Shown: piece by piece, positions 1 to 64,000 of the stretch | Position numbering within the stretch: position 1 is the first letter of the stretch | How the letters are laid out: each line of letters starts with the position of its first letter | Translations under genes and position numbers: made by a program | Notes under the pieces: model-generated | The model's input: the letters and a program-made list of their open reading frames with translations, nothing else | The model's database searches: none | What the model was told of the DNA's origin: nothing | NCBI RefSeq assembly: GCF_000165485.1 | Contig: NC_014623.1 | Span: 1,073,501-1,137,500 of the forward strand | Direction: 5' to 3' | DNA: 64,000 nt | DNA from: Stigmatella aurantiaca DW4/3-1 | GTDB taxonomy: Bacteria > Myxococcota > Myxococcia > Myxococcales > Myxococcaceae

Positions 1-188
1 TGGAAGGCCTCGGCATCCACGAGGTGGGCGGTGAGCTGGCGCAGCTCCTCGATGGTGAGCTCGCTGCGGACCAGCTCCTCGGTCGTGTCCGTCAAGACAT
101 CGGTTCCGTACAGGGACATGCCCGAGATGATGAGCAAGACCAGCAAGGCCAGCCCGAAGCCGGTTCCAATCTTCCTTCCGATGCTCAT
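1..188 (-). CDS. Methyl-accepting chemotaxis protein, N-terminal part (runs off window)
   Basis: The 62 visible residues begin with MSIGRKIGTGFGLALLVLLI, a short basic start followed by a transmembrane helix, then a polar periplasmic-type segment. This is the usual N-terminus of a transmembrane chemoreceptor. The start codon (186-188) overlaps the stop of the CheW gene upstream in the same operon (ATGA), so the two are translationally coupled. HAMP and signalling domains would lie outside the window. The MCP assignment rests on the helix and on the CheW-CheR-CheW context. Confidence 0.75.
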   Translation of the reverse strand, partial: MSIGRKIGTGFGLALLVLLIISGMSLYGTDVLTDTTEELVRSELTIEELRQLTAHLVDAEAF

Positions 189-799
189 GCATTCCCTTCA
201 TCAGAGATGTCGAAGATGAGCCGACTGTCTCCCAGGAGTTCCTCGCCCTCCAGGAAGATGGTGCCGTCCCGATGGATGCTGGACACCCAGCCGCCCACTT
301 CGGCGAGTGCGGTGGGGACTGGCAGCAGGTCGTCCCGGGGAACCTGGGTGACTTCCTCCACCGCCTCCGCGCACAGGCCCAACTCCGCCCGCCCCAGCCC
401 CACGACGAGCACCGCCGCACCGAGCCCCGAGGCGGGACGGCCAAACAGCGGCGTCAGCTCCACGACGGGCAGCACCTCGCCGCGCAGCAGGGTGAGGCCC
501 CGCAGAAGGGGAGGCGCCCCGGGCAGCGGGGTGAGCTCCGGGGCCCGCAGCACCTCGTGCAGGAAGCGCGTGGCCAGCGCGTACATCTGTCCGCCCAGGC
601 GGAAGCGGGCCACTTCCAGCAGGTCGCTCGCGGCCCGCTCCGACAGCGGGGGGCGCGCCAGCTCCTGGGCGCGGGCATCGAGCACCTCCCGGGCCTTCTG
701 CGGCGAGAGGGTGTCGGCTTGGGCCGCGTTCTCCATCATCCGCTCCAGCCTCGCGCGGGCCTCGGCCCAGTCCAGGCCGCCCGTCTTGCGTTCCGGCAT
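185..799 (-). CDS. CheW-like coupling protein with N-terminal extension
   Basis: A 204-residue protein whose last ~140 residues form a CheW fold: it starts around the ARFRLGGQMYAL strand and contains the LRGEVLPVVEL motif typical of CheW proteins. About 55 helical residues precede it (ARARLERMMENAAQ...). CheW proteins couple chemoreceptors to the CheA kinase. It lies between the CheR gene upstream and the MCP gene downstream with 1-4 bp overlaps, so the operon order is CheW, CheR, CheW, MCP. The start at 799 overlaps the CheR stop. Which cellular output the system controls cannot be told from this fragment. Confidence 0.88.
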   Translation of the reverse strand: MPERKTGGLDWAEARARLERMMENAAQADTLSPQKAREVLDARAQELARPPLSERAASDLLEVARFRLGGQMYALATRFLHEVLRAPELTPLPGAPPLLRGLTLLRGEVLPVVELTPLFGRPASGLGAAVLVVGLGRAELGLCAEAVEEVTQVPRDDLLPVPTALAEVGGWVSSIHRDGTIFLEGEELLGDSRLIFDISDEGNA

Positions 800-2304
800 C
801 AGCGCTCCTCCCGCGTCATCATCGTCTCCAACCGGACGCGCTCGTTATGGGCCACCCGGGCGAGGCTTCCGGCGCGTTCACCCTCGGACAGGGGGACGGC
901 CGTGTCCGGCGGCAGGGCGGCGCACAGCTCCTCGGCGGCGCGGAAGGCGCGAAGGGCCCCCGCGAGGTCGTCCCGGCGCCGCAGCACGTGGCCCAGGGCC
1001 AGGTGGGCCACGGCCAGGGCGGGCTCCAGGTACACCACCTGGCGCGCGGCGCGCTCGGCCTCCGCGAGCCGTCCCAGCCCCAGCAGCACCATGGCCTCCA
1101 GGTAGCGCAGCTCGGCGGCCAGGGGGAAGCGGGCCGTGGCCTCGGCGCAAGCAGCCGCGGCGGCCTCGGGGTTCACGTTGGCCAGGGCCCGGATGGCCAT
1201 GGCCGCCGTCTCGGGCCCCTCCTGCTGGGCGCGGGCGAGCTGGGCCGCATGGCTCCAGTCTCCCCGCTCCATGGCCTGCCGGGCCGGCTCCAGCCGCTCG
1301 GTGACGCTGGGCGGCGCTGGACGGGGGGGCCGGGGCGGCGGGGTGGGAGGACGCGGCGGCGCCACGGGCAGGGGCGGCAGAGGGGGCAGGGGCGGCGGGG
1401 TGAAGGGGGTGGCCGGGGCCGGGGCGCGGATGGGAAAGGACGGGGGCGCGGAAGCGGCGGAGCGGGGGGCGCCCGGGGGGAGCCGCTGCCAGGCGACGCC
1501 CCAGCCGGTCAGCAGAGGCTCCAGGGGGGCCAGGCCGGCCAGGGTGGGATCCGAGGGACCGGTGATGAGAAACCCGCCATCGGCCAGGCTCTCGTAGAGC
1601 CTGCGGGCCACGGCGGCGATGGTGGGGCGGGTGAAGTAGATGAGGACGTTGCGGCAGAAGATGATGTCCATGCCGGAGATGCCACTCTCGGGCGAGGGCC
1701 AGGTGTCCAGGGCGAGGTTGAGGTAATGGAAGCGCACCCGGTGGCGCACCTCGGAGGCGAGCACGTAGCGCTTGTCCTCCATGCGCAGAAAGGGCCGCAT
1801 CCGCTCGGCGCCGGTGCTGCGCAGGGACCAGGCGCTGTAGCTGGCCTGCTGCGCGTGCGCGAGCGCGGCGCGGGAGATGTCCGTGGCGTGCACCTCCATG
1901 CGGTGCCCATAGCCCTCCTCCATGAGGAGCACCGCCAGCGAGTAGGGCTCCTCGCCCGAGGCACAGCCCGCGCTCCACACGCGCACGGTGTGCTCGGGGC
2001 CGCGCAGCCGCCGCAGCTCCGGCAGCGCTTGGTGGCGCAGGAAGTCGAAGTGCTCGTGCGTGCGGAAGAAGTACGTCTCGCCGATGGTCAGCTCGTTGAG
2101 CAGGTCATCGAACGCGCCCGGGTCCGAGGCCAGCCGTCCCAGGTAGAGGCCGAGGTCCTCCTCGCCAGCGCGCGCCATGGCCCGGGCGATGCCCTCCTCG
2201 GCGGCGGGAATGCACGTGGGCAGTTGCAAGCCCGCGCGCTGCTGGACGTGCGCGAAGATGTGGGCGTAGCCCAGGCGGCTCCAGGGGGCTGGCTCCAGGC
2301 TCAC
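799..2304 (-). CDS. CheR-type chemoreceptor methyltransferase with TPR tail
   Basis: A 501-residue SAM-dependent glutamate methyltransferase for chemoreceptors. Near residues 72-82 is NELTIGETYFFR, at about 107-121 the SAM-binding WSAGCASGEEPYSLA, and further on DIIFCRNVLIYF, all hallmark CheR motifs. A proline-rich linker (about 285-335) joins the catalytic domain to a C-terminal helical region (about 345-480) that looks like tetratricopeptide repeats, an architecture known from FrzF and other myxobacterial CheR proteins. The start overlaps the end of the upstream CheW gene by four bases (ATGA), so it is part of the same translation-coupled operon. Confidence 0.92.
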   Translation of the reverse strand: MSLEPAPWSRLGYAHIFAHVQQRAGLQLPTCIPAAEEGIARAMARAGEEDLGLYLGRLASDPGAFDDLLNELTIGETYFFRTHEHFDFLRHQALPELRRLRGPEHTVRVWSAGCASGEEPYSLAVLLMEEGYGHRMEVHATDISRAALAHAQQASYSAWSLRSTGAERMRPFLRMEDKRYVLASEVRHRVRFHYLNLALDTWPSPESGISGMDIIFCRNVLIYFTRPTIAAVARRLYESLADGGFLITGPSDPTLAGLAPLEPLLTGWGVAWQRLPPGAPRSAASAPPSFPIRAPAPATPFTPPPLPPLPPLPVAPPRPPTPPPRPPRPAPPSVTERLEPARQAMERGDWSHAAQLARAQQEGPETAAMAIRALANVNPEAAAAACAEATARFPLAAELRYLEAMVLLGLGRLAEAERAARQVVYLEPALAVAHLALGHVLRRRDDLAGALRAFRAAEELCAALPPDTAVPLSEGERAGSLARVAHNERVRLETMMTREER

Positions 2305-2798
2305 GAAGCCCCCGGGACAGCCGTGAGCGCCGAGGCGAGCGCCAGGGACTCGGCCTCGGACAGGAAGGTCCTCAGGTCGTGCACCAGCACCAGGCCATCG
2401 GGCAGTTTGACGGCGCCGGCCACATAGCCCACGCCGGGCAACTCGCGCGGCGTCTCGTCCAGGGTGCCGGGCTCCAGGGAGAGCAGCCCTTCGGCCCGGT
2501 CCACCCGGAGCCCCACGTCGCGGGGGCCGGCCCGGGCGATGATGAAGTGATCCGAGGGCGACAGCGGGCGGGGCGGGAGCCGGAAGCGGCGGCGAAGGTC
2601 CAGCACGGGCAGGAGCTTGCCGCGCAGGTTGAGCAGGCCCTCCACCACATCGGGCGCGTGGGGCAGGGGGGTGAGGCTCACGGCGCGTGCCAGCTCCCGC
2701 ACATCCGCCGAGGGCAGCGCGTAACGCTGTCCCTCCAGGACGAAGAGGAGCACCTCGTGGGGGGTGGGCGTCATGGGAGGCACGGGTCGCGGGTCCAA
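2301..2798 (-). CDS. CheW-like coupling protein
   Basis: A 165-residue single-domain CheW protein. It shows EVLLFVLEGQRYALP at the first strand, LLNLRGKLLPVLDLR in the middle and a late AGAVKLPDGLVLVHDL strand. It is the first visible gene of the leftward chemosensory operon. An alternative start at 2774 (MTPTPHEV) fits the family length better, since the extra eight residues precede the domain; I cannot choose with certainty. It is divergent from crtI across a gap of about 130 bp. Confidence 0.88.
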   Translation of the reverse strand: MDPRPVPPMTPTPHEVLLFVLEGQRYALPSADVRELARAVSLTPLPHAPDVVEGLLNLRGKLLPVLDLRRRFRLPPRPLSPSDHFIIARAGPRDVGLRVDRAEGLLSLEPGTLDETPRELPGVGYVAGAVKLPDGLVLVHDLRTFLSEAESLALASALTAVPGAS

Positions 2799-2927
2799 GC
2801 TCTCCGGCTTACCAGGGCTGTCCTGGAGCGGAAACCCTCTCCTTCAAGGGTTGTACACCAGACGAAAGGGAAGGCTTCCCGGCGTCCACCGGTGGGCGGG
2901 AGGGACGGCCGAGGCATTCTGGAGGAC
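2799..2927 (+). promoter_or_regulatory. Divergent intergenic region between che operon and crtI; possible ECF-type promoter
   Basis: The gap separates the leftward CheW gene from the rightward phytoene desaturase. In Myxococcus xanthus carC is driven by the light-activated ECF sigma factor CarQ. A GGAAAC at 2830-2835 could be an ECF-style -35 box, but no clear -10 partner stands out. The ATG at 2928 is preceded by GGAGGA (2921-2926), which fixes the start. Confidence 0.3.
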
Positions 2928-4499
2928 ATGGTGCGACATGTCATCGTGGTGGGCTCGGGCCCCGGGGGGTTGTCGGCGGCCATCAACCTGGCGGGGCAGG
3001 GGCTGAAGGTCACCGTGGTGGAGAAGGACGCGGTGCCCGGAGGCCGGATGAAGGGGCTGACGCTGGGGGCGCGCGGGGAGTACGCGCTGGACACGGGCCC
3101 CTCCATCCTCCAACTGCCAGGGGTGCTGGAGCGCATCTTCGTGCGGTCCGGCAAGCGCATCGAGGACTACGTGAAGCTCGTCCCGGTGGACCCGAACACG
3201 CGGGTGCACTTCTGGGACGGCACGCACATGGACACCTCGAAGAACCTGGCGCACATGGAGGCAGAGCTGGCGAAGTTCAGCCCGGCGCTGCCCCGGGCGC
3301 TGAAGGCGTGGATGGAGGAGGGCAAGGAGAAGTACGCCATCGCGTACGAGAAGTTCATCGCCACGAACGCGGGCAGCCTGGGGTACTACGCGCCGTGGCG
3401 GCTGGCCTCCACGCTGCGTTTCAAGCCGTGGCAGACGCTGTACCGGCACCTGGACTCGTTCTTCCACGATGACCGGGTGACGTACGCGCTGGCGTACCCC
3501 TCGAAATACCTGGGGCTGCACCCCACGACATGCTCCTCGGTGTTCGGGGTGATTCCGTTCCTGGAGCTGGCCTTCGGGGTGTGGCACGTGGACGGGGGCT
3601 TCCGGGCGCTGGCGCGGGGGATGAAGCGCTGCGCGGAGGACCTGGGGGCCACCTTCCGCATGGGCGAGGCGGTGGAGCAGGTGCTGGTGGATGGGGGGCG
3701 GGCGGTGGGGGTGCGGCTGGCCAACGGGAAGCGGCTGGAGGGGGACGCGGTGGTGGTGAACGCGGACCTGGCATACGCGGCGCAGAGCCTCCTGCCGGCG
3801 GATGTCCGCGAGGGCACGCGCCTGTCGGATGCGTCGCTGGAGCGGGCGAAGTTCTCGTGCAGCACGTTCATGGCCTACTACGGCCTGGACCGGGTGTACC
3901 CGGAGCTGCCGCACCACCTCATCTATCTATCGGAGAACGCGCGGCGCACGGACCGGGATGCGCTGGAGGACCGGGTGTTGGACCTCGAGGATCCGCCCTT
4001 CTACGTGTGCAACCCGTGCGTGACGGATCCATCGGGGGCGCCGGAGGGGCACTCCACGCTGTACGTGCTGGTGCCCACGCCCAACACGTCGCAACCGGTG
4101 GATTGGGCGGCCACGGAGCGGGTGTTGCGCGAGCGGATTCCGGACATGCTGGCCAAGGTGGGACTGAAGGACGTGCGCCGGCACATCCGCGCGGAGCGAT
4201 ACTTCACGGCGGAGACGTGGCGGGATGACTTCCACGTGTTCCGGGGGGCGGTCTTCAATCTGTCGCACACCTGGATGCAGTTGGGGCCGATGCGGCCGAA
4301 GGTGAAGAGCCCGGATGTGCAGGGGCTGTACTGGGTGGGCGGTGGAACGCACCCGGGCAGCGGGCTGCTCACCATCATGGAGAGCGCGAACATCGCGGCG
4401 GATTACCTCACGCGCGAGGCGGGCAAGGGGCCGCTGCCGCAGTGGCCCTATGTCCCGCCGCTGGAGGAGGCTCCGGTGACGCAGGCACGGACGGGCTGA
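2928..4499 (+). CDS. crtI: Phytoene desaturase, CarC/CrtI type
   Basis: A 523-residue FAD-dependent carotenoid desaturase that introduces double bonds into phytoene. The N-terminus carries the dinucleotide-binding motif VVGSGPGGLSAAINLAGQG with the following VVEKDAVPGGR; the C-terminus has the family signature around GLYWVGGGTHPGSGLL. The wording of the protein closely matches what I remember of M. xanthus CarC, the light-induced phytoene dehydrogenase encoded away from the main carotenoid cluster, and no other crt gene is adjacent here. The start at 2928 follows a good ribosome site; the longer open frame upstream is antisense to CheW. It converges with the DUSAM gene, leaving only 8 bp. Confidence 0.95.
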   Translation: MVRHVIVVGSGPGGLSAAINLAGQGLKVTVVEKDAVPGGRMKGLTLGARGEYALDTGPSILQLPGVLERIFVRSGKRIEDYVKLVPVDPNTRVHFWDGTHMDTSKNLAHMEAELAKFSPALPRALKAWMEEGKEKYAIAYEKFIATNAGSLGYYAPWRLASTLRFKPWQTLYRHLDSFFHDDRVTYALAYPSKYLGLHPTTCSSVFGVIPFLELAFGVWHVDGGFRALARGMKRCAEDLGATFRMGEAVEQVLVDGGRAVGVRLANGKRLEGDAVVVNADLAYAAQSLLPADVREGTRLSDASLERAKFSCSTFMAYYGLDRVYPELPHHLIYLSENARRTDRDALEDRVLDLEDPPFYVCNPCVTDPSGAPEGHSTLYVLVPTPNTSQPVDWAATERVLRERIPDMLAKVGLKDVRRHIRAERYFTAETWRDDFHVFRGAVFNLSHTWMQLGPMRPKVKSPDVQGLYWVGGGTHPGSGLLTIMESANIAADYLTREAGKGPLPQWPYVPPLEEAPVTQARTG

Positions 4500-4507
4500 A
4501 AAGCTGC

Positions 4508-5299
4508 TCAGACGGGGGCTGGGAGAGGCCCGTCCAAGCCCGCCAGGTTCTCCTCGGCGGCACGGCGGTACATCGGTACGGTTTCCACGGCAAGCAAGTC
4601 GCGCATCTGCTGGCGTGCACCTTCGAGGTCGCCCACTTCCCGGAGGTCAAGCATTCGCGAGATGGCATGTTCGAGCCGCTTCGACCCATTGCGCAATCGC
4701 CCCAGGGTCTTTCGGACCAGGGCCGCCGCGCTCGTGGGACTTGCCAGGGCTTCTTCTGTCTCGGCCTCGCTGATGGCTGCCTCTGCGGCGGCAAGGCGAA
4801 GGAAGGAGCGCATCTCCTTGGTCAGTTTGAGCGGCTTGCCCTGATTGATTCGGTACAGAAGGCTGGCCAGCTGAGACCGTTCGGACAGCTTCGGATCCAC
4901 GCGCCCGCTTCTCGCCACTTTTTGCAGCCGGGCGATCCTGGCCAGCACGTTTTCAGCTTGCTGGCGGTAGAACGGTACGACCTCAACCGTGAGCACCCGC
5001 TCTATCTGCCTGCGTGCCCCTTCCAGGTCCCCAGCATCTTGCAGGCGGCGGGCGCGGTGCTCAGCGAGCATCAACCGCCACGACCCATCCTCGATGCGCT
5101 TGCGGATCTTCCGGAGCAGGGGCTTGGCTGTGCGAAGACTGCGGAGAGCTTGCTGGACGTCCTGGGCTGGGATGGCCACTTCGCGAGCAGACCGCCGCAA
5201 TAAGGTTCGCACGTCGGCCGTGAGTTCCAGGGGCTCGCCCTGTTCCAATACGCGTTGCGCCAGTGCCTCGATGGGAGCCCAGTCAGTCTTGCCGCCCAT
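4508..5299 (-). CDS. Protein with two DUSAM domains
   Basis: A 263-residue soluble protein built from two tandem copies of a ~125-residue helical domain. The first copy has GDLEGARRQIERVLTVEVVP and the second GDLEGARQQMRDLLAVETVP at the same place, each preceded by a region on the pattern GxPLxLTxxxRxxLRxxAxE. This is the DUSAM domain (TIGR02267/DUF2379), a myxobacteria-specific family of unknown function. The start at 5299 follows GAGGAAGGGG; 38 codons further upstream lack a ribosome site. The start overlaps the 3' end of the cysteine-rich gene upstream by 17 bases, so the two are probably one operon. Confidence 0.85.
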   Translation of the reverse strand: MGGKTDWAPIEALAQRVLEQGEPLELTADVRTLLRRSAREVAIPAQDVQQALRSLRTAKPLLRKIRKRIEDGSWRLMLAEHRARRLQDAGDLEGARRQIERVLTVEVVPFYRQQAENVLARIARLQKVARSGRVDPKLSERSQLASLLYRINQGKPLKLTKEMRSFLRLAAAEAAISEAETEEALASPTSAAALVRKTLGRLRNGSKRLEHAISRMLDLREVGDLEGARQQMRDLLAVETVPMYRRAAEENLAGLDGPLPAPV

Positions 5300-5768
5300 G
5301 GTGCGCCCCTTCCTCGTTCCGGTCCTGTGGATTGGGACACCTGTCTTTCGGCCATTTGCGCTGGCCCACACAGATCCGCAGGCATTCGTCACATTTGCCG
5401 CCCCACTTCTCATCGACGCATCGAGCGTACGTCATGATGCACTTTCTCCTCCACCTCGGGATGGGCTGCGCCGCCGCTTCGGCTTGCTCTCCGGACTGCG
5501 TGGCCTCGATCCCCTCGGCCGTGGGCGTGACCTCGGTCCCCGAGGGGCTCTCCAGGGTCGAGTAGACTTCAGCCAAGGTCTTGAGGACGCTTGCGACCCG
5601 AGTGGGATCCGCGCCGCAGCTTTCTGCCGCTGTGAAGGGATTCCTTTCGACACAGCAACTCTCCGAGTCCCAGCAGGTGAGCGGCGCTAGGTACGTCGGC
5701 GGTTGCGCTCCGGACGACAAGGTCGTCATCAGAACCGAGAAGGTGTCGGACCATCCCTCCATTCGCAC
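5283..5768 (-). CDS. Cysteine-rich myxobacterial protein, probably 5'-truncated
   Basis: The frame encodes a segment TCWDSESCCVERNPFTAAESCG followed by a low-complexity linker and a C-terminal cysteine motif C-x6-C-x7-C-x2-C-x3-C-x10-C containing CDECLRIC and a late KWPKDRC. I remember this cysteine pattern from secreted or lipoprotein paralogues in Myxococcus and relatives that sit beside DUSAM genes; their function is unknown. No signal peptide or ribosome site is visible at the first ATG (5768), and the 5' part overlaps the DUF2381 remnant on the other strand, so the true N-terminus seems lost. It lies just upstream of, and overlaps, the DUSAM gene. Confidence 0.55.
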   Translation of the reverse strand: MRMEGWSDTFSVLMTTLSSGAQPPTYLAPLTCWDSESCCVERNPFTAAESCGADPTRVASVLKTLAEVYSTLESPSGTEVTPTAEGIEATQSGEQAEAAAQPIPRWRRKCIMTYARCVDEKWGGKCDECLRICVGQRKWPKDRCPNPQDRNEEGAHHGRQD

Positions 5769-6087
5769 GAGCAGCGTCTACGTGTCTGGGCAGGTGGCGA
5801 CCGTTCTCCGCGTTGAGAAGGACGTCGATCCGGCGAAGACAAAGCTGCTGGGGTGGGAGAGGCGCTTTGAACCCCTGCTGGTAGGGAGCAAGAAGGTGGT
5901 CCTGGAACCGATTCGAGATCTCGCGATCGATGAGACGGTTCCCCTGCTCGTCACGCTTGTCGACGGGACGGAGATTCCGTTCATCGTGAAGCCGCCGAGC
6001 CGCAAGGACTGGGGATCGAACTGTTTTCGTGAGGATGGACTCCTACAGGTAGCCGTGGCGATGGACCACACGCTTGTCCGACAGTAG
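5581..6087 (+). pseudogene. Remnant of a DUF2381 gene (N-terminal half of the domain only)
   Basis: From about 5776 the frame reads VYVSGQVATVLRVEKDVDP followed by LGWERRFEPLLVGSKKVVLEP and LLVTLVDGTEIPF, which matches my memory of the opening strands of DUF2381 proteins (TIGR02268, a secreted myxobacterial paralogue family). Normal members are ~280-300 residues with a signal peptide; the one at 9956-10825 is full length. Here the domain stops after ~100 residues and no signal peptide precedes it. The 5' part (5581-5768) overlaps a real-looking gene on the minus strand. I read it as a fragment left by rearrangement. Confidence 0.55.
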
Positions 6088-6097
6088 AAGTGAGGAC

Positions 6098-6586
6098 ATG
6101 GCCACCGCCAAAGCCCTTTGCCTCGGCCCTCTCGTCCTCCTTGCGATGTGCCTCGGGTGCACCACGCCTGGAGTGTCGCTGCGGCCGGATGGCACTCCAG
6201 GTCCGGAGGGCTGCCCGGAGGAAGCGAAGCGGGTGATGGAGGCGCTGAAGCTGCATGTTGGAGATGCCGCCCTGGTAGATCTGGACGCGAACCAGATCAG
6301 TTCGCGGCGCATCACGCTTTACGACGGACCGCTTGAAAGCGTCCTCATCCGCGATTTCGGAACGCTTGAGGCGACAACCCGATTGTACGGGCAGGTTTGG
6401 ACGGCGGGTCCGCAAGTCGTCATCCGGTACTACGAGGCCCATCCTCCGGACAGCGGCAAGCTCCCGATCTGCGCGGTGGCTCGGCTCAGCTATGACCAGA
6501 TGCGCAAGCTGCCCGAATCGAAGCCAGGCATGGCCATCCTCGATGGCTCTACTGCGGCGGCCTACGTTGTTGACGCCTTCCGTTGA
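6098..6586 (+). CDS. Putative lipoprotein, homologous to the C-terminal domain of the kinase at 8211-9959
   Basis: A 162-residue secreted protein: a hydrophobic N-terminus (CLGPLVLLAMCLGC) ends in a plausible lipid-attachment cysteine. The mature part has CP-x2-A-x2-VM, then TTRLYGQVWTAGPQVVIRYY and PICAVARLSY. The extracytoplasmic tail of the nearby Ser/Thr kinase shows the same landmarks (CPAGAERAM, GTRFYGKAYY, PALVVRYD, RPICFVVES), so the two share a domain that I cannot name. The start at 6098 has AGAAGTGAGG upstream. The gene ends 48 bp before the att1 repeat. Confidence 0.72.
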   Translation: MATAKALCLGPLVLLAMCLGCTTPGVSLRPDGTPGPEGCPEEAKRVMEALKLHVGDAALVDLDANQISSRRITLYDGPLESVLIRDFGTLEATTRLYGQVWTAGPQVVIRYYEAHPPDSGKLPICAVARLSYDQMRKLPESKPGMAILDGSTAAAYVVDAFR

Positions 6587-6633
6587 GCAGTCCCTGAAAA
6601 TCGGGCAAGCCCACATGAAGAAGACAAGGGCAA

Positions 6634-6680
6634 AGATTGCTGGGCTTCTCGGGATGGAGGCAGCGGGAATCGAACCCGCG
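6634..6680 (-). repeat. att1: 47-bp repeat equal to the 3' end of a tRNA/tmRNA gene
   Basis: Read on the minus strand it contains a T-arm (GCGGG-TTCGATT-CCCGC) followed by an acceptor-like CTGCCTCCA, so it is the 3' end of a tRNA or tmRNA gene with no gene body attached. The same 47 bp recur at 48739-48785 and 50796-50842 with 1-3 differences. The left flank (6613-6635) matches 21 of 23 bases just downstream of the integrase at 48696-48718. Position 6806-6826, to the right, matches 20 of 21 bases of the integrase 3' end at 48680-48700. The 6587-6919 stretch therefore holds scars of integrase-mediated insertion rather than genes. Confidence 0.8.
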
Positions 6681-6878
6681 AACAAGGCGATGGAAAACCC
6701 TAAGCAGGACGCGCTGTTACCCGCTATCGCCTTGATTCTCCTGGGGTTCGTCATCCCGTCCCGTCCCACCCCGTTCCCTCGTGTTCCCCCTCTATCCCCG
6801 CTGGAGGGTCACACTGGGGGCACATGCGCTTCGGTCTTCTGCCGAGGGCCTATGGCGGGGCTCCCTGTGAACTGCTGA

Positions 6879-6900
6879 GCCCCCTCGAAGCTTCGGGGGC
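6879..6900 (-). terminator. Hairpin downstream of the pseudokinase gene
   Basis: GCCCCC(T)CGAAG facing CTTCGGGGGC forms a strong stem with one bulged base, about 20 bp beyond the stop of the leftward pseudokinase gene. No U-run follows, so it may be a weak or Rho-assisted terminator. Confidence 0.45.
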
Positions 6901-6919
6901 CAGCAGGGGCAACCTGCGG

Positions 6920-8050
6920 CTATGCCGAGGTGTTCTCGTCCAGGGTATGCGCCAGCTCCGTCCCTGCCAGCACCCGCCCAGCCTCATCCATGACGCTCTT
7001 CAGCTCATCGATCACGTCGGCTTGGCTAAAAGCAGTCCCGCCAAGCCAGTGGCGCAGATGCTCGACCAGCTCGGTTGCCGTCTGGAAGCGCTGCGCGGGC
7101 AGAGGATGAAGAAGCTTGCACAGCGTCACGCGCAGGCTCTCAGGGAGGCTTGCCGTCAACCGCTCCAAGTCCGCTTGCGTGTAGGTGGCTGCGCGCCAGA
7201 TCGCATCCTCCAGAAGAGGGGGGCCTCCTGAAAGCCGCGCCCGTTCGATGGCGCGCTTGACTCGGCGGAGCTGCGACGAAGTGAGGGACGCCTTCACCTT
7301 TTCCGTCACCTCATCGGGGTCATAGAGAAGGTTCTTGCCCGTGGCCAGTTCGAGCATGAGCACACCCAAGGAGAAGAGATCCGAGCGCGCATCGGCACGC
7401 TTGCCCAGAAGAATTTCCGGTGAGCAGTAGAAGCCATCCCCCTGCGGGCGGTTGACGGTGGACGGCACGCGGCCCGGCAAGTCGGAAAGGGAGAGACCGA
7501 AGTCGGCGACTCGAACAATGCCCTTCCAGTTCAGGTAGATGTGATCCGCATCGATGGCCCGGTGAACGATGTTCAAGGGGCGGCCCTGATCGTCCTTTGC
7601 CGCGTGCGCGTATGCCAACACGTCCGCCACGCGGGCACCGATGAACATGGTGAAGAGCGGCGTGTACCAGTGTCGGCACACCCCTACGAGGTTGAGCAAC
7701 GCACCCAATGTGTTCCCGGTTGGGTACTCGCCGACCACGTACCAAGTCCCTTCGGTTTTCTGTAAACCGAAGACTTCAAAAATCCCCGGATGAACAAGAA
7801 ACTTTGAGAGGCGCACCTGCTCTTCCAGCTTCGCCCGCGCCCTCTTCACTTTGGGAAATGGCGACGCACTCGCAACGCTCACCGCCTTGACCAGCACCCT
7901 TTCAAGGCGATGCTCATTGATGCGTCGTCGCGCCACAAGGAGGTGAACCCCAGGATAAACCTCTCCCAAGTCTTCACGGAACTCATAGTGAACTCGGTTC
8001 ATCTCGAAGAGGATGGCCCCTCTCGGAAGTACGAAGCTTTTTGCCGTCAT
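6920..8050 (-). CDS. Ser/Thr kinase-like protein with degenerate catalytic loop (pseudokinase)
   Basis: A 376-residue cytoplasmic protein with a Hanks-type kinase fold. The lysine strand is VLVKAV (K55), the DFG motif is intact (ADFGLSL, 183-185), and the activation segment with FYCSPEILLG and SDLFSLGVLMLELAT is clear. The catalytic loop reads IVHRAIDADHIYL (H163-R164-A165): the essential HRD aspartate is alanine, and the usual Lys and Asn are Asp and His. The glycine-rich loop is also poor. It probably binds nucleotide or partners without phosphotransfer. The start at 8050 follows GGAGGG; 31 codons upstream are excluded. The same-strand active kinase lies 160 bp upstream. Confidence 0.85.
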   Translation of the reverse strand: MTAKSFVLPRGAILFEMNRVHYEFREDLGEVYPGVHLLVARRRINEHRLERVLVKAVSVASASPFPKVKRARAKLEEQVRLSKFLVHPGIFEVFGLQKTEGTWYVVGEYPTGNTLGALLNLVGVCRHWYTPLFTMFIGARVADVLAYAHAAKDDQGRPLNIVHRAIDADHIYLNWKGIVRVADFGLSLSDLPGRVPSTVNRPQGDGFYCSPEILLGKRADARSDLFSLGVLMLELATGKNLLYDPDEVTEKVKASLTSSQLRRVKRAIERARLSGGPPLLEDAIWRAATYTQADLERLTASLPESLRVTLCKLLHPLPAQRFQTATELVEHLRHWLGGTAFSQADVIDELKSVMDEAGRVLAGTELAHTLDENTSA

Positions 8051-8210
8051 TTGTGACCCTCCGCTCGCGCGGCACCGAGCCGACGCGATGCAGGGGAATA
8101 TTACCCGCAGGATTGGACGAAAGGGAACTACCCCCCAGGTCATCTGGTGTCGTTCGAGCGAGCGGGCGAAAATCTGAGCCTACCTGTGACGTCCCCCCCG
8201 GCACGTGTTC

Positions 8211-9959
8211 TCAGGGCCAGCGGTCCACGACTCGGCCCTCGTTTTCGTTACTGGCCTGTACGCGACCGTCCTTGAACCCATAGGAGCGGCTCTCCACCAC
8301 GAAGCAGATGGGTCTCTCGTCTTGTCCAGGGAGCTTCACGCGGTCGTACCGCACCACCAGCGCAGGCCCGTCCGCGCGGCCCATCTTGTCCGAGAGGTAG
8401 TAAGCCTTCCCATAGAAGCGAGTCCCAGGGGGGGCCACTTCATACTGCCTCCGGTCGAGCCCCTCCGCCTTCGGGACGACTCCCACCACTTCTGAGCCTG
8501 GGGTGAACCAGGTTTTTCCATTGCGGTCGTGCCGGTCGTCGAGAGTGAGCACGAAGCGGTCGAAGCGTCTCCAGTGAAGCTCATTCACCATGGCACGCTC
8601 AGCGCCGGCTGGACAGGTGAAGGACTCGGGCCGGATCTGAGAACTGGGGCAGCCCGCTGCCAGTGCCGCAACGAGGGACAGCGCCGCGCAATCGGCAGCA
8701 CTGACCTTGTTGCGCACGCGCGTGGGGCGTCCTTGGGTCGAGATTTCAGGTGTCGTCATCTTCACGGTGGAACCTTCCTTCTGGCCAACGTCCGTCGCCG
8801 AGGGGAGGACCATCGGCGCGGGGCTCGGGAGGGACATATCAGGGGGAGATGTCGTGGGCGGTGAGGAATGGGGGGGAGGAGGCAGGGCGGGAATATCCCC
8901 AGGGACGAACCAGGACGTCGCCGCCGCGGCCAGGGCAGTCGCCACAGCAGCACCTGCAACCAACGTCTTCGTGGCCACCTTGCGCGGCCTAAGGCCGTTG
9001 GAAGGCTCCACAGGAGGTCCCCCAACCCCGGAAGGCTCGGAACGCCACTGTTCCGACGGGGCATGTGCGGGAACCATGTACTCCGCCCCCGAGCGCTCCA
9101 AGTGTTCTTCCAACTCGCGACGGAGGGCCTCGGTATCCACGGGGCGCTTGGAGGGGTCCCGGGAAAGAATCTTCTCGACCAACTCGCTGAGCTGATCGGG
9201 AATCCGAGGGTTCACCTCGCATGCCGGGGGCGGTGGCATCAGGGGGTTGTTCAGGGACACACGCCGGTTATGTTCTGTCGGTCGCGGGTCCGTCAGCAGT
9301 TCGTAGAACATGGCGCCCAGAGCGAAGATCTCGTCGGCCACCTTGAAGGCGTACCGTGCCCTGTGCTCGTTCTTGTGCTCACGCAGGAACTTGAATTGCT
9401 CGGGCGCGCGAAAGCGTTCTGTCCCCGGGGGGAGCCCCTCTTCTGTCAGGTCGTCGGCCAGCGTGTAGGTCGCGCAGCCGAAGTCGATGATGATGGGCTC
9501 CCCATCGCTCTTGCGGATCAGGACGTTGACCAGCTTCAAGTCCCGGTGAAGCACACCCCGAGCATGCATGTACGACAGCGCGGAAGCGAGCTTGACGAAG
9601 ACTCGCAAGATTTCATGGATCGTGGGGTGTTTGCGCTCCTTCCACTCCGCCAGCGTCCAGCCGTCCACGTATTCCAACGCGACATACATGTTGCCAGTTT
9701 CCGCGTATCCATACCCCCTATGCCGGATGATGTTGGGATGGTCCAGCATGAGGAGTGTTGTCGCCTCACGCACCATCCGGGCATGCGTCTGCTTGTCATC
9801 CCCACTGGCTTCGCGGTGGCGCGCCACCTTGAGCGCATGCGGCTTACCATTCTTCTCCACCAAGAAGACGACGGCAAACCCACCGTTGCCGAGTTCCCGT
9901 GAAACGCGCCAGCCGTCAACAACAGTGCCAGAAGGCAGCCTGAACAGAGTCGCTGTCAT
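8211..9959 (-). CDS. Membrane Ser/Thr protein kinase with fused lipoprotein-like sensor domain
   Basis: A 582-residue Hanks-type kinase. Residues 15-285 hold the catalytic domain, with LGNGGFAVVFLV (glycine loop), K44 in HALKVA, HRDLKLVNVLI at 138-148 and DFG at 159-161, so all catalytic residues are present. A transmembrane helix at about 331-352 and a Pro/Ser-rich spacer follow. The C-terminal ~160 residues (from ~424) begin with a hydrophobic run ending in AAGCPSS, like a relic lipoprotein signal, and resemble the separate lipoprotein at 6098-6586. The start overlaps the stop of the DUF2381 gene by four bases, implying coupled expression of kinase and DUF2381 protein. Confidence 0.9.
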   Translation of the reverse strand: MTATLFRLPSGTVVDGWRVSRELGNGGFAVVFLVEKNGKPHALKVARHREASGDDKQTHARMVREATTLLMLDHPNIIRHRGYGYAETGNMYVALEYVDGWTLAEWKERKHPTIHEILRVFVKLASALSYMHARGVLHRDLKLVNVLIRKSDGEPIIIDFGCATYTLADDLTEEGLPPGTERFRAPEQFKFLREHKNEHRARYAFKVADEIFALGAMFYELLTDPRPTEHNRRVSLNNPLMPPPPACEVNPRIPDQLSELVEKILSRDPSKRPVDTEALRRELEEHLERSGAEYMVPAHAPSEQWRSEPSGVGGPPVEPSNGLRPRKVATKTLVAGAAVATALAAAATSWFVPGDIPALPPPPHSSPPTTSPPDMSLPSPAPMVLPSATDVGQKEGSTVKMTTPEISTQGRPTRVRNKVSAADCAALSLVAALAAGCPSSQIRPESFTCPAGAERAMVNELHWRRFDRFVLTLDDRHDRNGKTWFTPGSEVVGVVPKAEGLDRRQYEVAPPGTRFYGKAYYLSDKMGRADGPALVVRYDRVKLPGQDERPICFVVESRSYGFKDGRVQASNENEGRVVDRWP

Positions 9960-10825
9960 TGTTCTCCTCCCATGACAAACTTCGGGAAGCGCAGGTCCGG
10001 AACCCGAAGACTGCGGCCATCGTCCCCACGCAGCTCAAGCGTGAAGTGAGTATCAGTGCTCAGCATGGGTGCGTCCACTACGGCAAGCACTCGCCCGAAT
10101 CCTCCTGGCTTGATCACACCTTCACCGTCCACCACCACCCGCGCCTGAAGAGACGATCCCAGTGTCCTCGTAAACATTGCCTCTCGCGGTGACCGCTTGG
10201 GTTGCGTGGACTGATTCTTAATTTTTAGCGACACCAGCGCCCAACCCTGACCGCGATAAAAGAGCCCCGAGGTTGCTTTAAGGCCCTGCGCCTCATCCTC
10301 AACATCTTTGATGGGTGTCACCGAGACACCCTCCTCGCCCACGTAGCCGAGCAACACGAAATCTTCCGGTTGCGGCACGCGGGGCTGGGCTTCACTTGGG
10401 CAAGGCGCGGCGAGTGGCTCGGAGCGCCTCACGTTGATCCGGGTGTCCACTTCGGTGGGGTCGGTGACGAGCACGAAGGCGGCCCGTGATGGCGCCCTCC
10501 CGTCAGCGAAGAAAACCCCCATCTCGTGGCGCTCGCCTTCCTTGAGGTCCGTCACGGCTTGGACGATCACCGAGAGTTCCCCAGCGTCCAGCACGCGGAT
10601 CCGGGACTCGTCAAAGGTGAGGGTCTTCTTCTGAATCGGCGTGGAGAACAGAAGCAACGTGGGCAAATCCCCCGCGACGTGAATCTCGGGCAGCGGCTCG
10701 TCGGGGCCGCCCGCGACGGTGACAGCTCGCGCGCGCTCAATGCGCCCCCCATGCGTCGGCTCGGCTCGTGCCGCAGTCCCCCAGAGGAGCACGAGCGCCA
10801 GGGACAATCTAAGCGGTTGGAACAA
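9956..10825 (-). CDS. DUF2381 family secreted protein
   Basis: A 289-residue protein with a clean signal peptide (LRLSLALVLLWGTAARA, cleavage after ARA). The N-terminal part (EIHVAGDLPTLLLFSTPIQKK...LKEGERHEMGVFFADG) and the late FTLELRGDDGRSLRVPDLRFP strand fit DUF2381/TIGR02268, a myxobacterial periplasmic paralogue family of unknown role. It is the first gene of an operon with the membrane kinase, so it may be a ligand-binding partner of that kinase's outer domain; that is inference. The start codon is TTG, supported by AGGAGGT about 10 bases upstream, and no ATG is available nearby. Confidence 0.85.
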   Translation of the reverse strand: MFQPLRLSLALVLLWGTAARAEPTHGGRIERARAVTVAGGPDEPLPEIHVAGDLPTLLLFSTPIQKKTLTFDESRIRVLDAGELSVIVQAVTDLKEGERHEMGVFFADGRAPSRAAFVLVTDPTEVDTRINVRRSEPLAAPCPSEAQPRVPQPEDFVLLGYVGEEGVSVTPIKDVEDEAQGLKATSGLFYRGQGWALVSLKIKNQSTQPKRSPREAMFTRTLGSSLQARVVVDGEGVIKPGGFGRVLAVVDAPMLSTDTHFTLELRGDDGRSLRVPDLRFPKFVMGGEQ

Positions 10826-11044
10826 AGGTGCGTGACCTCCTAGATTGCCACGCTACCATCGTGAGCACTCACGCAGTGGGGCCAAATCCCACAGAGGACA
10901 GCCCCGCATCCGTCGGGATCTGGTGTGCGCCCAACTCCTACTGCTATGGCGTGGAAGCCCCCTTACGACTGGCCCTAAGAACTCATGCCAAGCTTGACTA
11001 GTCTGGGAAGATAAGGCTTTCTGGTCTCTCCTTGGGAGGAGCCT
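10826..11044. other. Divergent intergenic region, DUF2381 operon / collagen-like gene
   Basis: About 220 bp carrying the promoters of both divergent genes. TTGACT at 10994-10999 could be a -35 box for the rightward gene. A 45-codon frame from GTG 10861 (ending with TAG near 10999) encodes a small protein with three cysteine/tyrosine-rich positions (WCAPNSYCYG) but has no ribosome site, so I do not call it. Confidence 0.3.
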
Positions 11045-11917
11045 TTGTTCAAGCAACTTCGCGCGCGTCACATCTTGTTGTGTGGGTTCTTGTTGTTTAG
11101 CTCTACAGCGTTTGCTGCCCCACTTCTTGTAACGCTGGTGGACGTCGATGCGACGACGGGGCGGCTCTATGTGTACGGAGAGAACTTCGGTACGTCGGGC
11201 ACTGTGGTCCGGTTTGCTGGCCTGCCAGCTTCCGTACTCGCTCAGTACGACACGACGCTAACAGTCATGGTTCCAGCCAGTCTGCTCAGAACACCTGGTA
11301 CATATCTACTCAGTGTTTCCGCAGGCGCCGCTCCTGACCAGAATTCCGCCATCGGTGTGACGATAGGGGCTCAGGGGCCTAAGGGCGATACCGGTCCAGT
11401 GGGGCCAGTCGGTCCCAAAGGTGAGACTGGATCCAGAGGTGAAAGAGGCGAGCAGGGGCTCGCAGGTGCGCAAGGCCCTGAGGGCAAACAAGGACCGCAA
11501 GGGGAGAGAGGGCTGACGGGAGCCACTGGTGCCAAGGGCGATCAAGGTGAACGTGGACTGACGGGAGCCACTGGTGCCACTGGTGCCAAGGGCGATCAAG
11601 GTGAACGTGGACTGACGGGAGCCACTGGTGCCACTGGTGCCACTGGTGCCACTGGTGCCAAGGGCGATCAGGGTCCGATTGGCCCAAAATCGATTGTCCA
11701 GTGTGGGATGGTGGCCGGGCCACTTGTGGGGCCGGGTGACAGGAGTCCCGCAGTTTGTCCATCTGGGTGGTATGCCATGGGCGGAGCTTGTACGCAGGGT
11801 GGAGGCGCTACAGCTCCGGTCTCATCATCACATACCAGTAACAGTTACAGCTGTTACCTCACTGGAAACGCGGCCGGCAGGGTGCAATCAGCAGCGATGT
11901 GTTGTTACATCCAGTAG
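11045..11917 (+). CDS. Secreted protein with IPT/TIG-like domain and collagen-like Gly-X-Y repeats
   Basis: A 290-residue exported protein. Residues 1-25 are a signal peptide (ending FAAP); ~26-105 form an Ig-like IPT/TIG domain ([19 protein letters not shown]...TYLLSVSAG). Residues ~110-220 are about 36 Gly-X-Y triplets rich in [24 protein letters not shown] and GATGATGAT. The last ~70 residues are Cys/Ser-rich and probably form a disulfide-bonded globular head. Such proteins make surface or stalk structures. The start is TTG at 11045 with GGGAGG 6 bases upstream. The triplet block is encoded by near-identical DNA repeats, so its length is likely to vary between strains. Confidence 0.85.
11510..11672 (+). 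repeat. 45-bp tandem repeat encoding [15 protein letters not shown]
   Basis: Three copies of the same 15-codon unit with 9-bp (GATGAT) expansions in the second and third. The sequence identity between copies is nearly complete at DNA level, as expected for slippage or unequal crossing-over. Confidence 0.85.
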
Positions 11918-11950
11918 GGTTGAGAGGGTGGCGAGGCGGTCCAGCATCAG

Positions 11951-12338
11951 TCAGATCATCCCCAAGTAAACGAACGCCTGACAGGCGTCCTCCTTTCGCT
12001 CGTAGTCTCTGGCCAGCCGTCGTTCTCGGTTCAGCCACCCCAGCGTCCGTTCCACGGTCCATCGCTTGGCTTGGACCACTAAGCCGGGCGTGGAATCCGA
12101 GCGATTCACAATCTCCACCTCTTGGCGTTGAGCACCTCGCGCCGCGCGTACACCACGGGTTGGGAACCAACGGGGTTGCTGCGGACGGCTCCCAGAGCCC
12201 GGAGACCAGAAACGGGGCACTCCGGGAGAGCTTCCTCAACACGGCGTTGTCCTGGTTCCCTTCCAAGCCAGCCTGCCAAGCAGCTCCACCTACGAGGGAC
12301 CGCACTTGTGGCAGGCCTTCTTTACAGGCACAGAGCAA
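11951..12338 (-). pseudogene. Remnant of an IS5-type transposase
   Basis: The 3' end (11951-~12130) encodes GLVVQAKRWTVERTLGWLN followed by RERRLARDYERKEDACQAFVYLGMI, the C-terminal signature of IS5-family DDE transposases (R-W-x-V-E-R-T-x-G-W with the final catalytic Glu). Upstream, the frame is broken and only scattered pieces on other frames remain (WQAGLEGNQDNAVLRKLSRS). No start, no full DDE set and no obvious terminal repeats are seen. It lies just where the left end of the prophage should be and may have removed that end. Confidence 0.75.
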
Positions 12339-12359
12339 CCCATGTACAGAGACGTACTT

Positions 12360-12437
12360 CGGGCGGCTGCGGTGAGTGCCGCAGTTCCACGGTGTCGCGA
12401 GGTCTCAGACCAACCACACCGATTCCGCAGCCGCCCG
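12360..12437. repeat. 13-bp perfect inverted repeat with 52-nt loop
   Basis: CGGGCGGCTGCGG at 12360-12372 faces CCGCAGCCGCCCG at 12425-12437. Inside the loop is a smaller palindrome, GGTC-TCA-GACC. It sits immediately after the last gene of the leftward phage lysis operon, so it could be its terminator, an insertion-element end or a junction structure. Confidence 0.6.
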
Positions 12438-12440
12438 CCG

Positions 12441-12740
12441 TCATTTCGCGGCTTTTGCCACCGCGAATCCGGCACCCATTCCGAGCACGAAGGCGATCAG
12501 CACGACGGAAATTTTTGAGTCGCCAGCTTGCTCTCGTAGTGACTCATTCTCTGCCCGCAGCCGCTCGATCTCGGCCGCTGTGCGCACGCAACGCTTTTCG
12601 GACAGCCAGCAGCCGCCATTGACCTCGACGGCTGCTGACTCGTCCGTCACTTCCAGCGTTCCGCGCTCGACGCTCAACACCTCGGGATGCTCTCCAGGGC
12701 TTGCCGCCAAGAGAGCGAGCACAAGCGCGGCGGCTCTCAC
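12441..12740 (-). CDS. Small phage membrane protein, possible spanin-like lysis accessory
   Basis: A 99-residue protein with an N-terminal signal-like helix (AAALVLALLAASP), a heptad-rich helix (AAEIERLRAENESLREQAG) and a C-terminal transmembrane helix (ISVVLIAFVLGMGAGFAV). Two hydrophobic ends around a coiled coil recall unimolecular spanins, but no lipobox cysteine is present. It is the last gene of a coupled lysis cassette (overlap of 4 bases with the gene upstream). The function is inferred from position and topology only. Confidence 0.6.
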   Translation of the reverse strand: MRAAALVLALLAASPGEHPEVLSVERGTLEVTDESAAVEVNGGCWLSEKRCVRTAAEIERLRAENESLREQAGDSKISVVLIAFVLGMGAGFAVAKAAK

Positions 12741-13189
12741 AGATTGTCCTTCCGGTTGAGCGCTTCGAGAACCCGGATCGCGGCTGCCTTGTCGGTGATG
12801 CGGCCTGCGGCTACCTCGCCCGCCTTCTCCGCTTCGGCGATGTCAGCGCCACCGAACAGGATGCGCTTGATCAGCGTAAAGCCGCCCGCAGCGGTTAGCC
12901 CCACCTGCAGCGCCGTCAGCAGCAGCCCCCCAGACAGGGGCGCCCCAGCAGCGAGCGCATTCGCCACCGCTCCCGCCAGCGAGAACGCCAGCACGAGCAC
13001 GGCGCCGCCCCGATCCGTGCGGAAGAACGGAATGTAGTTTCCGCCGAACTTGCGCAGCACGTAGACCGCGAGCACCACGACCAGCGACACGAGCAGGGCA
13101 TAGTTCTTGTTCTGCACGGCATCCAGCACGAGCTGCGCAAACTCTTCGATTCGCTCGGGCGTGGGCCCAAGCACTTGCGTTCCGTCCAT
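12737..13189 (-). CDS. Putative holin / phage membrane protein
   Basis: A 150-residue protein with three likely transmembrane helices (about 30-45, 62-82 and 86-106) and a charged C-terminal helix. Holins form the membrane lesions that release endolysin; small multi-helix proteins beside an endolysin gene are the usual candidates. It lies 11 bp after the endolysin gene and overlaps the following gene by four bases. There is no family motif to confirm it. Confidence 0.55.
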   Translation of the reverse strand: MDGTQVLGPTPERIEEFAQLVLDAVQNKNYALLVSLVVVLAVYVLRKFGGNYIPFFRTDRGGAVLVLAFSLAGAVANALAAGAPLSGGLLLTALQVGLTAAGGFTLIKRILFGGADIAEAEKAGEVAAGRITDKAAAIRVLEALNRKDNL

Positions 13190-13200
13190 GTGTTCCCCTT

Positions 13201-13740
13201 TCAGAATCCGAGCCGGGCCAGTTCGGCCGCAAGCTTCGGGTTAGCGGCCCGCCAAAATGGCGAGCTGCGTTCCTTGTCGAGCCGCATCCACACAGCGGCG
13301 ACACCTTCACGCGTCGCCAGCGCTCGAAGCGGTGCGAGGTCTGTCGCGTTCACGTAGCTCGGCCACTGAACGTGGGGCGCATCTGCGAATGTGCCGCCCC
13401 ACACAAGCCCGGCCCGCTGTGACTCCTCACCAAGTTCCTTGAACGCGGACGCACGCCAGTCGGGCTGCAAACCCGGCTTTGCGCGGTCTCCGTCCCGGCA
13501 GAAGTCGAACGCAAGACCGTAATTGTGAGCGGACAGGCCCGCCGGGGCCGCCTTGCCGCCTTTGCCTTCGCGGTACAGCCGGTAAAGCTCGGCCTGTTCT
13601 TCGAGGCTTCGTGAGCCGAATGTCGCGATGTAGCTGGCGCCGCGTGCCTCACAGCGCGAGATCACCTCAAAGGCTACCGCTGCGAAGGGGAGATAGACCC
13701 GGTCGAGGCCAACCCGCGCGAAGTTCCTCGTGGGCATCAA
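13201..13740 (-). CDS. Phage endolysin, M15-type peptidase
   Basis: A 179-residue enzyme with the zinc-peptidase motif SAHNYGLAFDF (S-x-H-x6-D type, His and Asp as metal ligands) and a later HVQWP that supplies the second histidine. This is the L-alanyl-D-glutamate/D-Ala-D-Ala peptidase fold (M15) used by many phage endolysins to cut peptidoglycan cross-links. No signal peptide is present, so it relies on a holin. The start overlaps the stop of the upstream small membrane protein by four bases. Start M1 or M2 cannot be distinguished. Confidence 0.88.
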   Translation of the reverse strand: MMPTRNFARVGLDRVYLPFAAVAFEVISRCEARGASYIATFGSRSLEEQAELYRLYREGKGGKAAPAGLSAHNYGLAFDFCRDGDRAKPGLQPDWRASAFKELGEESQRAGLVWGGTFADAPHVQWPSYVNATDLAPLRALATREGVAAVWMRLDKERSSPFWRAANPKLAAELARLGF

Positions 13741-14021
13741 GATCCCCTTCCTGGAGACTGGCCCATCCGGAGAAGCTCAAGCTCGACCGTCTGACGAACC
13801 TGAGACGGTAGAGCGGCGTTGAACTCATCTCGCCACCTGCGCAGAGAGCCCAGCTCCACGGCAAGCACGTTGATCCGCTCGTCCTGGCGCGCGACCTTCT
13901 CCACGAGCGCCCGGATCTCGCTGACTACCGACTTCGCGGCCCATGCGAGTACACCAACGCCGGTCGAGCCGAGAACTGCGCCGATCGCAAGCTGGGCGGC
14001 CTGCATCTGCTCCTGAGTCAC
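13737..14021 (-). CDS. Small phage membrane/coiled-coil protein, first gene of lysis cassette
   Basis: A 94-residue protein with one N-terminal transmembrane helix (LAIGAVLGSTGVGVLAWAA) and a long amphipathic helix (IRALVEKVARQDERINVLAVELGSLRRW). The topology resembles inner-membrane spanins or haemolysin XhlA-type helpers. The start is GTG at 14021; that GTG overlaps the stop (TGA) of a 9-codon frame beginning at ATG 14047, which itself lies 8 bases after phage element P1. This suggests that translation of a leader peptide delivers ribosomes to the GTG. Confidence 0.65.
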   Translation of the reverse strand: MTQEQMQAAQLAIGAVLGSTGVGVLAWAAKSVVSEIRALVEKVARQDERINVLAVELGSLRRWRDEFNAALPSQVRQTVELELLRMGQSPGRGS

Positions 14022-14055
14022 GTCATCACCCGTTGAATGTGGACCATGCCCCGAG

Positions 14056-14084
14056 TAAATGAGTGCGCTTTTTTAAACTGGCCC
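14056..14084 (-). promoter_or_regulatory. Phage bipartite element P1 (lysis operon)
   Basis: On the minus strand: GGGCCAG, 10 bp, CGCACTCATTTA. It drives or controls the lysis cassette. The ATG of a leader mini-ORF starts 8 bases downstream. Confidence 0.75.
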
Positions 14085-14128
14085 ACCGTCGTAACGGAGG
14101 GGGTCACCCAAAGGAGGTCTTGCTCACC

Positions 14129-14620
14129 ATGAAGTCAGCTCCAGTCCGCGTTGCCGCACTGCTGGCGATGCTCGCGTTGACGAGTTGCAGCGACGATGAA
14201 CCCAGTGGTCCCTCCGATGGGGGGAGCGGCTCGCAGAGCGGCACCGTCGTCAACTACGCAGGAACCGCCGAAACTCACTTCGTGAGCACCGATTCACGCT
14301 ACGCACCGGCGTGGACGTTCTCTCTGCGCCAGCAAGCACCAATCCCGACCAACGTCCGGGAGGTTCTCGTCGAGGTTCGCGGCTGCCGCCAGGACTACGC
14401 CCCCCCTGGAGTGTTCCGGTACCGCACCTCGGAGGCATCCGCTTGGCGAGAGATGAGAGTAGATCTCCCCCTGTGTGGCGCTCCCGGGGAGACCTCTCAA
14501 CAAACGTGGCTGCCAGTAGGATCCGATCCGAAGGTTGAGGCCGAAGCAGTGCAGCCCAGCATCGGTGTTAACAGCTACGTCTCGGTGACGGTGCAGGTGC
14601 TGAGCTGGAAGTTGCCTTAA
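14129..14620 (+). CDS. Prophage-borne lipoprotein (moron candidate)
   Basis: A 163-residue lipoprotein: signal peptide MKSAPVRVAALLAMLALTSC with lipobox LTSC, then a Ser/Gly-rich linker (~20-45) and a ~115-residue beta-type domain with two cysteines. It is transcribed rightwards, against the surrounding late genes, between the lysis cassette and tail genes. The ribosome site AAGGAGGT (14111-14118) is excellent, and the longer frame upstream is rejected. Lipoproteins expressed from prophages often block superinfecting phage at the surface; that role is inference. Confidence 0.75.
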   Translation: MKSAPVRVAALLAMLALTSCSDDEPSGPSDGGSGSQSGTVVNYAGTAETHFVSTDSRYAPAWTFSLRQQAPIPTNVREVLVEVRGCRQDYAPPGVFRYRTSEASAWREMRVDLPLCGAPGETSQQTWLPVGSDPKVEAEAVQPSIGVNSYVSVTVQVLSWKLP

Positions 14621-14679
14621 GACAAGCATCACGCCAAAAACATCATTTTACTTAAACGTTTTCTCAAGGAGATTTTCTG

Positions 14680-15660
14680 ATGAGAAAGTACCTCAATGAA
14701 TTTGGACTGTTTATGGTGGGAACGCCTTACACGATTTGTCGGCAAGTACACCTGGATGTTGTCGATGCAAAAGCCAAGACTGACGGCGTATCCCTCAACA
14801 TATATACGATCGGTGTTCGTCCCAAGCTATCGATCGATCCCGACAGCGTTGTCATATCTAAAGGCAGAATAAGGGGCTGCTTTAGAGCACAAAAACAGAA
14901 TGGCTTTGTCTCGTTTTCATGGGATGAGCCAAATCCATTTGGCACTGAAAATGTGAAGTTCGAGACAAAATATCCATATAGCGAATTCTCGCTAATTGGC
15001 CCAAAGGGTAGAGTTATTGGCGGAGATGTAGGTGCAGTCCTCGCTGGCATGCATGGTACAGATATTTCTGACAATCCTAACCCGCTTCTTGACATTGAAG
15101 TGCTTTATGTTGGGCAATCGTACGGAGAGGCGGGAGAGCGCAGCGCGCTAACTCGTCTCAGGAGCCACGAGACGCTTCAGGATATTTATGCCAACATACA
15201 TGAACGGATGCCGGAAAAAGATGTGTGGCTCATTCCATGGATTTTCAATGAGGCCCAGTATCAAACCATATCATTCGGCGGACTCGCTGAAGGTGGTGAT
15301 GGGCCCGAAGACATGGAGCATGTTGAGAAGGTACAAGCAAATCCTGTCTCATACCGGCAGAAAATAAACTTTACAGAGGCTGCGATGATTAGATATTTTC
15401 AGCCCCCGTATAACACAACATTTAAGAACCAATTTCCGAACCATGAGCACAAAAGCTACTCCGAATGCTACGCTGTCGACCTGAATCTCGTTGCTGTGGA
15501 GTTGCAGACTTGGTTCGTGGCCACTCGATTGTACTCCGAGAAGATCCAGCCCGGACTTTACCATGTGGCATCGTTCCCACTGCATTCGGCTGAAGAGCGG
15601 GCAAACATGTTCGATTTCTCTAACACAGGCGCTGGGGTGCGAAACGGACCCATCTTCTGA
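14680..15660 (+). CDS. Unknown protein with a possible GIY-YIG-like core (moron / defence candidate)
   Basis: A 326-residue cytoplasmic protein, AT-richer than the phage genes around it. The middle has IEVLYVGQSYGEAGERSALTRLRSH, which recalls the GIY-YIG layout (LYVGQS plus an R-x-R/H helix). It is followed by a C-terminal INFTEAAMIRYFQPPYN with a Glu in the position expected for the metal ligand and a YN-x3-K motif. The first ~140 residues look like an unrelated beta domain. It is encoded 60 bp after the lipoprotein gene on the same strand, apparently as a two-gene insertion. I do not recognise a named family; the nuclease idea is tentative. Confidence 0.7.
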   Translation: MRKYLNEFGLFMVGTPYTICRQVHLDVVDAKAKTDGVSLNIYTIGVRPKLSIDPDSVVISKGRIRGCFRAQKQNGFVSFSWDEPNPFGTENVKFETKYPYSEFSLIGPKGRVIGGDVGAVLAGMHGTDISDNPNPLLDIEVLYVGQSYGEAGERSALTRLRSHETLQDIYANIHERMPEKDVWLIPWIFNEAQYQTISFGGLAEGGDGPEDMEHVEKVQANPVSYRQKINFTEAAMIRYFQPPYNTTFKNQFPNHEHKSYSECYAVDLNLVAVELQTWFVATRLYSEKIQPGLYHVASFPLHSAEERANMFDFSNTGAGVRNGPIF

Positions 15661-15808
15661 TGAGAGTGGATGACTCTCTGAACAATTGACTCCGCCCGGT
15701 CCTAAGAGACTGTTTCGGTAGGGACCATCCCTGGCAGGCTGCTCCCCAGGCGAGGAACTGGCGAGACCACCTACCAAAACTGGCTCTAAGCCAAGGAAAG
15801 TAGGTTTT

Positions 15809-15866
15809 GTCAGGGGGCAGCGTCGCTGGAGCCGAGAAATAGGGCTTCGATGAACAGCCCCCTGAC
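15809..15866. terminator. 10-bp inverted repeat between moron and tail genes
   Basis: GTCAGGGGGC (15809-15818) faces GCCCCCTGAC (15857-15866), a perfect stem with a 38-nt loop. It lies in the gap where the rightward moron and the leftward tail operon converge, and could terminate either. Confidence 0.4.
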
Positions 15867-15882
15867 CGTACTTGCCACCTGC

Positions 15883-16428
15883 TTAGACTGGAGCCATGCA
15901 GACAAGCACCGACTCAGGCTCGGGCGCGGTCAGCAGTGCCGCCCGGAACGCTTCCCAGCTTGGGGCCTCGCTCTTCTTTGCTTCGTAAGTACAGCAAACC
16001 CAGAGCGCCACGAGTTGCCCGCCTCGCTGCAACGGCACTGAGCGTCCCCCGGCGGTTGCGTGCTCATGCAAGCCCGTTTCAACCGCCGCGACGAACTCCG
16101 CCACCTCCCCCTGTGGGTTGAGCACGAGCCACCCGTAACCCTTCAACGCACCCGCCCGGCGCTCGCCCTTGGCGATCCCATCTACCGCCGTGAACTCGCC
16201 CCAGCCATCCGTGATGCCGCTTGATCCGCTCTCTTCCAGCGCTCGAAGTTCGGCCTCGGCCTCCTCTTTCTGAATCTGCGTGTCCTGATTCACCCGGGCG
16301 AAGAACTTCGTCGCCGCTGCAGATGCGTCGAGCTGCCCGCGAATGCGTGCGACGCGCACACGAAGCTCGCGCTTCTTCGCTTCAACGGCGTTCAGCTTTT
16401 GAATCTCTCCACTTTCAATCTTTGCCAT
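15883..16428 (-). CDS. Tail-associated protein of unknown role, last gene of tail operon
   Basis: A 181-residue protein: residues 1-90 are a charged coiled-coil region (IQKLNAVEAKKRELRVRVARI, QKEEAEAELRALEE), and the rest is a mixed domain with GYGWLVLNPQGEVAEFV. It starts 25 bp after the large tail protein gene and ends the leftward tail operon. Proteins in this place are often fibre-assembly chaperones or fibre parts; no motif decides. Confidence 0.65.
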   Translation of the reverse strand: MAKIESGEIQKLNAVEAKKRELRVRVARIRGQLDASAAATKFFARVNQDTQIQKEEAEAELRALEESGSSGITDGWGEFTAVDGIAKGERRAGALKGYGWLVLNPQGEVAEFVAAVETGLHEHATAGGRSVPLQRGGQLVALWVCCTYEAKKSEAPSWEAFRAALLTAPEPESVLVCMAPV

Positions 16429-16453
16429 AGTGCTCCCAATGCGCAGCGCGACG

Positions 16454-19400
16454 CTAATCGCGGGGCTTCAAATTGTGCGCAAGCAAGCCCTTCACGATGA
16501 AAGTCCGGGCAACGTCAACGCTGATCTTGATGACTTCTCCCGAGTCAAAGGGCTCCACCCGAGCGACGCGACTTGGCGCGAATCCATCAATCGTGTCACC
16601 TCGCACAAGCTCATCACTGCGCACCCACCCTCGCTCACAGGTACGCCAGCGATGATTGGGCGTCACAACAACAACGCGACCATCCACGGTGACAACCTTG
16701 ACACGTGCCGACGAATGCCGTCCGACATGAACAACCTCATACACGCCGCCCTCGGCACCATCCTCCAGCATCGTCAACACGCGCATCCCCGGGCGCAGCA
16801 TCTCCGCAGGCAGCTCTGTGCCGTCGTGGAGCATGACCACTTCCCATGGCGCAACGCAGGTGCCCGCCGAGCCCCCACCGCCTCCAGAGCCCGTGCTGCT
16901 TCCCCCGGGTCCCGTGGAGCTGCGTACCATGGTCGTATTGTACGCAGTGGGAGGATAGAACCAACGCTCGGCACTGTATCCGTGAACGTTGTGAAGCGCG
17001 ACTTTGAGATAAAGCATCTTGTGTGTCAGGCCGTCGCCACGCAAGCGATTGAGCTTGTCTCCATAGACGAACATGAAGTTCGTAGCGGTCGCATTATTGC
17101 CATCCGCGTCGTAGTTACCATTCTGGTATTTACGATCGCCGATCGGCACGAACGTATCGTAAAGAAAAGTGGGCAGGTTGTTGTCGCCGGGGGACCAATA
17201 GAACCCAACATTCATGAAGCGCAAGCCGTCTAGGTTATCATCCGCGCTTTGGGGGTGGAGGAATGCTCGGTAGTGCGCCCAAGTGAACCAGCCAGCACCA
17301 CCGGAAGCACCTGCGATCGCGTAGCCCTCAGAAACTTGGATTGAAAGGCGTTCGATGTTAGGAGCGCCGCCAGTGGCTGCGCCGTTGTTGTTGCCGCGAT
17401 AGAAGACCCTCGAGCCCGTGTCGGCAAGAGCTTGAACTGAGCGGAAGAAGGCGTCGCTCAGGTAGTAGCGTCCGACCTGGACGTTGTTGGACGCCACCTT
17501 CATGGACAAGCCGGTGTTGTCGAGCTTCACGCCTGCCGTAGGAACGCCGTTCCCATCCTCGGTGTAATTGCTCGTCCGGAGGGTGTTTGCCGCAATGAGA
17601 TCAAAGGTGACCATCTTGCGAAGAGAAACAGCATCCCAATAGATGAACTTTCCGACGTCCCCCGCGACAGTAACTCCCACCCAGTATAGCTGCACGCCGG
17701 TACATCCTGAGGGGCATGTCCCCTTCACCGTTACACGTTGGTACGCGCTCGTGACTGTCGGCAATGCAACGCCAGCGTTGAGCCCACCATACACTCCATT
17801 ACCATCCTCCCAGAGCAAATACAGGGTGCCAGACGAGCCGACGAGGGTCGAAGATGCCTTGATATAGCCTTCCGCGAAAAACTGATCGCCTGGTGAGCAC
17901 TTGATGCGACCACCCGGTGCCGGTGAATCGTAACCGCCAACCCAATTAAGGCTGACCTGCGTGCCAGCAACCGGAAACTGGATACGTCTGACCCAGCGAC
18001 CTTCACGCGCGTTTCCGACGTCTTCAACGAGCCAAGCACCGTCGGGGTTCTTGCCGAGAGCCTTGCTCCCAGCTTCGTTGTATCCATTCGGGATCAGGTT
18101 GTCAGTCGGCGGATAAAGGACATGCTGCCAGCCGACCGCTGCATCTTCGAGAGACCCGCTGCCGAGTTTCTTCGGCACAACTGAAATCTGCGGTGAAGCG
18201 TTGCCGCGGTTCCCGTAAGCATCACGAGGGACCACCCGAATGAAGTATGGGGTCCCCGGAGTCAGGTCGGACACCTCGAAAGCCGTCGTGTCGAAGGTGC
18301 CTCGAAGTGTGGATGACGTCGGCGTAAAGCCATCCGATGTCGAGACGTGAAGCTCATAACAAGCCGGAGCGGGCCCGCTTTGTGACGGCGCAAGCTTGAC
18401 GGCAAGCCCATTGACGATTGCAGCCGCGGTACTGGAGATAAGATCAAGTGGTGGCGCGTTGTGGCGCGGCTCGTTCATTCCAGGGCGCACATCCATTTCA
18501 AGCCACACCGACACCCCGTAGGAAGGGCTCCCGCGAGTCGTCAATGTCGTCTTGGCGTCGCCTTCAACAGAGAAAGAATGCCGGAATCCGGTAATGGCAA
18601 GATTCTGGTCGTCGGAGTAGTGAACCCCGTTAGCGCGGAACGTGAAATAGTCGCCGAGCTGAACGGGCCAAAAGAAATCAAGGTCAATCTCCTGTTCGGC
18701 GAGGGGCTCCTTGAGATCAGCCAAGGCAGCATCCCCCATGCGCCTTGCCTCGACCGCGCTATCAATGTTGCTCGATGCATCTTCAGCTATCTGCATGAAG
18801 CGCAGGCGATAAGATGCTTGGCTCGCTGTATCTTGAGCAATGTAGCTCTTTCGCTTCGCTAGCCCCGTAGGATCCAGGTCGCCCGAGTCAGAATAAACAA
18901 CCTCAATTTTGTTGCGAATGTCGGCACGATTGATCGACAGCTTTCCAACGTCGCGGTAGTCGTTCGTGCCGAAGATCCACGAGATGCTGGGGGACGTTCT
19001 TGCAGGCTCGCGTAGCGTCAGCGCGAATGCGGCTGCAGAGTCACGCCAGGAGTAACGCACCTCCCAACCAATCTGCTGCGCCAAGTCGCGAAGGGCATCA
19101 AGTATACTTGCCCTCTTCTGCTCGAAGCGCTTGATCCTCCAGCCCGGCGAAAGCGGAACGTAGAGCTGCACACCGGTTCCATTGTCGGTGAGGATGCTCT
19201 GCATCACAACCTCAACGTCGACGGCCGCGGAGTCGTCTCCATAGATTCGCTCAGTCTCAATAAACGCATCCTGCAATCGTCCCCCAAGGTCGCGGCCTCG
19301 AAAAACGATCTGCTCCCCCGCGAAATCGACCTCGTCGATGTCACCGTGGAAGACCAGACGCCAGTCCCCGGAAGCGACCGACGACCCAAGAGGCACACAG

Positions 19401-19708
19401 GCTGCCTCGACGACGAACTCACGGCCTGGCCGGATGAGCTGTGCGCCGCCATACGTGTTGAGCTTGGAGTCTGCTCGAAGTGGGGCCAGACTCAGTAGGT
19501 CAATCTGGCGCATGACGGTTACGGTCGCCGACGCGACGGGCTGATCAACGTTCTCGTCAATCTCCACTGCATCGAGAAAGTCGCGGCCCTCGAGCTCGCT
19601 CAGATTGCGCCAGCTCCCGCCAGCATCCTTGACTCGAACGCGAACTACCGAGCCCCGACCAACCGGTGCTTTGAGAATTGACGTCTCTTGCGGCGTTAGC
19701 AGGCGCAT
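16454..19708 (-). CDS. Large tail tip / host-specificity protein with C-terminal Hint (intein-like) domain
   Basis: A 1084-residue phage tail protein. The first ~400 residues are tail-tip type; about 415-510 is a fibronectin type III domain (YELHVSTSDG...FEVSDLTPGTPYFIRVVPRDAYGN). The middle looks like receptor-binding beta modules, and a Ser/Gly-rich linker leads to the end. The last 134 residues form a Hint domain: Cys951 opens CVAPWEVVML, block B is VVTPNHRW, and the block G equivalent is TFIVKGLLAHN with the penultimate His-Asn (1078-1079). Hint domains self-cleave or splice. Here HN is followed by Leu and only five more residues, so splicing is unlikely and N-terminal cleavage or thioester chemistry is expected. 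Confidence 0.85.
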   Translation of the reverse strand: MRLLTPQETSILKAPVGRGSVVRVRVKDAGGSWRNLSELEGRDFLDAVEIDENVDQPVASATVTVMRQIDLLSLAPLRADSKLNTYGGAQLIRPGREFVVEAACVPLGSSVASGDWRLVFHGDIDEVDFAGEQIVFRGRDLGGRLQDAFIETERIYGDDSAAVDVEVVMQSILTDNGTGVQLYVPLSPGWRIKRFEQKRASILDALRDLAQQIGWEVRYSWRDSAAAFALTLREPARTSPSISWIFGTNDYRDVGKLSINRADIRNKIEVVYSDSGDLDPTGLAKRKSYIAQDTASQASYRLRFMQIAEDASSNIDSAVEARRMGDAALADLKEPLAEQEIDLDFFWPVQLGDYFTFRANGVHYSDDQNLAITGFRHSFSVEGDAKTTLTTRGSPSYGVSVWLEMDVRPGMNEPRHNAPPLDLISSTAAAIVNGLAVKLAPSQSGPAPACYELHVSTSDGFTPTSSTLRGTFDTTAFEVSDLTPGTPYFIRVVPRDAYGNRGNASPQISVVPKKLGSGSLEDAAVGWQHVLYPPTDNLIPNGYNEAGSKALGKNPDGAWLVEDVGNAREGRWVRRIQFPVAGTQVSLNWVGGYDSPAPGGRIKCSPGDQFFAEGYIKASSTLVGSSGTLYLLWEDGNGVYGGLNAGVALPTVTSAYQRVTVKGTCPSGCTGVQLYWVGVTVAGDVGKFIYWDAVSLRKMVTFDLIAANTLRTSNYTEDGNGVPTAGVKLDNTGLSMKVASNNVQVGRYYLSDAFFRSVQALADTGSRVFYRGNNNGAATGGAPNIERLSIQVSEGYAIAGASGGAGWFTWAHYRAFLHPQSADDNLDGLRFMNVGFYWSPGDNNLPTFLYDTFVPIGDRKYQNGNYDADGNNATATNFMFVYGDKLNRLRGDGLTHKMLYLKVALHNVHGYSAERWFYPPTAYNTTMVRSSTGPGGSSTGSGGGGGSAGTCVAPWEVVMLHDGTELPAEMLRPGMRVLTMLEDGAEGGVYEVVHVGRHSSARVKVVTVDGRVVVVTPNHRWRTCERGWVRSDELVRGDTIDGFAPSRVARVEPFDSGEVIKISVDVARTFIVKGLLAHNLKPRD

Positions 19709-19714
19709 TGCTGT

Positions 19715-20476
19715 CTAAACCTCTCGCAAAGTGAAGTCGAAGCGCTCGCCCACGAGACGAGTACCGCCGCGCACGAACTCGACGAACTCACCGTCGCGCG
19801 CCTCCCCCAGAACCTTGACCTCCGACGGCGCGAACGTGCCGCCAGCAGTGAGAAATGGAAGAGAACTCCAAGGCCGTGCGCTGTGCCATGCATACAACTC
19901 GGCAATCCATGTTCCAGGAACACGAAACGGCATGGCCACGACGTCGTCGAAGTCCGAGGAGATTCCGAAGCTCGTCAACGTCAACGTGCCGCTTGTGATG
20001 GAGAGACCATCCGCAGGGGGAACCGCCAATCCCTGAACCCAGTACGAGCCATCACTACGGAAAATATAGTGACGCCATGCGGCCGGGCCCGGATCGTATC
20101 GGTAGTGCATCGTCGTCCATTCGGGCCCGAGCTGCAGCGCCCACGAGCCTGAGCCATTGGACGCGAACCGCATCGCACTTCCGAACTTGCCGCCGGGGAT
20201 GAGCACCCCCGCGCCGCTTGCCTGACCCAACCCACGACTCGTGTAGTTGTCCGTGTCAAACGACAGAACGTGTCCATCTCCCATGATCAAGCGGCGCAGC
20301 GCCTCACTTTCATCAAGAGACAGTGGACCTGTCCTGAACTCCCACTCTCGGCGCACCGCACGTCGACCGAGCCGGTAAGCTCCGCTGAACGCTCTGGAGT
20401 CCTGGCCAATACTCACTTGGCGACGGCGCCCCTCTACCACCGGCACAGTCAATCCATTTAGCGTTAGGAATGGCAT
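19715..20476 (-). CDS. Phage tail protein (distal tail / tip component)
   Basis: A 253-residue protein between the tape measure and tip genes, the position of distal tail proteins. It begins MPFLTLNGLTVPV, then a strand-rich N-terminal domain (RAFSGAYRLGRRAVRREWEFRTGPL) and a central segment resembling a concanavalin/LamG-type sandwich (FGSAMRFASNGSGSWALQLG). The start at 20476 follows GGGGAGGT and the tape-measure stop by two bases; the longer frame from 20500 overlaps that gene and lacks a ribosome site. Confidence 0.8.
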   Translation of the reverse strand: MPFLTLNGLTVPVVEGRRRQVSIGQDSRAFSGAYRLGRRAVRREWEFRTGPLSLDESEALRRLIMGDGHVLSFDTDNYTSRGLGQASGAGVLIPGGKFGSAMRFASNGSGSWALQLGPEWTTMHYRYDPGPAAWRHYIFRSDGSYWVQGLAVPPADGLSITSGTLTLTSFGISSDFDDVVAMPFRVPGTWIAELYAWHSARPWSSLPFLTAGGTFAPSEVKVLGEARDGEFVEFVRGGTRLVGERFDFTLREV

Positions 20477-20478
20477 TC

Positions 20479-22854
20479 CTAGTACCTCCCCGTTAGCCAC
20501 TCGCTTGTGCCGCGGCGCCGGTTCTGCTCACGCCTGATTTCATTCCACACGCTGCGTGCCGTCTCTTCTGGGTCCTCCACTCCCTCAACCACGATCTGCC
20601 CAACCGTTACATTGCCTGCTCCACTAACAGGGGCTGCAGGGCTCGGTGAAAGCGGACTTGGCGAAAGCGGCGCCGTGGGTGAGCCTATGACTGGATCCTG
20701 AGACGTAAGGCGAGCCAGAGCCACCTTGAAGCCCTGTGGCACGTTCGTTAGAGCTTCTGTTGCTCTCTGCGTGGCCTCTGCGTTCTGCCACGTTGCGACG
20801 CTGGCAGCGGAGTTAGCCGCGGCTGATTCATAACTCGTGTTCTTGAGCGTATCCAAAGCCCCGTTGACCTCGTCCATCGGGACTTTCATCTTCTCAAGAT
20901 CCTTCACCATGCCCTTGAAGGCGCCGCCAATCAGCGGAATCTTGCTCAACGCCTTGAACACGCTTTGAACAAATCCGACGAGCGCGTTCCACACGGTTCC
21001 AACGCCCTTGATGACGTAAAGGATGCCAATGGCGAGGATGCGAACGACAGCGAAGAATGCCTTCATGATGGGACCGGCAAGCAGGGTCAGTGGCTCAACC
21101 AGGACCACAAGAATTTGGCCAAGAATTGAGACCACTGGGGCCAAACCTCTGAAGAGCACTCCGAGCAGCTCGAACACGGGAGCAATTGCCTGTAGCGGCG
21201 CCAAGATCGCGGTCAGAACCGGAACAAGAGACTCCAGCAATGGAGTCACCATGTTGAACACCGACGCAACCAGGGGGAGCACTGGCGCCAGCACGCTGCC
21301 GATAACATTGGCCACCGTCTGAATGTAGTTCGTCGCCATCTGAATCAGGCTGGCGAACGTGGCCGACTGGCTGAGCAGATCAGCGGCCACAGCTCCAATT
21401 CCTCCCCAGATCCCACCGGCCGCAAAGCCTTCCTGAAAGTCCTGAATGAGGTCGCTGACCCTTCCAAATGCTTGGGTGAACTTCTGCGTTAGAGCCTGCT
21501 TCGCTTCATCGGCAGCTCGTGCAAGAGCGTCGGCCAGCTCTTTCGCCTTACGAATGGCGATCTCTTCGAGAATCCCCGTCGTGTTGCTCGCCCGCTTGAT
21601 GAACGCTGTCGCGTCAAAGCTCCCAACGCTCGCGACATCAATCTCCTTTGTGTCATCCGGCTTGCGCAGGATTCCTTTGGGGCCCCCCAGGACATCGCCG
21701 AACACATCCCCAAACCGCTTCTGAAGATAGTCCGCAGTGTCGCTCCCGAGCGCCTTGACGCCATCGAATGCATAGCCCGCCCCGTAGGAGACCCCCTCCC
21801 AGATGCCGCCAAGCCCAGTCGCCAGTGTCTTGGTCGAGTCAGTGACAAGCCCCTTCAGTGCGCCCCCGAGCGCGGCGCCGGTCAAGTCCCGAAAGGAATC
21901 CAGCGCATCCGCAGCGCCTTCAAGGTTGAGCGCACGCGCCATAGGAGCGCCGATCCTCGCGAGGTTGCGGACGACGAACGCATAGGCATCAAGTGTACTG
22001 CGCGCCCACTCGGTCACGGTGTCGGCCAGGCCGCGAAAGACTCGCCCGAAGAACTCGCCCGCCTGCGCAGCCCATCCAGCGACGGTCTGCCAGAGCGACT
22101 GGAACGTCGCGCGCATTCCCGTACTCGAATCGTTCCATGCCTTGTAGAGCGCTCCTGCCAAAAGCACGAGCGCGGCAACGGCAGCGGCAACAGCCGCGAT
22201 GGGGGCTCCAATCAAGAGGACCCGTGCTGCGGCGTTGCGGAAGGCCGTCAGGAACGATGCATCGACCTGATCTGCTCCGCGCGCGACACGTTTGAGAGCC
22301 GTTTCAGCTTCGGGCCCTGCCCCACGCATCAGAGCGGAGAAGCTCACGACGGAACGCCCAGCACTTCCAAGCGCCGGGATGACGAAGTAATTGAACGCTT
22401 CGGCTGCCGTCTTCGCAACACCAGCAACCTTCCCGAGTGCCCCACCGGCCAAGCCCGCGGCCGTGCCCCACACGAGGAAGCTTCCGATTCCCTCTTTCAC
22501 CGAAGGGTCAAGGCGCTGAAACCAGCCAAGAGCGTGCTCCAGAGCGTCGGAGAGCCGTTCAAGGTAGGGCAGCACCGCATCACCAATCGCAGCGCCGACG
22601 TTGGTGAAGACCAGCTTGATCCGGTCCATGCGCTCGGTCACCGACTTATCGAACGAGGCCGCAGCGGCGAGGGCGCCATACAGCCCCGCGCTTACCACCG
22701 CTCCAATCTGGCCGATCTTCTCCCCGAGCTGCGCCACCTTGTCGGCCGTCTCAGCAACATCCTTGACGACCTGGCGCATTGATTTAGTGAACTCGCCGAC
22801 GGCAGCCGTCACAACGACATAGACGTCGCCAACCTTCAGACCACCGCCAGCCAT
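20479..22854 (-). CDS. Phage tail tape measure protein
   Basis: A 791-residue protein, long and helical, with Ala/Lys-rich coiled regions (FTKSMRQVVKDVAETADKVAQLGEKI) and several hydrophobic stretches (about 215-235, 330-345 and ~490-640). These are typical of tape measure proteins, which set siphophage tail length and enter the membrane during DNA ejection. Its position directly after the frameshifted chaperone gene is diagnostic. It ends GTSEWLTGRY two bases before the distal-tail start. Confidence 0.92.
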   Translation of the reverse strand: MAGGGLKVGDVYVVVTAAVGEFTKSMRQVVKDVAETADKVAQLGEKIGQIGAVVSAGLYGALAAAASFDKSVTERMDRIKLVFTNVGAAIGDAVLPYLERLSDALEHALGWFQRLDPSVKEGIGSFLVWGTAAGLAGGALGKVAGVAKTAAEAFNYFVIPALGSAGRSVVSFSALMRGAGPEAETALKRVARGADQVDASFLTAFRNAAARVLLIGAPIAAVAAAVAALVLLAGALYKAWNDSSTGMRATFQSLWQTVAGWAAQAGEFFGRVFRGLADTVTEWARSTLDAYAFVVRNLARIGAPMARALNLEGAADALDSFRDLTGAALGGALKGLVTDSTKTLATGLGGIWEGVSYGAGYAFDGVKALGSDTADYLQKRFGDVFGDVLGGPKGILRKPDDTKEIDVASVGSFDATAFIKRASNTTGILEEIAIRKAKELADALARAADEAKQALTQKFTQAFGRVSDLIQDFQEGFAAGGIWGGIGAVAADLLSQSATFASLIQMATNYIQTVANVIGSVLAPVLPLVASVFNMVTPLLESLVPVLTAILAPLQAIAPVFELLGVLFRGLAPVVSILGQILVVLVEPLTLLAGPIMKAFFAVVRILAIGILYVIKGVGTVWNALVGFVQSVFKALSKIPLIGGAFKGMVKDLEKMKVPMDEVNGALDTLKNTSYESAAANSAASVATWQNAEATQRATEALTNVPQGFKVALARLTSQDPVIGSPTAPLSPSPLSPSPAAPVSGAGNVTVGQIVVEGVEDPEETARSVWNEIRREQNRRRGTSEWLTGRY

Positions 22855-22860
22855 TTACCG

Positions 22861-23085
22861 TCACCTCTTGCGCAAACGACGTGTTGTGCCCTGGCCTGAA
22901 GGCTTCGCCCCGGAGCCCTGGCCTGCGGCCGACTTCTTCTCAAGCTCTTCGGCCTCTTTGCTGGAGTACGCAACCAAGCCGATAACGTCTTCGTAGGTCA
23001 TGGCGCGGACCTCATCAGGCGCCAGCTTCAGGAGGGAAGCGATCCCGTAGAGAAGGTTAGCTTCGGGATCGCGGTCTATTTTCCC
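22861..23085 (-). CDS. -1 frameshift extension of the tail assembly chaperone (gpGT-like)
   Basis: Downstream of the gpG-like stop, the -1 frame is open for ~74 codons, reading IDRDPEANLLYGIASLLKLA, then a Lys/Ala/Gly tail ending RRLRKR, and stops at 22861-22863, seven bases before the tape measure ATG. The slippery heptamer GGGAAAA lies at 23079-23085 in the right phase (G GGA AAA), directly before the TAG of the zero frame. A fused ~191-residue product is therefore expected from a fraction of ribosomes, as in lambda gpG-T. Confidence 0.88.
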   Translation of the reverse strand, partial: GKIDRDPEANLLYGIASLLKLAPDEVRAMTYEDVIGLVAYSSKEAEELEKKSAAGQGSGAKPSGQGTTRRLRKR

Positions 23086-23429
23086 CGCATCTTCTCTGCC
23101 GAGACGTTGAACACCTCGGAGAGATCCGCAGCGAACTCTTCAAGCCACGACTCGTGAAGCAGCTCGTCGACGTCGTTCACGGAGAACATGGGGTGCTTCG
23201 TCTCGGAGTCGTGAATAACGCACACCGCGATCCTCGCGAGCAGCCGCGCCCCTCCTCGCTCGCCCGTGGGCTCGTTCTTCTCGTTCATGTCTCCGGCTTG
23301 GCGTGCCTGCTCAATCAGAGACAGGCGGTCGCCCATGGTGGGCTTGATGATGTCCACCTTCACGCCGTCGATCTCGATCGTCTTTGCAACCTTGCGGTTC
23401 TTCGCCAGCAGCTTGTGCTTGTTCGACAT
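23076..23429 (-). CDS. Tail assembly chaperone, zero-frame product (gpG-like)
   Basis: A 117-residue protein starting MSNKHKLLAKNRKVAKTIEI, with a conserved-looking core (VDIIKPTMGDRLSLIEQARQ) and ending SAEKMRGK at the slippery site. It corresponds to the short chaperone that coats the tape measure protein during siphophage tail assembly. The start at 23429 has AGGAAC upstream; the 23 codons before it overlap the end of the major tail gene and are not used. See the neighbouring entry for the frameshift product. Confidence 0.85.
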   Translation of the reverse strand: MSNKHKLLAKNRKVAKTIEIDGVKVDIIKPTMGDRLSLIEQARQAGDMNEKNEPTGERGGARLLARIAVCVIHDSETKHPMFSVNDVDELLHESWLEEFAADLSEVFNVSAEKMRGK

Positions 23430-23463
23430 TCGGTGTTCCTGTGCGGCAGTGTCACTGGTGACG

Positions 23464-24156
23464 CTATGGAGTGCCGTAGCCCCACGCGACAAACTCACCG
23501 TCGGCAGCCTGGAACGAATGGCCGACGAATTTGATTGTGTGTTCGTACAGAGCGCCGGGGGTGAGCTTGTGTGACAGCTCAGGGAGCTTCACCCATGCCC
23601 GGAAGACCTCCCCATCACCCCGGCCGAACTCGGCGAGGATCGCGGCCCCACTTGCTTGGGCGCTGGCAAGCGTCACTACCGCCAAGCCCGGTGCAAGGTC
23701 ATCCGCTGCGGAAGCAAGTCCCGTCAGCTCGCCTGAGAAGTCGCGAAGTGTCACCTCGCGCCGCTTGTACCCGTCGCCGAAGACGAGCAGCTCGACAACG
23801 TCATTGGAGATTGAGAGCGAAAGCGAGCGGACAAGCGCGACCGGATAGACAGGAAGGAAGGTTCCGGAAACACGTACAAGCGTTCCGACGGCGGGCGGGG
23901 TGTCAAACACGACAACCCCGAACAGGTAATTGACGGTGTAAGTTCCTGCTTGAGCATCAGCGAACGCTGTCCCCGTACCCGAGGTATCCACCTCGACGGA
24001 AACAGCGGTAGCGGGGTCGAGCCGGTTGAAATCCTCCGAGACGACGCGGAAAGCAGGTGATGGGTCGTCACCAACCCTTTCCGCAGGCGTTCTCGTAAAA
24101 CTCTGGGCAGCTCCCGCTACGAGCAATGTTCCACCGTGTGCAGAGATCGCGGGCAT
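23464..24156 (-). CDS. Phage tail protein (major tail protein candidate)
   Basis: A 230-residue beta-rich protein (VSVEVDTSGTGTAF, TYTVNYLFGVVVFDTPPAVGTLVRVSGTF) directly upstream of the chaperone gene, where siphophages keep their major tail subunit. The later segment LSISNDVVELLVFGDGYKRREVTLRDFSGELTG resembles tail tube repeats. A second, shorter tail-tube-like gene precedes it, so which is the tube subunit is uncertain. Confidence 0.75.
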   Translation of the reverse strand: MPAISAHGGTLLVAGAAQSFTRTPAERVGDDPSPAFRVVSEDFNRLDPATAVSVEVDTSGTGTAFADAQAGTYTVNYLFGVVVFDTPPAVGTLVRVSGTFLPVYPVALVRSLSLSISNDVVELLVFGDGYKRREVTLRDFSGELTGLASAADDLAPGLAVVTLASAQASGAAILAEFGRGDGEVFRAWVKLPELSHKLTPGALYEHTIKFVGHSFQAADGEFVAWGYGTP

Positions 24157-24165
24157 GGTTGCCTC

Positions 24166-24591
24166 TCAGACCGCGATGGGGGCGCCGTTGCCCAGGAGCT
24201 TGCAGGAGAACTCGACAACCCCTCCGGGCGTCATCTTCTCGTCGTAGCTCTGGACGACCATCGGAACGCGCTTGCCCTTGCTGCCAGCAGATGCGGTCGG
24301 GTCAAAGATGAAGGTGAGATAGACCGTCGAGCCGGTGTCACGCGCGTTGCGCAGAACTCCCTGGGGGGCATCTCCCTGCATGAAATGGCCTGAGAGGTCA
24401 GCGCTCGTGTCCTTGAGCGTCTGAACTCGGGACTTGTACCCCGAGCCGCCCAGATAATTGGTCTCCACGAAATCACCCGACTCGCTCAGCGATGCATCGG
24501 TGAGACCGTCAATTTGATCCACCCCGACCGCCGCGCTCGTATCGGCTCGTACGGCGACGCTGTCGATGTGGGCGGCAACCGGACCAGACAT
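24166..24591 (-). CDS. Phage tail tube-like protein
   Basis: A 141-residue protein with the tail-tube pattern: VGVDQIDGLTDASLSESGDFVETNYL, then TLKDTSADLSGHFMQGD and a late VVEFSCKLLGNGAPIAV strand. The segment DTSADLSGHF resembles the T-D-x-S/T-G/A-D-x-S-G motif of tail tube proteins. It is ten bp upstream of the other tail protein. Together they may form tube plus a related minor tube protein. Confidence 0.78.
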   Translation of the reverse strand: MSGPVAAHIDSVAVRADTSAAVGVDQIDGLTDASLSESGDFVETNYLGGSGYKSRVQTLKDTSADLSGHFMQGDAPQGVLRNARDTGSTVYLTFIFDPTASAGSKGKRVPMVVQSYDEKMTPGGVVEFSCKLLGNGAPIAV

Positions 24592-24603
24592 GCTCTGTTG
24601 CTC

Positions 24604-25016
24604 CTAGCGGCTCGGGAAGAGCCTCGAAAGTGTTGCGCCGATCTGTGCGGCGATGGCTTTCCGCAGGCGTGCTCGGCCCTTGCGGAATGGCTTGCGCAGA
24701 AAGTGGACAGGCGTCGCAAACCGCTTCACGCCCCAGTGGAAGCCCTCGTGGATTGGGCCCGCGTTCGGGTGGTCGTAACCGGCCGTCGCGCTGACGCTCG
24801 CTCAGAGTTCACGACGGGGCCATCCACAAAGCCGGTCGTGACGAGCGGGGTCTTCCCGTCTGTGTCCTGCTCGCCCACGGGAACGAGGAGCTTGCTTGCT
24901 TGTAGCGCGGAAGCCGCGTGGGCCTGTACGAGCGGGGCGAGGTCGTCGAGAACCGCTGACTCGACTTTCCTCAACCGGCTGAGCAGGTTTGGATCAAGTT
25001 TTACGCGAACGGGCAT
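24604..25016 (-). pseudogene. HK97 gp10-like neck/tail completion gene with a frameshift
   Basis: The frame from ATG 25016 (MPVRVKLDPNLLSRLRKVES, then HAASALQASKLLVPVGEQDT) is a typical gp10-type N-terminus but ends early at 24726. The other half of the domain continues in the next frame: GYDHPNAGPIHEGFHWGVKR and a Lys/Arg-rich end LRKAIAAQIGATLSRLFPSR, stopping at 24604. The switch lies near 24795-24810 in a GC-rich GAGCGAGCGTCAGCG stretch. The intact gene would be ~138 codons; one base appears to be missing. This is either a real mutation disabling tail joining or a sequencing error. Confidence 0.8.
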
Positions 25017-25025
25017 CCCATCTGG

Positions 25026-25054
25026 TAAATGGGTGCGCTTTTTTTCCGTGGCTC
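25026..25054 (-). promoter_or_regulatory. Phage bipartite element P2 (tail operon)
   Basis: On the minus strand: GAGCCAC, 10 bp (T/A-rich), CGCACCCATTTA. The ATG of the gp10-like gene is 9 bases downstream, with no room for a ribosome-binding site. The box touches the end of the preceding gene (25053). Confidence 0.8.
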
Positions 25055-25637
25055 ACTGTTCGTCACCAGCAAGCTTTGCTTCAAGCTTGGCAACCCTCGC
25101 GCGAAGCTCCGCAAGCTCAGCGATGAGATCGACCCCTGCGGCACTGAGTGAGCCAAGGACGCTCAGATTTCCAGGGACCTCCCACGCTCCGGTCGTGGTT
25201 GCTTGTACAGGTGTCCCAGGCATGCCCAGGTCCACGAACTCAGCGTCGACGGTAAAGCTCCACCAGTGCCGGTCGCTGGAATCCGTGCCGAAGTAGCTGG
25301 GGCTGCCCTCCGACACACTGATCCTCACGTAGGGCGGCAGGGGGGCAAGGTGGAGAACGTCGAGCGCAGCGAGCGCCAAGAGCTGACCAGCTTGGAAATC
25401 TTCCCGTGCTGAGCGGATGCGCACTTGGCACGTCGTCGTCCTGAGCGTCTGGCGCCCGCGGCCAATGTAGCTTTGCGGCGGATCACCCCCGCTTTGGAAC
25501 ACGAAGGCGGCGGTGTCTGGAACGGTCGCGTCGTCGTCCTCAAGCGCGGGACCAGCAAATAGGTTGCCTCCCACGCTGAGCCCAAGCCCCGATGAGCCGA
25601 GTAGGACAACCAGGTCCGCTGCGGTATCGCGAGACAT
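25053..25637 (-). CDS. Phage head-tail / tail terminator-like protein
   Basis: A 194-residue protein with an N-terminal helix (AADLVVLLGSSGLGLSV) and a central strand region (TTTCQVRIRSAREDFQAGQLLALAALDVL), a layout common to tail terminator (minor capsid) proteins that normalise tail length. The last ~25 residues are a coiled coil (LIAELAELRARVAKLEAKLAGDE). The start at 25637 overlaps the stop of the head-tail adaptor (TGATG). Gene order connector, adaptor, this gene, gp10-like differs slightly from HK97. Confidence 0.65.
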   Translation of the reverse strand: MSRDTAADLVVLLGSSGLGLSVGGNLFAGPALEDDDATVPDTAAFVFQSGGDPPQSYIGRGRQTLRTTTCQVRIRSAREDFQAGQLLALAALDVLHLAPLPPYVRISVSEGSPSYFGTDSSDRHWWSFTVDAEFVDLGMPGTPVQATTTGAWEVPGNLSVLGSLSAAGVDLIAELAELRARVAKLEAKLAGDEQ

Positions 25638-25960
25638 CAGAACCAAACCCTTCGGTATCGCACGACTCCCGCGCCGTCGACGTGCTCGTCGATTGCGACA
25701 GGACGGCGAGCCCTGTTGAAGTCAGTCGTATCGTCCCCTGGAAACCAGACGCGATGACGCAAGGTGATCGGAGCAGCGGTGTAGACGACGAACGACGCGA
25801 CGAACTCGGCACCGCTCGCGTCGCGGATGAGCTTTCGACTGGGCTGCACACGGGCGGCAGCGGGTGTCAGCGCGCTGAGCGTTGGCTTTCCCCACGCATC
25901 ACGCCCGATGACCTCGGAGAAGTTCACGAGCTGCCGGAAGAGTGCTGTCACGGTTGACAC
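25637..25960 (-). CDS. Phage head-tail adaptor protein
   Basis: A 107-residue beta-barrel-like protein beginning at GTG 25960 (residues STVTALFRQLVNFSEVIG), with YTAAPITLRHRVWFPGD and ending VVRYRRVWF. Its size and ending agree with head closure proteins of the SPP1 gp16/HK97 gp9 group. The GTG overlaps the TAG of the connector gene by one base. The longer frame to 26305 runs antiphase through the connector gene and is rejected. Confidence 0.78.
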   Translation of the reverse strand: MSTVTALFRQLVNFSEVIGRDAWGKPTLSALTPAAARVQPSRKLIRDASGAEFVASFVVYTAAPITLRHRVWFPGDDTTDFNRARRPVAIDEHVDGAGVVRYRRVWF

Positions 25961-26616
25961 TAACTGGCCCTCCAGAGCACGTGGGGGGTCAGGAGCGCTT
26001 CTGCACGGGGGCTCGCGAGCCGTTGCCCAGTGGCGCGCTCGCGGTAGCTGACAGACCAGTCGCCGAGACTCTCGGACGAGACGTCGGCATCGCGCCCACG
26101 TCCTCGGAAGAGCGCGCAGGCTTCGAGGATGGCGGCCTCCTCCACGTCGGCGGGCAACGTGACAGGGCCCGTCAGAGGGTCGAGCGCCACCTGCCCGGGA
26201 GTTACGTAGCCGCCCGTGTACGTCACAGCGAGCGCATCGGGGCTGCCCTGGCGCAGGTCGGCGCTCATGGTGACGAGCCCGCCGACGTGTGCCGTGTCCG
26301 GCCAAAGGCCCTCGAGCCTGTAGACGAGCCCGCCGTCAGCGAGGTCACCAGCGAACGTGTAGCTCGCGGGGGCGAGTAGCCCGCCCGCTTCCATCACGCT
26401 CAGGATTGCGACGAGCGGCGGACGCTCAAGCAGCAGGAACGGTCGACCGTAGCTCGCCGGGTACTCTGTGACGGTAGCGCGCTCAAAGGCTCGGCCGCAC
26501 ATTCGCGAGATCGCGTGACTCGCCGAACTGACGCACCGCGCAACGGTCGTGTCGGCGGGCACGTTCAGGTCGGCGGCTACGATCGCCGCAAGGCAAAGGT
26601 CACTCGGAAGGGGCAC
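25960..26616 (-). CDS. Phage head-tail connector (gp6-like)
   Basis: A 218-residue protein that begins with helices (DLCLAAIVAADLNVPADTTVARCVSSAS) and contains YVTPGQVALDPLTGPVTLPADVEEAAI, a signature of HK97 gp6-type connectors (T-P-x-x-L/V, then L-P-x-D-V/I-x-x-A). It forms the ring below the portal. It lies between the decoration-like gene and the adaptor gene. Confidence 0.82.
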   Translation of the reverse strand: MPLPSDLCLAAIVAADLNVPADTTVARCVSSASHAISRMCGRAFERATVTEYPASYGRPFLLLERPPLVAILSVMEAGGLLAPASYTFAGDLADGGLVYRLEGLWPDTAHVGGLVTMSADLRQGSPDALAVTYTGGYVTPGQVALDPLTGPVTLPADVEEAAILEACALFRGRGRDADVSSESLGDWSVSYRERATGQRLASPRAEALLTPHVLWRAS

Positions 26617-26695
26617 GGAAGGGGCTCAGGAGGGCTCAAGCAGGGCGGAGCGCGCCCGCCAGGGGGTAAGGCAGGCAGAAGCGCCAACGGGGCGT

Positions 26696-27109
26696 CTAGA
26701 CGGCGGGAATCTCGTCAGGGCCGCAAAGCACGAGCGTGCTACTCGCCCCGAGTGTCGGAGAGGTACCGCCCGTGAAGCTGACCGTCTCGGTGACCCGCAG
26801 GTATCGCTTCGCGGTGGGCAGGCGCACGTTCACGCGAGCAACCCCGTTCTCGGAGATCAGCGGCTCGATCGCGGCGCCTGCCACATCGGTCCAGCCGGTG
26901 GAGCCGTCGGCGCTCTCCTGAAGCTTCGCGGCGAGCGTGAGGGAGGTCGGCCCGCCGGATGCGGAGCCCGTCTGCGCAGCGAGAACACACGAGTCGAAGC
27001 CGCGCCGGTCGACGGCGGCACTGTTCCGGGAGCCCGCGACGACAGCGGCAGGCGCGGTACCCGAGCGAATCGCGACGAGCACTCCCGCGTCGGTGGAATT
27101 GGCGTTCAC
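26696..27109 (-). CDS. Virion head protein of unknown detail (decoration/head fibre candidate)
   Basis: A 137-residue Ser/Thr/Gly-rich beta protein, with TLAAKLQESADGSTGWTDVAG and a late YLRVTETVSFTGGTSPTLG. This resembles phage structural proteins of unknown class encoded next to the capsid gene (with repeated W-x-D-V-x-G type strands). There is no RBS anomaly. It lies between capsid and connector genes, a common site for decoration proteins. Confidence 0.6.
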   Translation of the reverse strand: MNANSTDAGVLVAIRSGTAPAAVVAGSRNSAAVDRRGFDSCVLAAQTGSASGGPTSLTLAAKLQESADGSTGWTDVAGAAIEPLISENGVARVNVRLPTAKRYLRVTETVSFTGGTSPTLGASSTLVLCGPDEIPAV

Positions 27110-27181
27110 TTGAAGAGTCCTTTCGGTTGGGTGTGGGGCGGGGGCACTGTGCGAGCTGCCCCTGTGTCAGGTTGGCGGGTG

Positions 27182-28267
27182 TCAGTAGGTGATGGAGCTG
27201 AACGCCTTCGGCTGGCGCAGCTTGAAGTCACCCTTCACGATCGCCCGGATGGTCGTCTCGTCGTACTCGGCGCGCGTGTCGTGCTCGGAGAGAAGTAGAT
27301 CCTCGTCGATCCCGTAGATGAATTGACGCCAGTCGGCCGAGAAGGTGATCCGCGTCACGGGGACCCGCGTCGTCAAGACGAACGGGAAGCCACGGATGGT
27401 TCCCTTGTCGAGCATCTCCTGACGGAAGACGAAGATCCCCGAGTCCTTGAGCTGCATCAGCGCGGTCGCCCGGGTCGGGTGCAGAACCCATCCGGGGGTG
27501 CCCATGCGAATGTGCGCGGTCAGCGGCAGCTCCACCGCCTTGTCGATGTCGGCGGTGTAGGCTGCGGCGGTCGTGCCGGTGTTCGTGAACGTGTGCGAGC
27601 TGCTGATTTGCGCGAAGAGCCCCTTCGGTGACGAGCCCGTGCCGTCACCGTTGAACCCTGCGTCGTCGAGCCCATCGGCCACGGTGGCGCGGATGTCCTC
27701 GCCCACGCCCGCGTCACCGACCCCCGGTGTGCGCAGCAGGTCGTTGCTGATGTCGGTGAGAACCATCCCCTTGTGCGCCTTGAGTACGATCATCCCGTAC
27801 GTCGGCGCGCTCTTCGGAACCGTCTCCCCCTCGCCGACCCACTTGAAGGTCGTGGTACCCGTCTGCTTGCCCAGGTGCAGCTCGCCCTTGAACGGTTGGG
27901 TTCGCACACCGAGCTTGAGCAGGGCCGCGTCGGGCCGCAGGAACTCGATCACCTCGCCGCTTCGCTGGATGGGCACGAGCACGCCGGCCGAGTCGAACTT
28001 GCTGAGCTGCACCGCCTTCTGCACGTCAGCGTTGCCGAAGCGCTTCACGGCGTCGGTCAGCGCGATCGCGCCCGTGCGGCAAGTGGCCGCGACGACGCTT
28101 TTCGTGAACGCGCCGAAGTTCTCGACGCTCGTCAACACGCTCCCGTCCCGCGTCGTCGTGTCAGGACCGGCGCGGCCTGGCGCGCTCCGGTTCGCGGAAT
28201 CGACCAGCTCCCGCGCGACCTCCGGGCCGAGCGCCTTCACCATCTCTGCAATCTGCTCTCGCGTCAT
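27182..28267 (-). CDS. Major capsid protein, HK97 fold
   Basis: A 361-residue phage major capsid protein. The first ~95 residues are helical (MTREQIAEMVKALGPEVAREL...), fitting the cleaved delta/scaffold domain. The HK97 core follows with SAGVLVPIQRSGEVIEFLRP, FKWVGEGETVPKSAPTYG, then GWVLHPTRATALMQLKD and FPFVLTTRVP, each a recognisable segment. The start at 28267 (MTREQ) follows the protease stop by four bases. The longer frame upstream overlaps the protease gene antiphase. Confidence 0.93.
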   Translation of the reverse strand: MTREQIAEMVKALGPEVARELVDSANRSAPGRAGPDTTTRDGSVLTSVENFGAFTKSVVAATCRTGAIALTDAVKRFGNADVQKAVQLSKFDSAGVLVPIQRSGEVIEFLRPDAALLKLGVRTQPFKGELHLGKQTGTTTFKWVGEGETVPKSAPTYGMIVLKAHKGMVLTDISNDLLRTPGVGDAGVGEDIRATVADGLDDAGFNGDGTGSSPKGLFAQISSSHTFTNTGTTAAAYTADIDKAVELPLTAHIRMGTPGWVLHPTRATALMQLKDSGIFVFRQEMLDKGTIRGFPFVLTTRVPVTRITFSADWRQFIYGIDEDLLLSEHDTRAEYDETTIRAIVKGDFKLRQPKAFSSITY

Positions 28268-28271
28268 TTTC

Positions 28272-29093
28272 TCAGACTCCCTTGATGTGCTTCGTGAATG
28301 CCTCGACGAAGCCCTTCGCGGCCTCGCGAGCGTTGAACCCCTTCGCCTTCCCGTCTTCCTCGTCATCCGCCTTCGGCGCATCAGCGGATGTCGGCTCGCC
28401 CGTGTTGGGCTTGCTCTCGTCTGCGGGCGCATCACCGTTGCCGGTGGCTGGCTCTTTGGTCGGCTCGTCGCCCGCATCAGGTTTGTCGTCCTCCTTGCTG
28501 GACGCTTTCTCTTCGGCGCTGTCGCCGAGCAGCTCCGCGACCCGCGTTGCGATGCGCTCGACCAGTTCGTCGTCTTCGAGCGCCTTCGAGCGCACGGCCC
28601 GCGCGTTGCCCGGAATCGTCACGATCGAGACCTCCAGCAATTCCTGAGCGTCACAGTCGAAGCCGCCCCGCTCGTTCTCCCGGTACTGGCCGGGGAGCAT
28701 GAGGTAGCGGACTGAGACGGCGTTCAGGATGCCCTTCGCGACTTTGCGCTCGACCCGCTTCGCGAAGTCATCGTCATCGTCGAACTCGATGTCGATCATC
28801 AGCGCGTCGTTCTCGGTATAGACGCGCCCCTTGCCGATAGGCAGCGCGGGCGCCGCTCCCGTCCACGCGGCGTGCGCACCGTCGTCATGGTTGAAGAGGA
28901 CGACGCCGTTCGCGTTGTAGGCATCGACGCGCCAACCGTTGACGCTTAGCCGGTCGGAGTAACGGTCGAAGTCACCGTCGCTGGCCGTGAACGTGTAGAC
29001 ACGTCGGCTGCTGCCAGCTTCGACGGTGGTCAGTGCTGCCGCATCCTTCCGCACGGCGGCGAGCTGCAAAGAGCGTGTGATCGGCTTTCCCAT
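28272..29093 (-). CDS. Prohead protease with long acidic tail
   Basis: A 273-residue caudoviral prohead serine protease. The catalytic His is in VVLFNHDD, the Ser in ILNAVSVRYL, and LLEVSIVTIPGNARAV is the family end motif, all within residues 25-170. Residues ~190-255 are a low-complexity Asp/Glu/Ala/Pro/Lys stretch that might act as internal scaffold. The protease matures the HK97-type capsid. The ATG at 29093 lies only 9 bases after element P3, leaving no conventional ribosome site. Confidence 0.92.
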   Translation of the reverse strand: MGKPITRSLQLAAVRKDAAALTTVEAGSSRRVYTFTASDGDFDRYSDRLSVNGWRVDAYNANGVVLFNHDDGAHAAWTGAAPALPIGKGRVYTENDALMIDIEFDDDDDFAKRVERKVAKGILNAVSVRYLMLPGQYRENERGGFDCDAQELLEVSIVTIPGNARAVRSKALEDDELVERIATRVAELLGDSAEEKASSKEDDKPDAGDEPTKEPATGNGDAPADESKPNTGEPTSADAPKADDEEDGKAKGFNAREAAKGFVEAFTKHIKGV

Positions 29094-29102
29094 TCATAAG
29101 AG

Positions 29103-29131
29103 TAAATGCGTGCGGTTTTTGCCGGTGGTTC
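29103..29131 (-). promoter_or_regulatory. Phage bipartite element P3 (head operon)
   Basis: On the minus strand: GAACCAC, 10 bp, CGCACGCATTTA, followed after 9 bases by the protease ATG. Its upstream half overlaps the stop codon of the portal gene, so it is an internal promoter that restarts transcription of the head genes. Confidence 0.8.
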
Positions 29132-30473
29132 AGTCATTTTTTGCGGCCTCGGTATTTGCTTCCGCTGAGCTGCCCGCGGCTGGAGTGGGAGTCTCTTGGG
29201 GCTCGCTTGGCTTCTGTCCAGGCAGAAGCTCGGCAAAGCCCTGGCGCTCGGGGTGAGGCTTGAAGCCGGCTTCGGTGCGCCATTCGTCGAAGGTGAACGC
29301 ACTCGGGAGCGTCCCCATCACGCGCAGGCGGTGCTCGCGGTCGGCGGGAACGGGCGAGTCGTAGGAAAGGATCACGTCGTCTTGGAAGCGCGGCGCCAAG
29401 TGCTTCTGCATGGCCGCTAGGAACACTTCGGCGCGCGGCTTGGTGGCCTGCTCGGCAAGGTGTTCCCGTGCGGCGTAGCTCGTCGCTTTGTTGCTGCTCG
29501 TCACGTCACCCACGATCTCGGGCGGCACGCGATAGACCATCCGCACGAAGTCCATCAGGAACCGGCGCAGGTCGACGAGCTGCATATCCTTGAACGGCGT
29601 ATCCAGGCGCGCGAACGTGGTCCGGCCGCTGGTGATCATGACGCGCCCAGCGTTGGCGGGCCCTCCGTACTCGCGAGCTAGTGATTCCTTGAACGCCTTC
29701 GCTGGCCCCGCTTGGCTCTCGCTGAACCCTTCGATCGCGATGACGGCGCCAGGCAGCATGTTGTTGTAAAAGGCATTCTTCGTGTAGCGCGCCGCGTGCT
29801 CGTCCGTGTCGACCTCATCACCGAGCGCATAGGCGATGCCGATCCCGCGTCCGAGCGGGTCCGCCGGGTTCAGGCGCTTCACGTAGATCACGCTCGGTGC
29901 TGGGAGCGTGAACAGGCGACCGCCCGCCGTGATCGTGAAAGTGCGCTCGGGCTTCGGCTTGCTCAGGTCGGGAAGCGCGAGCACGCAGTCGGGCGGAACT
30001 GGCCACAGGCCCACCGGCACCCCGGCGACTTCCTCGACGACCGCGAAGAACTCGCCCGTCAGGTCGTAGTGCGTGCAGAAGAGTTTCGCGAAGTCGCGGC
30101 CCGTCATGTAGTCGTTCGGATCCGCCAGAAGCCGCAGCAGCGGGTGGTCGGTCAGCTCGACCGCACCCGCCACGTTGACGAGCGCCTTCAAGCGCTCGCG
30201 GCGCACGTCCCCACCGGCCCGGCGAAGAGAGACGTCGACGAGCGACTTCTGCGTCACGGGGTCGCGTCGCTGGAAGGCGCGCCACGTCACATCCGCGAAG
30301 GCATCCCCAACGGTGTCCACGATCGCCCCCAGCCAGGGCATCTCAGCGTAGGAGGCCAGCAGCGCGGGCACCTCCCGCCGTGGTGGGGCCGACGTCCAAC
30401 GGCTGAGTTCCAGGCCGGTCCCCTTGCGCTTGCTGCCGCTCAGCACGGCGCGCACCTTGTCGAGCATTCCCAT
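29130..30473 (-). CDS. Phage portal protein, HK97 family
   Basis: A 447-residue portal protein. Typical segments are WLGAIVDTVGDAFADVTWRAF near the N-terminus, HPLLRLLADPNDYMTGRDFAKLF, the wing region with RLNPADPLGRGIGIAYALGD, and the C-terminal GDVTSSNKATSYAAREHLAEQ. The portal is the DNA gate of the capsid. It follows the large terminase gene by ten bases. Confidence 0.93.
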   Translation of the reverse strand: MGMLDKVRAVLSGSKRKGTGLELSRWTSAPPRREVPALLASYAEMPWLGAIVDTVGDAFADVTWRAFQRRDPVTQKSLVDVSLRRAGGDVRRERLKALVNVAGAVELTDHPLLRLLADPNDYMTGRDFAKLFCTHYDLTGEFFAVVEEVAGVPVGLWPVPPDCVLALPDLSKPKPERTFTITAGGRLFTLPAPSVIYVKRLNPADPLGRGIGIAYALGDEVDTDEHAARYTKNAFYNNMLPGAVIAIEGFSESQAGPAKAFKESLAREYGGPANAGRVMITSGRTTFARLDTPFKDMQLVDLRRFLMDFVRMVYRVPPEIVGDVTSSNKATSYAAREHLAEQATKPRAEVFLAAMQKHLAPRFQDDVILSYDSPVPADREHRLRVMGTLPSAFTFDEWRTEAGFKPHPERQGFAELLPGQKPSEPQETPTPAAGSSAEANTEAAKND

Positions 30474-30482
30474 TGCGTAGCC

Positions 30483-31901
30483 TCACACCGCGAAGAACTG
30501 TTCAGCGAAAACCAAGTCGTGGACGCCCCAGCAAAAGGCGTCGGCGCGGTCGTCTCGGCGCCCGTTGACGCCCGTGAACTTGCTGAGCTGCTGCTCTAGC
30601 TTCTGGAAGGTGCCAACGAACTCGATGCGCCCGGCTTCGGCCAGGGCGGACACCGGCTCAGCGCGCTTGCTCTTTGCGCTCGTCGCCCTGACTGGCTTCA
30701 CGTTGACGCTCACGCCCATCTCAGCAGCGACCGTGCTGATCAGTGTCTCGACCATCTCCCCGCCTGTGTTGACCTCGACGACAAGGGCGTCACAGCCCCA
30801 TTCGAGGTAGGCGCGGATCGCGGTCGTTGCCCACTCACGCGGGCTCGCACGACGCGACAGGTCCGCGAGCACGGACACGCGCTTCAGCGAGATCCCATCG
30901 GCCCCGTAGAGCACGCTCGACTTGCACCCCTGGACAATGATCCCCGTCTCGTCGGAGCCGGTTTCACTCGTGGGGCTCGGATCGACGCTGACGATTCGCC
31001 GGTCGAGCTGCTGCGCATACTCATGAGGTTCCGCGTGGACACGCCCCCACCGAGCCGAGCCGAAGATCGCACCCGGGACGTCGAAGAGCAGGCGCCCGAG
31101 AACCTCTTGCTGACCCCATCGGGTGTTGGCAAGCGCTCGCATGTTGGCGATCGCCGACGGGGCAAGGTTCGCCGCGTTGCTCAGTGATGAGCCCGTGCGA
31201 AGCACAACACCCGGCTTGAGCTGCTGGGTTTCGGCATTCGTGAAGAGCAGGTCTTCTATCTTCTTGAGCGGTCGCGGCGTGCCAGTGAGTAGGAGCTGCG
31301 GTGGGTGCTCGCGCGTGCCGATGCGCAAGACCAGCGGGAGCTGATCGACGGCTGCCATGTCATGTTTCCAGCTCGCGGGCTCGTCACCCCAGCCCCAGCC
31401 AGCGTTAGGGCCGCGCAGCCGGTCGGGCTTATCCGCCGAGTAGCAGATCGCATAGACGCCGTTCGGCCACGTGACGCGCCGCTTAGAGGGCTCATAGCGC
31501 GGCGTGAAGCCGGGCGGAGACAGGGCCAGGATCCCGGAGGCCCCTCGGATCATCGTGTCGCGCACGTCGGCTGCGGTCGGGCCGATGAGCGCGCCGACGC
31601 TCTTCGCCTGCCACGCCTTTTTGATGACCCACCGGGCACCGCACCACGTCTTCCCGAAGCCGCGCCCGGCCATGACGAAGCACGTCGAGAACTTGTCGGG
31701 CGGCACCTGTTCGCGCCGGGCCCAGAAGTCCAGGTCGAAGACGAGCAGCTCGACCTCTTTGTCCTCGAGCCCGCCGAAGAGCTTCGCGAGCTGCGCGCGG
31801 GAGCCTGCCGCGCTGACCATCCGCGACGCGGGTGACTCGTAAGGCGCGAGCCCTTCGGCAAACTTTGCCCACTGGGACCCGCGTGTCAGGCCGCTACGCA
31901 T
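30483..31901 (-). CDS. Terminase large subunit
   Basis: A 472-residue DNA packaging motor. The ATPase half has Walker A (VMAGRGFGKTW) and Walker B-like GWGWGDEP; the nuclease half starts with RIVSVDPSPTSETGSDETGI and ends with the acidic RRDDRADAFCWG. The start at 31901 overlaps the small terminase by eight bases; 36 codons further upstream are antiphase with that gene. Confidence 0.95.
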   Translation of the reverse strand: MRSGLTRGSQWAKFAEGLAPYESPASRMVSAAGSRAQLAKLFGGLEDKEVELLVFDLDFWARREQVPPDKFSTCFVMAGRGFGKTWCGARWVIKKAWQAKSVGALIGPTAADVRDTMIRGASGILALSPPGFTPRYEPSKRRVTWPNGVYAICYSADKPDRLRGPNAGWGWGDEPASWKHDMAAVDQLPLVLRIGTREHPPQLLLTGTPRPLKKIEDLLFTNAETQQLKPGVVLRTGSSLSNAANLAPSAIANMRALANTRWGQQEVLGRLLFDVPGAIFGSARWGRVHAEPHEYAQQLDRRIVSVDPSPTSETGSDETGIIVQGCKSSVLYGADGISLKRVSVLADLSRRASPREWATTAIRAYLEWGCDALVVEVNTGGEMVETLISTVAAEMGVSVNVKPVRATSAKSKRAEPVSALAEAGRIEFVGTFQKLEQQLSKFTGVNGRRDDRADAFCWGVHDLVFAEQFFAV

Positions 31902-32370
31902 GGGTGTCCCCCTTGTCGTTGGCCTGCTCGGACGTGGCTCCGAGTTCTGCGGCTGGCGCGGGCGGCTCGTCTGGCAAGAACTTGCCCAGGCGGTCGAGCA
32001 GCAACTCACGCAACGCAGCGGTATCGGCCGCTTGGTCCTCGGGGCTCTTCGCCTCGACGTTGTCCCGTCGGCCGTACAGCTCCGGGAAGCGTCGGCTCAG
32101 CAACCACTGAACGTGCTTCGGGTTCGAGGTAGACGCGGCCTGCAGGGTTTCGGTGGCGCCCTGCATGAACTCCGCTTCGGCGCGGTTCACGGCAACGTAG
32201 AACTCGCGAAACAGCCCGCGAGCCTCACTTGCCCCCCGGTGATACCAGCGCGAGATGGTCTGTTCGTCGACCCCCACAAGACCGGCCGCAGCTCGGCGGA
32301 ATAGACCGGACCTCAAATGGTCGCAAATCTGCTTCTGAATCTCAGGATTGAGTTTGGTTGGACGGGCCAC
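31894..32370 (-). CDS. Terminase small subunit
   Basis: A 158-residue DNA-binding protein: ARPTKLNPEIQKQICDHLRS and RAAAGLVGVDEQTISRWYHRG form a helix-turn-helix of the small terminase type, followed by a helical oligomerisation region and an acidic tail. It recognises the packaging site. The start codon GTG (32370) lies six bases after element P4, so the message may be leaderless. Confidence 0.87.
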   Translation of the reverse strand: MARPTKLNPEIQKQICDHLRSGLFRRAAAGLVGVDEQTISRWYHRGASEARGLFREFYVAVNRAEAEFMQGATETLQAASTSNPKHVQWLLSRRFPELYGRRDNVEAKSPEDQAADTAALRELLLDRLGKFLPDEPPAPAAELGATSEQANDKGDTHA

Positions 32371-32376
32371 ACACCG

Positions 32377-32405
32377 TAAATGAGTGCGGTTTCGCGGAGT
32401 TTTTC
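32377..32405 (-). promoter_or_regulatory. Phage bipartite element P4 (terminase-portal operon)
   Basis: On the minus strand: GAAAAAC (two mismatches to GAACCAC), 10 bp, CGCACTCATTTA. The GTG start is six bases downstream. It is the weakest upstream half of the ten copies. Confidence 0.65.
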
Positions 32406-32444
32406 GGGGGTACCGTCAACAAAACTCAGCAGCGCGCGTTTTTT

Positions 32445-32460
32445 CTCAGAATTTTCTGAG
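32445..32460. promoter_or_regulatory. 16-bp palindrome CTCAGAAttTTCTGAG
   Basis: A perfect 7-bp-arm palindrome upstream of P4, in the non-coding stretch between the zinc-finger gene and the terminase genes. It could be an operator; no second copy was noticed. Confidence 0.35.
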
Positions 32461-32568
32461 CGTGTGCGCACTCCGGGCAAGGTTTGATTTCGCCTGCGAC
32501 AGAAAACCGGAGCCGGGGGGGCACCCTGTTCCCAATGCACACATTGCTACACCCTGGAGTCATGACCT

Positions 32569-32874
32569 TCACTGTGTGTGCATGCGATTGGTACACGTGC
32601 CGACGTCTACACACCGAGCCTGCCAGCGGCGCTCCCAGCTCCCCAGGGGTGACAGGCTCTCAGCTACAAACAGCTCACCGTGACCGCGCTGGAGCCTCAC
32701 GCCGCACAGTTCACAGGGCATCGCGAACAGGTTCCGCCGACGGCACACCTCGCTTTCGGCGCAGGCCATATGACGCGGCCCGACTGCGCGCTCGTAGGTG
32801 ATGACCTCGCCACGTTCGACCGGCATGGAGCACACCGCACACGGCCCGCGCCGCTTCGCGACGATCGTTGGCAT
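32569..32874 (-). CDS. Small cysteine-rich, probably zinc-binding phage protein
   Basis: A 101-residue protein starting MPTIVAKRRGPCAVCSMPVE, with C-x2-C, then GPRHMACAESEVC and MPCELCGVRL, i.e. two probable zinc knuckles. It is encoded directly after the sigma-like gene (its ATG lies just past that stop), so the two are co-expressed from P5. It may be a transcription partner such as an anti-sigma or co-factor, but the Hx3Cx2C motif of ZAS anti-sigmas is absent. The N-terminal 52 codons of the longer frame are antiphase with the sigma gene. Confidence 0.65.
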   Translation of the reverse strand: MPTIVAKRRGPCAVCSMPVERGEVITYERAVGPRHMACAESEVCRRRNLFAMPCELCGVRLQRGHGELFVAESLSPLGSWERRWQARCVDVGTCTNRMHTQ

Positions 32875-32875
32875 G

Positions 32876-33682
32876 TCAGCCCTCCTGTGTGGTGAGCAGC
32901 TCGCGCAGCTCGGCGAGGGACAGCACGAGCATCCGGTCGACCCTGCTTTTGGGTACCCCCCAGGCTTCCGCCACCGAGCGCACCGACTGCGCCGACTGGT
33001 TGATGCCATAGACCCGGGAGACCAGCTCACGCTTTACTGGAGCCAACCGGCGCACGGCATTGAAGACATGGACGCGGCGTTCTTCCGCCAGCAGGGCTTG
33101 CTCGGGGCTCTCGGCTTCTGCCTCCCGGCTCGTGAAGGCGCGAAAGGCTGCCTCGAACTCAACGGCCCCGCGCGACTGTCCTGATGGCTCGTCACTGGCG
33201 GGCGCAAGTGCATCGGTACTCTCGACTCGAATCGTGTCGCTTTCCCCATGCGCTGAGTGCGAAGTGCGTCCCTTGTGAGCCCAATCGCTCAGATGCACAT
33301 CGCTCGCATGCATTCGCGCGAATTGCTCGCAGGCCGTCCGGGCGCGGAAGTAGGCCACCTCCCCGAACGACTGCCCGCCCCTCGTGGGGTCGTACTTGCA
33401 GATCGTGCGGAGGACGGCGATCGACGCGACCTGTTCGAGGTCTTTGGACAACGGCGAGTCTGCGAACGGCTTGCTACAATTCACGACGCTTTTGATGATT
33501 GGACACACGGACGCAAGCAATTCTGCTGAGAGGGCCCTCTCGGCAACCGTGTCTCCTGTTTCCCGTGCGAACATGATTCGCGCGACAAGTGCAGCTTGTT
33601 GTTCCGACCGGGTAGTCTTCGACTCTCGTACATCGCTCACCGCTTCTTCGGCCCCGGTGTGTGTGGGGGCTTGAGACATCAT
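32876..33682 (-). CDS. Phage-encoded sigma-70-like factor
   Basis: A 268-residue protein with two parts of a sigma-70 factor. Residues ~50-125 resemble region 2: KDLEQVASIAVLRTICKYDP followed by TRGGQSFGEVAYFRARTACE parallels the D-L-x-Q-x-x-x-x-G-L-x-x-A-x-x-K-F/Y-D-x-x-R-G core. Residues ~203-263 resemble region 4: a helix (RRVHVFNAVRRLAPVKRELV) and an HTH (SVRSVAEAWGVPKSRVDRML). A polar linker separates them. The start at 33682 has TGGAG upstream; an alternative ATG at 33724 lacks a ribosome site. The gene is preceded by the phage element P5, so it may activate itself. Confidence 0.78.
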   Translation of the reverse strand: MMSQAPTHTGAEEAVSDVRESKTTRSEQQAALVARIMFARETGDTVAERALSAELLASVCPIIKSVVNCSKPFADSPLSKDLEQVASIAVLRTICKYDPTRGGQSFGEVAYFRARTACEQFARMHASDVHLSDWAHKGRTSHSAHGESDTIRVESTDALAPASDEPSGQSRGAVEFEAAFRAFTSREAEAESPEQALLAEERRVHVFNAVRRLAPVKRELVSRVYGINQSAQSVRSVAEAWGVPKSRVDRMLVLSLAELRELLTTQEG

Positions 33683-33810
33683 CGGACTGTCACTCCAGCA
33701 AGCACGGCCAACCCTGGCCACCATGGTTCACGTTCAGGCGCACGGAGCCCGATACCGTCCACGACGGTCCCGTACCACCTCCGCGCCGAGCGACTTGTTC
33801 GCTCAGCATG

Positions 33811-33839
33811 TAAATGCGTGCGACTTCTTAATTTGGCCC
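33811..33839 (-). promoter_or_regulatory. Phage bipartite element P5 (sigma operon)
   Basis: On the minus strand: GGGCCAA, 10 bp, CGCACGCATTTA. The downstream leader is ~130 bases to the sigma start; it contains a 39-codon open frame (ATG 33809) ending just before that start. Confidence 0.75.
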
Positions 33840-34054
33840 ACTGACACTGCTGGGTTGGCCAGGTGCCTGCTGACCTCATGGGTGAGCGTCAGTCTCGGCG
33901 GCTCACTCCGATGGGGGTCGTAGAAGTATCTAAACGCGCCCATCTCATATGTGTTCCTATACTCCTTTATACTACTCCTACCTCACCTTTCTCTTAAAGG
34001 GTTTAGGGAATAGAGAAGAGACGGCTTGATGTGGGCCGCGCTGCGGTGCCGCTT
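33840..34054. other. AT-rich divergence point between left and right phage arms
   Basis: No convincing gene. The segment 33930-34020 is much AT-richer than the rest (runs such as CTCCTTTATACTACTCC). It separates the leftward sigma operon from the rightward replication operon, each with its own element facing outwards. A replication origin or main control region would fit here. Confidence 0.4.
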
Positions 34055-34083
34055 GGGCCATCGCAGAAAACCGCACCCATTTA
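34055..34083 (+). promoter_or_regulatory. Phage bipartite element P6 (primase operon)
   Basis: GGGCCAT, 10 bp, CGCACCCATTTA on the plus strand. A GTG start codon lies seven bases downstream. Confidence 0.78.
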
Positions 34084-34090
34084 CCCTGCT

Positions 34091-34372
34091 GTGCCCCCTT
34101 CCTCTCGACCCGTCCCTTCGATCCCCGACATTGCCGGAAGCTACGCGGCTCGCGTCCGTGCGCTCCTCGCGGCTCGCGGCGAGCACATGACCGCGGCCGA
34201 AATCACCGAGGCTCTCGGCTGCTATGAGCGGCGCGTTCGAGAGGCCCTCGACCGCCTCGCGTTCTGTGCCGAGGTCGAGGTCGAGCTTCGCCACACGCCC
34301 GGCAAGCGCGGCACTCTCCCTCGAGCTTACCGGCTGAAGCGCTCCCCCAGCCGCACCAACGCGGGGACCTGA
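34091..34372 (+). CDS. Small winged-helix DNA-binding protein
   Basis: A 93-residue protein; from about residue 22, YAARVRALLAARGEHMTAAEITEAL then RRVREALDRLAF makes a helix-turn-helix, followed by a beta wing with RGTLPRAYRLKR. I choose GTG 34091 because it lies seven bases after P6, like other genes of this prophage; the ATG at 34031 would lie upstream of the element. It is the first gene of the right arm and two bases before the primase gene, so it may be a regulator or replication initiation helper. Confidence 0.7.
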   Translation: MPPSSRPVPSIPDIAGSYAARVRALLAARGEHMTAAEITEALGCYERRVREALDRLAFCAEVEVELRHTPGKRGTLPRAYRLKRSPSRTNAGT

Positions 34373-34374
34373 CC

Positions 34375-36681
34375 GTGCGCGTTGCCTTCTACGAGTCCGC
34401 TCAGGACAACATCCCGCGCGTTGAAGAACTCTCGTGGCCGGAGCTGTCTGCGCGACTCACGAGCCATCGCCGCAGCCAGTGCCCGACGACGCCCTGCGTT
34501 CGGGGCTGCCCCGCGAAGAACGGCGCGGCCTGGTCCCCCGTCGACATCGTCGAGCGGCGCCGCACCGAGAACGTGCGAGCCGTCACCGTCGCGGTCTTCG
34601 ACCTCGACCACCTGACCGAAACCCAGCTCTCTTGCCTCGATGCCGTCGAGCAGCGCGGGCTCGCCTTCGCGGTTCACTCGACGCACAGCAACCGCCCACC
34701 CGAGGATTACTGCCTGCGGCTGGCGATCCCCCTGTCCCGGCCGGTGCTCCCCCGGGAGTGGGCTGCCGTGAGACAGGCCGCGATCCGGATGCTCGGCCTT
34801 CCTGCCGATCCGGCGACCAAGGACCTCGCGCGGATTTACTTTCTGCCCGACACGCCGGTTGGGCTCGAGCCGCTCGCGCTCAGCGGGGAGGGGATGCCGC
34901 TGGACGTCGATGCCCTGCTGGCCCTGTCACGCTCGGGGTTACCTGCAGCCTCCCCCACGCTGGCGCCACACCTCGAGCCCGTGGACGCTGGCCCAGCCGA
35001 CCTCTACGAGCTTCGCGGGCTGCTTCGGCGCGTCAGGAAGCCCGAGCACGTGGTGCTGCTGCGTCGCGTCCTGGCCGGTGAGCCCCTCGCGCCGGTTGGC
35101 GAGCAGGACACAACCCTCAACGCCCTGATGTCGTGCGCCGCCTTCGCCTTGCCGCTGGACACACCAGAAGCTGCGGTCGTGGAGCTGTTCCGCGCGTCCT
35201 TCGCGGCAACGGCTTGGCAGGAGGGGACGGAACACCTGTGCGAGCAGGCCCTCCTCAAGCTGAGGCGACACCGTGAGCGCCGAAAGGTCCGCGACGAGGC
35301 GCGGATGGCCGAGAATCGCTCAATCTGGGAGGCCCTCGGGAGCAAGACGCCCGAACCGGCACTGCTGGAGGAAGACGAGACGGCCGACGACGACTGGGTG
35401 CGTGAGCTTGTGCTCGACGCCACGAAGGAAGGCGGGAAGCGGCTCCGGAACTGTGAAGCGAACGTGTTCACTGTCCTCCTGCGCTCGCCTGAGTGGCGCG
35501 GTGTTCTCCGCTTCAACGAAGTCACCAAGCGCCTGGAGGTGGAAGGCGGGCCGCTGGGGCCAAACACCGACCCCGAGACGCTCGACGTGCTCGTGGCGAA
35601 CTGGATCCAACGCAGCAGCTACGGGCAGCTCGGCCTGCAGCCGAAGGCGCAAACGGTCGCGCAGCAGATCCTCGCGGTCGCGAAGCGCAACAGCTACGAC
35701 CCCGTCGCCGACTTCCTCGCCGCGCTCGTCTGGGACGGGAAGCTGCGGCTCGACGAGCTGCTCGTCGCCTACTTCGGCGCTCAGGGGGATCCCTTGTACC
35801 TCCGTGCCGTTGGCGCGAAGTTCGCCATCTCAGCCGTCGCGCGTGCCCTACGGCCTGGCTGCAAGGTCGACACGGTCCTCATCCTGGAGGGGCCGCAGGG
35901 ACTCAGGAAGTCGACCGCATTTCAAATCCTTGGGGGGAAATACTTCAGCGACGCGCCGATCGACGTGAGCAACAAGGATAGCGCGATGCTCGCCTCCCAG
36001 TTCTGGTTTATCGAACTGGCCGAGCTGAGCACCTTCCGGAAGAGCGAGGATCAAGCGCTGAAGGCGTTCATCAGCCGCACGGAAGACACCTACCGGCCGC
36101 CCTACGGAAGAACCAACGTCAAGACGCCGCGCCGCTGTGTGTTCGTAGGGACGACGAACGACGACGACTATTTGCGCGATCCGACCGGGCACCGCCGCTT
36201 CTGGCCGGTCAAATGCACGCGGATCGACACGGATGCGCTCACCCGCGACCGAGATCAGCTCTGGGCAGAAGCCGTCGTGCGCTTCCACCAAGGGGAAACG
36301 TGGTGGCTCACTTCGGAGGAAGCCGCGGGCGCTGAGCAGCAAGCCGCCCTCCGTGCTGAGAACTACGGGGACAGCCGGAAGGAAGTCATCCTGCGTTGGC
36401 TGCTGGAGATGCCCCCAGAGAAGCGCCCCGCCGACGTGACGATCCTTCAAGTTGGGGTGGATGCCCTCATGCTTCACCCCGCTCAGGTCGACACGAGGAT
36501 TTCCCGCGAGATCTCTGCCGCACTCAAAGCGCTTCGGTTCACCCGTGGCCAGCGCCGGAAGGATGATGGCACCCGGCCGCTCGTTTATTACCTACCCGAC
36601 GAGCTGAGAACCGCCCCTGTCGAGAAACGCGGCGATCGGCGAGCAGGGCTGCAGGTCATCGCGGGCAGCACGTCGTTGTGA
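34375..36681 (+). CDS. Primase/helicase with VirE-type ATPase domain
   Basis: A 768-residue replication protein. Residues ~1-190 resemble a primase-polymerase-like N-terminus (VFDLDHLTETQ, SRPVLPREWAAV, AFAVHSTHSNRPPEDYCLRL). Residues ~440-690 are a virulence-associated E (VirE/VapE) P-loop domain: LEGPQGLRKSTAFQ (Walker A), FWFIELAELSTFRKSEDQALKAF and the arginine-rich GTTNDDDYLRDPTGHRRFWPV. It opens and primes phage DNA. The start GTG 34375 is close to the HTH gene stop. Confidence 0.9.
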   Translation: MRVAFYESAQDNIPRVEELSWPELSARLTSHRRSQCPTTPCVRGCPAKNGAAWSPVDIVERRRTENVRAVTVAVFDLDHLTETQLSCLDAVEQRGLAFAVHSTHSNRPPEDYCLRLAIPLSRPVLPREWAAVRQAAIRMLGLPADPATKDLARIYFLPDTPVGLEPLALSGEGMPLDVDALLALSRSGLPAASPTLAPHLEPVDAGPADLYELRGLLRRVRKPEHVVLLRRVLAGEPLAPVGEQDTTLNALMSCAAFALPLDTPEAAVVELFRASFAATAWQEGTEHLCEQALLKLRRHRERRKVRDEARMAENRSIWEALGSKTPEPALLEEDETADDDWVRELVLDATKEGGKRLRNCEANVFTVLLRSPEWRGVLRFNEVTKRLEVEGGPLGPNTDPETLDVLVANWIQRSSYGQLGLQPKAQTVAQQILAVAKRNSYDPVADFLAALVWDGKLRLDELLVAYFGAQGDPLYLRAVGAKFAISAVARALRPGCKVDTVLILEGPQGLRKSTAFQILGGKYFSDAPIDVSNKDSAMLASQFWFIELAELSTFRKSEDQALKAFISRTEDTYRPPYGRTNVKTPRRCVFVGTTNDDDYLRDPTGHRRFWPVKCTRIDTDALTRDRDQLWAEAVVRFHQGETWWLTSEEAAGAEQQAALRAENYGDSRKEVILRWLLEMPPEKRPADVTILQVGVDALMLHPAQVDTRISREISAALKALRFTRGQRRKDDGTRPLVYYLPDELRTAPVEKRGDRRAGLQVIAGSTSL

Positions 36682-36685
36682 GAGT

Positions 36686-36714
36686 GAGCCACGCCGCGAA
36701 AACGCACCCATTTA
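36686..36714 (+). promoter_or_regulatory. Phage bipartite element P7 (methyltransferase)
   Basis: GAGCCAC, 10 bp, CGCACCCATTTA, six bases before the methyltransferase ATG. It starts five bases after the primase stop codon. Confidence 0.8.
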
Positions 36715-36720
36715 GGGGAC

Positions 36721-38079
36721 ATGCAAGGCAAGCTGATCACCGACCGGGCGGCGCTCTTCCTGGGAGATGCCGCGCACGTCGGTCAGGTACTCGGGCCCAA
36801 TAGCATCGACGCGATTGTCACCGACCCGCCAGCAGGGATCGGGTTCATGGGCCGCGAGTGGGACGAGGACAAGGGCGGACGTGATGAGTGGATCGCGTGG
36901 CTCTCCGACGTGATGCGCAACGCGATGCATGTTCTCAAGCCCGGAGGACATGCCCTCATCTGGGCTCTTCCTCGCACGTCGCATTGGACCACGACGGCGG
37001 TTGAGAACGCGGGCTTCGAGATCCGCGACATCGTCATGCACCTATTCGGCACTGGGTTCCCGAAGTCCTTCGATGTGTCCAAGGCCATCGACTCAAGCCT
37101 GGGAGCCACGAGCCTTCGTCAGGTGATACGGCCTGGCGCCAAGTCTGGTGCTGCACCGGATGCCAATACCTACGGCTCGGGGCTCAACGTCGGCTTCCAG
37201 CCGCGGGAGCTGACGCTACCAGCGAGCGAAGCTGCCCGCGCGTGGCATGGATGGGGAACCGCGCTCAAGCCCGCAGCCGAGCACTGGATCCTTGCGCGGA
37301 AGCCTCTCGAAGGAACGGTTGCTGCGAACGTGCAGACGTGGGGCACGGGCGGGCTGAACATCGACGCCTGTCGCATCGGCGAGGATGTCGTCGGTTGGGG
37401 GGGCGGTGGGCGCGGCGCTGGAGACAGCGGCACGTGGAACGCGGACGCCTGCGGTCTCAGGGGAGGTGATGCGCGTCCGGCCGTTGGACGATGGCCTGCA
37501 AACGTCACCCTCGACGAACACTCCGCCGAGCTACTCGATGCACAGAGCGGTGTTCTCACCTCCGGAGCAAACCCGGCACGGCGGGGTCCTACGAAGGCGC
37601 GGAGTACGTACAAGGACACCTTCGCGGGGCAGGCGTCATGCACACCGGCACGTGGCGAGAATACGGGCGGGGCGAGCCGCTTCTTCTACGTCGCGAAGCC
37701 CAGCAAGGCGGAACGTAACACTGGCTGCGAGCACCTCCCCACGCGGATCACGAACACAGAGCTTCCACCCGGGACAAAGGGAGCAAACTCCCCGCGTGCC
37801 GGTGCTAACCGTTCGGGGGCAGCTCAAAACCATCACCCGACCGTGAAGTCGATCGCCTTGATGCGGTGGCTTTGCAGGCTGATCACTCCCCCCGGGGGCG
37901 CGGTGCTCGACCTGTTTGCCGGAAGCGGCTCGACGGGTGTCGCGGCCCTCGCTGAGGGGTTCGAGTTCATCGGGGTCGAGCGTGATCCCGACTACGCGGC
38001 GATCGCGTGTGCTCGCATTCGACATGCGCTTGGGGACACCATGAACCATTTGGAAGAAGAGCACCCATTTAGTCAGTGA
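36721..38079 (+). CDS. Phage DNA methyltransferase (beta-type N4/N6)
   Basis: A 452-residue enzyme with motif IV near residue 37 (VTDPPAGIGFMG, a DPPA variant of DPPY) and motif I near the C-terminus (VLDLFAGSGSTGVAALAEG), followed by FIGVERDPDYAAIA. This order (IV before I) marks a beta-class methyltransferase acting on adenine N6 or cytosine N4. The long middle part is a target recognition domain with Gly/Arg-rich loops. It is probably for protection of phage DNA or regulation; no restriction enzyme gene is nearby. Confidence 0.9.
   Translation: MQGKLITDRAALFLGDAAHVGQVLGPNSIDAIVTDPPAGIGFMGREWDEDKGGRDEWIAWLSDVMRNAMHVLKPGGHALIWALPRTSHWTTTAVENAGFEIRDIVMHLFGTGFPKSFDVSKAIDSSLGATSLRQVIRPGAKSGAAPDANTYGSGLNVGFQPRELTLPASEAARAWHGWGTALKPAAEHWILARKPLEGTVAANVQTWGTGGLNIDACRIGEDVVGWGGGGRGAGDSGTWNADACGLRGGDARPAVGRWPANVTLDEHSAELLDAQSGVLTSGANPARRGPTKARSTYKDTFAGQASCTPARGENTGGASRFFYVAKPSKAERNTGCEHLPTRITNTELPPGTKGANSPRAGANRSGAAQNHHPTVKSIALMRWLCRLITPPGGAVLDLFAGSGSTGVAALAEGFEFIGVERDPDYAAIACARIRHALGDTMNHLEEEHPFSQ
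38043..38071 (+). promoter_or_regulatory. Phage bipartite element P8, inside the end of the methyltransferase gene
   Basis: GAACCAT, 10 bp, AGCACCCATTTA. It encodes residues near the C-terminus of the methyltransferase (NHLEEEHPF) and lies eight bases before a small downstream ATG. Confidence 0.72.
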
Positions 38080-38211
38080 ATGTTGCCGTGTCCGCCGAGC
38101 ACGGTCGGGCACGAGTGGCTCAGCAAGGTCGAGCCGCAGGTCGAACGAATGAAGGCGCACGCGCAGGCCGCACGAGCCTCCGACGCGCCCGCGAACTCTG
38201 GCCCCGCCTGA
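38080..38211 (+). CDS. Small phage protein, 43 residues
   Basis: ATG at 38080 follows the methyltransferase stop directly (TGAATG) and lies eight bases after P8. The product has a helical middle (HEWLSKVEPQVERMKAHAQA) and a Ser/Pro/Ala end. It is called because its start stands in the same relation to the phage element as six other genes. The function is unknown. Confidence 0.55.
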   Translation: MLPCPPSTVGHEWLSKVEPQVERMKAHAQAARASDAPANSGPA

Positions 38212-38268
38212 TCCAAGTTTGGCGGGTGTCCGTTCATGGCGAGATGCCTGTCAGGAGAAAGAAAGACA

Positions 38269-38859
38269 ATGTCGCTTCGTGACCGTTTGCTGAACAAGTC
38301 CCATGCTCCGAGTCCCGAGGGAGGCGCCGCACACGTGGCCAACGCGCCCGAGGTGCTCGCGAACGAACCGCCTGCGGTGCTCCCTCCGGATGCCCCCGCC
38401 CCCGAGTCCGTTCAGAGCGCCCCCAACGTGAGCCCCCAGGCCGAGCAGCCCGCGCCAAAGCGTCGCGGTCGGCCGCGCAAGGTCGTCGAGGCCACGCAGA
38501 CCGCCGAGCCTGAGCAGCCCGCGGCCGTCAGCTCTCTGACTCGCGGCTTGCTCATTCTCCTCGTGGATTGCATCCCGACCGTCTTCGACGGGCCGACCCC
38601 TGAACCGCTCACGGGCTACGTCGACAACATGCACCGCAAGGTGGCCGAAGCGGGCGGTGTGGATGACGTTCGCTTCGCGGGCTCCGACTCGCCGCTCGGC
38701 TTCGGGAAGTGGCGTGGTGCGCTCGCGATAGCCGTCCGCGCCGAGCTGCCCCCACCCGGTGTCTACCTCGCGCTCGGGCTCGCGCACTCCGAGCTGATGC
38801 AGGTCGTGGTCGAGGCGCTCGAACCGTCCTTCGACTTGGTCGTTCGCAGCGTTCGCTAG
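38269..38859 (+). CDS. Phage protein with AT-hook-like motif
   Basis: A 196-residue protein. Residues ~20-75 are Pro/Ala-rich and contain APKRRGRPRKVVEA, a textbook AT-hook (RGRP flanked by basic residues). The C-terminal ~110 residues form a folded domain (SSLTRGLLILLVDCIPTVFDG...LALGLAHSELMQVVVEALEPS). The start at 38269 has AGGAGAAA upstream. AT-hook proteins such as CarD and HMGA-like factors are common in myxobacteria, so a role in binding AT-rich phage DNA is plausible. It converges with the SieB-like gene with a 4-base overlap. Confidence 0.72.
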   Translation: MSLRDRLLNKSHAPSPEGGAAHVANAPEVLANEPPAVLPPDAPAPESVQSAPNVSPQAEQPAPKRRGRPRKVVEATQTAEPEQPAAVSSLTRGLLILLVDCIPTVFDGPTPEPLTGYVDNMHRKVAEAGGVDDVRFAGSDSPLGFGKWRGALAIAVRAELPPPGVYLALGLAHSELMQVVVEALEPSFDLVVRSVR

Positions 38860-39413
38860 CCTATCCTTTGACGCGACTGGGCGGGCGCCTTGAGTGCCTG
38901 AAGCTCTTCGGGGGTGAGCTTCAGCAGTTCGGGGTGCTCTTTCAGCTCGCGCAAAGCCCAAGGCTGGATGTTGAAGGCCATGCCATCGATCATGTCGAAC
39001 ATCTTGGCAGCACGGTTGATGATCTGCCTCGCCTCTAACCCACCCGCGACCCCATCTGTGAGTTGGAAGTACTGGGTCTTCGTGTGCTTTTCCAGATAGC
39101 CGTTCAACAACTGTTTCTCTGTCGCGGACAGATCGTGCAACTCCATGCGGAGACGAGCACTTCGCTGCCGTCTTTGCCACCAAGCCAAAATCACGCTGCC
39201 TGCGTTGAGGAGAAGCGCAGCCACAGACACAAAGACGGCGACACCGAGCCAAGGCCGGAACTGGGCGCGCAGACCAGCTACTCCAAGCAGCTCGGCGGCG
39301 GATTGGGGCAGGAGCAAAGCCGGAAGCGAGACCAAAAGGACGAATCCCCATACCTTGGGGGCGCTGAGTGATTCGCGCAGGAGCTGCCACCACTTTGCCG
39401 GATCGAATGACAA
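38856..39413 (-). CDS. SieB-like superinfection exclusion protein (moron)
   Basis: A 185-residue membrane protein with two transmembrane helices (WGFVLLVSLPALLLP and PWLGVAVFVSVAALLL). A cytoplasmic domain then contains LSATEKQLLNGYLEKHTKTQY, GVAGGLEARQIINRAA and MAFNIQPWALRELKEHPELL. This layout matches the superinfection exclusion B family (SieB of lambda/P22 relatives), which aborts growth of related phages. It is transcribed leftwards inside the rightward early region, as expected for a gene expressed in the lysogen. Confidence 0.8.
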   Translation of the reverse strand: MSFDPAKWWQLLRESLSAPKVWGFVLLVSLPALLLPQSAAELLGVAGLRAQFRPWLGVAVFVSVAALLLNAGSVILAWWQRRQRSARLRMELHDLSATEKQLLNGYLEKHTKTQYFQLTDGVAGGLEARQIINRAAKMFDMIDGMAFNIQPWALRELKEHPELLKLTPEELQALKAPAQSRQRIG

Positions 39414-39550
39414 ACGAGGAGCCTCTTTCTACATGGCAAAAGGAAGGGGCACATTTTCACCATGCAGCCTACATATTAACAGCTAATCACGAGCCTAAGC
39501 TACTTAGGGCGGGGCTGGTCGGCTGGCTGTAAGGAACGTGCTTACAAAGT

Positions 39551-41476
39551 ATGAACCTTCTCGACCGTCTCACTCCAGGCGCGGCGCCCCCCGCCGAGCG
39601 CCAAGCTACCGCTACGCCCGCAGCTCTGGCGAAGCTGACCGGTGACCGTTCTGCGGTTGCGAAGGGGCAGCCCGTTGGATGGTCACCTGACCTTGCTCGT
39701 GTGCTCAGTCTTCCGCGCCGAGACCTCGCGAGCGCTTACGGTGACAGCGACTTCACGAGCCTCGAAGCGGCCCTGCGCGCACCGCCCGGGACGCGATGCA
39801 TCTGCGAAACGCTTCGGAAGCGCTGTCCTACCTCCCTGCTCCCAGTACAGCGACTTGCCGTGCTGGAAGCGGCCCGCGTTGGAGGGGGTATCTTCCCTAT
39901 TGGGGTAGGCCACGGGAAGACGTTGATCGACCTCTTGCTCCCGCTTGTCGTCCCCGGCTGCAAGGTCGCGGTGCTTCTGATCCCCGCGAATCTTCGCGCC
40001 CAGCTCTCCGACGTCGACTGGCACTTCTACGGTGGGCATTGGAGGCTTCCAAACCTCGCCGGGGGGCGATGGTTCCGTCCCGGCCTGCCTGTTCTCCACG
40101 TCATCACCTACGAAAAGTTTTCGACACAAGAGGGGACCGACCTCCTCACGCGCATCCGGCCAGACCTCATCGTCTGCGACGAAGCCCACAAGCTCAAAGA
40201 CCGGAAGAGCGCGCGAACGAGACGCTTCCTGCGCTACCTCGAAGGCCATCCCGAAACCCGGCTCGTCGCACAGTCCGGCACGCTCGCGACGCGCACGATC
40301 AAGGACTATGCACACCTCGCCGAGTTCGCCCTGCGTGACGGCAGCCCTTTGCCGCTCAGGGAGCCAGTCGTCGAGGAGTGGGCGGCAGCTCTAGACCCGG
40401 GGACGGTCGTGGCGCCCCCTGGGTTGCTTCTGAAGCTCGTCGCTCCCTCTCATCAGCTCGCCCCGCTTGAGGGTGAGAACGAAGCCGAGCGCGACCGTCG
40501 CCGCGTGCGTGACGCCTATCGTCGGTGGAGGAACGCAACTCCAGGGGTCGTCGCGACCGACGAAAGCGCGGTCAGCATGTCTCTCGTCATCCGCAAGCGT
40601 GACCCCGGGCCTGTTCCGGCCGAGCTGCTCGCGCACATCGCTACCGCGCTCGGTGGGCAGCGCCCTGACGGGGAGGAGTTCGTCGACGAGTTGCAAAGGG
40701 TCGTCTGCGCCCGACAGCTCGCGAGCGGCTTCTTTCATCGCTGGCGTTACCCGGACATTGGAGGCACCCCCCAGGACCCCGAGCTGATCCTTCGTTGGTT
40801 CGCGCGCCGTCAGGAGTTCAACCGCGAGCTGCGCGAGCGGCTCAAGCGACCCGCTGAGCACTTCGACTCCCCCGGGCTGCTTGTGCGCGCCGCCATCCGT
40901 GCCCATCAGGCTCCGCCTTACGATGGAGAGCTTCCAACGTGGCGCGCCGGCTCGTGGCCGTCGTGGGAGGAGATTCACAAGCGCGTCGTACACGTCACGG
41001 AAAGCGTGTGGCTTTCCGACTTCATCGTGAACGATGCCGCGAAGTGGGCAACGCGCAAGGGCCAGCCAGGAATCGTCTGGGTCGAGTTCCCAGAACTCGG
41101 CGAGCGCATCGCGAAGGCGGCGGGCGTGCCCTTCTACGGGGGCGGAAAGGAAGCGTCAGCGACCATCATCCGTGAAACCGGCAAGCGCTCGATCGTGGCG
41201 TCGCTCAGAGCACACGGGACCGGCAAGAACCTGACGATGTTCTCGCGGATGCTCTTCGTGAATCCGCCTGCGGATGGCGCCGCTTGGGAACAGGCGATCG
41301 GGCGCATTCACCGTCAGGGCCAGGCCGCCGACGAGTGCGAAGTCGAGCTGTACCAGCACACTGACGAGCTGATTGACGCCTTCCGCAAGGCTCGCGACTT
41401 CGCACGCTTCATCGAACAGACGGAGGGCACGCCGCAGAAGCTGTGCTTCGCGTCCTACGACTGGGCGGTGCACTAA
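39551..41476 (+). CDS. SF2 DNA helicase (phage)
   Basis: A 641-residue SWI/SNF-like superfamily 2 helicase. Motif I is FPIGVGHGKTLIDLL, motif II IVCDEAHKLKD, motif III AQSGTLATRT, and motif VI WEQAIGRIHRQGQA. No endonuclease domain is seen. The ATG at 39551 lacks the phage element upstream; a small inverted repeat GTAAG...CTTAC lies just before it. The last residues (LCFASYDWAVH) are echoed by a second copy of their coding sequence beyond the kinase gene, which implies an insertion event here. Confidence 0.9.
   Translation: MNLLDRLTPGAAPPAERQATATPAALAKLTGDRSAVAKGQPVGWSPDLARVLSLPRRDLASAYGDSDFTSLEAALRAPPGTRCICETLRKRCPTSLLPVQRLAVLEAARVGGGIFPIGVGHGKTLIDLLLPLVVPGCKVAVLLIPANLRAQLSDVDWHFYGGHWRLPNLAGGRWFRPGLPVLHVITYEKFSTQEGTDLLTRIRPDLIVCDEAHKLKDRKSARTRRFLRYLEGHPETRLVAQSGTLATRTIKDYAHLAEFALRDGSPLPLREPVVEEWAAALDPGTVVAPPGLLLKLVAPSHQLAPLEGENEAERDRRRVRDAYRRWRNATPGVVATDESAVSMSLVIRKRDPGPVPAELLAHIATALGGQRPDGEEFVDELQRVVCARQLASGFFHRWRYPDIGGTPQDPELILRWFARRQEFNRELRERLKRPAEHFDSPGLLVRAAIRAHQAPPYDGELPTWRAGSWPSWEEIHKRVVHVTESVWLSDFIVNDAAKWATRKGQPGIVWVEFPELGERIAKAAGVPFYGGGKEASATIIRETGKRSIVASLRAHGTGKNLTMFSRMLFVNPPADGAAWEQAIGRIHRQGQAADECEVELYQHTDELIDAFRKARDFARFIEQTEGTPQKLCFASYDWAVH
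41447..41466 (+). repeat. 20-bp direct repeat flanking the kinase moron, left copy
   Basis: An exact 20-base match to 42893-42912. It codes for FASYDW near the helicase C-terminus. Between the two copies lie only the antisense kinase gene and its upstream region. Confidence 0.85.
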
Positions 41477-41485
41477 GACGCAACG

Positions 41486-42658
41486 TCAAAACGGAATATT
41501 GTCGTCGTCGCTGGGCGGCGTTTCGACCGTGGGAACAAAATAGGGGCTGAGACGATCGCCATTGACCCTGAGCCAATCACGCGCGACATCCGTCAGGCGG
41601 AGGCCCCATCGCTCGCCTCTATCATCCTCGTGGTCTTCAATAAAATTGCGATGCCTAAGCCTCAAGAGTCCAATATTAAAGAAGCCGCGCTTATGCTTTT
41701 GCAGCCGGTCGCAAAGCTCGCGCTCACGGAAATCATGATCTGTCTCTTGCGTAATCAAGGCAAGAGTTATCAACTCCTGTTGATTCAGATCTTCTGATGC
41801 GTTGCCTTTCTTTACCCACTCATCCCTGCGCTGTTCCTTTAATCGGCGCTCCACTTCCAAGAGTGCAGGCTGAAGTTCATTCATCGACTGGAAGCGTTCA
41901 GAAATCTCTATCGCCGTCATCTTTTCCACGAGACTTTCCCAGATGCGAGGCACCAGGATTCGCTCATGAAACATTTGGGGGGGCTTCCCCGTCGTGATGA
42001 AGCAGACGACCCGCCCCAAACTAAACATGTCGGAGTGTTGATCAGCACGGTCGGCACCATAAAGCTCAACCTCAGGTGCCGCGTACCCGCGTGTTCCGAC
42101 AAACCCCTGTGTCGTCGGCACGCCCGACAGCCCTTTCGGCCTCTTCGCCAATCCGAAATCACTGACCACCCAGCGCTGTTCGACTCGGAGAATGTTGTTT
42201 GGCGTTACATCTCGATGAAACACTTCCTTGGCGTACGCTGCGGCCAAGCCCTTAGCAGCTTGAGATATCGCCTCAATTAGTGCTTCGTCGCACATTTCCG
42301 GTGCGAGACTCGTAAGGTTTCCGACCGCAAGCGGCATGGTGTACCAGTTGTCACCATCGTCGAGGATCGGGATGACGTTCTCGTGATGCAGGTTCCGGAG
42401 TATCTCAACCTCACGCCTGAATCGCCGAAGGTCTTCGCCTGACCACTTCGACACCTTCAACGCGACATGTTCGCCGGTGCGCTGGTCGATCACCTCAAAG
42501 ACCTCGGCGCCGCCCCCTGAGCCGAGAGATTCGAGTCGCTTGTACTTCGCTTCCCAGCCGAAGCCGGACTCAGGCTCTCTTGCCGCCTCATGCTGCGAGG
42601 TCAGTGGAATGCTGGCGCTCTTTGACTGGCCGTCCATCAGCGGATCAATTGTCCGCAC
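41486..42658 (-). CDS. Prophage Ser/Thr protein kinase (moron, exclusion candidate)
   Basis: A 390-residue soluble Hanks-type kinase. It has LGSGGGAEVFEVID (glycine loop), K68 in VALKVS, HRDVTPNNIL at 148-157, DFG at 167-169 and GTRGYAAPE; all catalytic residues are present. No transmembrane helix follows; the C-terminal ~130 residues (LITQETDHDFRERELCDRLQK...RWGLRLTDVARDWL) resemble a winged-helix-like module. It is antisense to the early genes and less GC-rich than they are. The start is GTG 42658, with ATG 42637 possible. Phage kinases such as Stk of 933W confer exclusion of other phages; a similar role is inferred. Confidence 0.85.
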   Translation of the reverse strand: MRTIDPLMDGQSKSASIPLTSQHEAAREPESGFGWEAKYKRLESLGSGGGAEVFEVIDQRTGEHVALKVSKWSGEDLRRFRREVEILRNLHHENVIPILDDGDNWYTMPLAVGNLTSLAPEMCDEALIEAISQAAKGLAAAYAKEVFHRDVTPNNILRVEQRWVVSDFGLAKRPKGLSGVPTTQGFVGTRGYAAPEVELYGADRADQHSDMFSLGRVVCFITTGKPPQMFHERILVPRIWESLVEKMTAIEISERFQSMNELQPALLEVERRLKEQRRDEWVKKGNASEDLNQQELITLALITQETDHDFRERELCDRLQKHKRGFFNIGLLRLRHRNFIEDHEDDRGERWGLRLTDVARDWLRVNGDRLSPYFVPTVETPPSDDDNIPF

Positions 42659-42927
42659 CTACGGAAAGTCAAGAAACAGGGCCAGGCTCCGTCTCAGTGG
42701 GTTTCAATCGTAGGCGCTCCGCAGACCTTTCGTCGTGCGACTCGTAGAGAGTCTGCCCAGATACGCCCAGCTTTGTGCTGCCTTCACCACCTCTGCCTTC
42801 TACGGACCACCTCCCGACATGTAGTTCAATGTGACCCCTTTGAGACGGAAACTTGTCACGACGGCGAACGGCGAGGTCTTTCGAAGACGTGTTTCGCGTC
42901 CTACGACTGGGCCGCGTTGTGAGCCGT
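42659..42927. other. Upstream region of the kinase and scar of the duplicated helicase 3' end
   Basis: It holds the kinase promoter region and, from about 42882, a second copy of the helicase gene end (KTCFASYDWAAL then stop), which lacks any upstream open frame. The 42893-42912 bases equal 41447-41466. No gene is seen. Confidence 0.6.
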
Positions 42928-42956
42928 GAACCATTCACGGAAATCGCACCCATTTA
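42928..42956 (+). promoter_or_regulatory. Phage bipartite element P9 (polymerase operon)
   Basis: GAACCAT, 10 bp, CGCACCCATTTA. Followed by a 17-codon frame (GTG 42958 to TAA 43011) that ends one base before the GTG start of the next gene. Confidence 0.78.
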
Positions 42957-43012
42957 CGTGGAGTCAGCGCAATTCGCCGCTGACGCAACCCAAGTCCAAG
43001 GACCCACGTAAC

Positions 43013-43543
43013 GTGAACAATGCACTGACGAAGATCGCAACCGCGCAGGCCGCTGCGGGTGGTCGCTACCCGAAGTTCGGCCGCTACCTGCTCGAAGTGG
43101 AGGTCGTCCGCACGAAAGAGGGCTTCAAAGGGGACAGCGCGATCGCCGAGCTGAAGGTTCGCGAGTCCGAGCCCCTGACGAGCGGTGAGAACCCGAGCCG
43201 ACCGGGGGAGACCGTCGACTACGTCGAGAACCTGAGCGATCAGAAGAAGGGAGGCGGGGGACGCTTCAAGTCGTTCCTGATGACGCTTGTCGGCGCGGAG
43301 GAATACGAGTTCGCCAACCCTGCGGCCCTGAAGAAGTTCTTCGACGAGCGCCAGGCGGGCACCCACCTCCTGATCCGCTGCGAGGTCTTCCCGAAGCACC
43401 TCCCGCCCAAGGACGGGCAGCCGGGCAAGGTGATCAGCGGCTACCGCTGGACGCACGTCGAGCTGAACGACGAGCAGTTGGCCCAGGTTGAGCAGGCACG
43501 CAAGGTGAGCAAGCTCCCGGCGCTTGCCGACGCACTCAAGTAG
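43013..43543 (+). CDS. Phage replication-associated protein, possibly ssDNA-binding
   Basis: A 176-residue protein starting at GTG 43013 with AAGGA upstream. An OB-like strand set (GRYLLEVEVVRTKEGFKG, SAIAELKVRESEP), a Gly/Lys loop (KKGGGGRFKSFL) and HLLIRCEVFPKH are seen. It is directly upstream of the DNA polymerase gene, where many phages encode their ssDNA-binding or single-strand annealing protein. No decisive motif; the function is inferred from position. The frame upstream to 42926 runs through element P9 and is not used. Confidence 0.65.
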   Translation: MNNALTKIATAQAAAGGRYPKFGRYLLEVEVVRTKEGFKGDSAIAELKVRESEPLTSGENPSRPGETVDYVENLSDQKKGGGGRFKSFLMTLVGAEEYEFANPAALKKFFDERQAGTHLLIRCEVFPKHLPPKDGQPGKVISGYRWTHVELNDEQLAQVEQARKVSKLPALADALK

Positions 43544-43626
43544 CCGGGAACATCCGACGCCGTGAACTGGCGGCGGGTGGCTCACGAAACGAGCCGTTTT
43601 CCCTCACAACGAAAGCACGGCGCGCC

Positions 43627-45726
43627 TTGAAGATTTGGTCGTTTGATACTGAGACCCATCGCAAGCGCCCCGGGCTTGTTTCTCCCCCGCTCGTATGCGG
43701 CAGCATTGCAGCGCGCGAACTCGGAAGCGAGCGGCTGCTAGACAAAGAGCAGGCCCGCCAGTTCTTCGCCAACGCAATCAGCAACCGTGACGTTCACCTT
43801 GTCGGCGCAAACCTCCCCTATGACCTCGGGGTCATGGCGGCTGACAACTCGTGGCTGATTGAATCCATCTTCGACGCGCTCGACGCGGGCCGCCTTCATG
43901 ACGTGGCCACCCGCGAAGCGTTGATCGACATTGCCAAGGGGCTTCATGGCGTCGACCCAACGACCGGCCGGAAGCTCGACGATGACGAAGGCGCCCGGTA
44001 TCCGCTCGCGTTGCTCGTGAAGCGCTACTTGGGCCTCGACATCAGCGAGGACAAAAAGAACCCGCTGGCGTGGCGTCTGCGCTACGGGGAACTCGACGGC
44101 GTCCCGGTGGAGCGCTGGCCAGTAGAGGCGGTCGAATACCCGAAGTGTGACGCGCGTTACACGATCGACGTCTTCTTCAAGCAGGAAGAGCAGGCGCGCG
44201 ACGTCACCAACGGCGGCAACCTTCACGCCGAGCCCGACCAGATGCGTGCCGCCTTCGTGCTCCACCTTGCGAGCATTTGGGGCCTTCGCACCAACGGTGT
44301 TGCCGTCGCCGAGCTGCGCAAGCGCGTGGAAGCCGAGTGGCAACAGAACCGGATCAGGTTCCAAGCGGCGGGCATCTTCCGGGCCGACGGCAGCAAGGAC
44401 ACGAAGCGGCTCGCGGCGCTCGTGACGGCGGCCTATGGAGGCAATCCGCCCTACACCGCGCCGAGTGCGCGCTACCCAGACGGGCAAATCGCCACCGACC
44501 GCGACACGTTGCTCGGCTCGGGTGATCCGTTGCTGGAAGACCTGGGGAAGAGTGGCAAGGTCGACAAGTACAAGTCGACCTATCTCGACGTCGTCGAAGC
44601 TGGCGTCTCGCTTCCCATCAACCCCCGCTTCAACGTGCTTGTCAGCACGACCCGCGTCAGCTCGGACTACCAGCAGCTCCCCCAGAAGGGCGGCATTCGC
44701 GAGGTCCACGAAGCGCGGCCCGGGTACGTCTTCTGTTCCGTCGACTATGGCGGGCTCGAGCTTCGGACTATGGCGCAGCGGGCGATCTGGGAACTCGGCT
44801 ACTCCAAAATGGCCGACGCGCTGAACAGTGGTCTCGACGTTCACACGCTCGCCGCGGCTGAGTTCCTTGGGGAGAGCTACGCGGGGCTTCTGGCAAAGGT
44901 GAAGGCGAAGGACCCGGTCGCGGTGGCCTTCCGGCAGCTCGCGAAGATCCTCAACTTTGGCAAGGGCGGGGGCATGACGGGCGGCTCTCTCGTCTACAAC
45001 GCACGTGCCAAAGACCGGGTGTCGTTCTGCCTGCTGGCGAAGCGCGCTGACATGTGCGGCGTCGAGCGCGTGCCCGTCACGGTCCAGCGCAAGCCGAAGA
45101 TGGTCTGCCGCACCTGTGTCGAGGTTGCTCGCGAGCTTGATGAAAAGTGGCTCGCGGCCTGGCCGGAACAACGTGACCTGCAGCGCAAGGCGAAGTCGCT
45201 CACCTACGGGGGCGGGGTCGCGGATGTGATGATCCCGGGCGCCAACATCCTGCGCGGCGCGTGTGGATACACACAGATCCTCAACACGCCATTTCAGGGG
45301 CTCGGGGCAGTCGGCTGCAAGCTCGGAATGTGGCGCGTCAGTCGTGAGATGTACACTGTGCGTAGCTCGCCGCTCTTTGGCTCGCGGCTCGTGCTGAACG
45401 TCCATGACGAGCTGATCAGCGAGCTACTCGCCGACGACCAGCAGCGGTTGCACGACGCAGCGGAGCGCAAAGCCCTGCTGATGCGTGATGCCATGAAGGA
45501 AACGACGCCGGACCTTGCCGCAGCCGTTGAAGCCGAGCCGGCGCTCTCACGCATCATGTCCAAGGATGTCGCGACCGTTCGGGACAGTTCAGGCCGCTTG
45601 CTCGTCTGGGAACCTCGTATATGTCCGCCGCCTGCCGTCGGTGCACCGGTCAAGCCGTTAGAAGGAGAACTTCCGGTTCTACTTGTTGGCCAACTCACTC
45701 GTGGCGGCATCACTGTCATCGGATGA
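43627..45726 (+). CDS. Phage family A DNA polymerase with 3'-5' exonuclease domain
   Basis: A 699-residue polymerase. The N-terminal exonuclease begins KIWSFDTETH and has NLPYDLGVMAAD; palm motif A is FCSVDYGGLELRTMAQRA, motif B lies around KILNFGKGGG, and motif C is LVLNVHDELISEL. The start is TTG 43627, giving the natural N-terminus of the exonuclease. The C-terminus after GRLLVWE is unusual (PRICPPPAVGAPVKPLEGEL...), and an alternative end GRLLVWETPVKRAA lies downstream at 46314-46355 beyond the small membrane protein gene, so the original 3' end was displaced by an insertion. Confidence 0.92.
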   Translation: MKIWSFDTETHRKRPGLVSPPLVCGSIAARELGSERLLDKEQARQFFANAISNRDVHLVGANLPYDLGVMAADNSWLIESIFDALDAGRLHDVATREALIDIAKGLHGVDPTTGRKLDDDEGARYPLALLVKRYLGLDISEDKKNPLAWRLRYGELDGVPVERWPVEAVEYPKCDARYTIDVFFKQEEQARDVTNGGNLHAEPDQMRAAFVLHLASIWGLRTNGVAVAELRKRVEAEWQQNRIRFQAAGIFRADGSKDTKRLAALVTAAYGGNPPYTAPSARYPDGQIATDRDTLLGSGDPLLEDLGKSGKVDKYKSTYLDVVEAGVSLPINPRFNVLVSTTRVSSDYQQLPQKGGIREVHEARPGYVFCSVDYGGLELRTMAQRAIWELGYSKMADALNSGLDVHTLAAAEFLGESYAGLLAKVKAKDPVAVAFRQLAKILNFGKGGGMTGGSLVYNARAKDRVSFCLLAKRADMCGVERVPVTVQRKPKMVCRTCVEVARELDEKWLAAWPEQRDLQRKAKSLTYGGGVADVMIPGANILRGACGYTQILNTPFQGLGAVGCKLGMWRVSREMYTVRSSPLFGSRLVLNVHDELISELLADDQQRLHDAAERKALLMRDAMKETTPDLAAAVEAEPALSRIMSKDVATVRDSSGRLLVWEPRICPPPAVGAPVKPLEGELPVLLVGQLTRGGITVIG
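45592..45612 (+). repeat. 21-bp direct repeat flanking the small membrane protein moron, left copy
   Basis: An exact match to 46314-46334. It codes for GRLLVWE at the end of the DNA polymerase. The right copy continues into TPVKRAA and a stop, and is followed directly by element P10. Confidence 0.85.
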
Positions 45727-46152
45727 CACGTGACGGCTGCCAAACAGAATCGTCGATAACGCAGAGAATGGAAGAGCAGAGGACTTGCTGTCGGTTGACA
45801 TCCTCATCGCTGCAACCATGCGCAGTAAGGCCTTCTGGGCGAGTGGATTGCTTAAACCAGTGCCCACGTTATCGAACTCAGCGAGTGCAGCGATGACCTC
45901 AGCAGTACCGTAGATCACGATGCGCTGTTTGGCGTCGATGGCAAGCTCGTCGGCTGTGATTGATTTCTCAGTATTGGAATGCTTTCTGGCAATTGCACTG
46001 AGTGCGAGTGCGCGCAAGAAATCCGCGTACGCTGTTGCTCGCATCTGTTGGAGATGCTTCCGCTGCTCTGTTTTCTGAGAGAGAAAAAACTGGGTTAACG
46101 AGCCCACAACAACGCCGACGATTGGCAGGAAGGCAATAATTAATGGGGACAT
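45679..46152 (-). CDS. Small membrane protein (moron)
   Basis: A 157-residue protein: an N-terminal helix (LIIAFLPIVGVVVGSLTQFFL) anchors a cytoplasmic helical domain (RKHLQQMRATAYADFLRALALSAIA, IYGTAEVIAALAEFDN). It is AT-richer than its neighbours, transcribed against the early genes, and its 3' end overlaps the altered polymerase C-terminus. I do not recognise the family. One-helix membrane proteins in this position are often exclusion factors. A stretch upstream (46165-46310, minus) has a 40-codon open frame without start (TFGEPYRHEPTEKELEQYRQ), possibly the end of another lost gene. Confidence 0.68.
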   Translation of the reverse strand: MSPLIIAFLPIVGVVVGSLTQFFLSQKTEQRKHLQQMRATAYADFLRALALSAIARKHSNTEKSITADELAIDAKQRIVIYGTAEVIAALAEFDNVGTGLSNPLAQKALLRMVAAMRMSTDSKSSALPFSALSTILFGSRHVSSDDSDAATSELANK

Positions 46153-46356
46153 AGCGCTATTCTAAAGGAGCAGCCCTGAAAATGGAATACGAGAGAACTC
46201 ACGGTGGGTCGGACTTCTGTACTGCCGGTATTGCTCCAACTCCTTCTCCGTAGGCTCGTGTCTATATGGCTCCCCGAACGTCTGACGGAAAGTATCTTTT
46301 AGTCACGATTAGGGGCCGCTTGCTCGTCTGGGAAACTCCCGTGAAGCGAGCTGCCT

Positions 46357-46385
46357 GAACCACGGCCGGAATTCGCACCCATTTA
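46357..46385 (+). promoter_or_regulatory. Phage bipartite element P10 (RuvC-xis-int operon)
   Basis: GAACCAC, 10 bp, CGCACCCATTTA. The next gene starts 59 bases downstream; its ATG overlaps the stop of a 5-codon frame (ATG 46430). Confidence 0.78.
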
Positions 46386-46444
46386 GAGGTTACGGGCGGA
46401 ACGCGACGACGCGCCGCCTGCCTACCCAAAATGAAGGTGCATGG

Positions 46445-46657
46445 ATGAACCCGCTTTCCGCCGCGTCCCCTCGCAAGGTGTCGCGTCCCCCCACGAAGAG
46501 TCCGACCCCGCTGTACTGTCCCCACGTTGACGTCGAGCTTGATGACGCGGTCAGCTTCGACGTCGGAGACTTCGCCGAGCTGCGCCTGATGTCTGGGCTC
46601 GCGGGCGAGGAAACCCGGCTCTTCAACTTGTCGACTGTGAGGGAGGGGCTGCTTTGA
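46445..46657 (+). CDS. Small phage protein of unknown function
   Basis: A 70-residue protein with a basic Pro/Ser-rich start (ASPRKVSRPPTKSPTPLYC) and an acidic second half (VDVELDDAVSFDVGDFAELRL). First gene of the last right-arm operon. Its stop overlaps the TTG start of the RuvC-like gene. Nothing more can be said. Confidence 0.6.
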   Translation: MNPLSAASPRKVSRPPTKSPTPLYCPHVDVELDDAVSFDVGDFAELRLMSGLAGEETRLFNLSTVREGLL

Positions 46658-47256
46658 TCCGAGTGCCCTTCACAGCAAACCAGCGCTACACGGGCGCGGC
46701 ACCGCCGATCAACCTGCTCGTCGCGCTCGACCCCGGCCTGCGTGAATGTGGCGTCGCGCTGTTTGACCGCGATACCGGCGAGCTGCTCGCGGCGGGCATG
46801 CCTGAAAACAGCATGCGTCGTGCCCGGGGGCTTCCGGTGTGGGCGAGCATGGCAGCGGCGGTCGCGGTCTTTGTCCAGGGCGCGATCGACGAGCTGTCTG
46901 CACTTCGCACGGTGGCTTCCGTGCATGTGGTGAGCGAGTGCCCCCAGGTCTACACGGCGGGAAAGAGCAAGGGAGACCCGAACGACCTGATCGAGCTTGC
47001 CGGGGTCGTCGGGCGCGTAGCGGGAGCACTCGGCGCGTCCTCGGAGCTGAGCTACCTCCCGCGCGAATGGAAGGGCACCCTCGACGGTGACGTCATGGTG
47101 GAGCGCATCAAGGGCCGCATTGACGAGCGCCCGGTCGAGAGGGCTCGCGTTCGGCTCCCGCGAACTGCGGACAAACACCACAACGTGTGGGACGCGGTCG
47201 GTGTTGGCCTTCACGCCGTGGGGCGGCTCGCGCCTCGAAAGGTCTTCCCGCGATGA
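46654..47256 (+). CDS. RuvC-like Holliday junction resolvase
   Basis: A 200-residue nuclease of the RNase H fold. Acidic catalytic residues are in LLVALDPGLRECGVALFD, VHVVSECPQVYTAGKSKGDP and HHNVWDAVGVGLHA, in the RuvC order. It probably resolves branched phage DNA before packaging. The start is TTG 46654, overlapping the upstream stop; it overlaps the excisionase gene by four bases at the end. Confidence 0.82.
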   Translation: MIRVPFTANQRYTGAAPPINLLVALDPGLRECGVALFDRDTGELLAAGMPENSMRRARGLPVWASMAAAVAVFVQGAIDELSALRTVASVHVVSECPQVYTAGKSKGDPNDLIELAGVVGRVAGALGASSELSYLPREWKGTLDGDVMVERIKGRIDERPVERARVRLPRTADKHHNVWDAVGVGLHAVGRLAPRKVFPR

Positions 47257-47486
47257 AGGTCGAGGAAACCATGCCCCCGGAGGAAGGCCCCCAGGTGCCC
47301 GAGTTTCTCACCGTGGACGAAGCCGCGGCTCTCCTGCGCGTGAACCGGAAGACGCTCTATGAGTCGATTCGGCTGGAACAGGTGCCGGGGGTCGTCCACA
47401 TCGGCAGATCCATCCGACTGCGCCGCAGTGTTCTGTTAACCTGGGTGCCGGGTAACAGCAGTCCCGCGCTTGGAAAGAAACCATGA
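47253..47486 (+). CDS. Excisionase-like HTH protein
   Basis: A 77-residue protein with FLTVDEAAALLRVNRKTLYESIRLEQVPGV and IRLRRSVLLTWV, the MerR-like winged helix found in DNA-binding domains of excisionases. ATG 47253 overlaps the RuvC-like stop (ATGA) and its own stop overlaps the integrase start (ATGA). It probably directs prophage excision together with the integrase. Confidence 0.82.
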   Translation: MKVEETMPPEEGPQVPEFLTVDEAAALLRVNRKTLYESIRLEQVPGVVHIGRSIRLRRSVLLTWVPGNSSPALGKKP

Positions 47487-48691
47487 GCGTCAGACTGCGG
47501 AAGTGGAAGACGAAGGAGGGCAAGGTGCAGGAAGCGTGGTGGGTGGACGTCAAGTACCAGCACCCCAACGGGAAGGTGGAGCGAGTCCGCAAGGCATCGC
47601 CCATCAACACCCGCCGGGGCGCGGAAGAGTACGAGCGTCAGGTTCGCCATGCCCTCCTGACCGGCACCTTCGGAAAGGAGAACAGCGCGGGTCGGGCTCT
47701 CACCCTCGGGGAGTTCGCACCGCGCTTCATCACCGACAGCGAGAACAACAACAAGTATTCGAGCGTCGTCACCAAGCAGCAGATCCTGAAGGACCACGTT
47801 CTGCCGTTCTTCGGGGAGATGGCGCTGTCTGCCATTGGCCCCGCTGAGATCGAAGACTTCAAGGCGCTCATGCGTAAGAAGAAGTCTGCGGCTCGGGCCC
47901 GGAAGGAAGCCCCCACGCGGGCCGCTATCCGCAAGCGCAAGGACACGGAAGCCAAGCCCCTGAGCCTGAAGAGCATCAACAACGTTCTGACGGTGGTCAG
48001 TAGGCTTCTGGCAGTCGCGGAAGAGCAGCGGGTCATCCCGCAGGCGCCGCGCGTGAAGCTCTTCAAGAAGCTCCCCAAGCCCCCCTTTGATTTCCTCTCC
48101 TTCGAGGAGGTCGAGCGGCTGATCGCCGCTTCCGAGCCGGAATGGCGGGCGCTGCTGTTGGTGGCGCTGAAAACGGGGCTTCGCCAGGGAGAGCTGATCG
48201 GGCTCCAGTGGGCAGACCTCGACTTGCAGCGCGGCAAGCTCCACGTGCGCCGGACGATTTGGCGCGGCGTGGTGGGGCTGCCCAAGGGCGGACGGGAAAG
48301 GACTGTGGACCTGCCCGCGTCGGCTGGGGAAGCACTCAAGGGTCACCGGCACCTGCGCGGCCCTTACGTGTTCTGCCAGCCGGACGGGAAGGCGCTCACC
48401 CCTGGACTGCTCAAGCACCCCCTGCTGCGGGCGTTGCGCATGGCGGGCGTCAGCCGCGAGCAAGGCGGCATCGGGTGGCATGACCTGCGGCACACCTACG
48501 GCAGCCACCTTGCGATGCGTGGCGTCCCGCTCAAGGCGATTCAGGAGCTGATGGGGCACGTGACCATCGAGATGACAGAGCGCTACGCCCACCTGTCACC
48601 CGAGGTACGGGCGAGCGCGGTGCAGCAGCTCGACCTTCCCGTGCCCCAGCTCCAAGCCGCTCCGGTTAGAAGCGCCGAAGGGTCACACTGA
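47483..48691 (+). CDS. Phage tyrosine integrase
   Basis: A 402-residue recombinase. An arm-binding N-terminal domain with a basic, Gly-rich start is followed by a core-binding domain (~75-200) with a lysine/arginine-rich insertion. The catalytic domain has LKTGLRQGELIGL (first Arg), GGRERTV, WHDLRHTYGSHLA (His-x2-Arg), ELMGHVTIEMTERYAHL (His and the tyrosine nucleophile). It is the last gene of the right arm, 48 bp before the att2 repeat, and so integrates the element at a tRNA/tmRNA 3' end. Confidence 0.95.
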   Translation: MSVRLRKWKTKEGKVQEAWWVDVKYQHPNGKVERVRKASPINTRRGAEEYERQVRHALLTGTFGKENSAGRALTLGEFAPRFITDSENNNKYSSVVTKQQILKDHVLPFFGEMALSAIGPAEIEDFKALMRKKKSAARARKEAPTRAAIRKRKDTEAKPLSLKSINNVLTVVSRLLAVAEEQRVIPQAPRVKLFKKLPKPPFDFLSFEEVERLIAASEPEWRALLLVALKTGLRQGELIGLQWADLDLQRGKLHVRRTIWRGVVGLPKGGRERTVDLPASAGEALKGHRHLRGPYVFCQPDGKALTPGLLKHPLLRALRMAGVSREQGGIGWHDLRHTYGSHLAMRGVPLKAIQELMGHVTIEMTERYAHLSPEVRASAVQQLDLPVPQLQAAPVRSAEGSH

Positions 48692-48720
48692 GGGCACATG
48701 AAGAAAACGAGGGCAAAGAA

Positions 48721-48752
48721 AAACCCAGCAACCCATTGAGATTGCTGGGTTT
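48721..48752. terminator. Bidirectional hairpin terminator between integrase and att2
   Basis: AAACCCAGCAA, 10-nt loop, TTGCTGGGTTT: a perfect 11-bp stem with A-tract and T-tract. It can end the integrase transcript and also the tRNA-like 3' end on the other strand. Confidence 0.85.
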
Positions 48753-48785
48753 CTCGGAGTGGAGGCGGCGGGAATCGAACCCGCG
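48739..48785 (-). repeat. att2: 47-bp tRNA/tmRNA-3'-end repeat at the integrase end
   Basis: Differs from att3 at three positions and carries the same T-arm and acceptor-like end. The match to att3 continues for 20 bases on its right (18 identical, 48786-48805 versus 50843-50862). The body of the RNA gene is missing. To the right, 48786-48970 contains the same kind of C-rich non-coding sequence as seen right of att1. Confidence 0.85.
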
Positions 48786-48820
48786 CTGGGCGGTACGAAA
48801 CCTCTCGCAGAATCGCGCCC

Positions 48821-49246
48821 TTACCTCGCAACCGCCCGGAATGATTCGGAGTCGTTATCCCGCCGCGTCCCGTGTCGTCCCATCCTGTCCCATCCCATTC
48901 CGCAGGCTCCTGCGACATACGTGCAACATGGCGGACGCCTACCCCTGACGCCCACGGGGGGCACATGCGGCCCCTCCGTCCCGCGGCGTTCGGCTCGGAC
49001 CCTTGCGCGGACCTTTGCGCCAGCCCGCCCGAGCCCGTTCTCGGGCGTGAGGATGACGAAGGTGCCCTTGTCCTCCACCGGCTCGATGCGCACGAGGGCT
49101 GGCAGTGGGCACTGTGCCGTGCAGCCGCGAGAAGACATCACCCAGTCCACAAAAGTGCGTGGATCGGGGAACCCCTTCACGGCCATCTGCCGGTACGCCT
49201 CGGATGTGGCCACTCCCAATCGTTCCCTCCTACTGAGGGGATTCAT
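48821..49246 (-). CDS. Possible small gene downstream of the cargo pair
   Basis: A 141-codon frame starting MNPLSRRERLGVATSEAYRQ, then KGFPDPRTFVDWVMSSRG and a folded-looking LPALVRIEPVEDKGTFVILTPENG; the last 50 codons lie in the non-coding-type flank of att2 and look like read-through. The ATG overlaps the end of the upstream gene by 17 bases with GGAG before it, which suggests coupling. No family recognised; the C-terminus may be an artefact of the junction. Confidence 0.35.
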   Translation of the reverse strand: MNPLSRRERLGVATSEAYRQMAVKGFPDPRTFVDWVMSSRGCTAQCPLPALVRIEPVEDKGTFVILTPENGLGRAGAKVRARVRAERRGTEGPHVPPVGVRGRRPPCCTYVAGACGMGWDRMGRHGTRRDNDSESFRAVAR

Positions 49247-50015
49247 CGGGCTCCGCTTCATAGCCTTCCGCCATAGAGAGTGGATAGAGGGCTCGGTGAT
49301 CGATGTTGGCGTAGTACGCTGCGAGATAGAGTTCGCCTGCAATAGATATCCATGCTCGCACGGCCGACTTGGCTTGTGATTGTAGCCAAGCCTCTGCTTC
49401 GCCGAGATTGGCAAAGGATGATGCAATGGCGATGGGGGGTTCCTCTCTCTTGAGTCCGGCGAGATAGTATTCTAGATCTCGGCTCCGAGGAAGACGGCGG
49501 ATGTTTGTACTGCGGTCGTGGGTCACGAAGTGATACTGATTCGCGATCAGGATGTTGGCGAAATCGGGCGGCTGAGGGTGTTTCTTGAGCCAAGCTTCGG
49601 CCTCCTCCCGAGTGTCAAATGAGGCCACGACAAGGGGCGGTCCTCCTGCCTCGACATGGCGCCGATATTCATTGAAGGCGCCGTGCTGATCAGTTGAGGA
49701 GATGAATTGAAGCGCATCGAGAATAACCTGGATTTGCGCTCTCTCTTCCTCGGAACCGGTCTCGTCACGAAGTTTCGACAAAAGGCTCTCTGTTTGGATG
49801 AAGCGTTCATCTAAATTGTCTGGCGTTCGAGGGCGAGCCGAGAACCCAGGGTGTTGATGGAAGTCTTCGAATCGATGCCGCTGACCGGTGGCGTCCAGGA
49901 AATTGAGGACATCTCGCGCAAGGCTCAGAAGCCGCACCCGGTCAGGGGATGGATCCTCACTCCATCGCTTTCCAATCCATTCTTGTGGATCCGAGAGGAG
50001 GGTGTAGTTGGTCAT
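49230..50015 (-). CDS. Unknown myxobacterial paralogue, possible partner of the lipoprotein upstream
   Basis: A 261-residue soluble protein with two related C-terminal segments: VVASFDTREEAEAWLKKHP and IASSFANLGEAEAWLQSQA, each followed by a strand ending in H-x3 (YHFVTHDRS; ELYLAAYYAN). An N-terminal part reads VRLLSLARDVLNFLDATGQ...VILDALQFISSTDQHGAFNEY. I remember many close relatives in Stigmatella/Corallococcus-type genomes, always downstream of a lipoprotein like the one here, sometimes mislabelled as head protein. The start overlaps that gene by four bases. An immunity or accessory role is possible but unproven. Confidence 0.7.
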   Translation of the reverse strand: MTNYTLLSDPQEWIGKRWSEDPSPDRVRLLSLARDVLNFLDATGQRHRFEDFHQHPGFSARPRTPDNLDERFIQTESLLSKLRDETGSEEERAQIQVILDALQFISSTDQHGAFNEYRRHVEAGGPPLVVASFDTREEAEAWLKKHPQPPDFANILIANQYHFVTHDRSTNIRRLPRSRDLEYYLAGLKREEPPIAIASSFANLGEAEAWLQSQAKSAVRAWISIAGELYLAAYYANIDHRALYPLSMAEGYEAEPDESPQ

Positions 50016-50650
50016 GGCTCTATTGCCGCGAGGGTGGACTCTGAAGAGATATCTGATGAGATGAGCAGAACAGCAGGTACAAGGATCAAAGCGGCTCCTC
50101 CACTGCCCGCGACGACTACGACGAAAGCGACCCCGGCAATGACGACAACGGTGCCCACCAAGATCTCTTCCCGGTGGCTCTTCAGCCAGTCTACGGCCTG
50201 GTCAACGACTGGGAACTTCAGAGCTTTTGCCTGTTCACGTTGGCGGCAGCAATCAGTGTATGTGGGGAAGCACCTGCCGCGGCATATCGCAGCCTTGGAT
50301 CCTTGATTCGCGTGGCTCCAGTTCGGGCCTCTCAGCGACTTCACGCACGTTTTGACGCAAGCATCGAATTCGTCCTCGCAGTTGCGAGCGCATGATGCCC
50401 GGATGATGTGACGCTGGACATCGCCGCCGATCAGTTGGTGCAGGTGTTGTGACAGGTCAATGTTACTCACGGATTCCCATGAGTGGCTGGCCTGAGCGTC
50501 CGACGTATCATGGATGATCAGTGCAAAGCGAGGAAGCTCTTGGGCGTTAGAGGGTCTGGGAGCCGAGTAGTGGGTCGCACCGCAGGACGAAAGAACAAGG
50601 CTGAAGCTCCATACCGTGAGCCTATGCAGAAACGATGCAGCCTTCATCAT
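50012..50650 (-). CDS. Lipoprotein with C-terminal membrane helix, cargo between att2 and att3
   Basis: A 212-residue lipoprotein: signal ending LVLSSC (lipobox LSSC), a domain with FALIIHDTSDAQASHSWES, a cysteine-rich middle (six to eight Cys, e.g. CEDEFDACVKTCV and CRGRCFPTYTDCC), then AVDWLKSHREEILVGTVVVIAG with a transmembrane/Gly-rich hydrophobic end. With the following gene it forms a two-gene unit flanked by the att2 and att3 repeats. Lipoproteins exchanged between cells carry toxins in myxobacteria (SitA type); whether this one does is unknown. Confidence 0.75.
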   Translation of the reverse strand: MMKAASFLHRLTVWSFSLVLSSCGATHYSAPRPSNAQELPRFALIIHDTSDAQASHSWESVSNIDLSQHLHQLIGGDVQRHIIRASCARNCEDEFDACVKTCVKSLRGPNWSHANQGSKAAICRGRCFPTYTDCCRQREQAKALKFPVVDQAVDWLKSHREEILVGTVVVIAGVAFVVVVAGSGGAALILVPAVLLISSDISSESTLAAIEP

Positions 50651-50795
50651 GCCTTGAGTATCACCTGCAAAGAGGCACTATCGCAACGTGACGTGACTAT
50701 CTGTGGAGCTCTCGTAGCCGCTGTCGAGTCTGCACCGGCAGTTGCACTCTTGCTGCCTTCCTGAACCCGCACGCCCCGGCGCTCTTAACCCTTCA

Positions 50796-50842
50796 AGATT
50801 GCTGGGCTTCTCGGGATGGAGGCGGCGGGAATCGAACCCGCG
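50796..50842 (-). repeat. att3: 47-bp tRNA/tmRNA-3'-end repeat at the island's right edge
   Basis: One mismatch to att1 and three to att2. Immediately to its right the sequence runs into the middle of a DUF5953 gene that lacks its start, so the insertion point or a later deletion cut that gene. Confidence 0.82.
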
Positions 50843-50865
50843 CCGGGCGGTGCGAAACCTCTAAG

Positions 50866-51360
50866 CCTAGGTTTCGAGGATCCTTCTCTACGGTCTTCAC
50901 CATCAATGCAAAGCTGCCGCTCGATACGGTCGGCATCGCAGCGGCGGCGGATGTGCTGGAAGGCGTGGCGGAGGGCGCACGCGCCTTCTGGGGGCGCGTG
51001 CTGCCGGACGCAGTGGCGCCGGAGATGGCAAAACAGATTCGCTACTCGACGGGTCAGCCGCATGTCCAGCCCCGGGGGCTCCCAGCGCTCAACCCTCCCA
51101 AGTACATTCGCTCGCCAGCGATTCCCCATCACCTCGGGTGGCTGAACGACTGGTCGGCAGCTGCTTCACAAGCCATCGGGTTCCCGGACCCGGCCCGCGA
51201 TGCGGACTTGCTCTCTCGGGCTCGGCGCACGGCGACGGGCGGGTGGGTGGTTCAGCTCACGGATACGCCGCTGGACCTCGACAACCCCGCGCACCTTGAG
51301 GCGCTCGTGCGCGCGTACGAGTGTTTCCCGGAGATTGGCGGGCGTGTGACTCCGGGCTGA
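50866..51360 (+). pseudogene. 3' part of a DUF5953-type gene, 5' end missing
   Basis: The frame reads FTINAKLPLDTVGIAAAADV, then LEGVAEGARAFWGRVLPD and LGWLNDWSAAASQAIGFPDP, and ends PAHLEALVRAYECFPEIGGR. This agrees with my memory of the second half of DUF5953 proteins, a myxobacterial family beside toxin loci, normally ~240 residues. The start and first half are absent; att3 lies ~25 bp upstream. The first possible start (GTG 50953) would cut the conserved segment, so the gene is broken. Confidence 0.65.
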
Positions 51361-51920
51361 GTGAGGCTGCTGGGCGTCTCCTGGCGCGCGCCACTGGACC
51401 GAACTGGAGCTGTCCGACGCGCGCGCACCACCGGGCCGAGCTAGCTGCGGAGTGGGGGGACGCCGCAGCCCTTGCCTTGTACGAGTCGCGGGGCAACGTG
51501 CCGAAGGCGCGGCAGGCGATGCTGTCCGTTGCCAATTCTAAGCGCTCGGGGGGCCATGCGACGACCCACGGCTCAATGAGCAGCGGAGCGTCCGCGGGTT
51601 CTGCGGAGCGTTTCCCGAGGATCGGTCTTCGCGGAGTGACGCTGAAGTGGCTCCAGCGCAACAAGCCGAGTGGCTGGCGTCAGGTGGCGACTCGAAACAG
51701 CGAAGGATGGATTTGGTTGGATCTGAATGGTGTCGAACGCCTGCGATTCATGCGCCCAAATGGTAGGAGTCCATCGGCGAGCCAGTGGGGTAGGCAGAGC
51801 AATGGGTATTTTCGCTGGAAGGATGCTGCTGATAACTTCTTGGATGTTGATGGGGCGACCGTGAGTCCAGGGCACCCAGGATTTCACGAACTGACGCATA
51901 TTCCGTATGAGGGGTTGTGA
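51321..51920 (+). CDS. Orphan toxin-like C-terminal domain (polymorphic toxin fragment)
   Basis: The C-terminal ~100 residues of this frame (from ~51600) read LKWLQRNKPSGWRQVATRNS, then WIWLDLNGVERLRFMRPNGR and QSNGYFRWKDAADNFLDVDG, ending FHELTHIPYEG. I recall such domains at the ends of long Rhs/WapA-like polymorphic toxins in myxobacteria. The preceding ~100 residues look unrelated and no delivery domain is present. The apparent GTG start lies inside the DUF5953 remnant. The stop is one base before the next ATG, typical of toxin-immunity pairs. Confidence 0.55.
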   Translation: MFPGDWRACDSGLSEAAGRLLARATGPNWSCPTRAHHRAELAAEWGDAAALALYESRGNVPKARQAMLSVANSKRSGGHATTHGSMSSGASAGSAERFPRIGLRGVTLKWLQRNKPSGWRQVATRNSEGWIWLDLNGVERLRFMRPNGRSPSASQWGRQSNGYFRWKDAADNFLDVDGATVSPGHPGFHELTHIPYEGL

Positions 51921-51921
51921 G

Positions 51922-52401
51922 ATGGGTATGGAGGAGTTGGTGCTTGGAGATGGTGATTGGGAGGGGCTCAGGGAGTGCCTGTTGATTGAATATGCTCTTG
52001 ATCGGGGGCGTCGTGAGTTTGTTATTGTTGGTGATTATTGGGGGGAGCGCACCTCTGGGCGGCGGTCGTTTATTCGGCTGGTGTTTGAGGGGGTTGAGGA
52101 TTTCAAGAGGGAGCCAGGAGTGAGCTCTGGGGCGCGAGCATACTGGGGCGAGTATTGGCTGCGGGGGGCGCCTGGAGGGGTCGTGATTCAATCATTCGAG
52201 ACTCTGTCTGAAGAGGGGAGGATGCGCGCGAGTCTCTGGTTTGGTCCGTCGTTTGGCGGGTGTTCATTCTTGTATGGAGGCGTGCGTGCGTCTGTGAGAA
52301 GTGCTCGTGTTGAGATGCGGGGAACCGATTGGGAGTACAGGGACATTGAGGATAATGAGGTGCTGGACTTCTATGCGCCCTTCGGCAAGGCGCTCATGTG
52401 A
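51922..52401 (+). CDS. Putative immunity protein for the toxin-like gene
   Basis: A 159-residue acidic soluble protein (MGMEELVLGDGDWEGLRECL; REFVIVGDYWGERTSGRRSF; a late YRDIEDNEVLDFYAPFG). Its codons use many T-ending third positions (GTT, GAT, TTT, ATT), unlike the GC-ending codons of nearly all other genes here, a sign of recent transfer. Start ATG 51922 follows the toxin-frame stop with AGGGG nine bases upstream. No family recognised; the immunity role is inferred from position and composition. Confidence 0.6.
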   Translation: MGMEELVLGDGDWEGLRECLLIEYALDRGRREFVIVGDYWGERTSGRRSFIRLVFEGVEDFKREPGVSSGARAYWGEYWLRGAPGGVVIQSFETLSEEGRMRASLWFGPSFGGCSFLYGGVRASVRSARVEMRGTDWEYRDIEDNEVLDFYAPFGKALM

Positions 52402-52507
52402 GTCCTTTCTTTTCCTCGGAGGAATTTATCTTGGGTTGGAGGAGGTTGGGTCCGGATGATCCCACCCGCTGCGTTGCCTGCCCGCCCCTCGGACGGGCGG
52501 CGAGGCC

Positions 52508-54103
52508 TCACTGCAAGATGCCATCCTCGAAGGCAGCCAACTGGCCCTCCAACTTCCACTGGAGCGCGGCCTTCTTGTGGGCGGTGAGGTAGCGTTCGCA
52601 CGCGGCCGAGACCTGCGCCGCCCCCAGCGCGTCCTGGGCGCAGTCACTCACCGGCTTCCCGTAAGCGGTGCGGTCCGTCCAGAGGCTCTCGCCCTCGACG
52701 AAGGCGTGTTGCAGGCTGACCCGCGCCATGTACTTCAGCGTCTTGTAGTCCAGGCGCTGGTCGGTGGCGGCAGCGACGTATTCCTCGGTGATGGACCCGC
52801 GCAGAATCCCCTGATCATCCGTCGCCAGGGTGACGGGCACCTGCTGCTCCAGGTAATTGGAGAGCGGGTGCTGGGTGCCCGAGACCCCGAGCAGGACGCG
52901 GTTCGATGTGAGGCAGATCTCCACCATCACCCCAGCCTCGTGCATGTCCCGCAGGAGGTCCTCCGCCCCGTCCCCGGCCGTCTCGCGCATGATGTCCACG
53001 CTGTGGCCGATGCGCTCCGCGTGTGCCTTCTCCACGGCCTCGCGGATGTGGAAGGTCAGATGGCCCTGCGCCTCCGGCGGCAACACCTCGGGGATGAGCT
53101 CTCCCGCGTGCAAGGAGATGTGGACGGTCTTGCGGCCAGGCTGACTGTCATTGAAGTCATCCAACGTGCCCAGGGCGAACATCTCGTCAGAGTAGAAGGC
53201 GAGCGACTTCGGGTTTTCCTCTGGGGAGACCAGGTTGATGCCCACCATTTCAGGCACCACCTGCGCCAGTTCGTAGGCATACACCCACTGGCCGAACACG
53301 GAGGCCCGGTCCGCCGTGCGGTTGGCCGAGGCGATCAGCCGCACCTCCACGTCACAGCCGGGATCGGGGGTGGCGGTGCCACAGCCCATGAGCTGGCGGG
53401 CGCCACTCAAAAACCCCGCGATGCTGGCGGCCTGGGCCTCGATTGCCGGCCGGAAGGCGGGGTCATGGATGATTTGCTCGCGCTTGGCCAGCAGCGTCGC
53501 CGCATCCCACGGATCGGCCGGGGTGAAGAGGCGCATCGCGATGTTGCCCCCCGTCCCCGCACCGAACCCCTGCATCAACTCCACGTAGATTTGCCGGTTG
53601 TGGCCCGCGGTGGACAGGACGTCGGCGAAGATGTCATCGCCCCGCGCCGCGGTCTGCACGGCGCCGTATTTGCCAAACGCGTCGAAGAAGTGCTGGTGCG
53701 CATCGAGCAGCGGCCCGGAGAAGCCTTCCATCGACCAGGCGCCGAGAACCTGGGAGTAAAAAGCGCTGTCACTCATCGCGTTGGCGAGGGGGACCGTGTT
53801 GTTCGCGCAGGGATTGCTGGCCACGTACGTGGAGGTATCCACGCACGCGCCATCCTCGGCCCCCCACTGGATGAGCTTCTCGGTGGTGATGGCCCCCGAG
53901 GTATGGGAGTGCAGATCGCCTCCCTTGGGCATTTCCCGGAGGAAAGCTTCGAGCGCCGCGCTGTTGGTGCGCAGCGACTCCATGTGGCCGTCGACGCGCG
54001 TTTCGCGATCCACGGTCTCCGGCGGGGAGGGATCCTCACCGCAACTGGCAAGACAGAGAACACCCACCGCCACGGCCAACGGGAGCTTGGTCATGCCACG
54101 CAT
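52508..54103 (-). CDS. Secreted adenosine deaminase-like lipoprotein
   Basis: A 531-residue metallo-deaminase of the ADA/ADGF group. A lipoprotein signal ends LCLASC (Cys21). Metal-binding GGDLHSHTSG (H65, H67) is followed by ISLHAGE, ERIGHSVDIM and ATDDQGILRGS, matching the ADA motifs H-x-H, HAGE, R-I-G-H and the (T)DD metal/catalytic site. Export as a lipoprotein suggests salvage of extracellular purines. A GC-rich hairpin after the stop (CCGCCC...GGGCGG near 52481-52500) may terminate it. Confidence 0.88.
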   Translation of the reverse strand: MRGMTKLPLAVAVGVLCLASCGEDPSPPETVDRETRVDGHMESLRTNSAALEAFLREMPKGGDLHSHTSGAITTEKLIQWGAEDGACVDTSTYVASNPCANNTVPLANAMSDSAFYSQVLGAWSMEGFSGPLLDAHQHFFDAFGKYGAVQTAARGDDIFADVLSTAGHNRQIYVELMQGFGAGTGGNIAMRLFTPADPWDAATLLAKREQIIHDPAFRPAIEAQAASIAGFLSGARQLMGCGTATPDPGCDVEVRLIASANRTADRASVFGQWVYAYELAQVVPEMVGINLVSPEENPKSLAFYSDEMFALGTLDDFNDSQPGRKTVHISLHAGELIPEVLPPEAQGHLTFHIREAVEKAHAERIGHSVDIMRETAGDGAEDLLRDMHEAGVMVEICLTSNRVLLGVSGTQHPLSNYLEQQVPVTLATDDQGILRGSITEEYVAAATDQRLDYKTLKYMARVSLQHAFVEGESLWTDRTAYGKPVSDCAQDALGAAQVSAACERYLTAHKKAALQWKLEGQLAAFEDGILQ

Positions 54104-54282
54104 CTGATTTCCGCATCTCCAAGCAGACCAAGTGGCCCAAATGGGGCACCGTCTCCCAGATGACTTTCTTCACGGCAACCCTTGCCCTGGCAACAGAAGA
54201 CCTGTCCGGAAAGGCAGGTTCTTCTTTTCGTGCAAGGGGCGAGGGGGGCTTCTCCTATATCGTTCCCCAGACACGCCCTGGC

Positions 54283-54978
54283 TCAGGTCAGATCGTGCAG
54301 ATCCTTGCCGAGCGGAGGCGTGAGGCGGAACTCCGAGAACCGGACGCTCAGCCCGGCCCGCTCTGGCGTACAGGACATCGGTCCCACCTGATAGGACGCG
54401 GCCTCCGGGAACGGTGCGAGCCGGACCAACGGCCACGTCTTGCCATCGGCCGACACTTGCAACCGCAGCACCCCCTTGGCCACCGTCGCGCGCATCCAGA
54501 ATGAGCGGGAGTCGTGTTCATAGGGCCCCGTCGCCCAATCCGACTTGCCATTCGTCAGCACGCTGCTGAGCATCGCCCGGCCATCGGACATCTCGATGCC
54601 TGCCTTGACCCAGCGCCGATGGTCGACGCGCACCATGATGCCGGCCTGGTCATACAACTGCTCATAGGCCGCCTCGACGCGAAGCTGCGCCGTGAAGCTG
54701 GCGCCTGTGCGAACCCCCAGGAAATGGCCGGAGTCGCGCGTGAAGCCATAGTGGGTCTCACGCCAGAAGTCGGTCGACTTGTCCGTCGTCACCTCGAGGA
54801 CGCCATCGGCTCGCTTCCAGACCTTCGGCTCGTTCAGCCAGATTCCGTCTTCCATCGTCGTTCCCGCTCCCTTGCCAGCCGATGGCGCGGCCACGGCCTT
54901 CTCGGCGATCGCCGGCACCAGCAATGCACCCACACCCGCGCCGAGGATCGTCCTTCGTTCGAATCTCTTCGAGCCCAT
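54283..54978 (-). CDS. Tat-exported DUF1349 protein
   Basis: A 231-residue secreted protein. The N-terminus has a twin-arginine signal (FERRTILGAGVGALLVPAIA, cleavage near AVAA). The mature part is a DUF1349/concanavalin-like sandwich: DFWRETHYGFTRDSGHFLG, YDQAGIMVRVDHRRWVKAGIE, FWMRATVAKGVLRLQVSADG and a final VGPMSCTPERAGLSVRFSEF. The family binds or processes carbohydrates in other bacteria, but no catalytic role is known. Confidence 0.88.
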   Translation of the reverse strand: MGSKRFERRTILGAGVGALLVPAIAEKAVAAPSAGKGAGTTMEDGIWLNEPKVWKRADGVLEVTTDKSTDFWRETHYGFTRDSGHFLGVRTGASFTAQLRVEAAYEQLYDQAGIMVRVDHRRWVKAGIEMSDGRAMLSSVLTNGKSDWATGPYEHDSRSFWMRATVAKGVLRLQVSADGKTWPLVRLAPFPEAASYQVGPMSCTPERAGLSVRFSEFRLTPPLGKDLHDLT

Positions 54979-55123
54979 TCAATGCCTCCAGGTCAGACAC
55001 CGCCACCCCACTCGTGGTGCGTGTTCCTATACACCAGTCGGCGAACCGGTTCCCCCAAGAGGGAGCGGAGGTGCGAGGCCGGCCTCGGCGCGCGAGCCGC
55101 CGTCTCTGGGTACAGTACGCCCC

Positions 55124-56056
55124 ATGCGCTCTCTTCCCCCGATGGTCCTGGCCATCCTCCTGTGTGGGTGCTCCAGGGTCGGCAGCATCGCCCCCGCACC
55201 ACACGATGCGCCCCCTCCGCACGTATTCGATGCATCGACTCCCTTGCAGGACCGTCACGGCCCTGCGCCCAAGGCGTTCTTCGAGAGGCTGCAACTTCGC
55301 GATGCGACCTCGCACACGCTGACGGACTCCGAGCGGCACGAGCTCGCTGCGGCGCTGAGCCACCTGACGCCGTTGCAGCGCCGCGTGCTGACCAAACATC
55401 TGCGATCGATCAGCTTCGTCGAGGGCATGCCGAACAATGCGCTCACGTATCCGGAGGAGACGGACCGTTCGGAGAAGCGCTTCCACATCACCATCCGTGC
55501 CGGCGTGCTGAACGAGACGGTGTCCGAGCTCATCACCCGAAAGGAGCGCAGCTGCGCCGATGCAGCCGGGTCGTCGCTGGAACTGTCGATCAACGCCGGC
55601 CCCATGGACGCACTGGTCTACGTCCTATTGCACGAGGCGACGCACATTGTGGACAGCAGCCTTGGGTTCACCGCGGAGGCCGGCGCGAGGTATGAGCCAG
55701 CCAGGCCGTTCACCGAGGGCATCTGGGAGGACCGCCTGCATGCCGTAGCCGCCTATCGCAGTGACATCCTGGAGACGACGTGCTGGCGCGAGCGCGGAAA
55801 GACGGTGCCCATGGACAAGACCCCATCCGTCTACGCCGCCCTCTCACAGACTCCCTTCGCATCGCTCTACGGAAGCAACAACTGGCACGACGACATCGCC
55901 GAACTGGTGGCTTGGTACACGCTGACGCAGGTGCTGCACCAGCCTTACCGGATCGAGCTGCGCGATCAGGGCAAGAGGGTCTACTCGTACGAACCGATGA
56001 ATTCACCGCTTGTCAGAAGCCGCTTCGTGTCCCTTCAGCAGTTCTTCGCCGATTGA
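55124..56056 (+). CDS. Lipoprotein with HEATH zinc-protease-like motif
   Basis: A 310-residue lipoprotein: signal MRSLPPMVLAILLCGCS, a Pro/His-rich linker, then a helical domain (LTPLQRRVLTKHLRSISFVE) and VYVLLHEATHIVDSSLGF, a HExxH motif typical of zinc metallopeptidases. WHDDIAELVAWYTLTQVLHQ follows ~110 residues later and could supply the third ligand. The start at 55124 was chosen because it alone gives a signal peptide; the longer frame from 54779 is antisense to the DUF1349 gene. Confidence 0.78.
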   Translation: MRSLPPMVLAILLCGCSRVGSIAPAPHDAPPPHVFDASTPLQDRHGPAPKAFFERLQLRDATSHTLTDSERHELAAALSHLTPLQRRVLTKHLRSISFVEGMPNNALTYPEETDRSEKRFHITIRAGVLNETVSELITRKERSCADAAGSSLELSINAGPMDALVYVLLHEATHIVDSSLGFTAEAGARYEPARPFTEGIWEDRLHAVAAYRSDILETTCWRERGKTVPMDKTPSVYAALSQTPFASLYGSNNWHDDIAELVAWYTLTQVLHQPYRIELRDQGKRVYSYEPMNSPLVRSRFVSLQQFFAD

Positions 56057-56255
56057 CGCCAGGAAGGACTCGTAGACCACCGAGTCGTTTGAAATTTGAG
56101 TCGGCCCCGATTGGGTGGCTCTCTCGCACTGTGTGTGGTTGCCCGCCAGGAGCCTCCGCTTCGCCCCTACCGACGGGATAAGGCGCGAACCTGTCCGACA
56201 AGCAGACAGGTTCCGCGAGGCTGCGACTTGCACGACGCCCTCTGAGCCGCCCCAT

Positions 56256-57026
56256 TAGTTCGTCGGCTCAAACACCCACTGAGCGCTGAACCAGGCGGTT
56301 TGGCCCAGTCCCGCCTGCACCTAACGGAGTTCGTTCTCGATGTGCATGAGGTGGGGATTGTTGGACTACCGGGACTTGATGTTGACATAGGCGGATTCCC
56401 CGGTCGGGGGAGTGACCATTGCATCGAATGCCAAGCGGAGTTGAGCGGACCATACTGGACCGCGCCGATGACGTTCTCGATGTGCAGGTAGTCGTTCGTC
56501 CAGAGGTTCTTGATCCGCTTGTACCCGCCGCCCACGTCTTCCAGGACCCACGGTTCTTGATGCGGTCATAGGGCGTGGTGGTTCAGAGAGGGGAGGTCAT
56601 CCGTTATAGGTGTACAGGTTGTCTTCCCAGCCGAGGCTGCCCGACGAGTATGGAGTTCTTCATGCCCCCGCCGGTCCGCAGGAACTGGGCCTTGATCCAG
56701 GAATAGATGTCCTGAGCAATCTGAAGGTAGGTCCGGTCGGTATTGGTCAGGTTGTTGTGGACGGTCGCGGTCGGATAGGACTTGGCCAGCTGGGCCGCGA
56801 CGATGGCGTAGCCGTTCGTGGGGACGTCTTTCTGGTTCCGGACCCCCCGTTCGCGCCACATTCCGCCGTCCCAGGTGTTGTCGACGTTGTTGGTGTAGAA
56901 GCAGTCGAAGTGCCACTTGGCTTGGTCGAGCATGTGCTGGTCACCCCGGTCGTAGGTCTCGGTGATCTTGTCCTTGCTCAGTCCCGTGAGTTGGTTCGTC
57001 CTCGTCCTGTCGGTCCGCGGTGCCAC
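56256..57026 (-). pseudogene. Decayed GH76-type glycoside hydrolase with C-terminal binding domain
   Basis: Fragments in three minus-strand frames line up as one gene: WHFDCFYTNNVDNTWDGGMW, DVPTNGYAIVAAQLAKSYP and IYSWIKAQFLRTGGGMKNSI (frame of 56604-57026), then SLGWEDNLYTYNG in another frame. A C-terminal sugar-binding-like module follows (ESAYVNIKSR; GYKRIKNLWTNDYLHIENVI) in further frames. The W-E-D-N-x-x-T-Y-N and catalytic-type residues recall GH76 alpha-mannanases. At least three frame breaks are present, so it cannot make the enzyme. Confidence 0.7.
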
Positions 57027-57216
57027 AGATAGACGATGGGCGGCCTACGCTTGGTACGTGGCGCGTCCTGTCGCTGCGCAGGCCAGAATGGCGGGAAATG
57101 TCTCCTGCAGTGCGGCTTGTGTGGCTCGCCTCCGTCCGCGTCGCCCCCTGACCGGATAGAATTCATCGCCCTGAGTAGGCGTTCCGTTCAGAGTCCTTGA
57201 GAGGAGGAGTGTCCGC

Positions 57217-58050
57217 ATGCCCATTTTTCTTCCGGTGGCCTTGGGTGGGCTGGCGCTCACAGCGCTGGGGCTCGGGGTGAAGCGGGTCCTGGACGAGGTC
57301 TCCGCTCGCTCCCCCTACGCCGAGGGCTCCGCGGCGGCGGAGGCGATGGCGCGACACCGGGAGCGCGTGGCGGCGCTGCGGGCCGTCCGGCAGCGAGTGA
57401 AGGAGCGGATGCACGCCTATGGCGAGCGCCAGGAGAGCACGCGGCGGGAGACCGTGGAGCCCTTCCTCACGCTGCTGGCGAGGCTGGAGCGCTGGGGACA
57501 GGCGAGCGCGGCGGAGGTGTTGACAGGCTCCGGCCGGGAAGCCTTGGACGCACTGCCCCGGGGGCCCGTGCTCCGGGGCTCGCGCCAGGCCTGGGCGCTC
57601 CTGGGCGTGAGCGGTGAGGAGCCGCCACCGGCCTGGGAGCCCTTGCTCGAGTGGCTGGACCGAGGACTCCTGACGGAGGAGGTGCCGGTGGAGGTGGCGG
57701 GCGTGTCCCTCTACCCGGCGGCGGCCTGCCGCCCCGAGCCCGGCCATGAGGCCGAGGCGGTGAGCGCGTTCACGAAGGCGGGGGACGCGCTGCGCCGGGC
57801 CGAGTCCTTCCTGGAGGACGTGCACACCCGGTTGGAGGCCCTCGACCAACAGGTGGGAATGCTCCAGGGCCGGGCCTCGGTCCAACTCGCCTATCTGGAT
57901 CCCGCCAGCTTCGAAGCGGAGCGCCCGGAGCCACGCGAGCGCTTGCTGCGGCTGGGGGCCCTCATGGGCGAACTGGCCGAGGCGTTGCGGCAGCCCGTGC
58001 TCCTACGGGACGGAGGGCTTGCTCCCCTGCCCACTCCCCTGTCCCAGTAA
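57217..58050 (+). CDS. Membrane-anchored protein of unknown function
   Basis: A 277-residue protein with an N-terminal transmembrane helix (FLPVALGGLALTALGLGVKRVL) and then a wholly cytoplasmic helical region rich in Arg/Glu/Ala: AEAMARHRERVAALRAVRQR, then RRAESFLEDVHTRLEALDQQ. It looks like long coiled coils. No domain recognised. Ribosome site GAGAGGAGG lies upstream. Confidence 0.8.
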   Translation: MPIFLPVALGGLALTALGLGVKRVLDEVSARSPYAEGSAAAEAMARHRERVAALRAVRQRVKERMHAYGERQESTRRETVEPFLTLLARLERWGQASAAEVLTGSGREALDALPRGPVLRGSRQAWALLGVSGEEPPPAWEPLLEWLDRGLLTEEVPVEVAGVSLYPAAACRPEPGHEAEAVSAFTKAGDALRRAESFLEDVHTRLEALDQQVGMLQGRASVQLAYLDPASFEAERPEPRERLLRLGALMGELAEALRQPVLLRDGGLAPLPTPLSQ

Positions 58051-58167
58051 GCAGGCGCAAGGGGGGCAAGCAGTCAGACGGCCTCTTCACCCCTGTCACG
58101 CGGTGACGACGTGCGCACATTTCCTCCAGACACAGAGCGGAACGCTGCTCCTTCCAGGAGGAACACC

Positions 58168-58362
58168 ATGGGTGAGTGGAACGACAAGGTGAAGGGCAAG
58201 ATCAAAGAGACGGCGGGCGTGGCGACCGGTGACCGGAAGCTGGAGGCCGAAGGCAAGGCCGACACCTTCAAGGGCAACGTGAAGGGGAAGATCGAGGACG
58301 CCAAGCGCGCCATCAAGGACGCGGTGGATCCGGATCGCCGTTCGGATCAACCCAAGCCGTAG
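58168..58362 (+). CDS. CsbD family stress protein
   Basis: A 64-residue hydrophilic protein beginning MGEWNDKVKGKIKETAGVAT, with GDRKLEAEGKADTFKGNVKG and KIEDAKRAIKDAV: the CsbD repeat pattern (K-G-K-I-K/E-x-x-x-G). CsbD proteins are abundant in stress and stationary phase; biochemical role unknown. ATG 58168 follows AGGAGGAA. Confidence 0.92.
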   Translation: MGEWNDKVKGKIKETAGVATGDRKLEAEGKADTFKGNVKGKIEDAKRAIKDAVDPDRRSDQPKP

Positions 58363-58431
58363 CGGGCCATCCCGCGGGAGGCTTGAAGGGAGAGGCCGCG
58401 AGGAACCCTGTTCCTCCCGGCCCTTCGTCGT

Positions 58432-58584
58432 TCAACGCTCGCGGTGACAGGCCACCTCGAGAAACGTGGTGGACTTGCCACTGACGAGCACCCAGAGGCA
58501 GCGCACCAGACAGCTGGCGCCGAACTCCCGGTAGATCAGCCCCAGGTTGGAGACCACCTCTCGCCCTGTGATGACTCCGCGCAT
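58432..58584 (-). CDS. Small hypothetical protein
   Basis: A 50-residue product starting MRGVITGREVVSNLGLIYRE, with LVRCLWVLVSGKSTTFLEVA following. The mixture of hydrophobic and charged residues looks protein-like, and a G-rich stretch precedes the start. No family known. Confidence 0.45.
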   Translation of the reverse strand: MRGVITGREVVSNLGLIYREFGASCLVRCLWVLVSGKSTTFLEVACHRER

Positions 58585-58875
58585 GACCCCGCCCCCATCG
58601 ATCCCAGGCTGGCTTCTCCGCCCAACTGGGAAGTGATGACACGTCCTTGCAAAGGTCTGGCCGACCGGCTGCACGGTCCTGTGCGGCACTCAACGGTTCA
58701 AGGAATCGATTCCCCGTGAACGTTGGCAGGCCGGTCGGGGGGCAGGTGGGATGTCAAGCCGTCATCCCTGTATTTTTTATCGGCTGGTTTGGGAATGCGC
58801 GGGCGGATTCGCCGGGCGCGGGGCCCTGGGTCTGAACAGGCAGGGGCGGCGCTCCAAGGTTAGTAAGAGCGCATC

Positions 58876-60729
58876 GTGCGTCCCCCTGTTTCTGAGTCCT
58901 CGTCGCTTCCGCTCAAGGCCCGCCTGAAGAACGTGGGCAGTCTCTTCAAACAATTACCGGGTACCTTTCATCTCTTCTGGCGGGCCAGTCCAGGGCTGGC
59001 GGTGCTGCTGGGGGGGCTGACGCTGGTGGGGGCGGTGCTGCCGGCGGCCATCGCCTACGTGGGCAAGCTCATCGTGGATGGGGTGGTGGCGGCGCAGAAG
59101 GGCGGTGAGGGGCTTCAGCCGCAGGTGCTCAAGTGGGTGGGGGTGGAGTTCGGGCTGATGCTGGGCTCGACGCTGGTGGACCGGAGCCTGGCGCTCACGC
59201 GCGAACTGCTGCGGGCCAACCTGGGCAACTTGCTCAACGAGCGCATCCTCCAGAAGGCGCTGCAACTGGAGCTGCGGCACTTCGAGGACTCGGACACCTA
59301 CGACAAGATGCAGAACGCGCGGCGCGAGGCGAACAGCCGGCCGCTGTCCTTGGTGATGCAGGCGTTCTCCATCGCGCGCAACACGGTGACGCTGTCCACG
59401 TATGCGGTGCTGCTGGTGTCGCTGTCACCGTGGAGCGTGGGGGTGCTGGTGCTGGCGTCCATTCCGGCCTTCATCGCCGAGGCGCGGCTGGCGGCGGCGG
59501 GGTTCCGGCTGTACTCGTGGCGGGCGCCGGAGGGGCGCAAGCTCAACTACCTGGAGTGGGTCCTCACGCGGGACAACCACGTGAAGGAGGTGAAGCTGTT
59601 CGGGCTGGGGCCGCTGGTGCTGGGGCGCTACCGGACGCTGTTCCAGAAGTTCTTCCAGGAGGACCGGGCGCTGGCGCTGCGGCGGATGGGGTGGGGGGTG
59701 GGGCTGGGGGTGTTGTCGCTGGGCGCGTTCTACGGCTGTTATGCCTTCGTGGCGGGGCGGGCGGCGAGCGGGGGCATCACCGTGGGGGACATGGTGCTCT
59801 ACCTCTCGGTGTTCCGGCAGGGGCAGGCGGCGTTCCAGGGCATCCTCACGAGCATCGGCTCCATGTATGAGGACGCGCTCTTCATGAGCAACCTGTTCGC
59901 GTACCTGGACATCCCCACGGGGGCGGAGGTGCCGCGGGTGCTGCCGGCGAAGTCCCCGCCGCGGGGGCGCGCCAATGCCATCGAGCTGAAGGACGTGTCG
60001 TTCCGCTACCCGGGCAAGGAGGCGTGGGCGCTGCGCGGGGTGAACTTGACGCTGCGGCCCGGGCAGAAACTGGCGCTGGTGGGGGAGAACGGGGCGGGGA
60101 AGAGCACGCTGGTGAAGTTGCTCTTGCGCCTCTACGAGCCCACGGAGGGGCGCATCCTCTATGGGGGCGTGGACATTCGGGACATGGAGGTGGAGGACCT
60201 GAGGAGCCGGTTCGGGGCGGTGTTCCAGGACTTCGTGCGCTACCAGTTCAACGTGGCGGAGAACATCGGGCTGGGGCACGTGCAAGCGCTGGAGGACCGG
60301 GGGCGGATCGCCCGGGCGGCGGATCTGGGCGGGGCGAGCCCGGTGATTTCCGCGCTGCCGCAGCAGTACGACACGATGCTGGGCGGGTGGTTCGAGAAGG
60401 GGCAGGAGCTGAGCGCGGGGCAGTGGCAGAAGCTGGCGGTGGCGCGGGCGTTCATGCGGGAGGACGCGGAGGTGCTCATCCTGGATGAGCCGACGGCGAG
60501 CATTGACGCGGAGGCGGAGCACGCGCTGTTCGAGCGGTTCCAGGCGCTGGCGGCGGACCGGATCGCCATCGTGATTTCGCACCGGTTCTCGACGGTGCGG
60601 ATGGCGGACCAGATCGCCGTGCTGCACAACGGCCAGGTGGAAGAGCTGGGCAGCCACGACGCGCTGATGGCGAAGGACGGGCGGTACGCGCACCTGTTCC
60701 ACCTTCAGGCCCGCGGTTACAGGGACTAA
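58876..60729 (+). CDS. ABC transporter, fused permease and ATPase
   Basis: A 617-residue half-transporter: five to six transmembrane helices in residues ~38-320, then an ATP-binding domain with Walker A VGENGAGKSTL, Q-loop VFQDF, signature ELSAGQWQKLAVARA (a variant of LSGGQ), Walker B VLILDEPTASID and the H-loop ISHRFSTVR. It is probably an exporter of a lipid, peptide or natural product and works as a homodimer or with a partner not in the window. Start GTG 58876. Confidence 0.93.
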   Translation: MRPPVSESSSLPLKARLKNVGSLFKQLPGTFHLFWRASPGLAVLLGGLTLVGAVLPAAIAYVGKLIVDGVVAAQKGGEGLQPQVLKWVGVEFGLMLGSTLVDRSLALTRELLRANLGNLLNERILQKALQLELRHFEDSDTYDKMQNARREANSRPLSLVMQAFSIARNTVTLSTYAVLLVSLSPWSVGVLVLASIPAFIAEARLAAAGFRLYSWRAPEGRKLNYLEWVLTRDNHVKEVKLFGLGPLVLGRYRTLFQKFFQEDRALALRRMGWGVGLGVLSLGAFYGCYAFVAGRAASGGITVGDMVLYLSVFRQGQAAFQGILTSIGSMYEDALFMSNLFAYLDIPTGAEVPRVLPAKSPPRGRANAIELKDVSFRYPGKEAWALRGVNLTLRPGQKLALVGENGAGKSTLVKLLLRLYEPTEGRILYGGVDIRDMEVEDLRSRFGAVFQDFVRYQFNVAENIGLGHVQALEDRGRIARAADLGGASPVISALPQQYDTMLGGWFEKGQELSAGQWQKLAVARAFMREDAEVLILDEPTASIDAEAEHALFERFQALAADRIAIVISHRFSTVRMADQIAVLHNGQVEELGSHDALMAKDGRYAHLFHLQARGYRD

Positions 60730-60921
60730 GGGAGAACCCTGATCGGCCTCCCTGTCTGCTTCAGCACACTGCCTTCGGATGCCAGGACAGGGAGCGGCCG
60801 GCCTGCAAGGGACCCGGAAGGTAGGACAGCCGCTCCTTTCGGGCGAAGCCACCGCGGGCCGCTCGTGGAGCGGGGCGGAAATAGCCTATCCTCCGTCCTC
60901 CCGGCCCGGGGCCGCCCCTGA

Positions 60922-62760
60922 ATGATTCGTTCCATGGTCCATCGCTTGAAGCTGTTCTGGAAGCTGGCGCTGATCGCGATGCTCATTCCGGCGTCCATCA
61001 GCGCGATGCTGATCGTGGCCTTATTGGGCACGGGCTCGCTGAAGGCCGAGTACGACAACCTCTACGGCTTCATGCTCTTGCCGGTCATGACGCTCGGCCA
61101 AGGTCACACCGAGTCGGAGGCACTGGCGGGCAAGTTGCGGCTGCTGGCGCGGGCCCCCCTGTCCCTGGAGGAGCGGGAGGCGCGGGTCCTCGAGGTCCGG
61201 GAGCACGACCGGAAGATGCGCGAGAACATGACGCTCTACGCGCGCGAGTGGGTCACCTCGATGAGCTCCGACTTCACCGATGACCTCTCCGCGGCCGACC
61301 GGGAGTCGCTGCGCAAGGAGGAGCTCGCCGCGTTGCAGCTCTTCGAGCTGGCATACGCCGGCTACATCCCGGTGCGAGACCGGATCCTCACCGGGGCCTC
61401 CGTGGACGCGGAGCTGCTGGAGGATGCGCTGGGGCGCATCGACGCGGCGATGAACGCCCTGGTGCAGCTCAACCGGCGCATCGCCGAGCTGTCCAACGCG
61501 AACGCCCAGTCCTCCCTGTTGTGGATGCAGGCGTTCCTGGCGCTCCTGGCGCTGATGCTCAGCGGGGTGGGCATCGCGGTGGCCTGGAGGCTCTCGCGCA
61601 TCATCATCCAGCCCATCTCCCGGCTCACCCGGATGACGCTGCGCCTGTCCCGGGGCGATGTGGAGATTCTCGAGGAGGGCGAGCAGTCGCTGGCGCTGGA
61701 CCCCGACACGAAGGACGAGATTGGCCTGCTGCTGCGGGCCACCCTGGACATGGTCCACTCCACGCAGCAGATGGTCTCCGCGGCGGTGAGCATCTCCCAT
61801 GGAGACCTGACGGTGCGGGTTCAACCCCGCTCGCCGAAGGATGCGCTGGGCATCGCGCTGGGGCAGATGGTGGCGCAGCTCACGAAGATCGTCACCCAGG
61901 TGCGGCTCGGCTCGTCCTCGCTGGCGTCCGCCTCGGCCATGTTGGCCTCCGAAACGCAGGGGCTGGCGCTCGATGCCCGTGAGCAGGCCGCCGCCGTGGA
62001 CGAGAACGCGCAGACGCTCAAGGAGATCAGCGCCTCGGTGATGCGCAACGCCGAGAGCTGCCACCAGATGGAGGACATGGCGCGGCTGGGGGCCCAGGAC
62101 GCCCAGGCCAGTGGCCAGGCGGTGGGGCAGACGGTGGAGGCCATGCGGCGCATCTCCGCCAACGTCTCGCTCATCGAGGAGCTGGCCCACCAGACGAACA
62201 TGCTGGCGCTCAACGCGGCCATCGAGGCCATCCGCGCGGGCGAGCACGGCAAGAGCTTCAACGTGGTGGCGGGCGAGGTGCGCCGGTTGGCCAACCGCAG
62301 CAAGGGGGCCGCGCGGGAGATTGGCGAGCTGGCCATCTCCAGCATGGGCGTGGCGGAGCAGTCCGGGCGGTTGTTGAAGGACCTGGTGCCAGCCATTCAG
62401 CGCACGGCGGACGTGGTGCACGAGGTGGCTTCCTCGACGCGCGAGCAGTCCACGAGCGTGGAGCTGATGAGCCACGCGATGTCCCAGGTGAAGCAGGCCA
62501 CGGGCGGCAACGCGACGTCCGCTGGGCAGCTCGCGGGCTCGGCGGAGCAGCTCGCCGCCCAGGCGGACTCCCTGCGGCGGCTCATGGGCTTCTTCCGCGT
62601 GGCGGATGGGGAGCCCCCCCGCAGCCTCGTCGAGAACACCGAGCCACCCTCCGCGGCCGAGCCGGCCGAGCCGCTGTCCACCTCCCACCTGACGCAAGGC
62701 GTGCCGGGCCTGGAGGAGGCGCTCGCGCGCGAGCTGGCCGGCGAGTTCAAGACTTCCTGA
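60922..62760 (+). CDS. Methyl-accepting chemotaxis protein
   Basis: A 612-residue transmembrane chemoreceptor. TM1 is ~14-36 and TM2 ~201-222, with a helical periplasmic domain between them. HAMP follows (WRLSRIIIQPISRLTRM), then a signalling domain with the hairpin LAHQTNMLALNAAIEAIRAG and GEVRRLANRSKGAAREI. No chemotaxis genes adjoin it, so its partner cluster must be elsewhere. Confidence 0.95.
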   Translation: MIRSMVHRLKLFWKLALIAMLIPASISAMLIVALLGTGSLKAEYDNLYGFMLLPVMTLGQGHTESEALAGKLRLLARAPLSLEEREARVLEVREHDRKMRENMTLYAREWVTSMSSDFTDDLSAADRESLRKEELAALQLFELAYAGYIPVRDRILTGASVDAELLEDALGRIDAAMNALVQLNRRIAELSNANAQSSLLWMQAFLALLALMLSGVGIAVAWRLSRIIIQPISRLTRMTLRLSRGDVEILEEGEQSLALDPDTKDEIGLLLRATLDMVHSTQQMVSAAVSISHGDLTVRVQPRSPKDALGIALGQMVAQLTKIVTQVRLGSSSLASASAMLASETQGLALDAREQAAAVDENAQTLKEISASVMRNAESCHQMEDMARLGAQDAQASGQAVGQTVEAMRRISANVSLIEELAHQTNMLALNAAIEAIRAGEHGKSFNVVAGEVRRLANRSKGAAREIGELAISSMGVAEQSGRLLKDLVPAIQRTADVVHEVASSTREQSTSVELMSHAMSQVKQATGGNATSAGQLAGSAEQLAAQADSLRRLMGFFRVADGEPPRSLVENTEPPSAAEPAEPLSTSHLTQGVPGLEEALARELAGEFKTS

Positions 62761-62766
62761 GAGGGC

Positions 62767-63114
62767 TCAGGCGGAAGGGGGCAGGTGCTCCCGGATGACG
62801 CCGAGCCAGTAGTCCCGGCCGTAGTACTGGCTCATCTTGCCGAGCAGCTTGCCGTCCCGGAACAGCAGGAAGGTGGGGATGCCGAAGAGGCCGAAGCGCC
62901 GCGCCAGCTCCTCGTCCTGGTAGGCGTTCACCTTCACCACGCGCATGCGCGCCCCTTCCAGCTCGGCCAGGAGGGCGGGCTCGGCCGCCGCGTACACCTC
63001 GCAGTTCGGGCAGCCCTCGCCCCAGAAATCCACCACCACCAGCTCGCCCTGGGGCTCGAGCACCAGCGCGTCAAAGGTGGCCTGGGTGGCATCGTAGGTC
63101 GTGGGGTGGGACAT
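62767..63114 (-). CDS. Thioredoxin-like protein
   Basis: A 115-residue thioredoxin fold protein: VVVDFWGEGCPNCEVY holds the active site C-P-N-C (variant of C-G-P-C), then VVKVNAYQDEELARRFGLFG and the cis-Pro segment IPTFLLFRDGKLLG. It is cytoplasmic; no signal peptide. It lies six bp before the CotH-like gene, and the two may be co-transcribed. Confidence 0.92.
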   Translation of the reverse strand: MSHPTTYDATQATFDALVLEPQGELVVVDFWGEGCPNCEVYAAAEPALLAELEGARMRVVKVNAYQDEELARRFGLFGIPTFLLFRDGKLLGKMSQYYGRDYWLGVIREHLPPSA

Positions 63115-63120
63115 GGGTCC

Positions 63121-64000
63121 TCAGGGAACGATGGGCCGGCGCTCGAAGTCCTCGCTGCCGCGCGTCTTGCGCCCGTACACCTGACCGGCGGGCAGGGGGC
63201 CATAGTAGACGGCATCCTCCGGTGAGTACACGAGCGGCTTGCCCGCCTCGGACACCCGCCGTGCGTCGAAGAGGCCCACCTCGCCGCCCTGACGCGAGAG
63301 GGTGATGGGCAGGTGGTCTGGCCCCGCGTCCGTGTTGCCATCGGCGATGATCCGCACACGCTGATCCGGCGCCAGGGTGATGGCTGGCAACCGGTACCGT
63401 GGGGTGCCGCGCAGGTCGGCCGTCAGCTCATAGTGGTCCAGTGCCACGGGGACCGCGCCCCGGTTGTGCAGCTCCACATAGCCCGCGCTGCCCGCGGCCA
63501 CCTCGTGGATGACGAGGGAGCCGGTGCCGTGCGCCCTCAGATCCTTCATCGTCTTGAGCAGGAAGGCGCGGCGGTCGCGCACGTATTTCTTGAGGGCGTC
63601 GCGGGCGCGCGCCACGTGGGCGGGCGAGACATAGGGGTCCATGGCCAGCTCCGGGCCCGCCACGGCCCACAGCGCATCGATGTGGGCGTTCGCCCGGGCC
63701 TCCGAGAAGGGGCCCTCCAGGGCCTGCTCCAGCTTGGCCAGCACCCGCTCGCGCAGGGCGGGCCGGTCCCAGACGCGGGTGGCCAGGATGCTCCAGGTGG
63801 GGCGCTGGTTGGGGCGGTCCTCCTGGCGCTGCTCCCACAGTTCCTGCACGCCCGGGTCATACAAGGTGAAGGACTGGGGCCAGCGGTGGGAGATGATCGA
63901 GTAGGTCTCGTCCCACGTGCGCCAGTAGAGCATCCGCGCGTTGTTGAGATCCCACGGCACGTACATCCACTGGTCCTTCAGGTGCTCGTGGACCCAGTAG
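63121..64000 (-). CDS. CotH kinase-like / lamin-tail domain protein, C-terminal part (runs off window)
   Basis: The visible ~292 residues are the C-terminal part. MYVPWDLNNARMLYWRTWDE and the downstream region with LLKTMKDLRAHGTG match the CotH kinase fold (Y-x-x-P-W-D-L-N-N/D motif). Residues after GSLVIHEVAAGSAGYVELHN to PLVYSPE form a lamin-tail domain (VELHNRGAVPVALDHYEL...APDQRVRIIADG). CotH proteins are atypical kinases of surface or spore-coat proteins. The start is outside the window. Confidence 0.85.
   Translation of the reverse strand, partial: YWVHEHLKDQWMYVPWDLNNARMLYWRTWDETYSIISHRWPQSFTLYDPGVQELWEQRQEDRPNQRPTWSILATRVWDRPALRERVLAKLEQALEGPFSEARANAHIDALWAVAGPELAMDPYVSPAHVARARDALKKYVRDRRAFLLKTMKDLRAHGTGSLVIHEVAAGSAGYVELHNRGAVPVALDHYELTADLRGTPRYRLPAITLAPDQRVRIIADGNTDAGPDHLPITLSRQGGEVGLFDARRVSEAGKPLVYSPEDAVYYGPLPAGQVYGRKTRGSEDFERRPIVP

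Follow-up and report, generated by a model that had tools for sequence, protein, structure and literature searches.

The stretch of DNA analysed here (the window: Stigmatella aurantiaca DW4/3-1, NC_014623.1 of assembly GCF_000165485.1, positions 1,073,501–1,137,500 of the forward strand, 64,000 nt) contains a prophage encoding a divergent sigma factor that, with a probability we put at roughly 87%, reads ten bipartite promoters of this prophage, including the one in front of its own gene, as judged by sequence comparison. In the proposed mechanism, sigma together with host core RNA polymerase would recognise a −35 element TGRRCCA and a −10 element GCACNCATTTA held at fixed spacing, and would transcribe the operons for lysis, tail, head, packaging, replication, DNA modification and resolvase/integrase functions as well as its own gene, many of these targets as near-leaderless messages. 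A candidate trigger, in a sister clade of sigmas (clade B), is a host sigma-54-type promoter. Core binding, direct recognition, positive feedback and silence of the prophage when sigma is not present are steps that we infer, and switching in an all-or-none manner is a hypothesis.

A divergent two-domain sigma factor

The sigma gene lies on the minus strand at 32876..33682 and encodes 268 residues from the ATG at 33682. The reading frame is open as far as an ATG at 33724, which would give 282 residues, and the shorter form is favoured because the closest relatives start at about the same position. As a single query, the protein matched PHROG 351, "RNA polymerase sigma factor" (E 5.9e-8), and region 4 of RpoS (E 0.007); a Pfam search with the same query returned no match, the sequence being too divergent. 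The family profile searched against the PDB matched RpoS (E 7.8e-9), SigA and FliA. Among 25 family members compared with Pfam at E up to 1, Sigma70_r2 was found in 24 (best 9.6e-13) and Sigma70_r4 in 15 (best 1.2e-4), and the sole member without a Sigma70_r2 match was the window sigma itself. Since this protein also sits on a long branch (0.43 in a quick tree), it could be drifting.

An AlphaFold model of the window sigma (mean pLDDT 73.3, pTM 0.42) places domain 2 at approximately residues 20–126 and domain 4 at approximately 193–266, both mostly confident, the helices at 193–266 included, and joined by a low-confidence linker (residues 129–173, pLDDT < 50). ECF (group 4) sigma factors consist of sigma2 and sigma4 joined by a linker, without a sigma3 domain, and the structural matches of the model span both ECF and group 1–3 sigmas. 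In VIA-align, model residues 25–126 superposed on a solved sigma domain 2 with a Z of 10.6 (rmsd 2.1 Å over 99 residues), a value that is weak taken alone, as is any Z below about 13 for helical bundles, and model domain 2 superposed on a sigma domain 2 bound to −10 DNA with a Z of 9.9 (rmsd 3.1, 104 residues). A Foldseek search returned 48 matches (E up to 0.001), of which those listed are all sigma or sigma–polymerase entries, with low whole-model TM-scores (0.24–0.30). Both features of the sigma-70 family, region 2, which in that family binds core and the −10, and a region 4 helix-turn-helix, which binds the −35, are present as judged by PHROG, the Pfam matches of relatives, the RpoS match and the model. 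A first-pass annotation had described a divergent protein with these two regions and had named structure prediction as a check; PHROG 351, the PDB profile, the Pfam matches of relatives and the model all agree with that description, the model containing both regions rather than lacking them. That the open reading frame encodes a divergent two-domain sigma-70-family factor is well supported by these sequence and model comparisons.

Ten bipartite promoters on both arms of the prophage

The core GCACNCATTTA is present exactly 10 times in the window, five times per strand, as compared to an expectation of 1.29 at up to one mismatch and a maximum of 4 over 100 shuffles. In nine of the ten sites, TGRRCCA stands exactly 12 bp upstream of the core (TGRRCCA-N12-GCACNCATTTA), and P4 alone is degenerate at the −35, with CGAAAAA instead. 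The promoters diverge outward from both sides of 33.84–34.05 kb; the genes behind P1–P10 were named by PHROG and Pfam. Leftward, on the minus strand, P1 (14056..14085) lies upstream of an endolysin gene (13201–13740) and a gene with no assigned function (12737–13189), P2 (25026..25055) upstream of a 96-aa ORF followed by genes for the major tail protein, tail chaperone and tape measure, and P3 (29103..29132) upstream of the prohead protease and major capsid genes. P4 (32377..32406), whose −35 is degenerate in several relatives too, precedes the genes for the small and large terminase subunits and the portal, and P5 (33811..33840) is the putative promoter of the sigma gene itself, with the sequence TGGGCCA-N12-GCACGCATTTA. 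Rightward, on the plus strand, P6 (34054..34083) is followed by a 93-aa HTH-like gene and the primase-helicase gene, P7 (36685..36714) by a DNA methyltransferase gene, P8 (38042..38071) by 38236–38859 and a helicase gene (39551–41476), P9 (42927..42956) by a conserved gene with no assigned function and the DNA polymerase gene (43627–45726), and P10 (46356..46385) by a RuvC-like ORF (46654–47256, labelled by eye and with no Pfam match) and a tyrosine integrase gene (47483–48691). Two genes in the opposite orientation, encoding a SieB-like protein (38856–39413) and a Ser/Thr kinase (41486–42658), have no such site in front of them. The bipartite element that the first-pass annotation had pointed out before the sigma gene was confirmed as one of the nine exact sites, and its proposal that sigma governs both arms of the genome agrees with the matching promoters found before replication genes and before head, tail and lysis genes.

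The −10 type follows the sigma clade

The comparison drew on 66 related loci from genomes and viral contigs, which reduced to 48 distinct sigmas. The −10 box varied with the sigma clade, being CATTTA in clade A, CATWRA after GTCCC in clade B and CATCTA in clade C. By site counts, the 48 loci comprised 31 of type A, 14 of type B (including G051c), two of type C and one without a site (L115). Two of these are misfits: in G051c the A-like sigma is broken and a single B-like hit (control 0.06) occurs without any A site, and L115 has an intact B-clade sigma and no site by that count. Stray hits were seen in four A loci with one "C" hit each and in L096 with one "B" hit; of the five C hits in G051b, one falls inside the polymerase gene, and the same words make up one of the two hits of G148c. 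A word search anchored at the −35, which presumed only that box and not the −10, ranked CATTTA at 17 (or sub-words of it) high in 28 of the 31 A loci, GTCCCCAT at 12–14 high in 9 of the 14 B-clade loci, and CATCTA at 16 high in one of the two C loci. An unanchored gapped-word search was dropped, as it returned mostly G+C-rich words with equally high control counts.

On a tree of the 41 full-length distinct sigmas (25 A, 13 B, 2 C and one without a site; the seven of the 48 loci with a partial sigma were left out), the promoter labels required the minimum possible number of changes, three with the unlabelled row treated as a group and two without it, the tree being a quick one made without bootstrap and carrying a long-branch warning. 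The difference between A and B alone could reflect general divergence; the informative case is the switch from A to C, type C being two phages only that form one branch (support 100) nested inside A. Terminases, portal, capsid, helicases and polymerase of the C phages are 79–93% similar to those of the window, as compared to 77–92% for four nearby A phages, and the corresponding ranges for the protease are 64–68% and 63–67%. The protease promoter reads ACAACATCTA in both C phages and RCACGCATTTA in the four A phages shown, and the terminase promoter has also switched to the C type in G148c. With up to three mismatches allowed, one C locus has 7 C sites and the other 6, as compared to 0 and 1 in the controls, and neither has an A site when up to two are allowed; six A or B loci checked for C sites had none. 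Within sigma, position 136 is occupied by H in all 25 A proteins, by Q in all 14 of the B clade and by Y in both of clade C; we take this residue to adjoin H455/E458, which make the extended −10 contacts in E. coli sigma-70, on an ungapped by-eye alignment. Residue 134 is W in the window sigma and G in most A relatives. Sites resembling −35 and −10 elements that co-vary with the protein, a further feature of the sigma-70 family, were found in this comparison, and the first-pass reading of sigma as the likely reader of the ten promoters is well supported by the way in which the −10 type follows the sigma clade.

A start codon follows the −10 after 9 nt at P2 and P3, 6 nt at P4 and P7, and 7 nt at P6, and none occurs 5–14 nt after the −10 at P1, P5, P8, P9 or P10. 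With ORFs of at least 60 codons counted, a start codon lies 5–14 nt past the −10 at 60% of the A sites (n = 186), 69% of the B sites (n = 70) and three of the ten C hits, as compared to 11% of 3000 random places, which suggests that many targets of the phage promoters would be near-leaderless messages in a high-G+C host. Unlike these targets, the sigma ATG at 33682 is separated from the −10 of P5 by 128 nt (33683..33810, minus strand); the predicted RNA fold of the leader (33683–33806) was no better than that of shuffles.

Distribution of the sites and of sigma

Across the 10.26-Mb chromosome, all 15 sites with at most one mismatch fall in two prophage loci, nine in the window prophage and six in a decayed relative, and four further sites with two mismatches lie outside both; a control with the pattern read backwards gave two hits over the whole chromosome at up to two mismatches. 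The decayed relative, at C1:7571132-7578210 of the same genome, retains a C-terminal fragment of sigma beside its six type-A sites. The type-A pattern occurs in 34 of 96 family genomes (backwards control in 0), the type-B pattern in 12 (control 0) and sigma in 23 (E 1e-6); at E 1e-15, sigma was found in 22 of 195 genomes of the phylum, every one within the family of the window. Type-A sites, one to five each, are present in 17 of those 34 genomes with no sigma match at E 1e-6, type-B sites in two genomes with no match at the same threshold, and A sites in the B-sigma genomes G147 (three), G084 (one) and G078 (one). Nine stretches around sites away from sigma were inspected (in G059, G034, G054, G071, G146 and G062), six of which carry protease or capsid relatives and two more, both in G062, relatives of the P6 genes. 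With sigma-distant sites standing beside related phage genes, the sites track the phage group and not the sigma gene alone.

Six loci (L174, L175, L176, L177, L178 and L180) have type-A promoters, arranged as a divergent pair in five of the six, and a related prohead protease. Five of the set have a capsid gene and a related integrase, the latter recognised by eye or by DNA similarity, L178 and L180 gave weak primase-helicase matches as well, and none of the six gave a terminase match. These loci may be satellites borrowing the sigma of a helper, or remnants. Named relatives include Myxococcus and Corallococcus records. A record titled Comamonas sp. (L122, BNCN01000010.1) carries a relative of the prophage; its title is probably wrong, and we infer that the host is a myxobacterium. 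A search of phage records with the sigma protein gave no match. Viral contigs yielded one locus with the single sigma query and 26 with an alignment query, genome contigs none and nine, respectively; a distant match in G103 was set aside, as the profile did not recover it.

Probable autoregulation and a candidate trigger

Every A or C locus whose sigma 5′ end is intact, 28 of 28, has a type-matched promoter (at most one mismatch) in front of sigma, a count that left out G042 (no sequence) and G000b, G051c, G005, G054 and L109 (no intact sigma start). These promoters end approximately 125–190 nt before the matched sigma sequence, and in three of them the gap is 13 bp. The claim that sigma has its own gene among its targets is well supported in these loci at the level of sequence. 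In the B clade, a sigma-54-type site, TGGCN7TTGCT, starts 79–133 nt upstream of sigma in 14 of 14 loci (for example in G084, C1 near 8454970, and in G147, C5) and is found in 0 of 33 other loci, with 0.00–0.04 expected per locus, the pattern having been composed after the site had been noticed in several type-B loci. A type-B promoter lies approximately 280–310 nt upstream of sigma in 10 of the 14 B-clade loci, and four type-B hosts encode at least 61–69 sigma-54 activators per genome. The sequences are consistent with feedback wired in the A and C loci and in most B loci; host input is likely in B, where the sigma-54-type site is a plausible host trigger. Because a loop that is closed on its own activation would need an outside start, the first-pass term "master switch" does not account for the trigger. 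A simple consensus scan found no sigma-70-like promoter in 33600–34150 of the window and no terminator between sigma and P6.

Neighbouring elements and prophage bounds

A Cys-rich protein of 101 residues is encoded at 32569..32874 on the minus strand, starting 1 nt after the sigma stop codon. Homologues of this partner are present in 38 of the 48 loci, in 32 of which they lie within 2–5 nt of the sigma end. The protein has conserved Cys and His residues and is probably zinc-binding; family searches assigned it no function, and an anti-sigma role would be a guess. In L174 the protease ORF includes, as a fusion, a stretch that resembles the partner by eye. Between P5 and P6 lies an AT-rich non-coding element (33933..34031; 43% G+C as compared to 64% for the window), which is present in 34 of the 48 loci, inverted relative to sigma in some, and repeated in G055 (three copies) and in G035 and G152c (two each). 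Its predicted RNA structure was no better than that of shuffles, and it is perhaps an origin or operator.

The prophage probably extends over 6633..48805, between two direct repeats (at 6633 and 48730) in which the 3′ end of a gene for tRNA or tmRNA is recognisable by eye; ARAGORN found no tRNA in the window, and Rfam gave no match there at gathering score. A third copy of the putative att repeat lies beyond the right end, at 50787–50862, so another small tandem element may be present. Three Ser/Thr kinase genes lie within or at the prophage (6920–8143, 8211–9959 and 41486–42658), one of which adjoins a DUF2381 gene (9956–10825), and the C terminus of a 1084-aa protein (16454–19708) looks like a Hint/intein-type domain by eye.

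Discussion

Three other explanations bear on the reading of this sigma as the factor that recognises the ten promoters. The bipartite elements could be read by some other factor, either a host sigma or a phage regulator, the sigma gene being merely one of its targets. Other proteins are widespread and conserved in these loci (a homologue of the 38236 product in 40 of 48 and the Cys-rich partner in 38 of 48), type-A sites occur in the 17 family genomes with no sigma match, and recognition by sigma is itself deduced from sequence. However, the 93-aa HTH protein at P6 is found in only 7 of 48 loci, the confinement of near-perfect sites on the chromosome to two prophage loci disfavours a host regulon, the sigma-less loci that were inspected carry related phage genes, and the −10 type follows the sigma clade through the A-to-C switch in otherwise similar phages. 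We consider a different reader very improbable. It is also improbable, if somewhat less so, that the window prophage is decaying and its own sigma inactive while the sigmas of the family work. The long branch and W134 in place of the G of most A relatives would fit such decay, as would the broken copies seen elsewhere, namely the remnant in the same genome and the interrupted, frameshifted or partial copies in G005, G055 and G042, whereas the sigma ORF is open in the window, the partner gene is intact, nine promoters are exact and the main head, tail, replication and integrase ORFs are open.

Sequential control, in which the early genes are first transcribed by host polymerase, from promoters not recognised here, and sigma mainly amplifies them and turns on the late genes, is a possibility to which we give appreciable weight, although the odds are against it. 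A self-activated sigma needs a starter, the AT-rich element between P5 and P6 is conserved, and known phage sigmas, T4 gp55 and gp28/gp34 of SPO1, act on middle or late genes (PMC9429907). Against this stand the result of the consensus scan of 33600–34150 and the element that the replication, methyltransferase and helicase genes share with the late genes.

Beyond recognition of the ten promoters by sigma, a tentative and rather doubtful extension concerns lysogeny, which might be maintained with no classical repressor, the prophage being silent by default as long as sigma is not made, with sigma–promoter specificity groups A, B and C among co-resident prophages and the type-B loop lit by host sigma-54. 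The sigma–promoter pair would then replace repressor and operator as the specificity group, and co-resident prophages would drift to orthogonal types. No HTH_3 or S24 repressor was found in the window at E up to 1, these being the two families searched, as compared to 43 and 1 matches in the rest of the genome. Mixed types reside together in G148 (two A, one C and one B) and G051 (A and C); G152 with three A, G082 with two A and G084 with two B speak against orthogonal drift.

The first-pass annotation, which named T4 gp55 and SPO1 gp28 as known phage sigmas, had thought that an autoregulated sigma over early and late prophage genes in a myxobacterium would be new to it. This is half right: searches of the open PMC literature listed no report of a sigma factor in a myxobacterial prophage, and the available part of a review of M. 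xanthus phages makes no mention of sigma; phage sigmas as such are well known, including Xpf of prophage PBSX. Xpf, the positive control factor, drives the late operon of PBSX. In Bacillus subtilis it is described as sigma-like and linked to the prophage, with both sigma2 and sigma4 (PMC10141391). The window system is alike in being a prophage-linked sigma-like factor with both domains and, set beside Xpf by description, differs in that the same promoter stands before replication, packaging and lysis genes and the sigma gene, and in that promoter types appear to have co-diversified across the family. Phage phiEco32 is lytic. The promoters of the phiEco32 and phage 7-11 sigmas were found from genome sequence, and phage 7-11 is likewise lytic (PMC4331800); here, in contrast, the phage is temperate, the sites include that of the sigma gene itself, and three sigma–promoter types were compared. 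T4 gp55 and SPO1 gp28 and gp34 are listed as phage sigmas controlling middle or late genes in the account cited above (PMC9429907), and are likened to the window sigma by function and not by sequence, T4 and SPO1 being lytic phages unlike the prophage here. Ltr of Staphylococcus phage Phi13 is a prophage-encoded regulator required for late packaging and structural genes, and differs in being a transcriptional regulator that acts on region P23, with a putative TATA-box, rather than a sigma with many promoters (PMC13123087).

The system would represent a family of temperate phages whose early and late genes alike appear to be under a single phage sigma. It offers a natural series of sigma–promoter co-evolution, with three −10 types and one diagnostic residue, and it includes a candidate route from a sigma-54 signal of the host to the triggering of a prophage.
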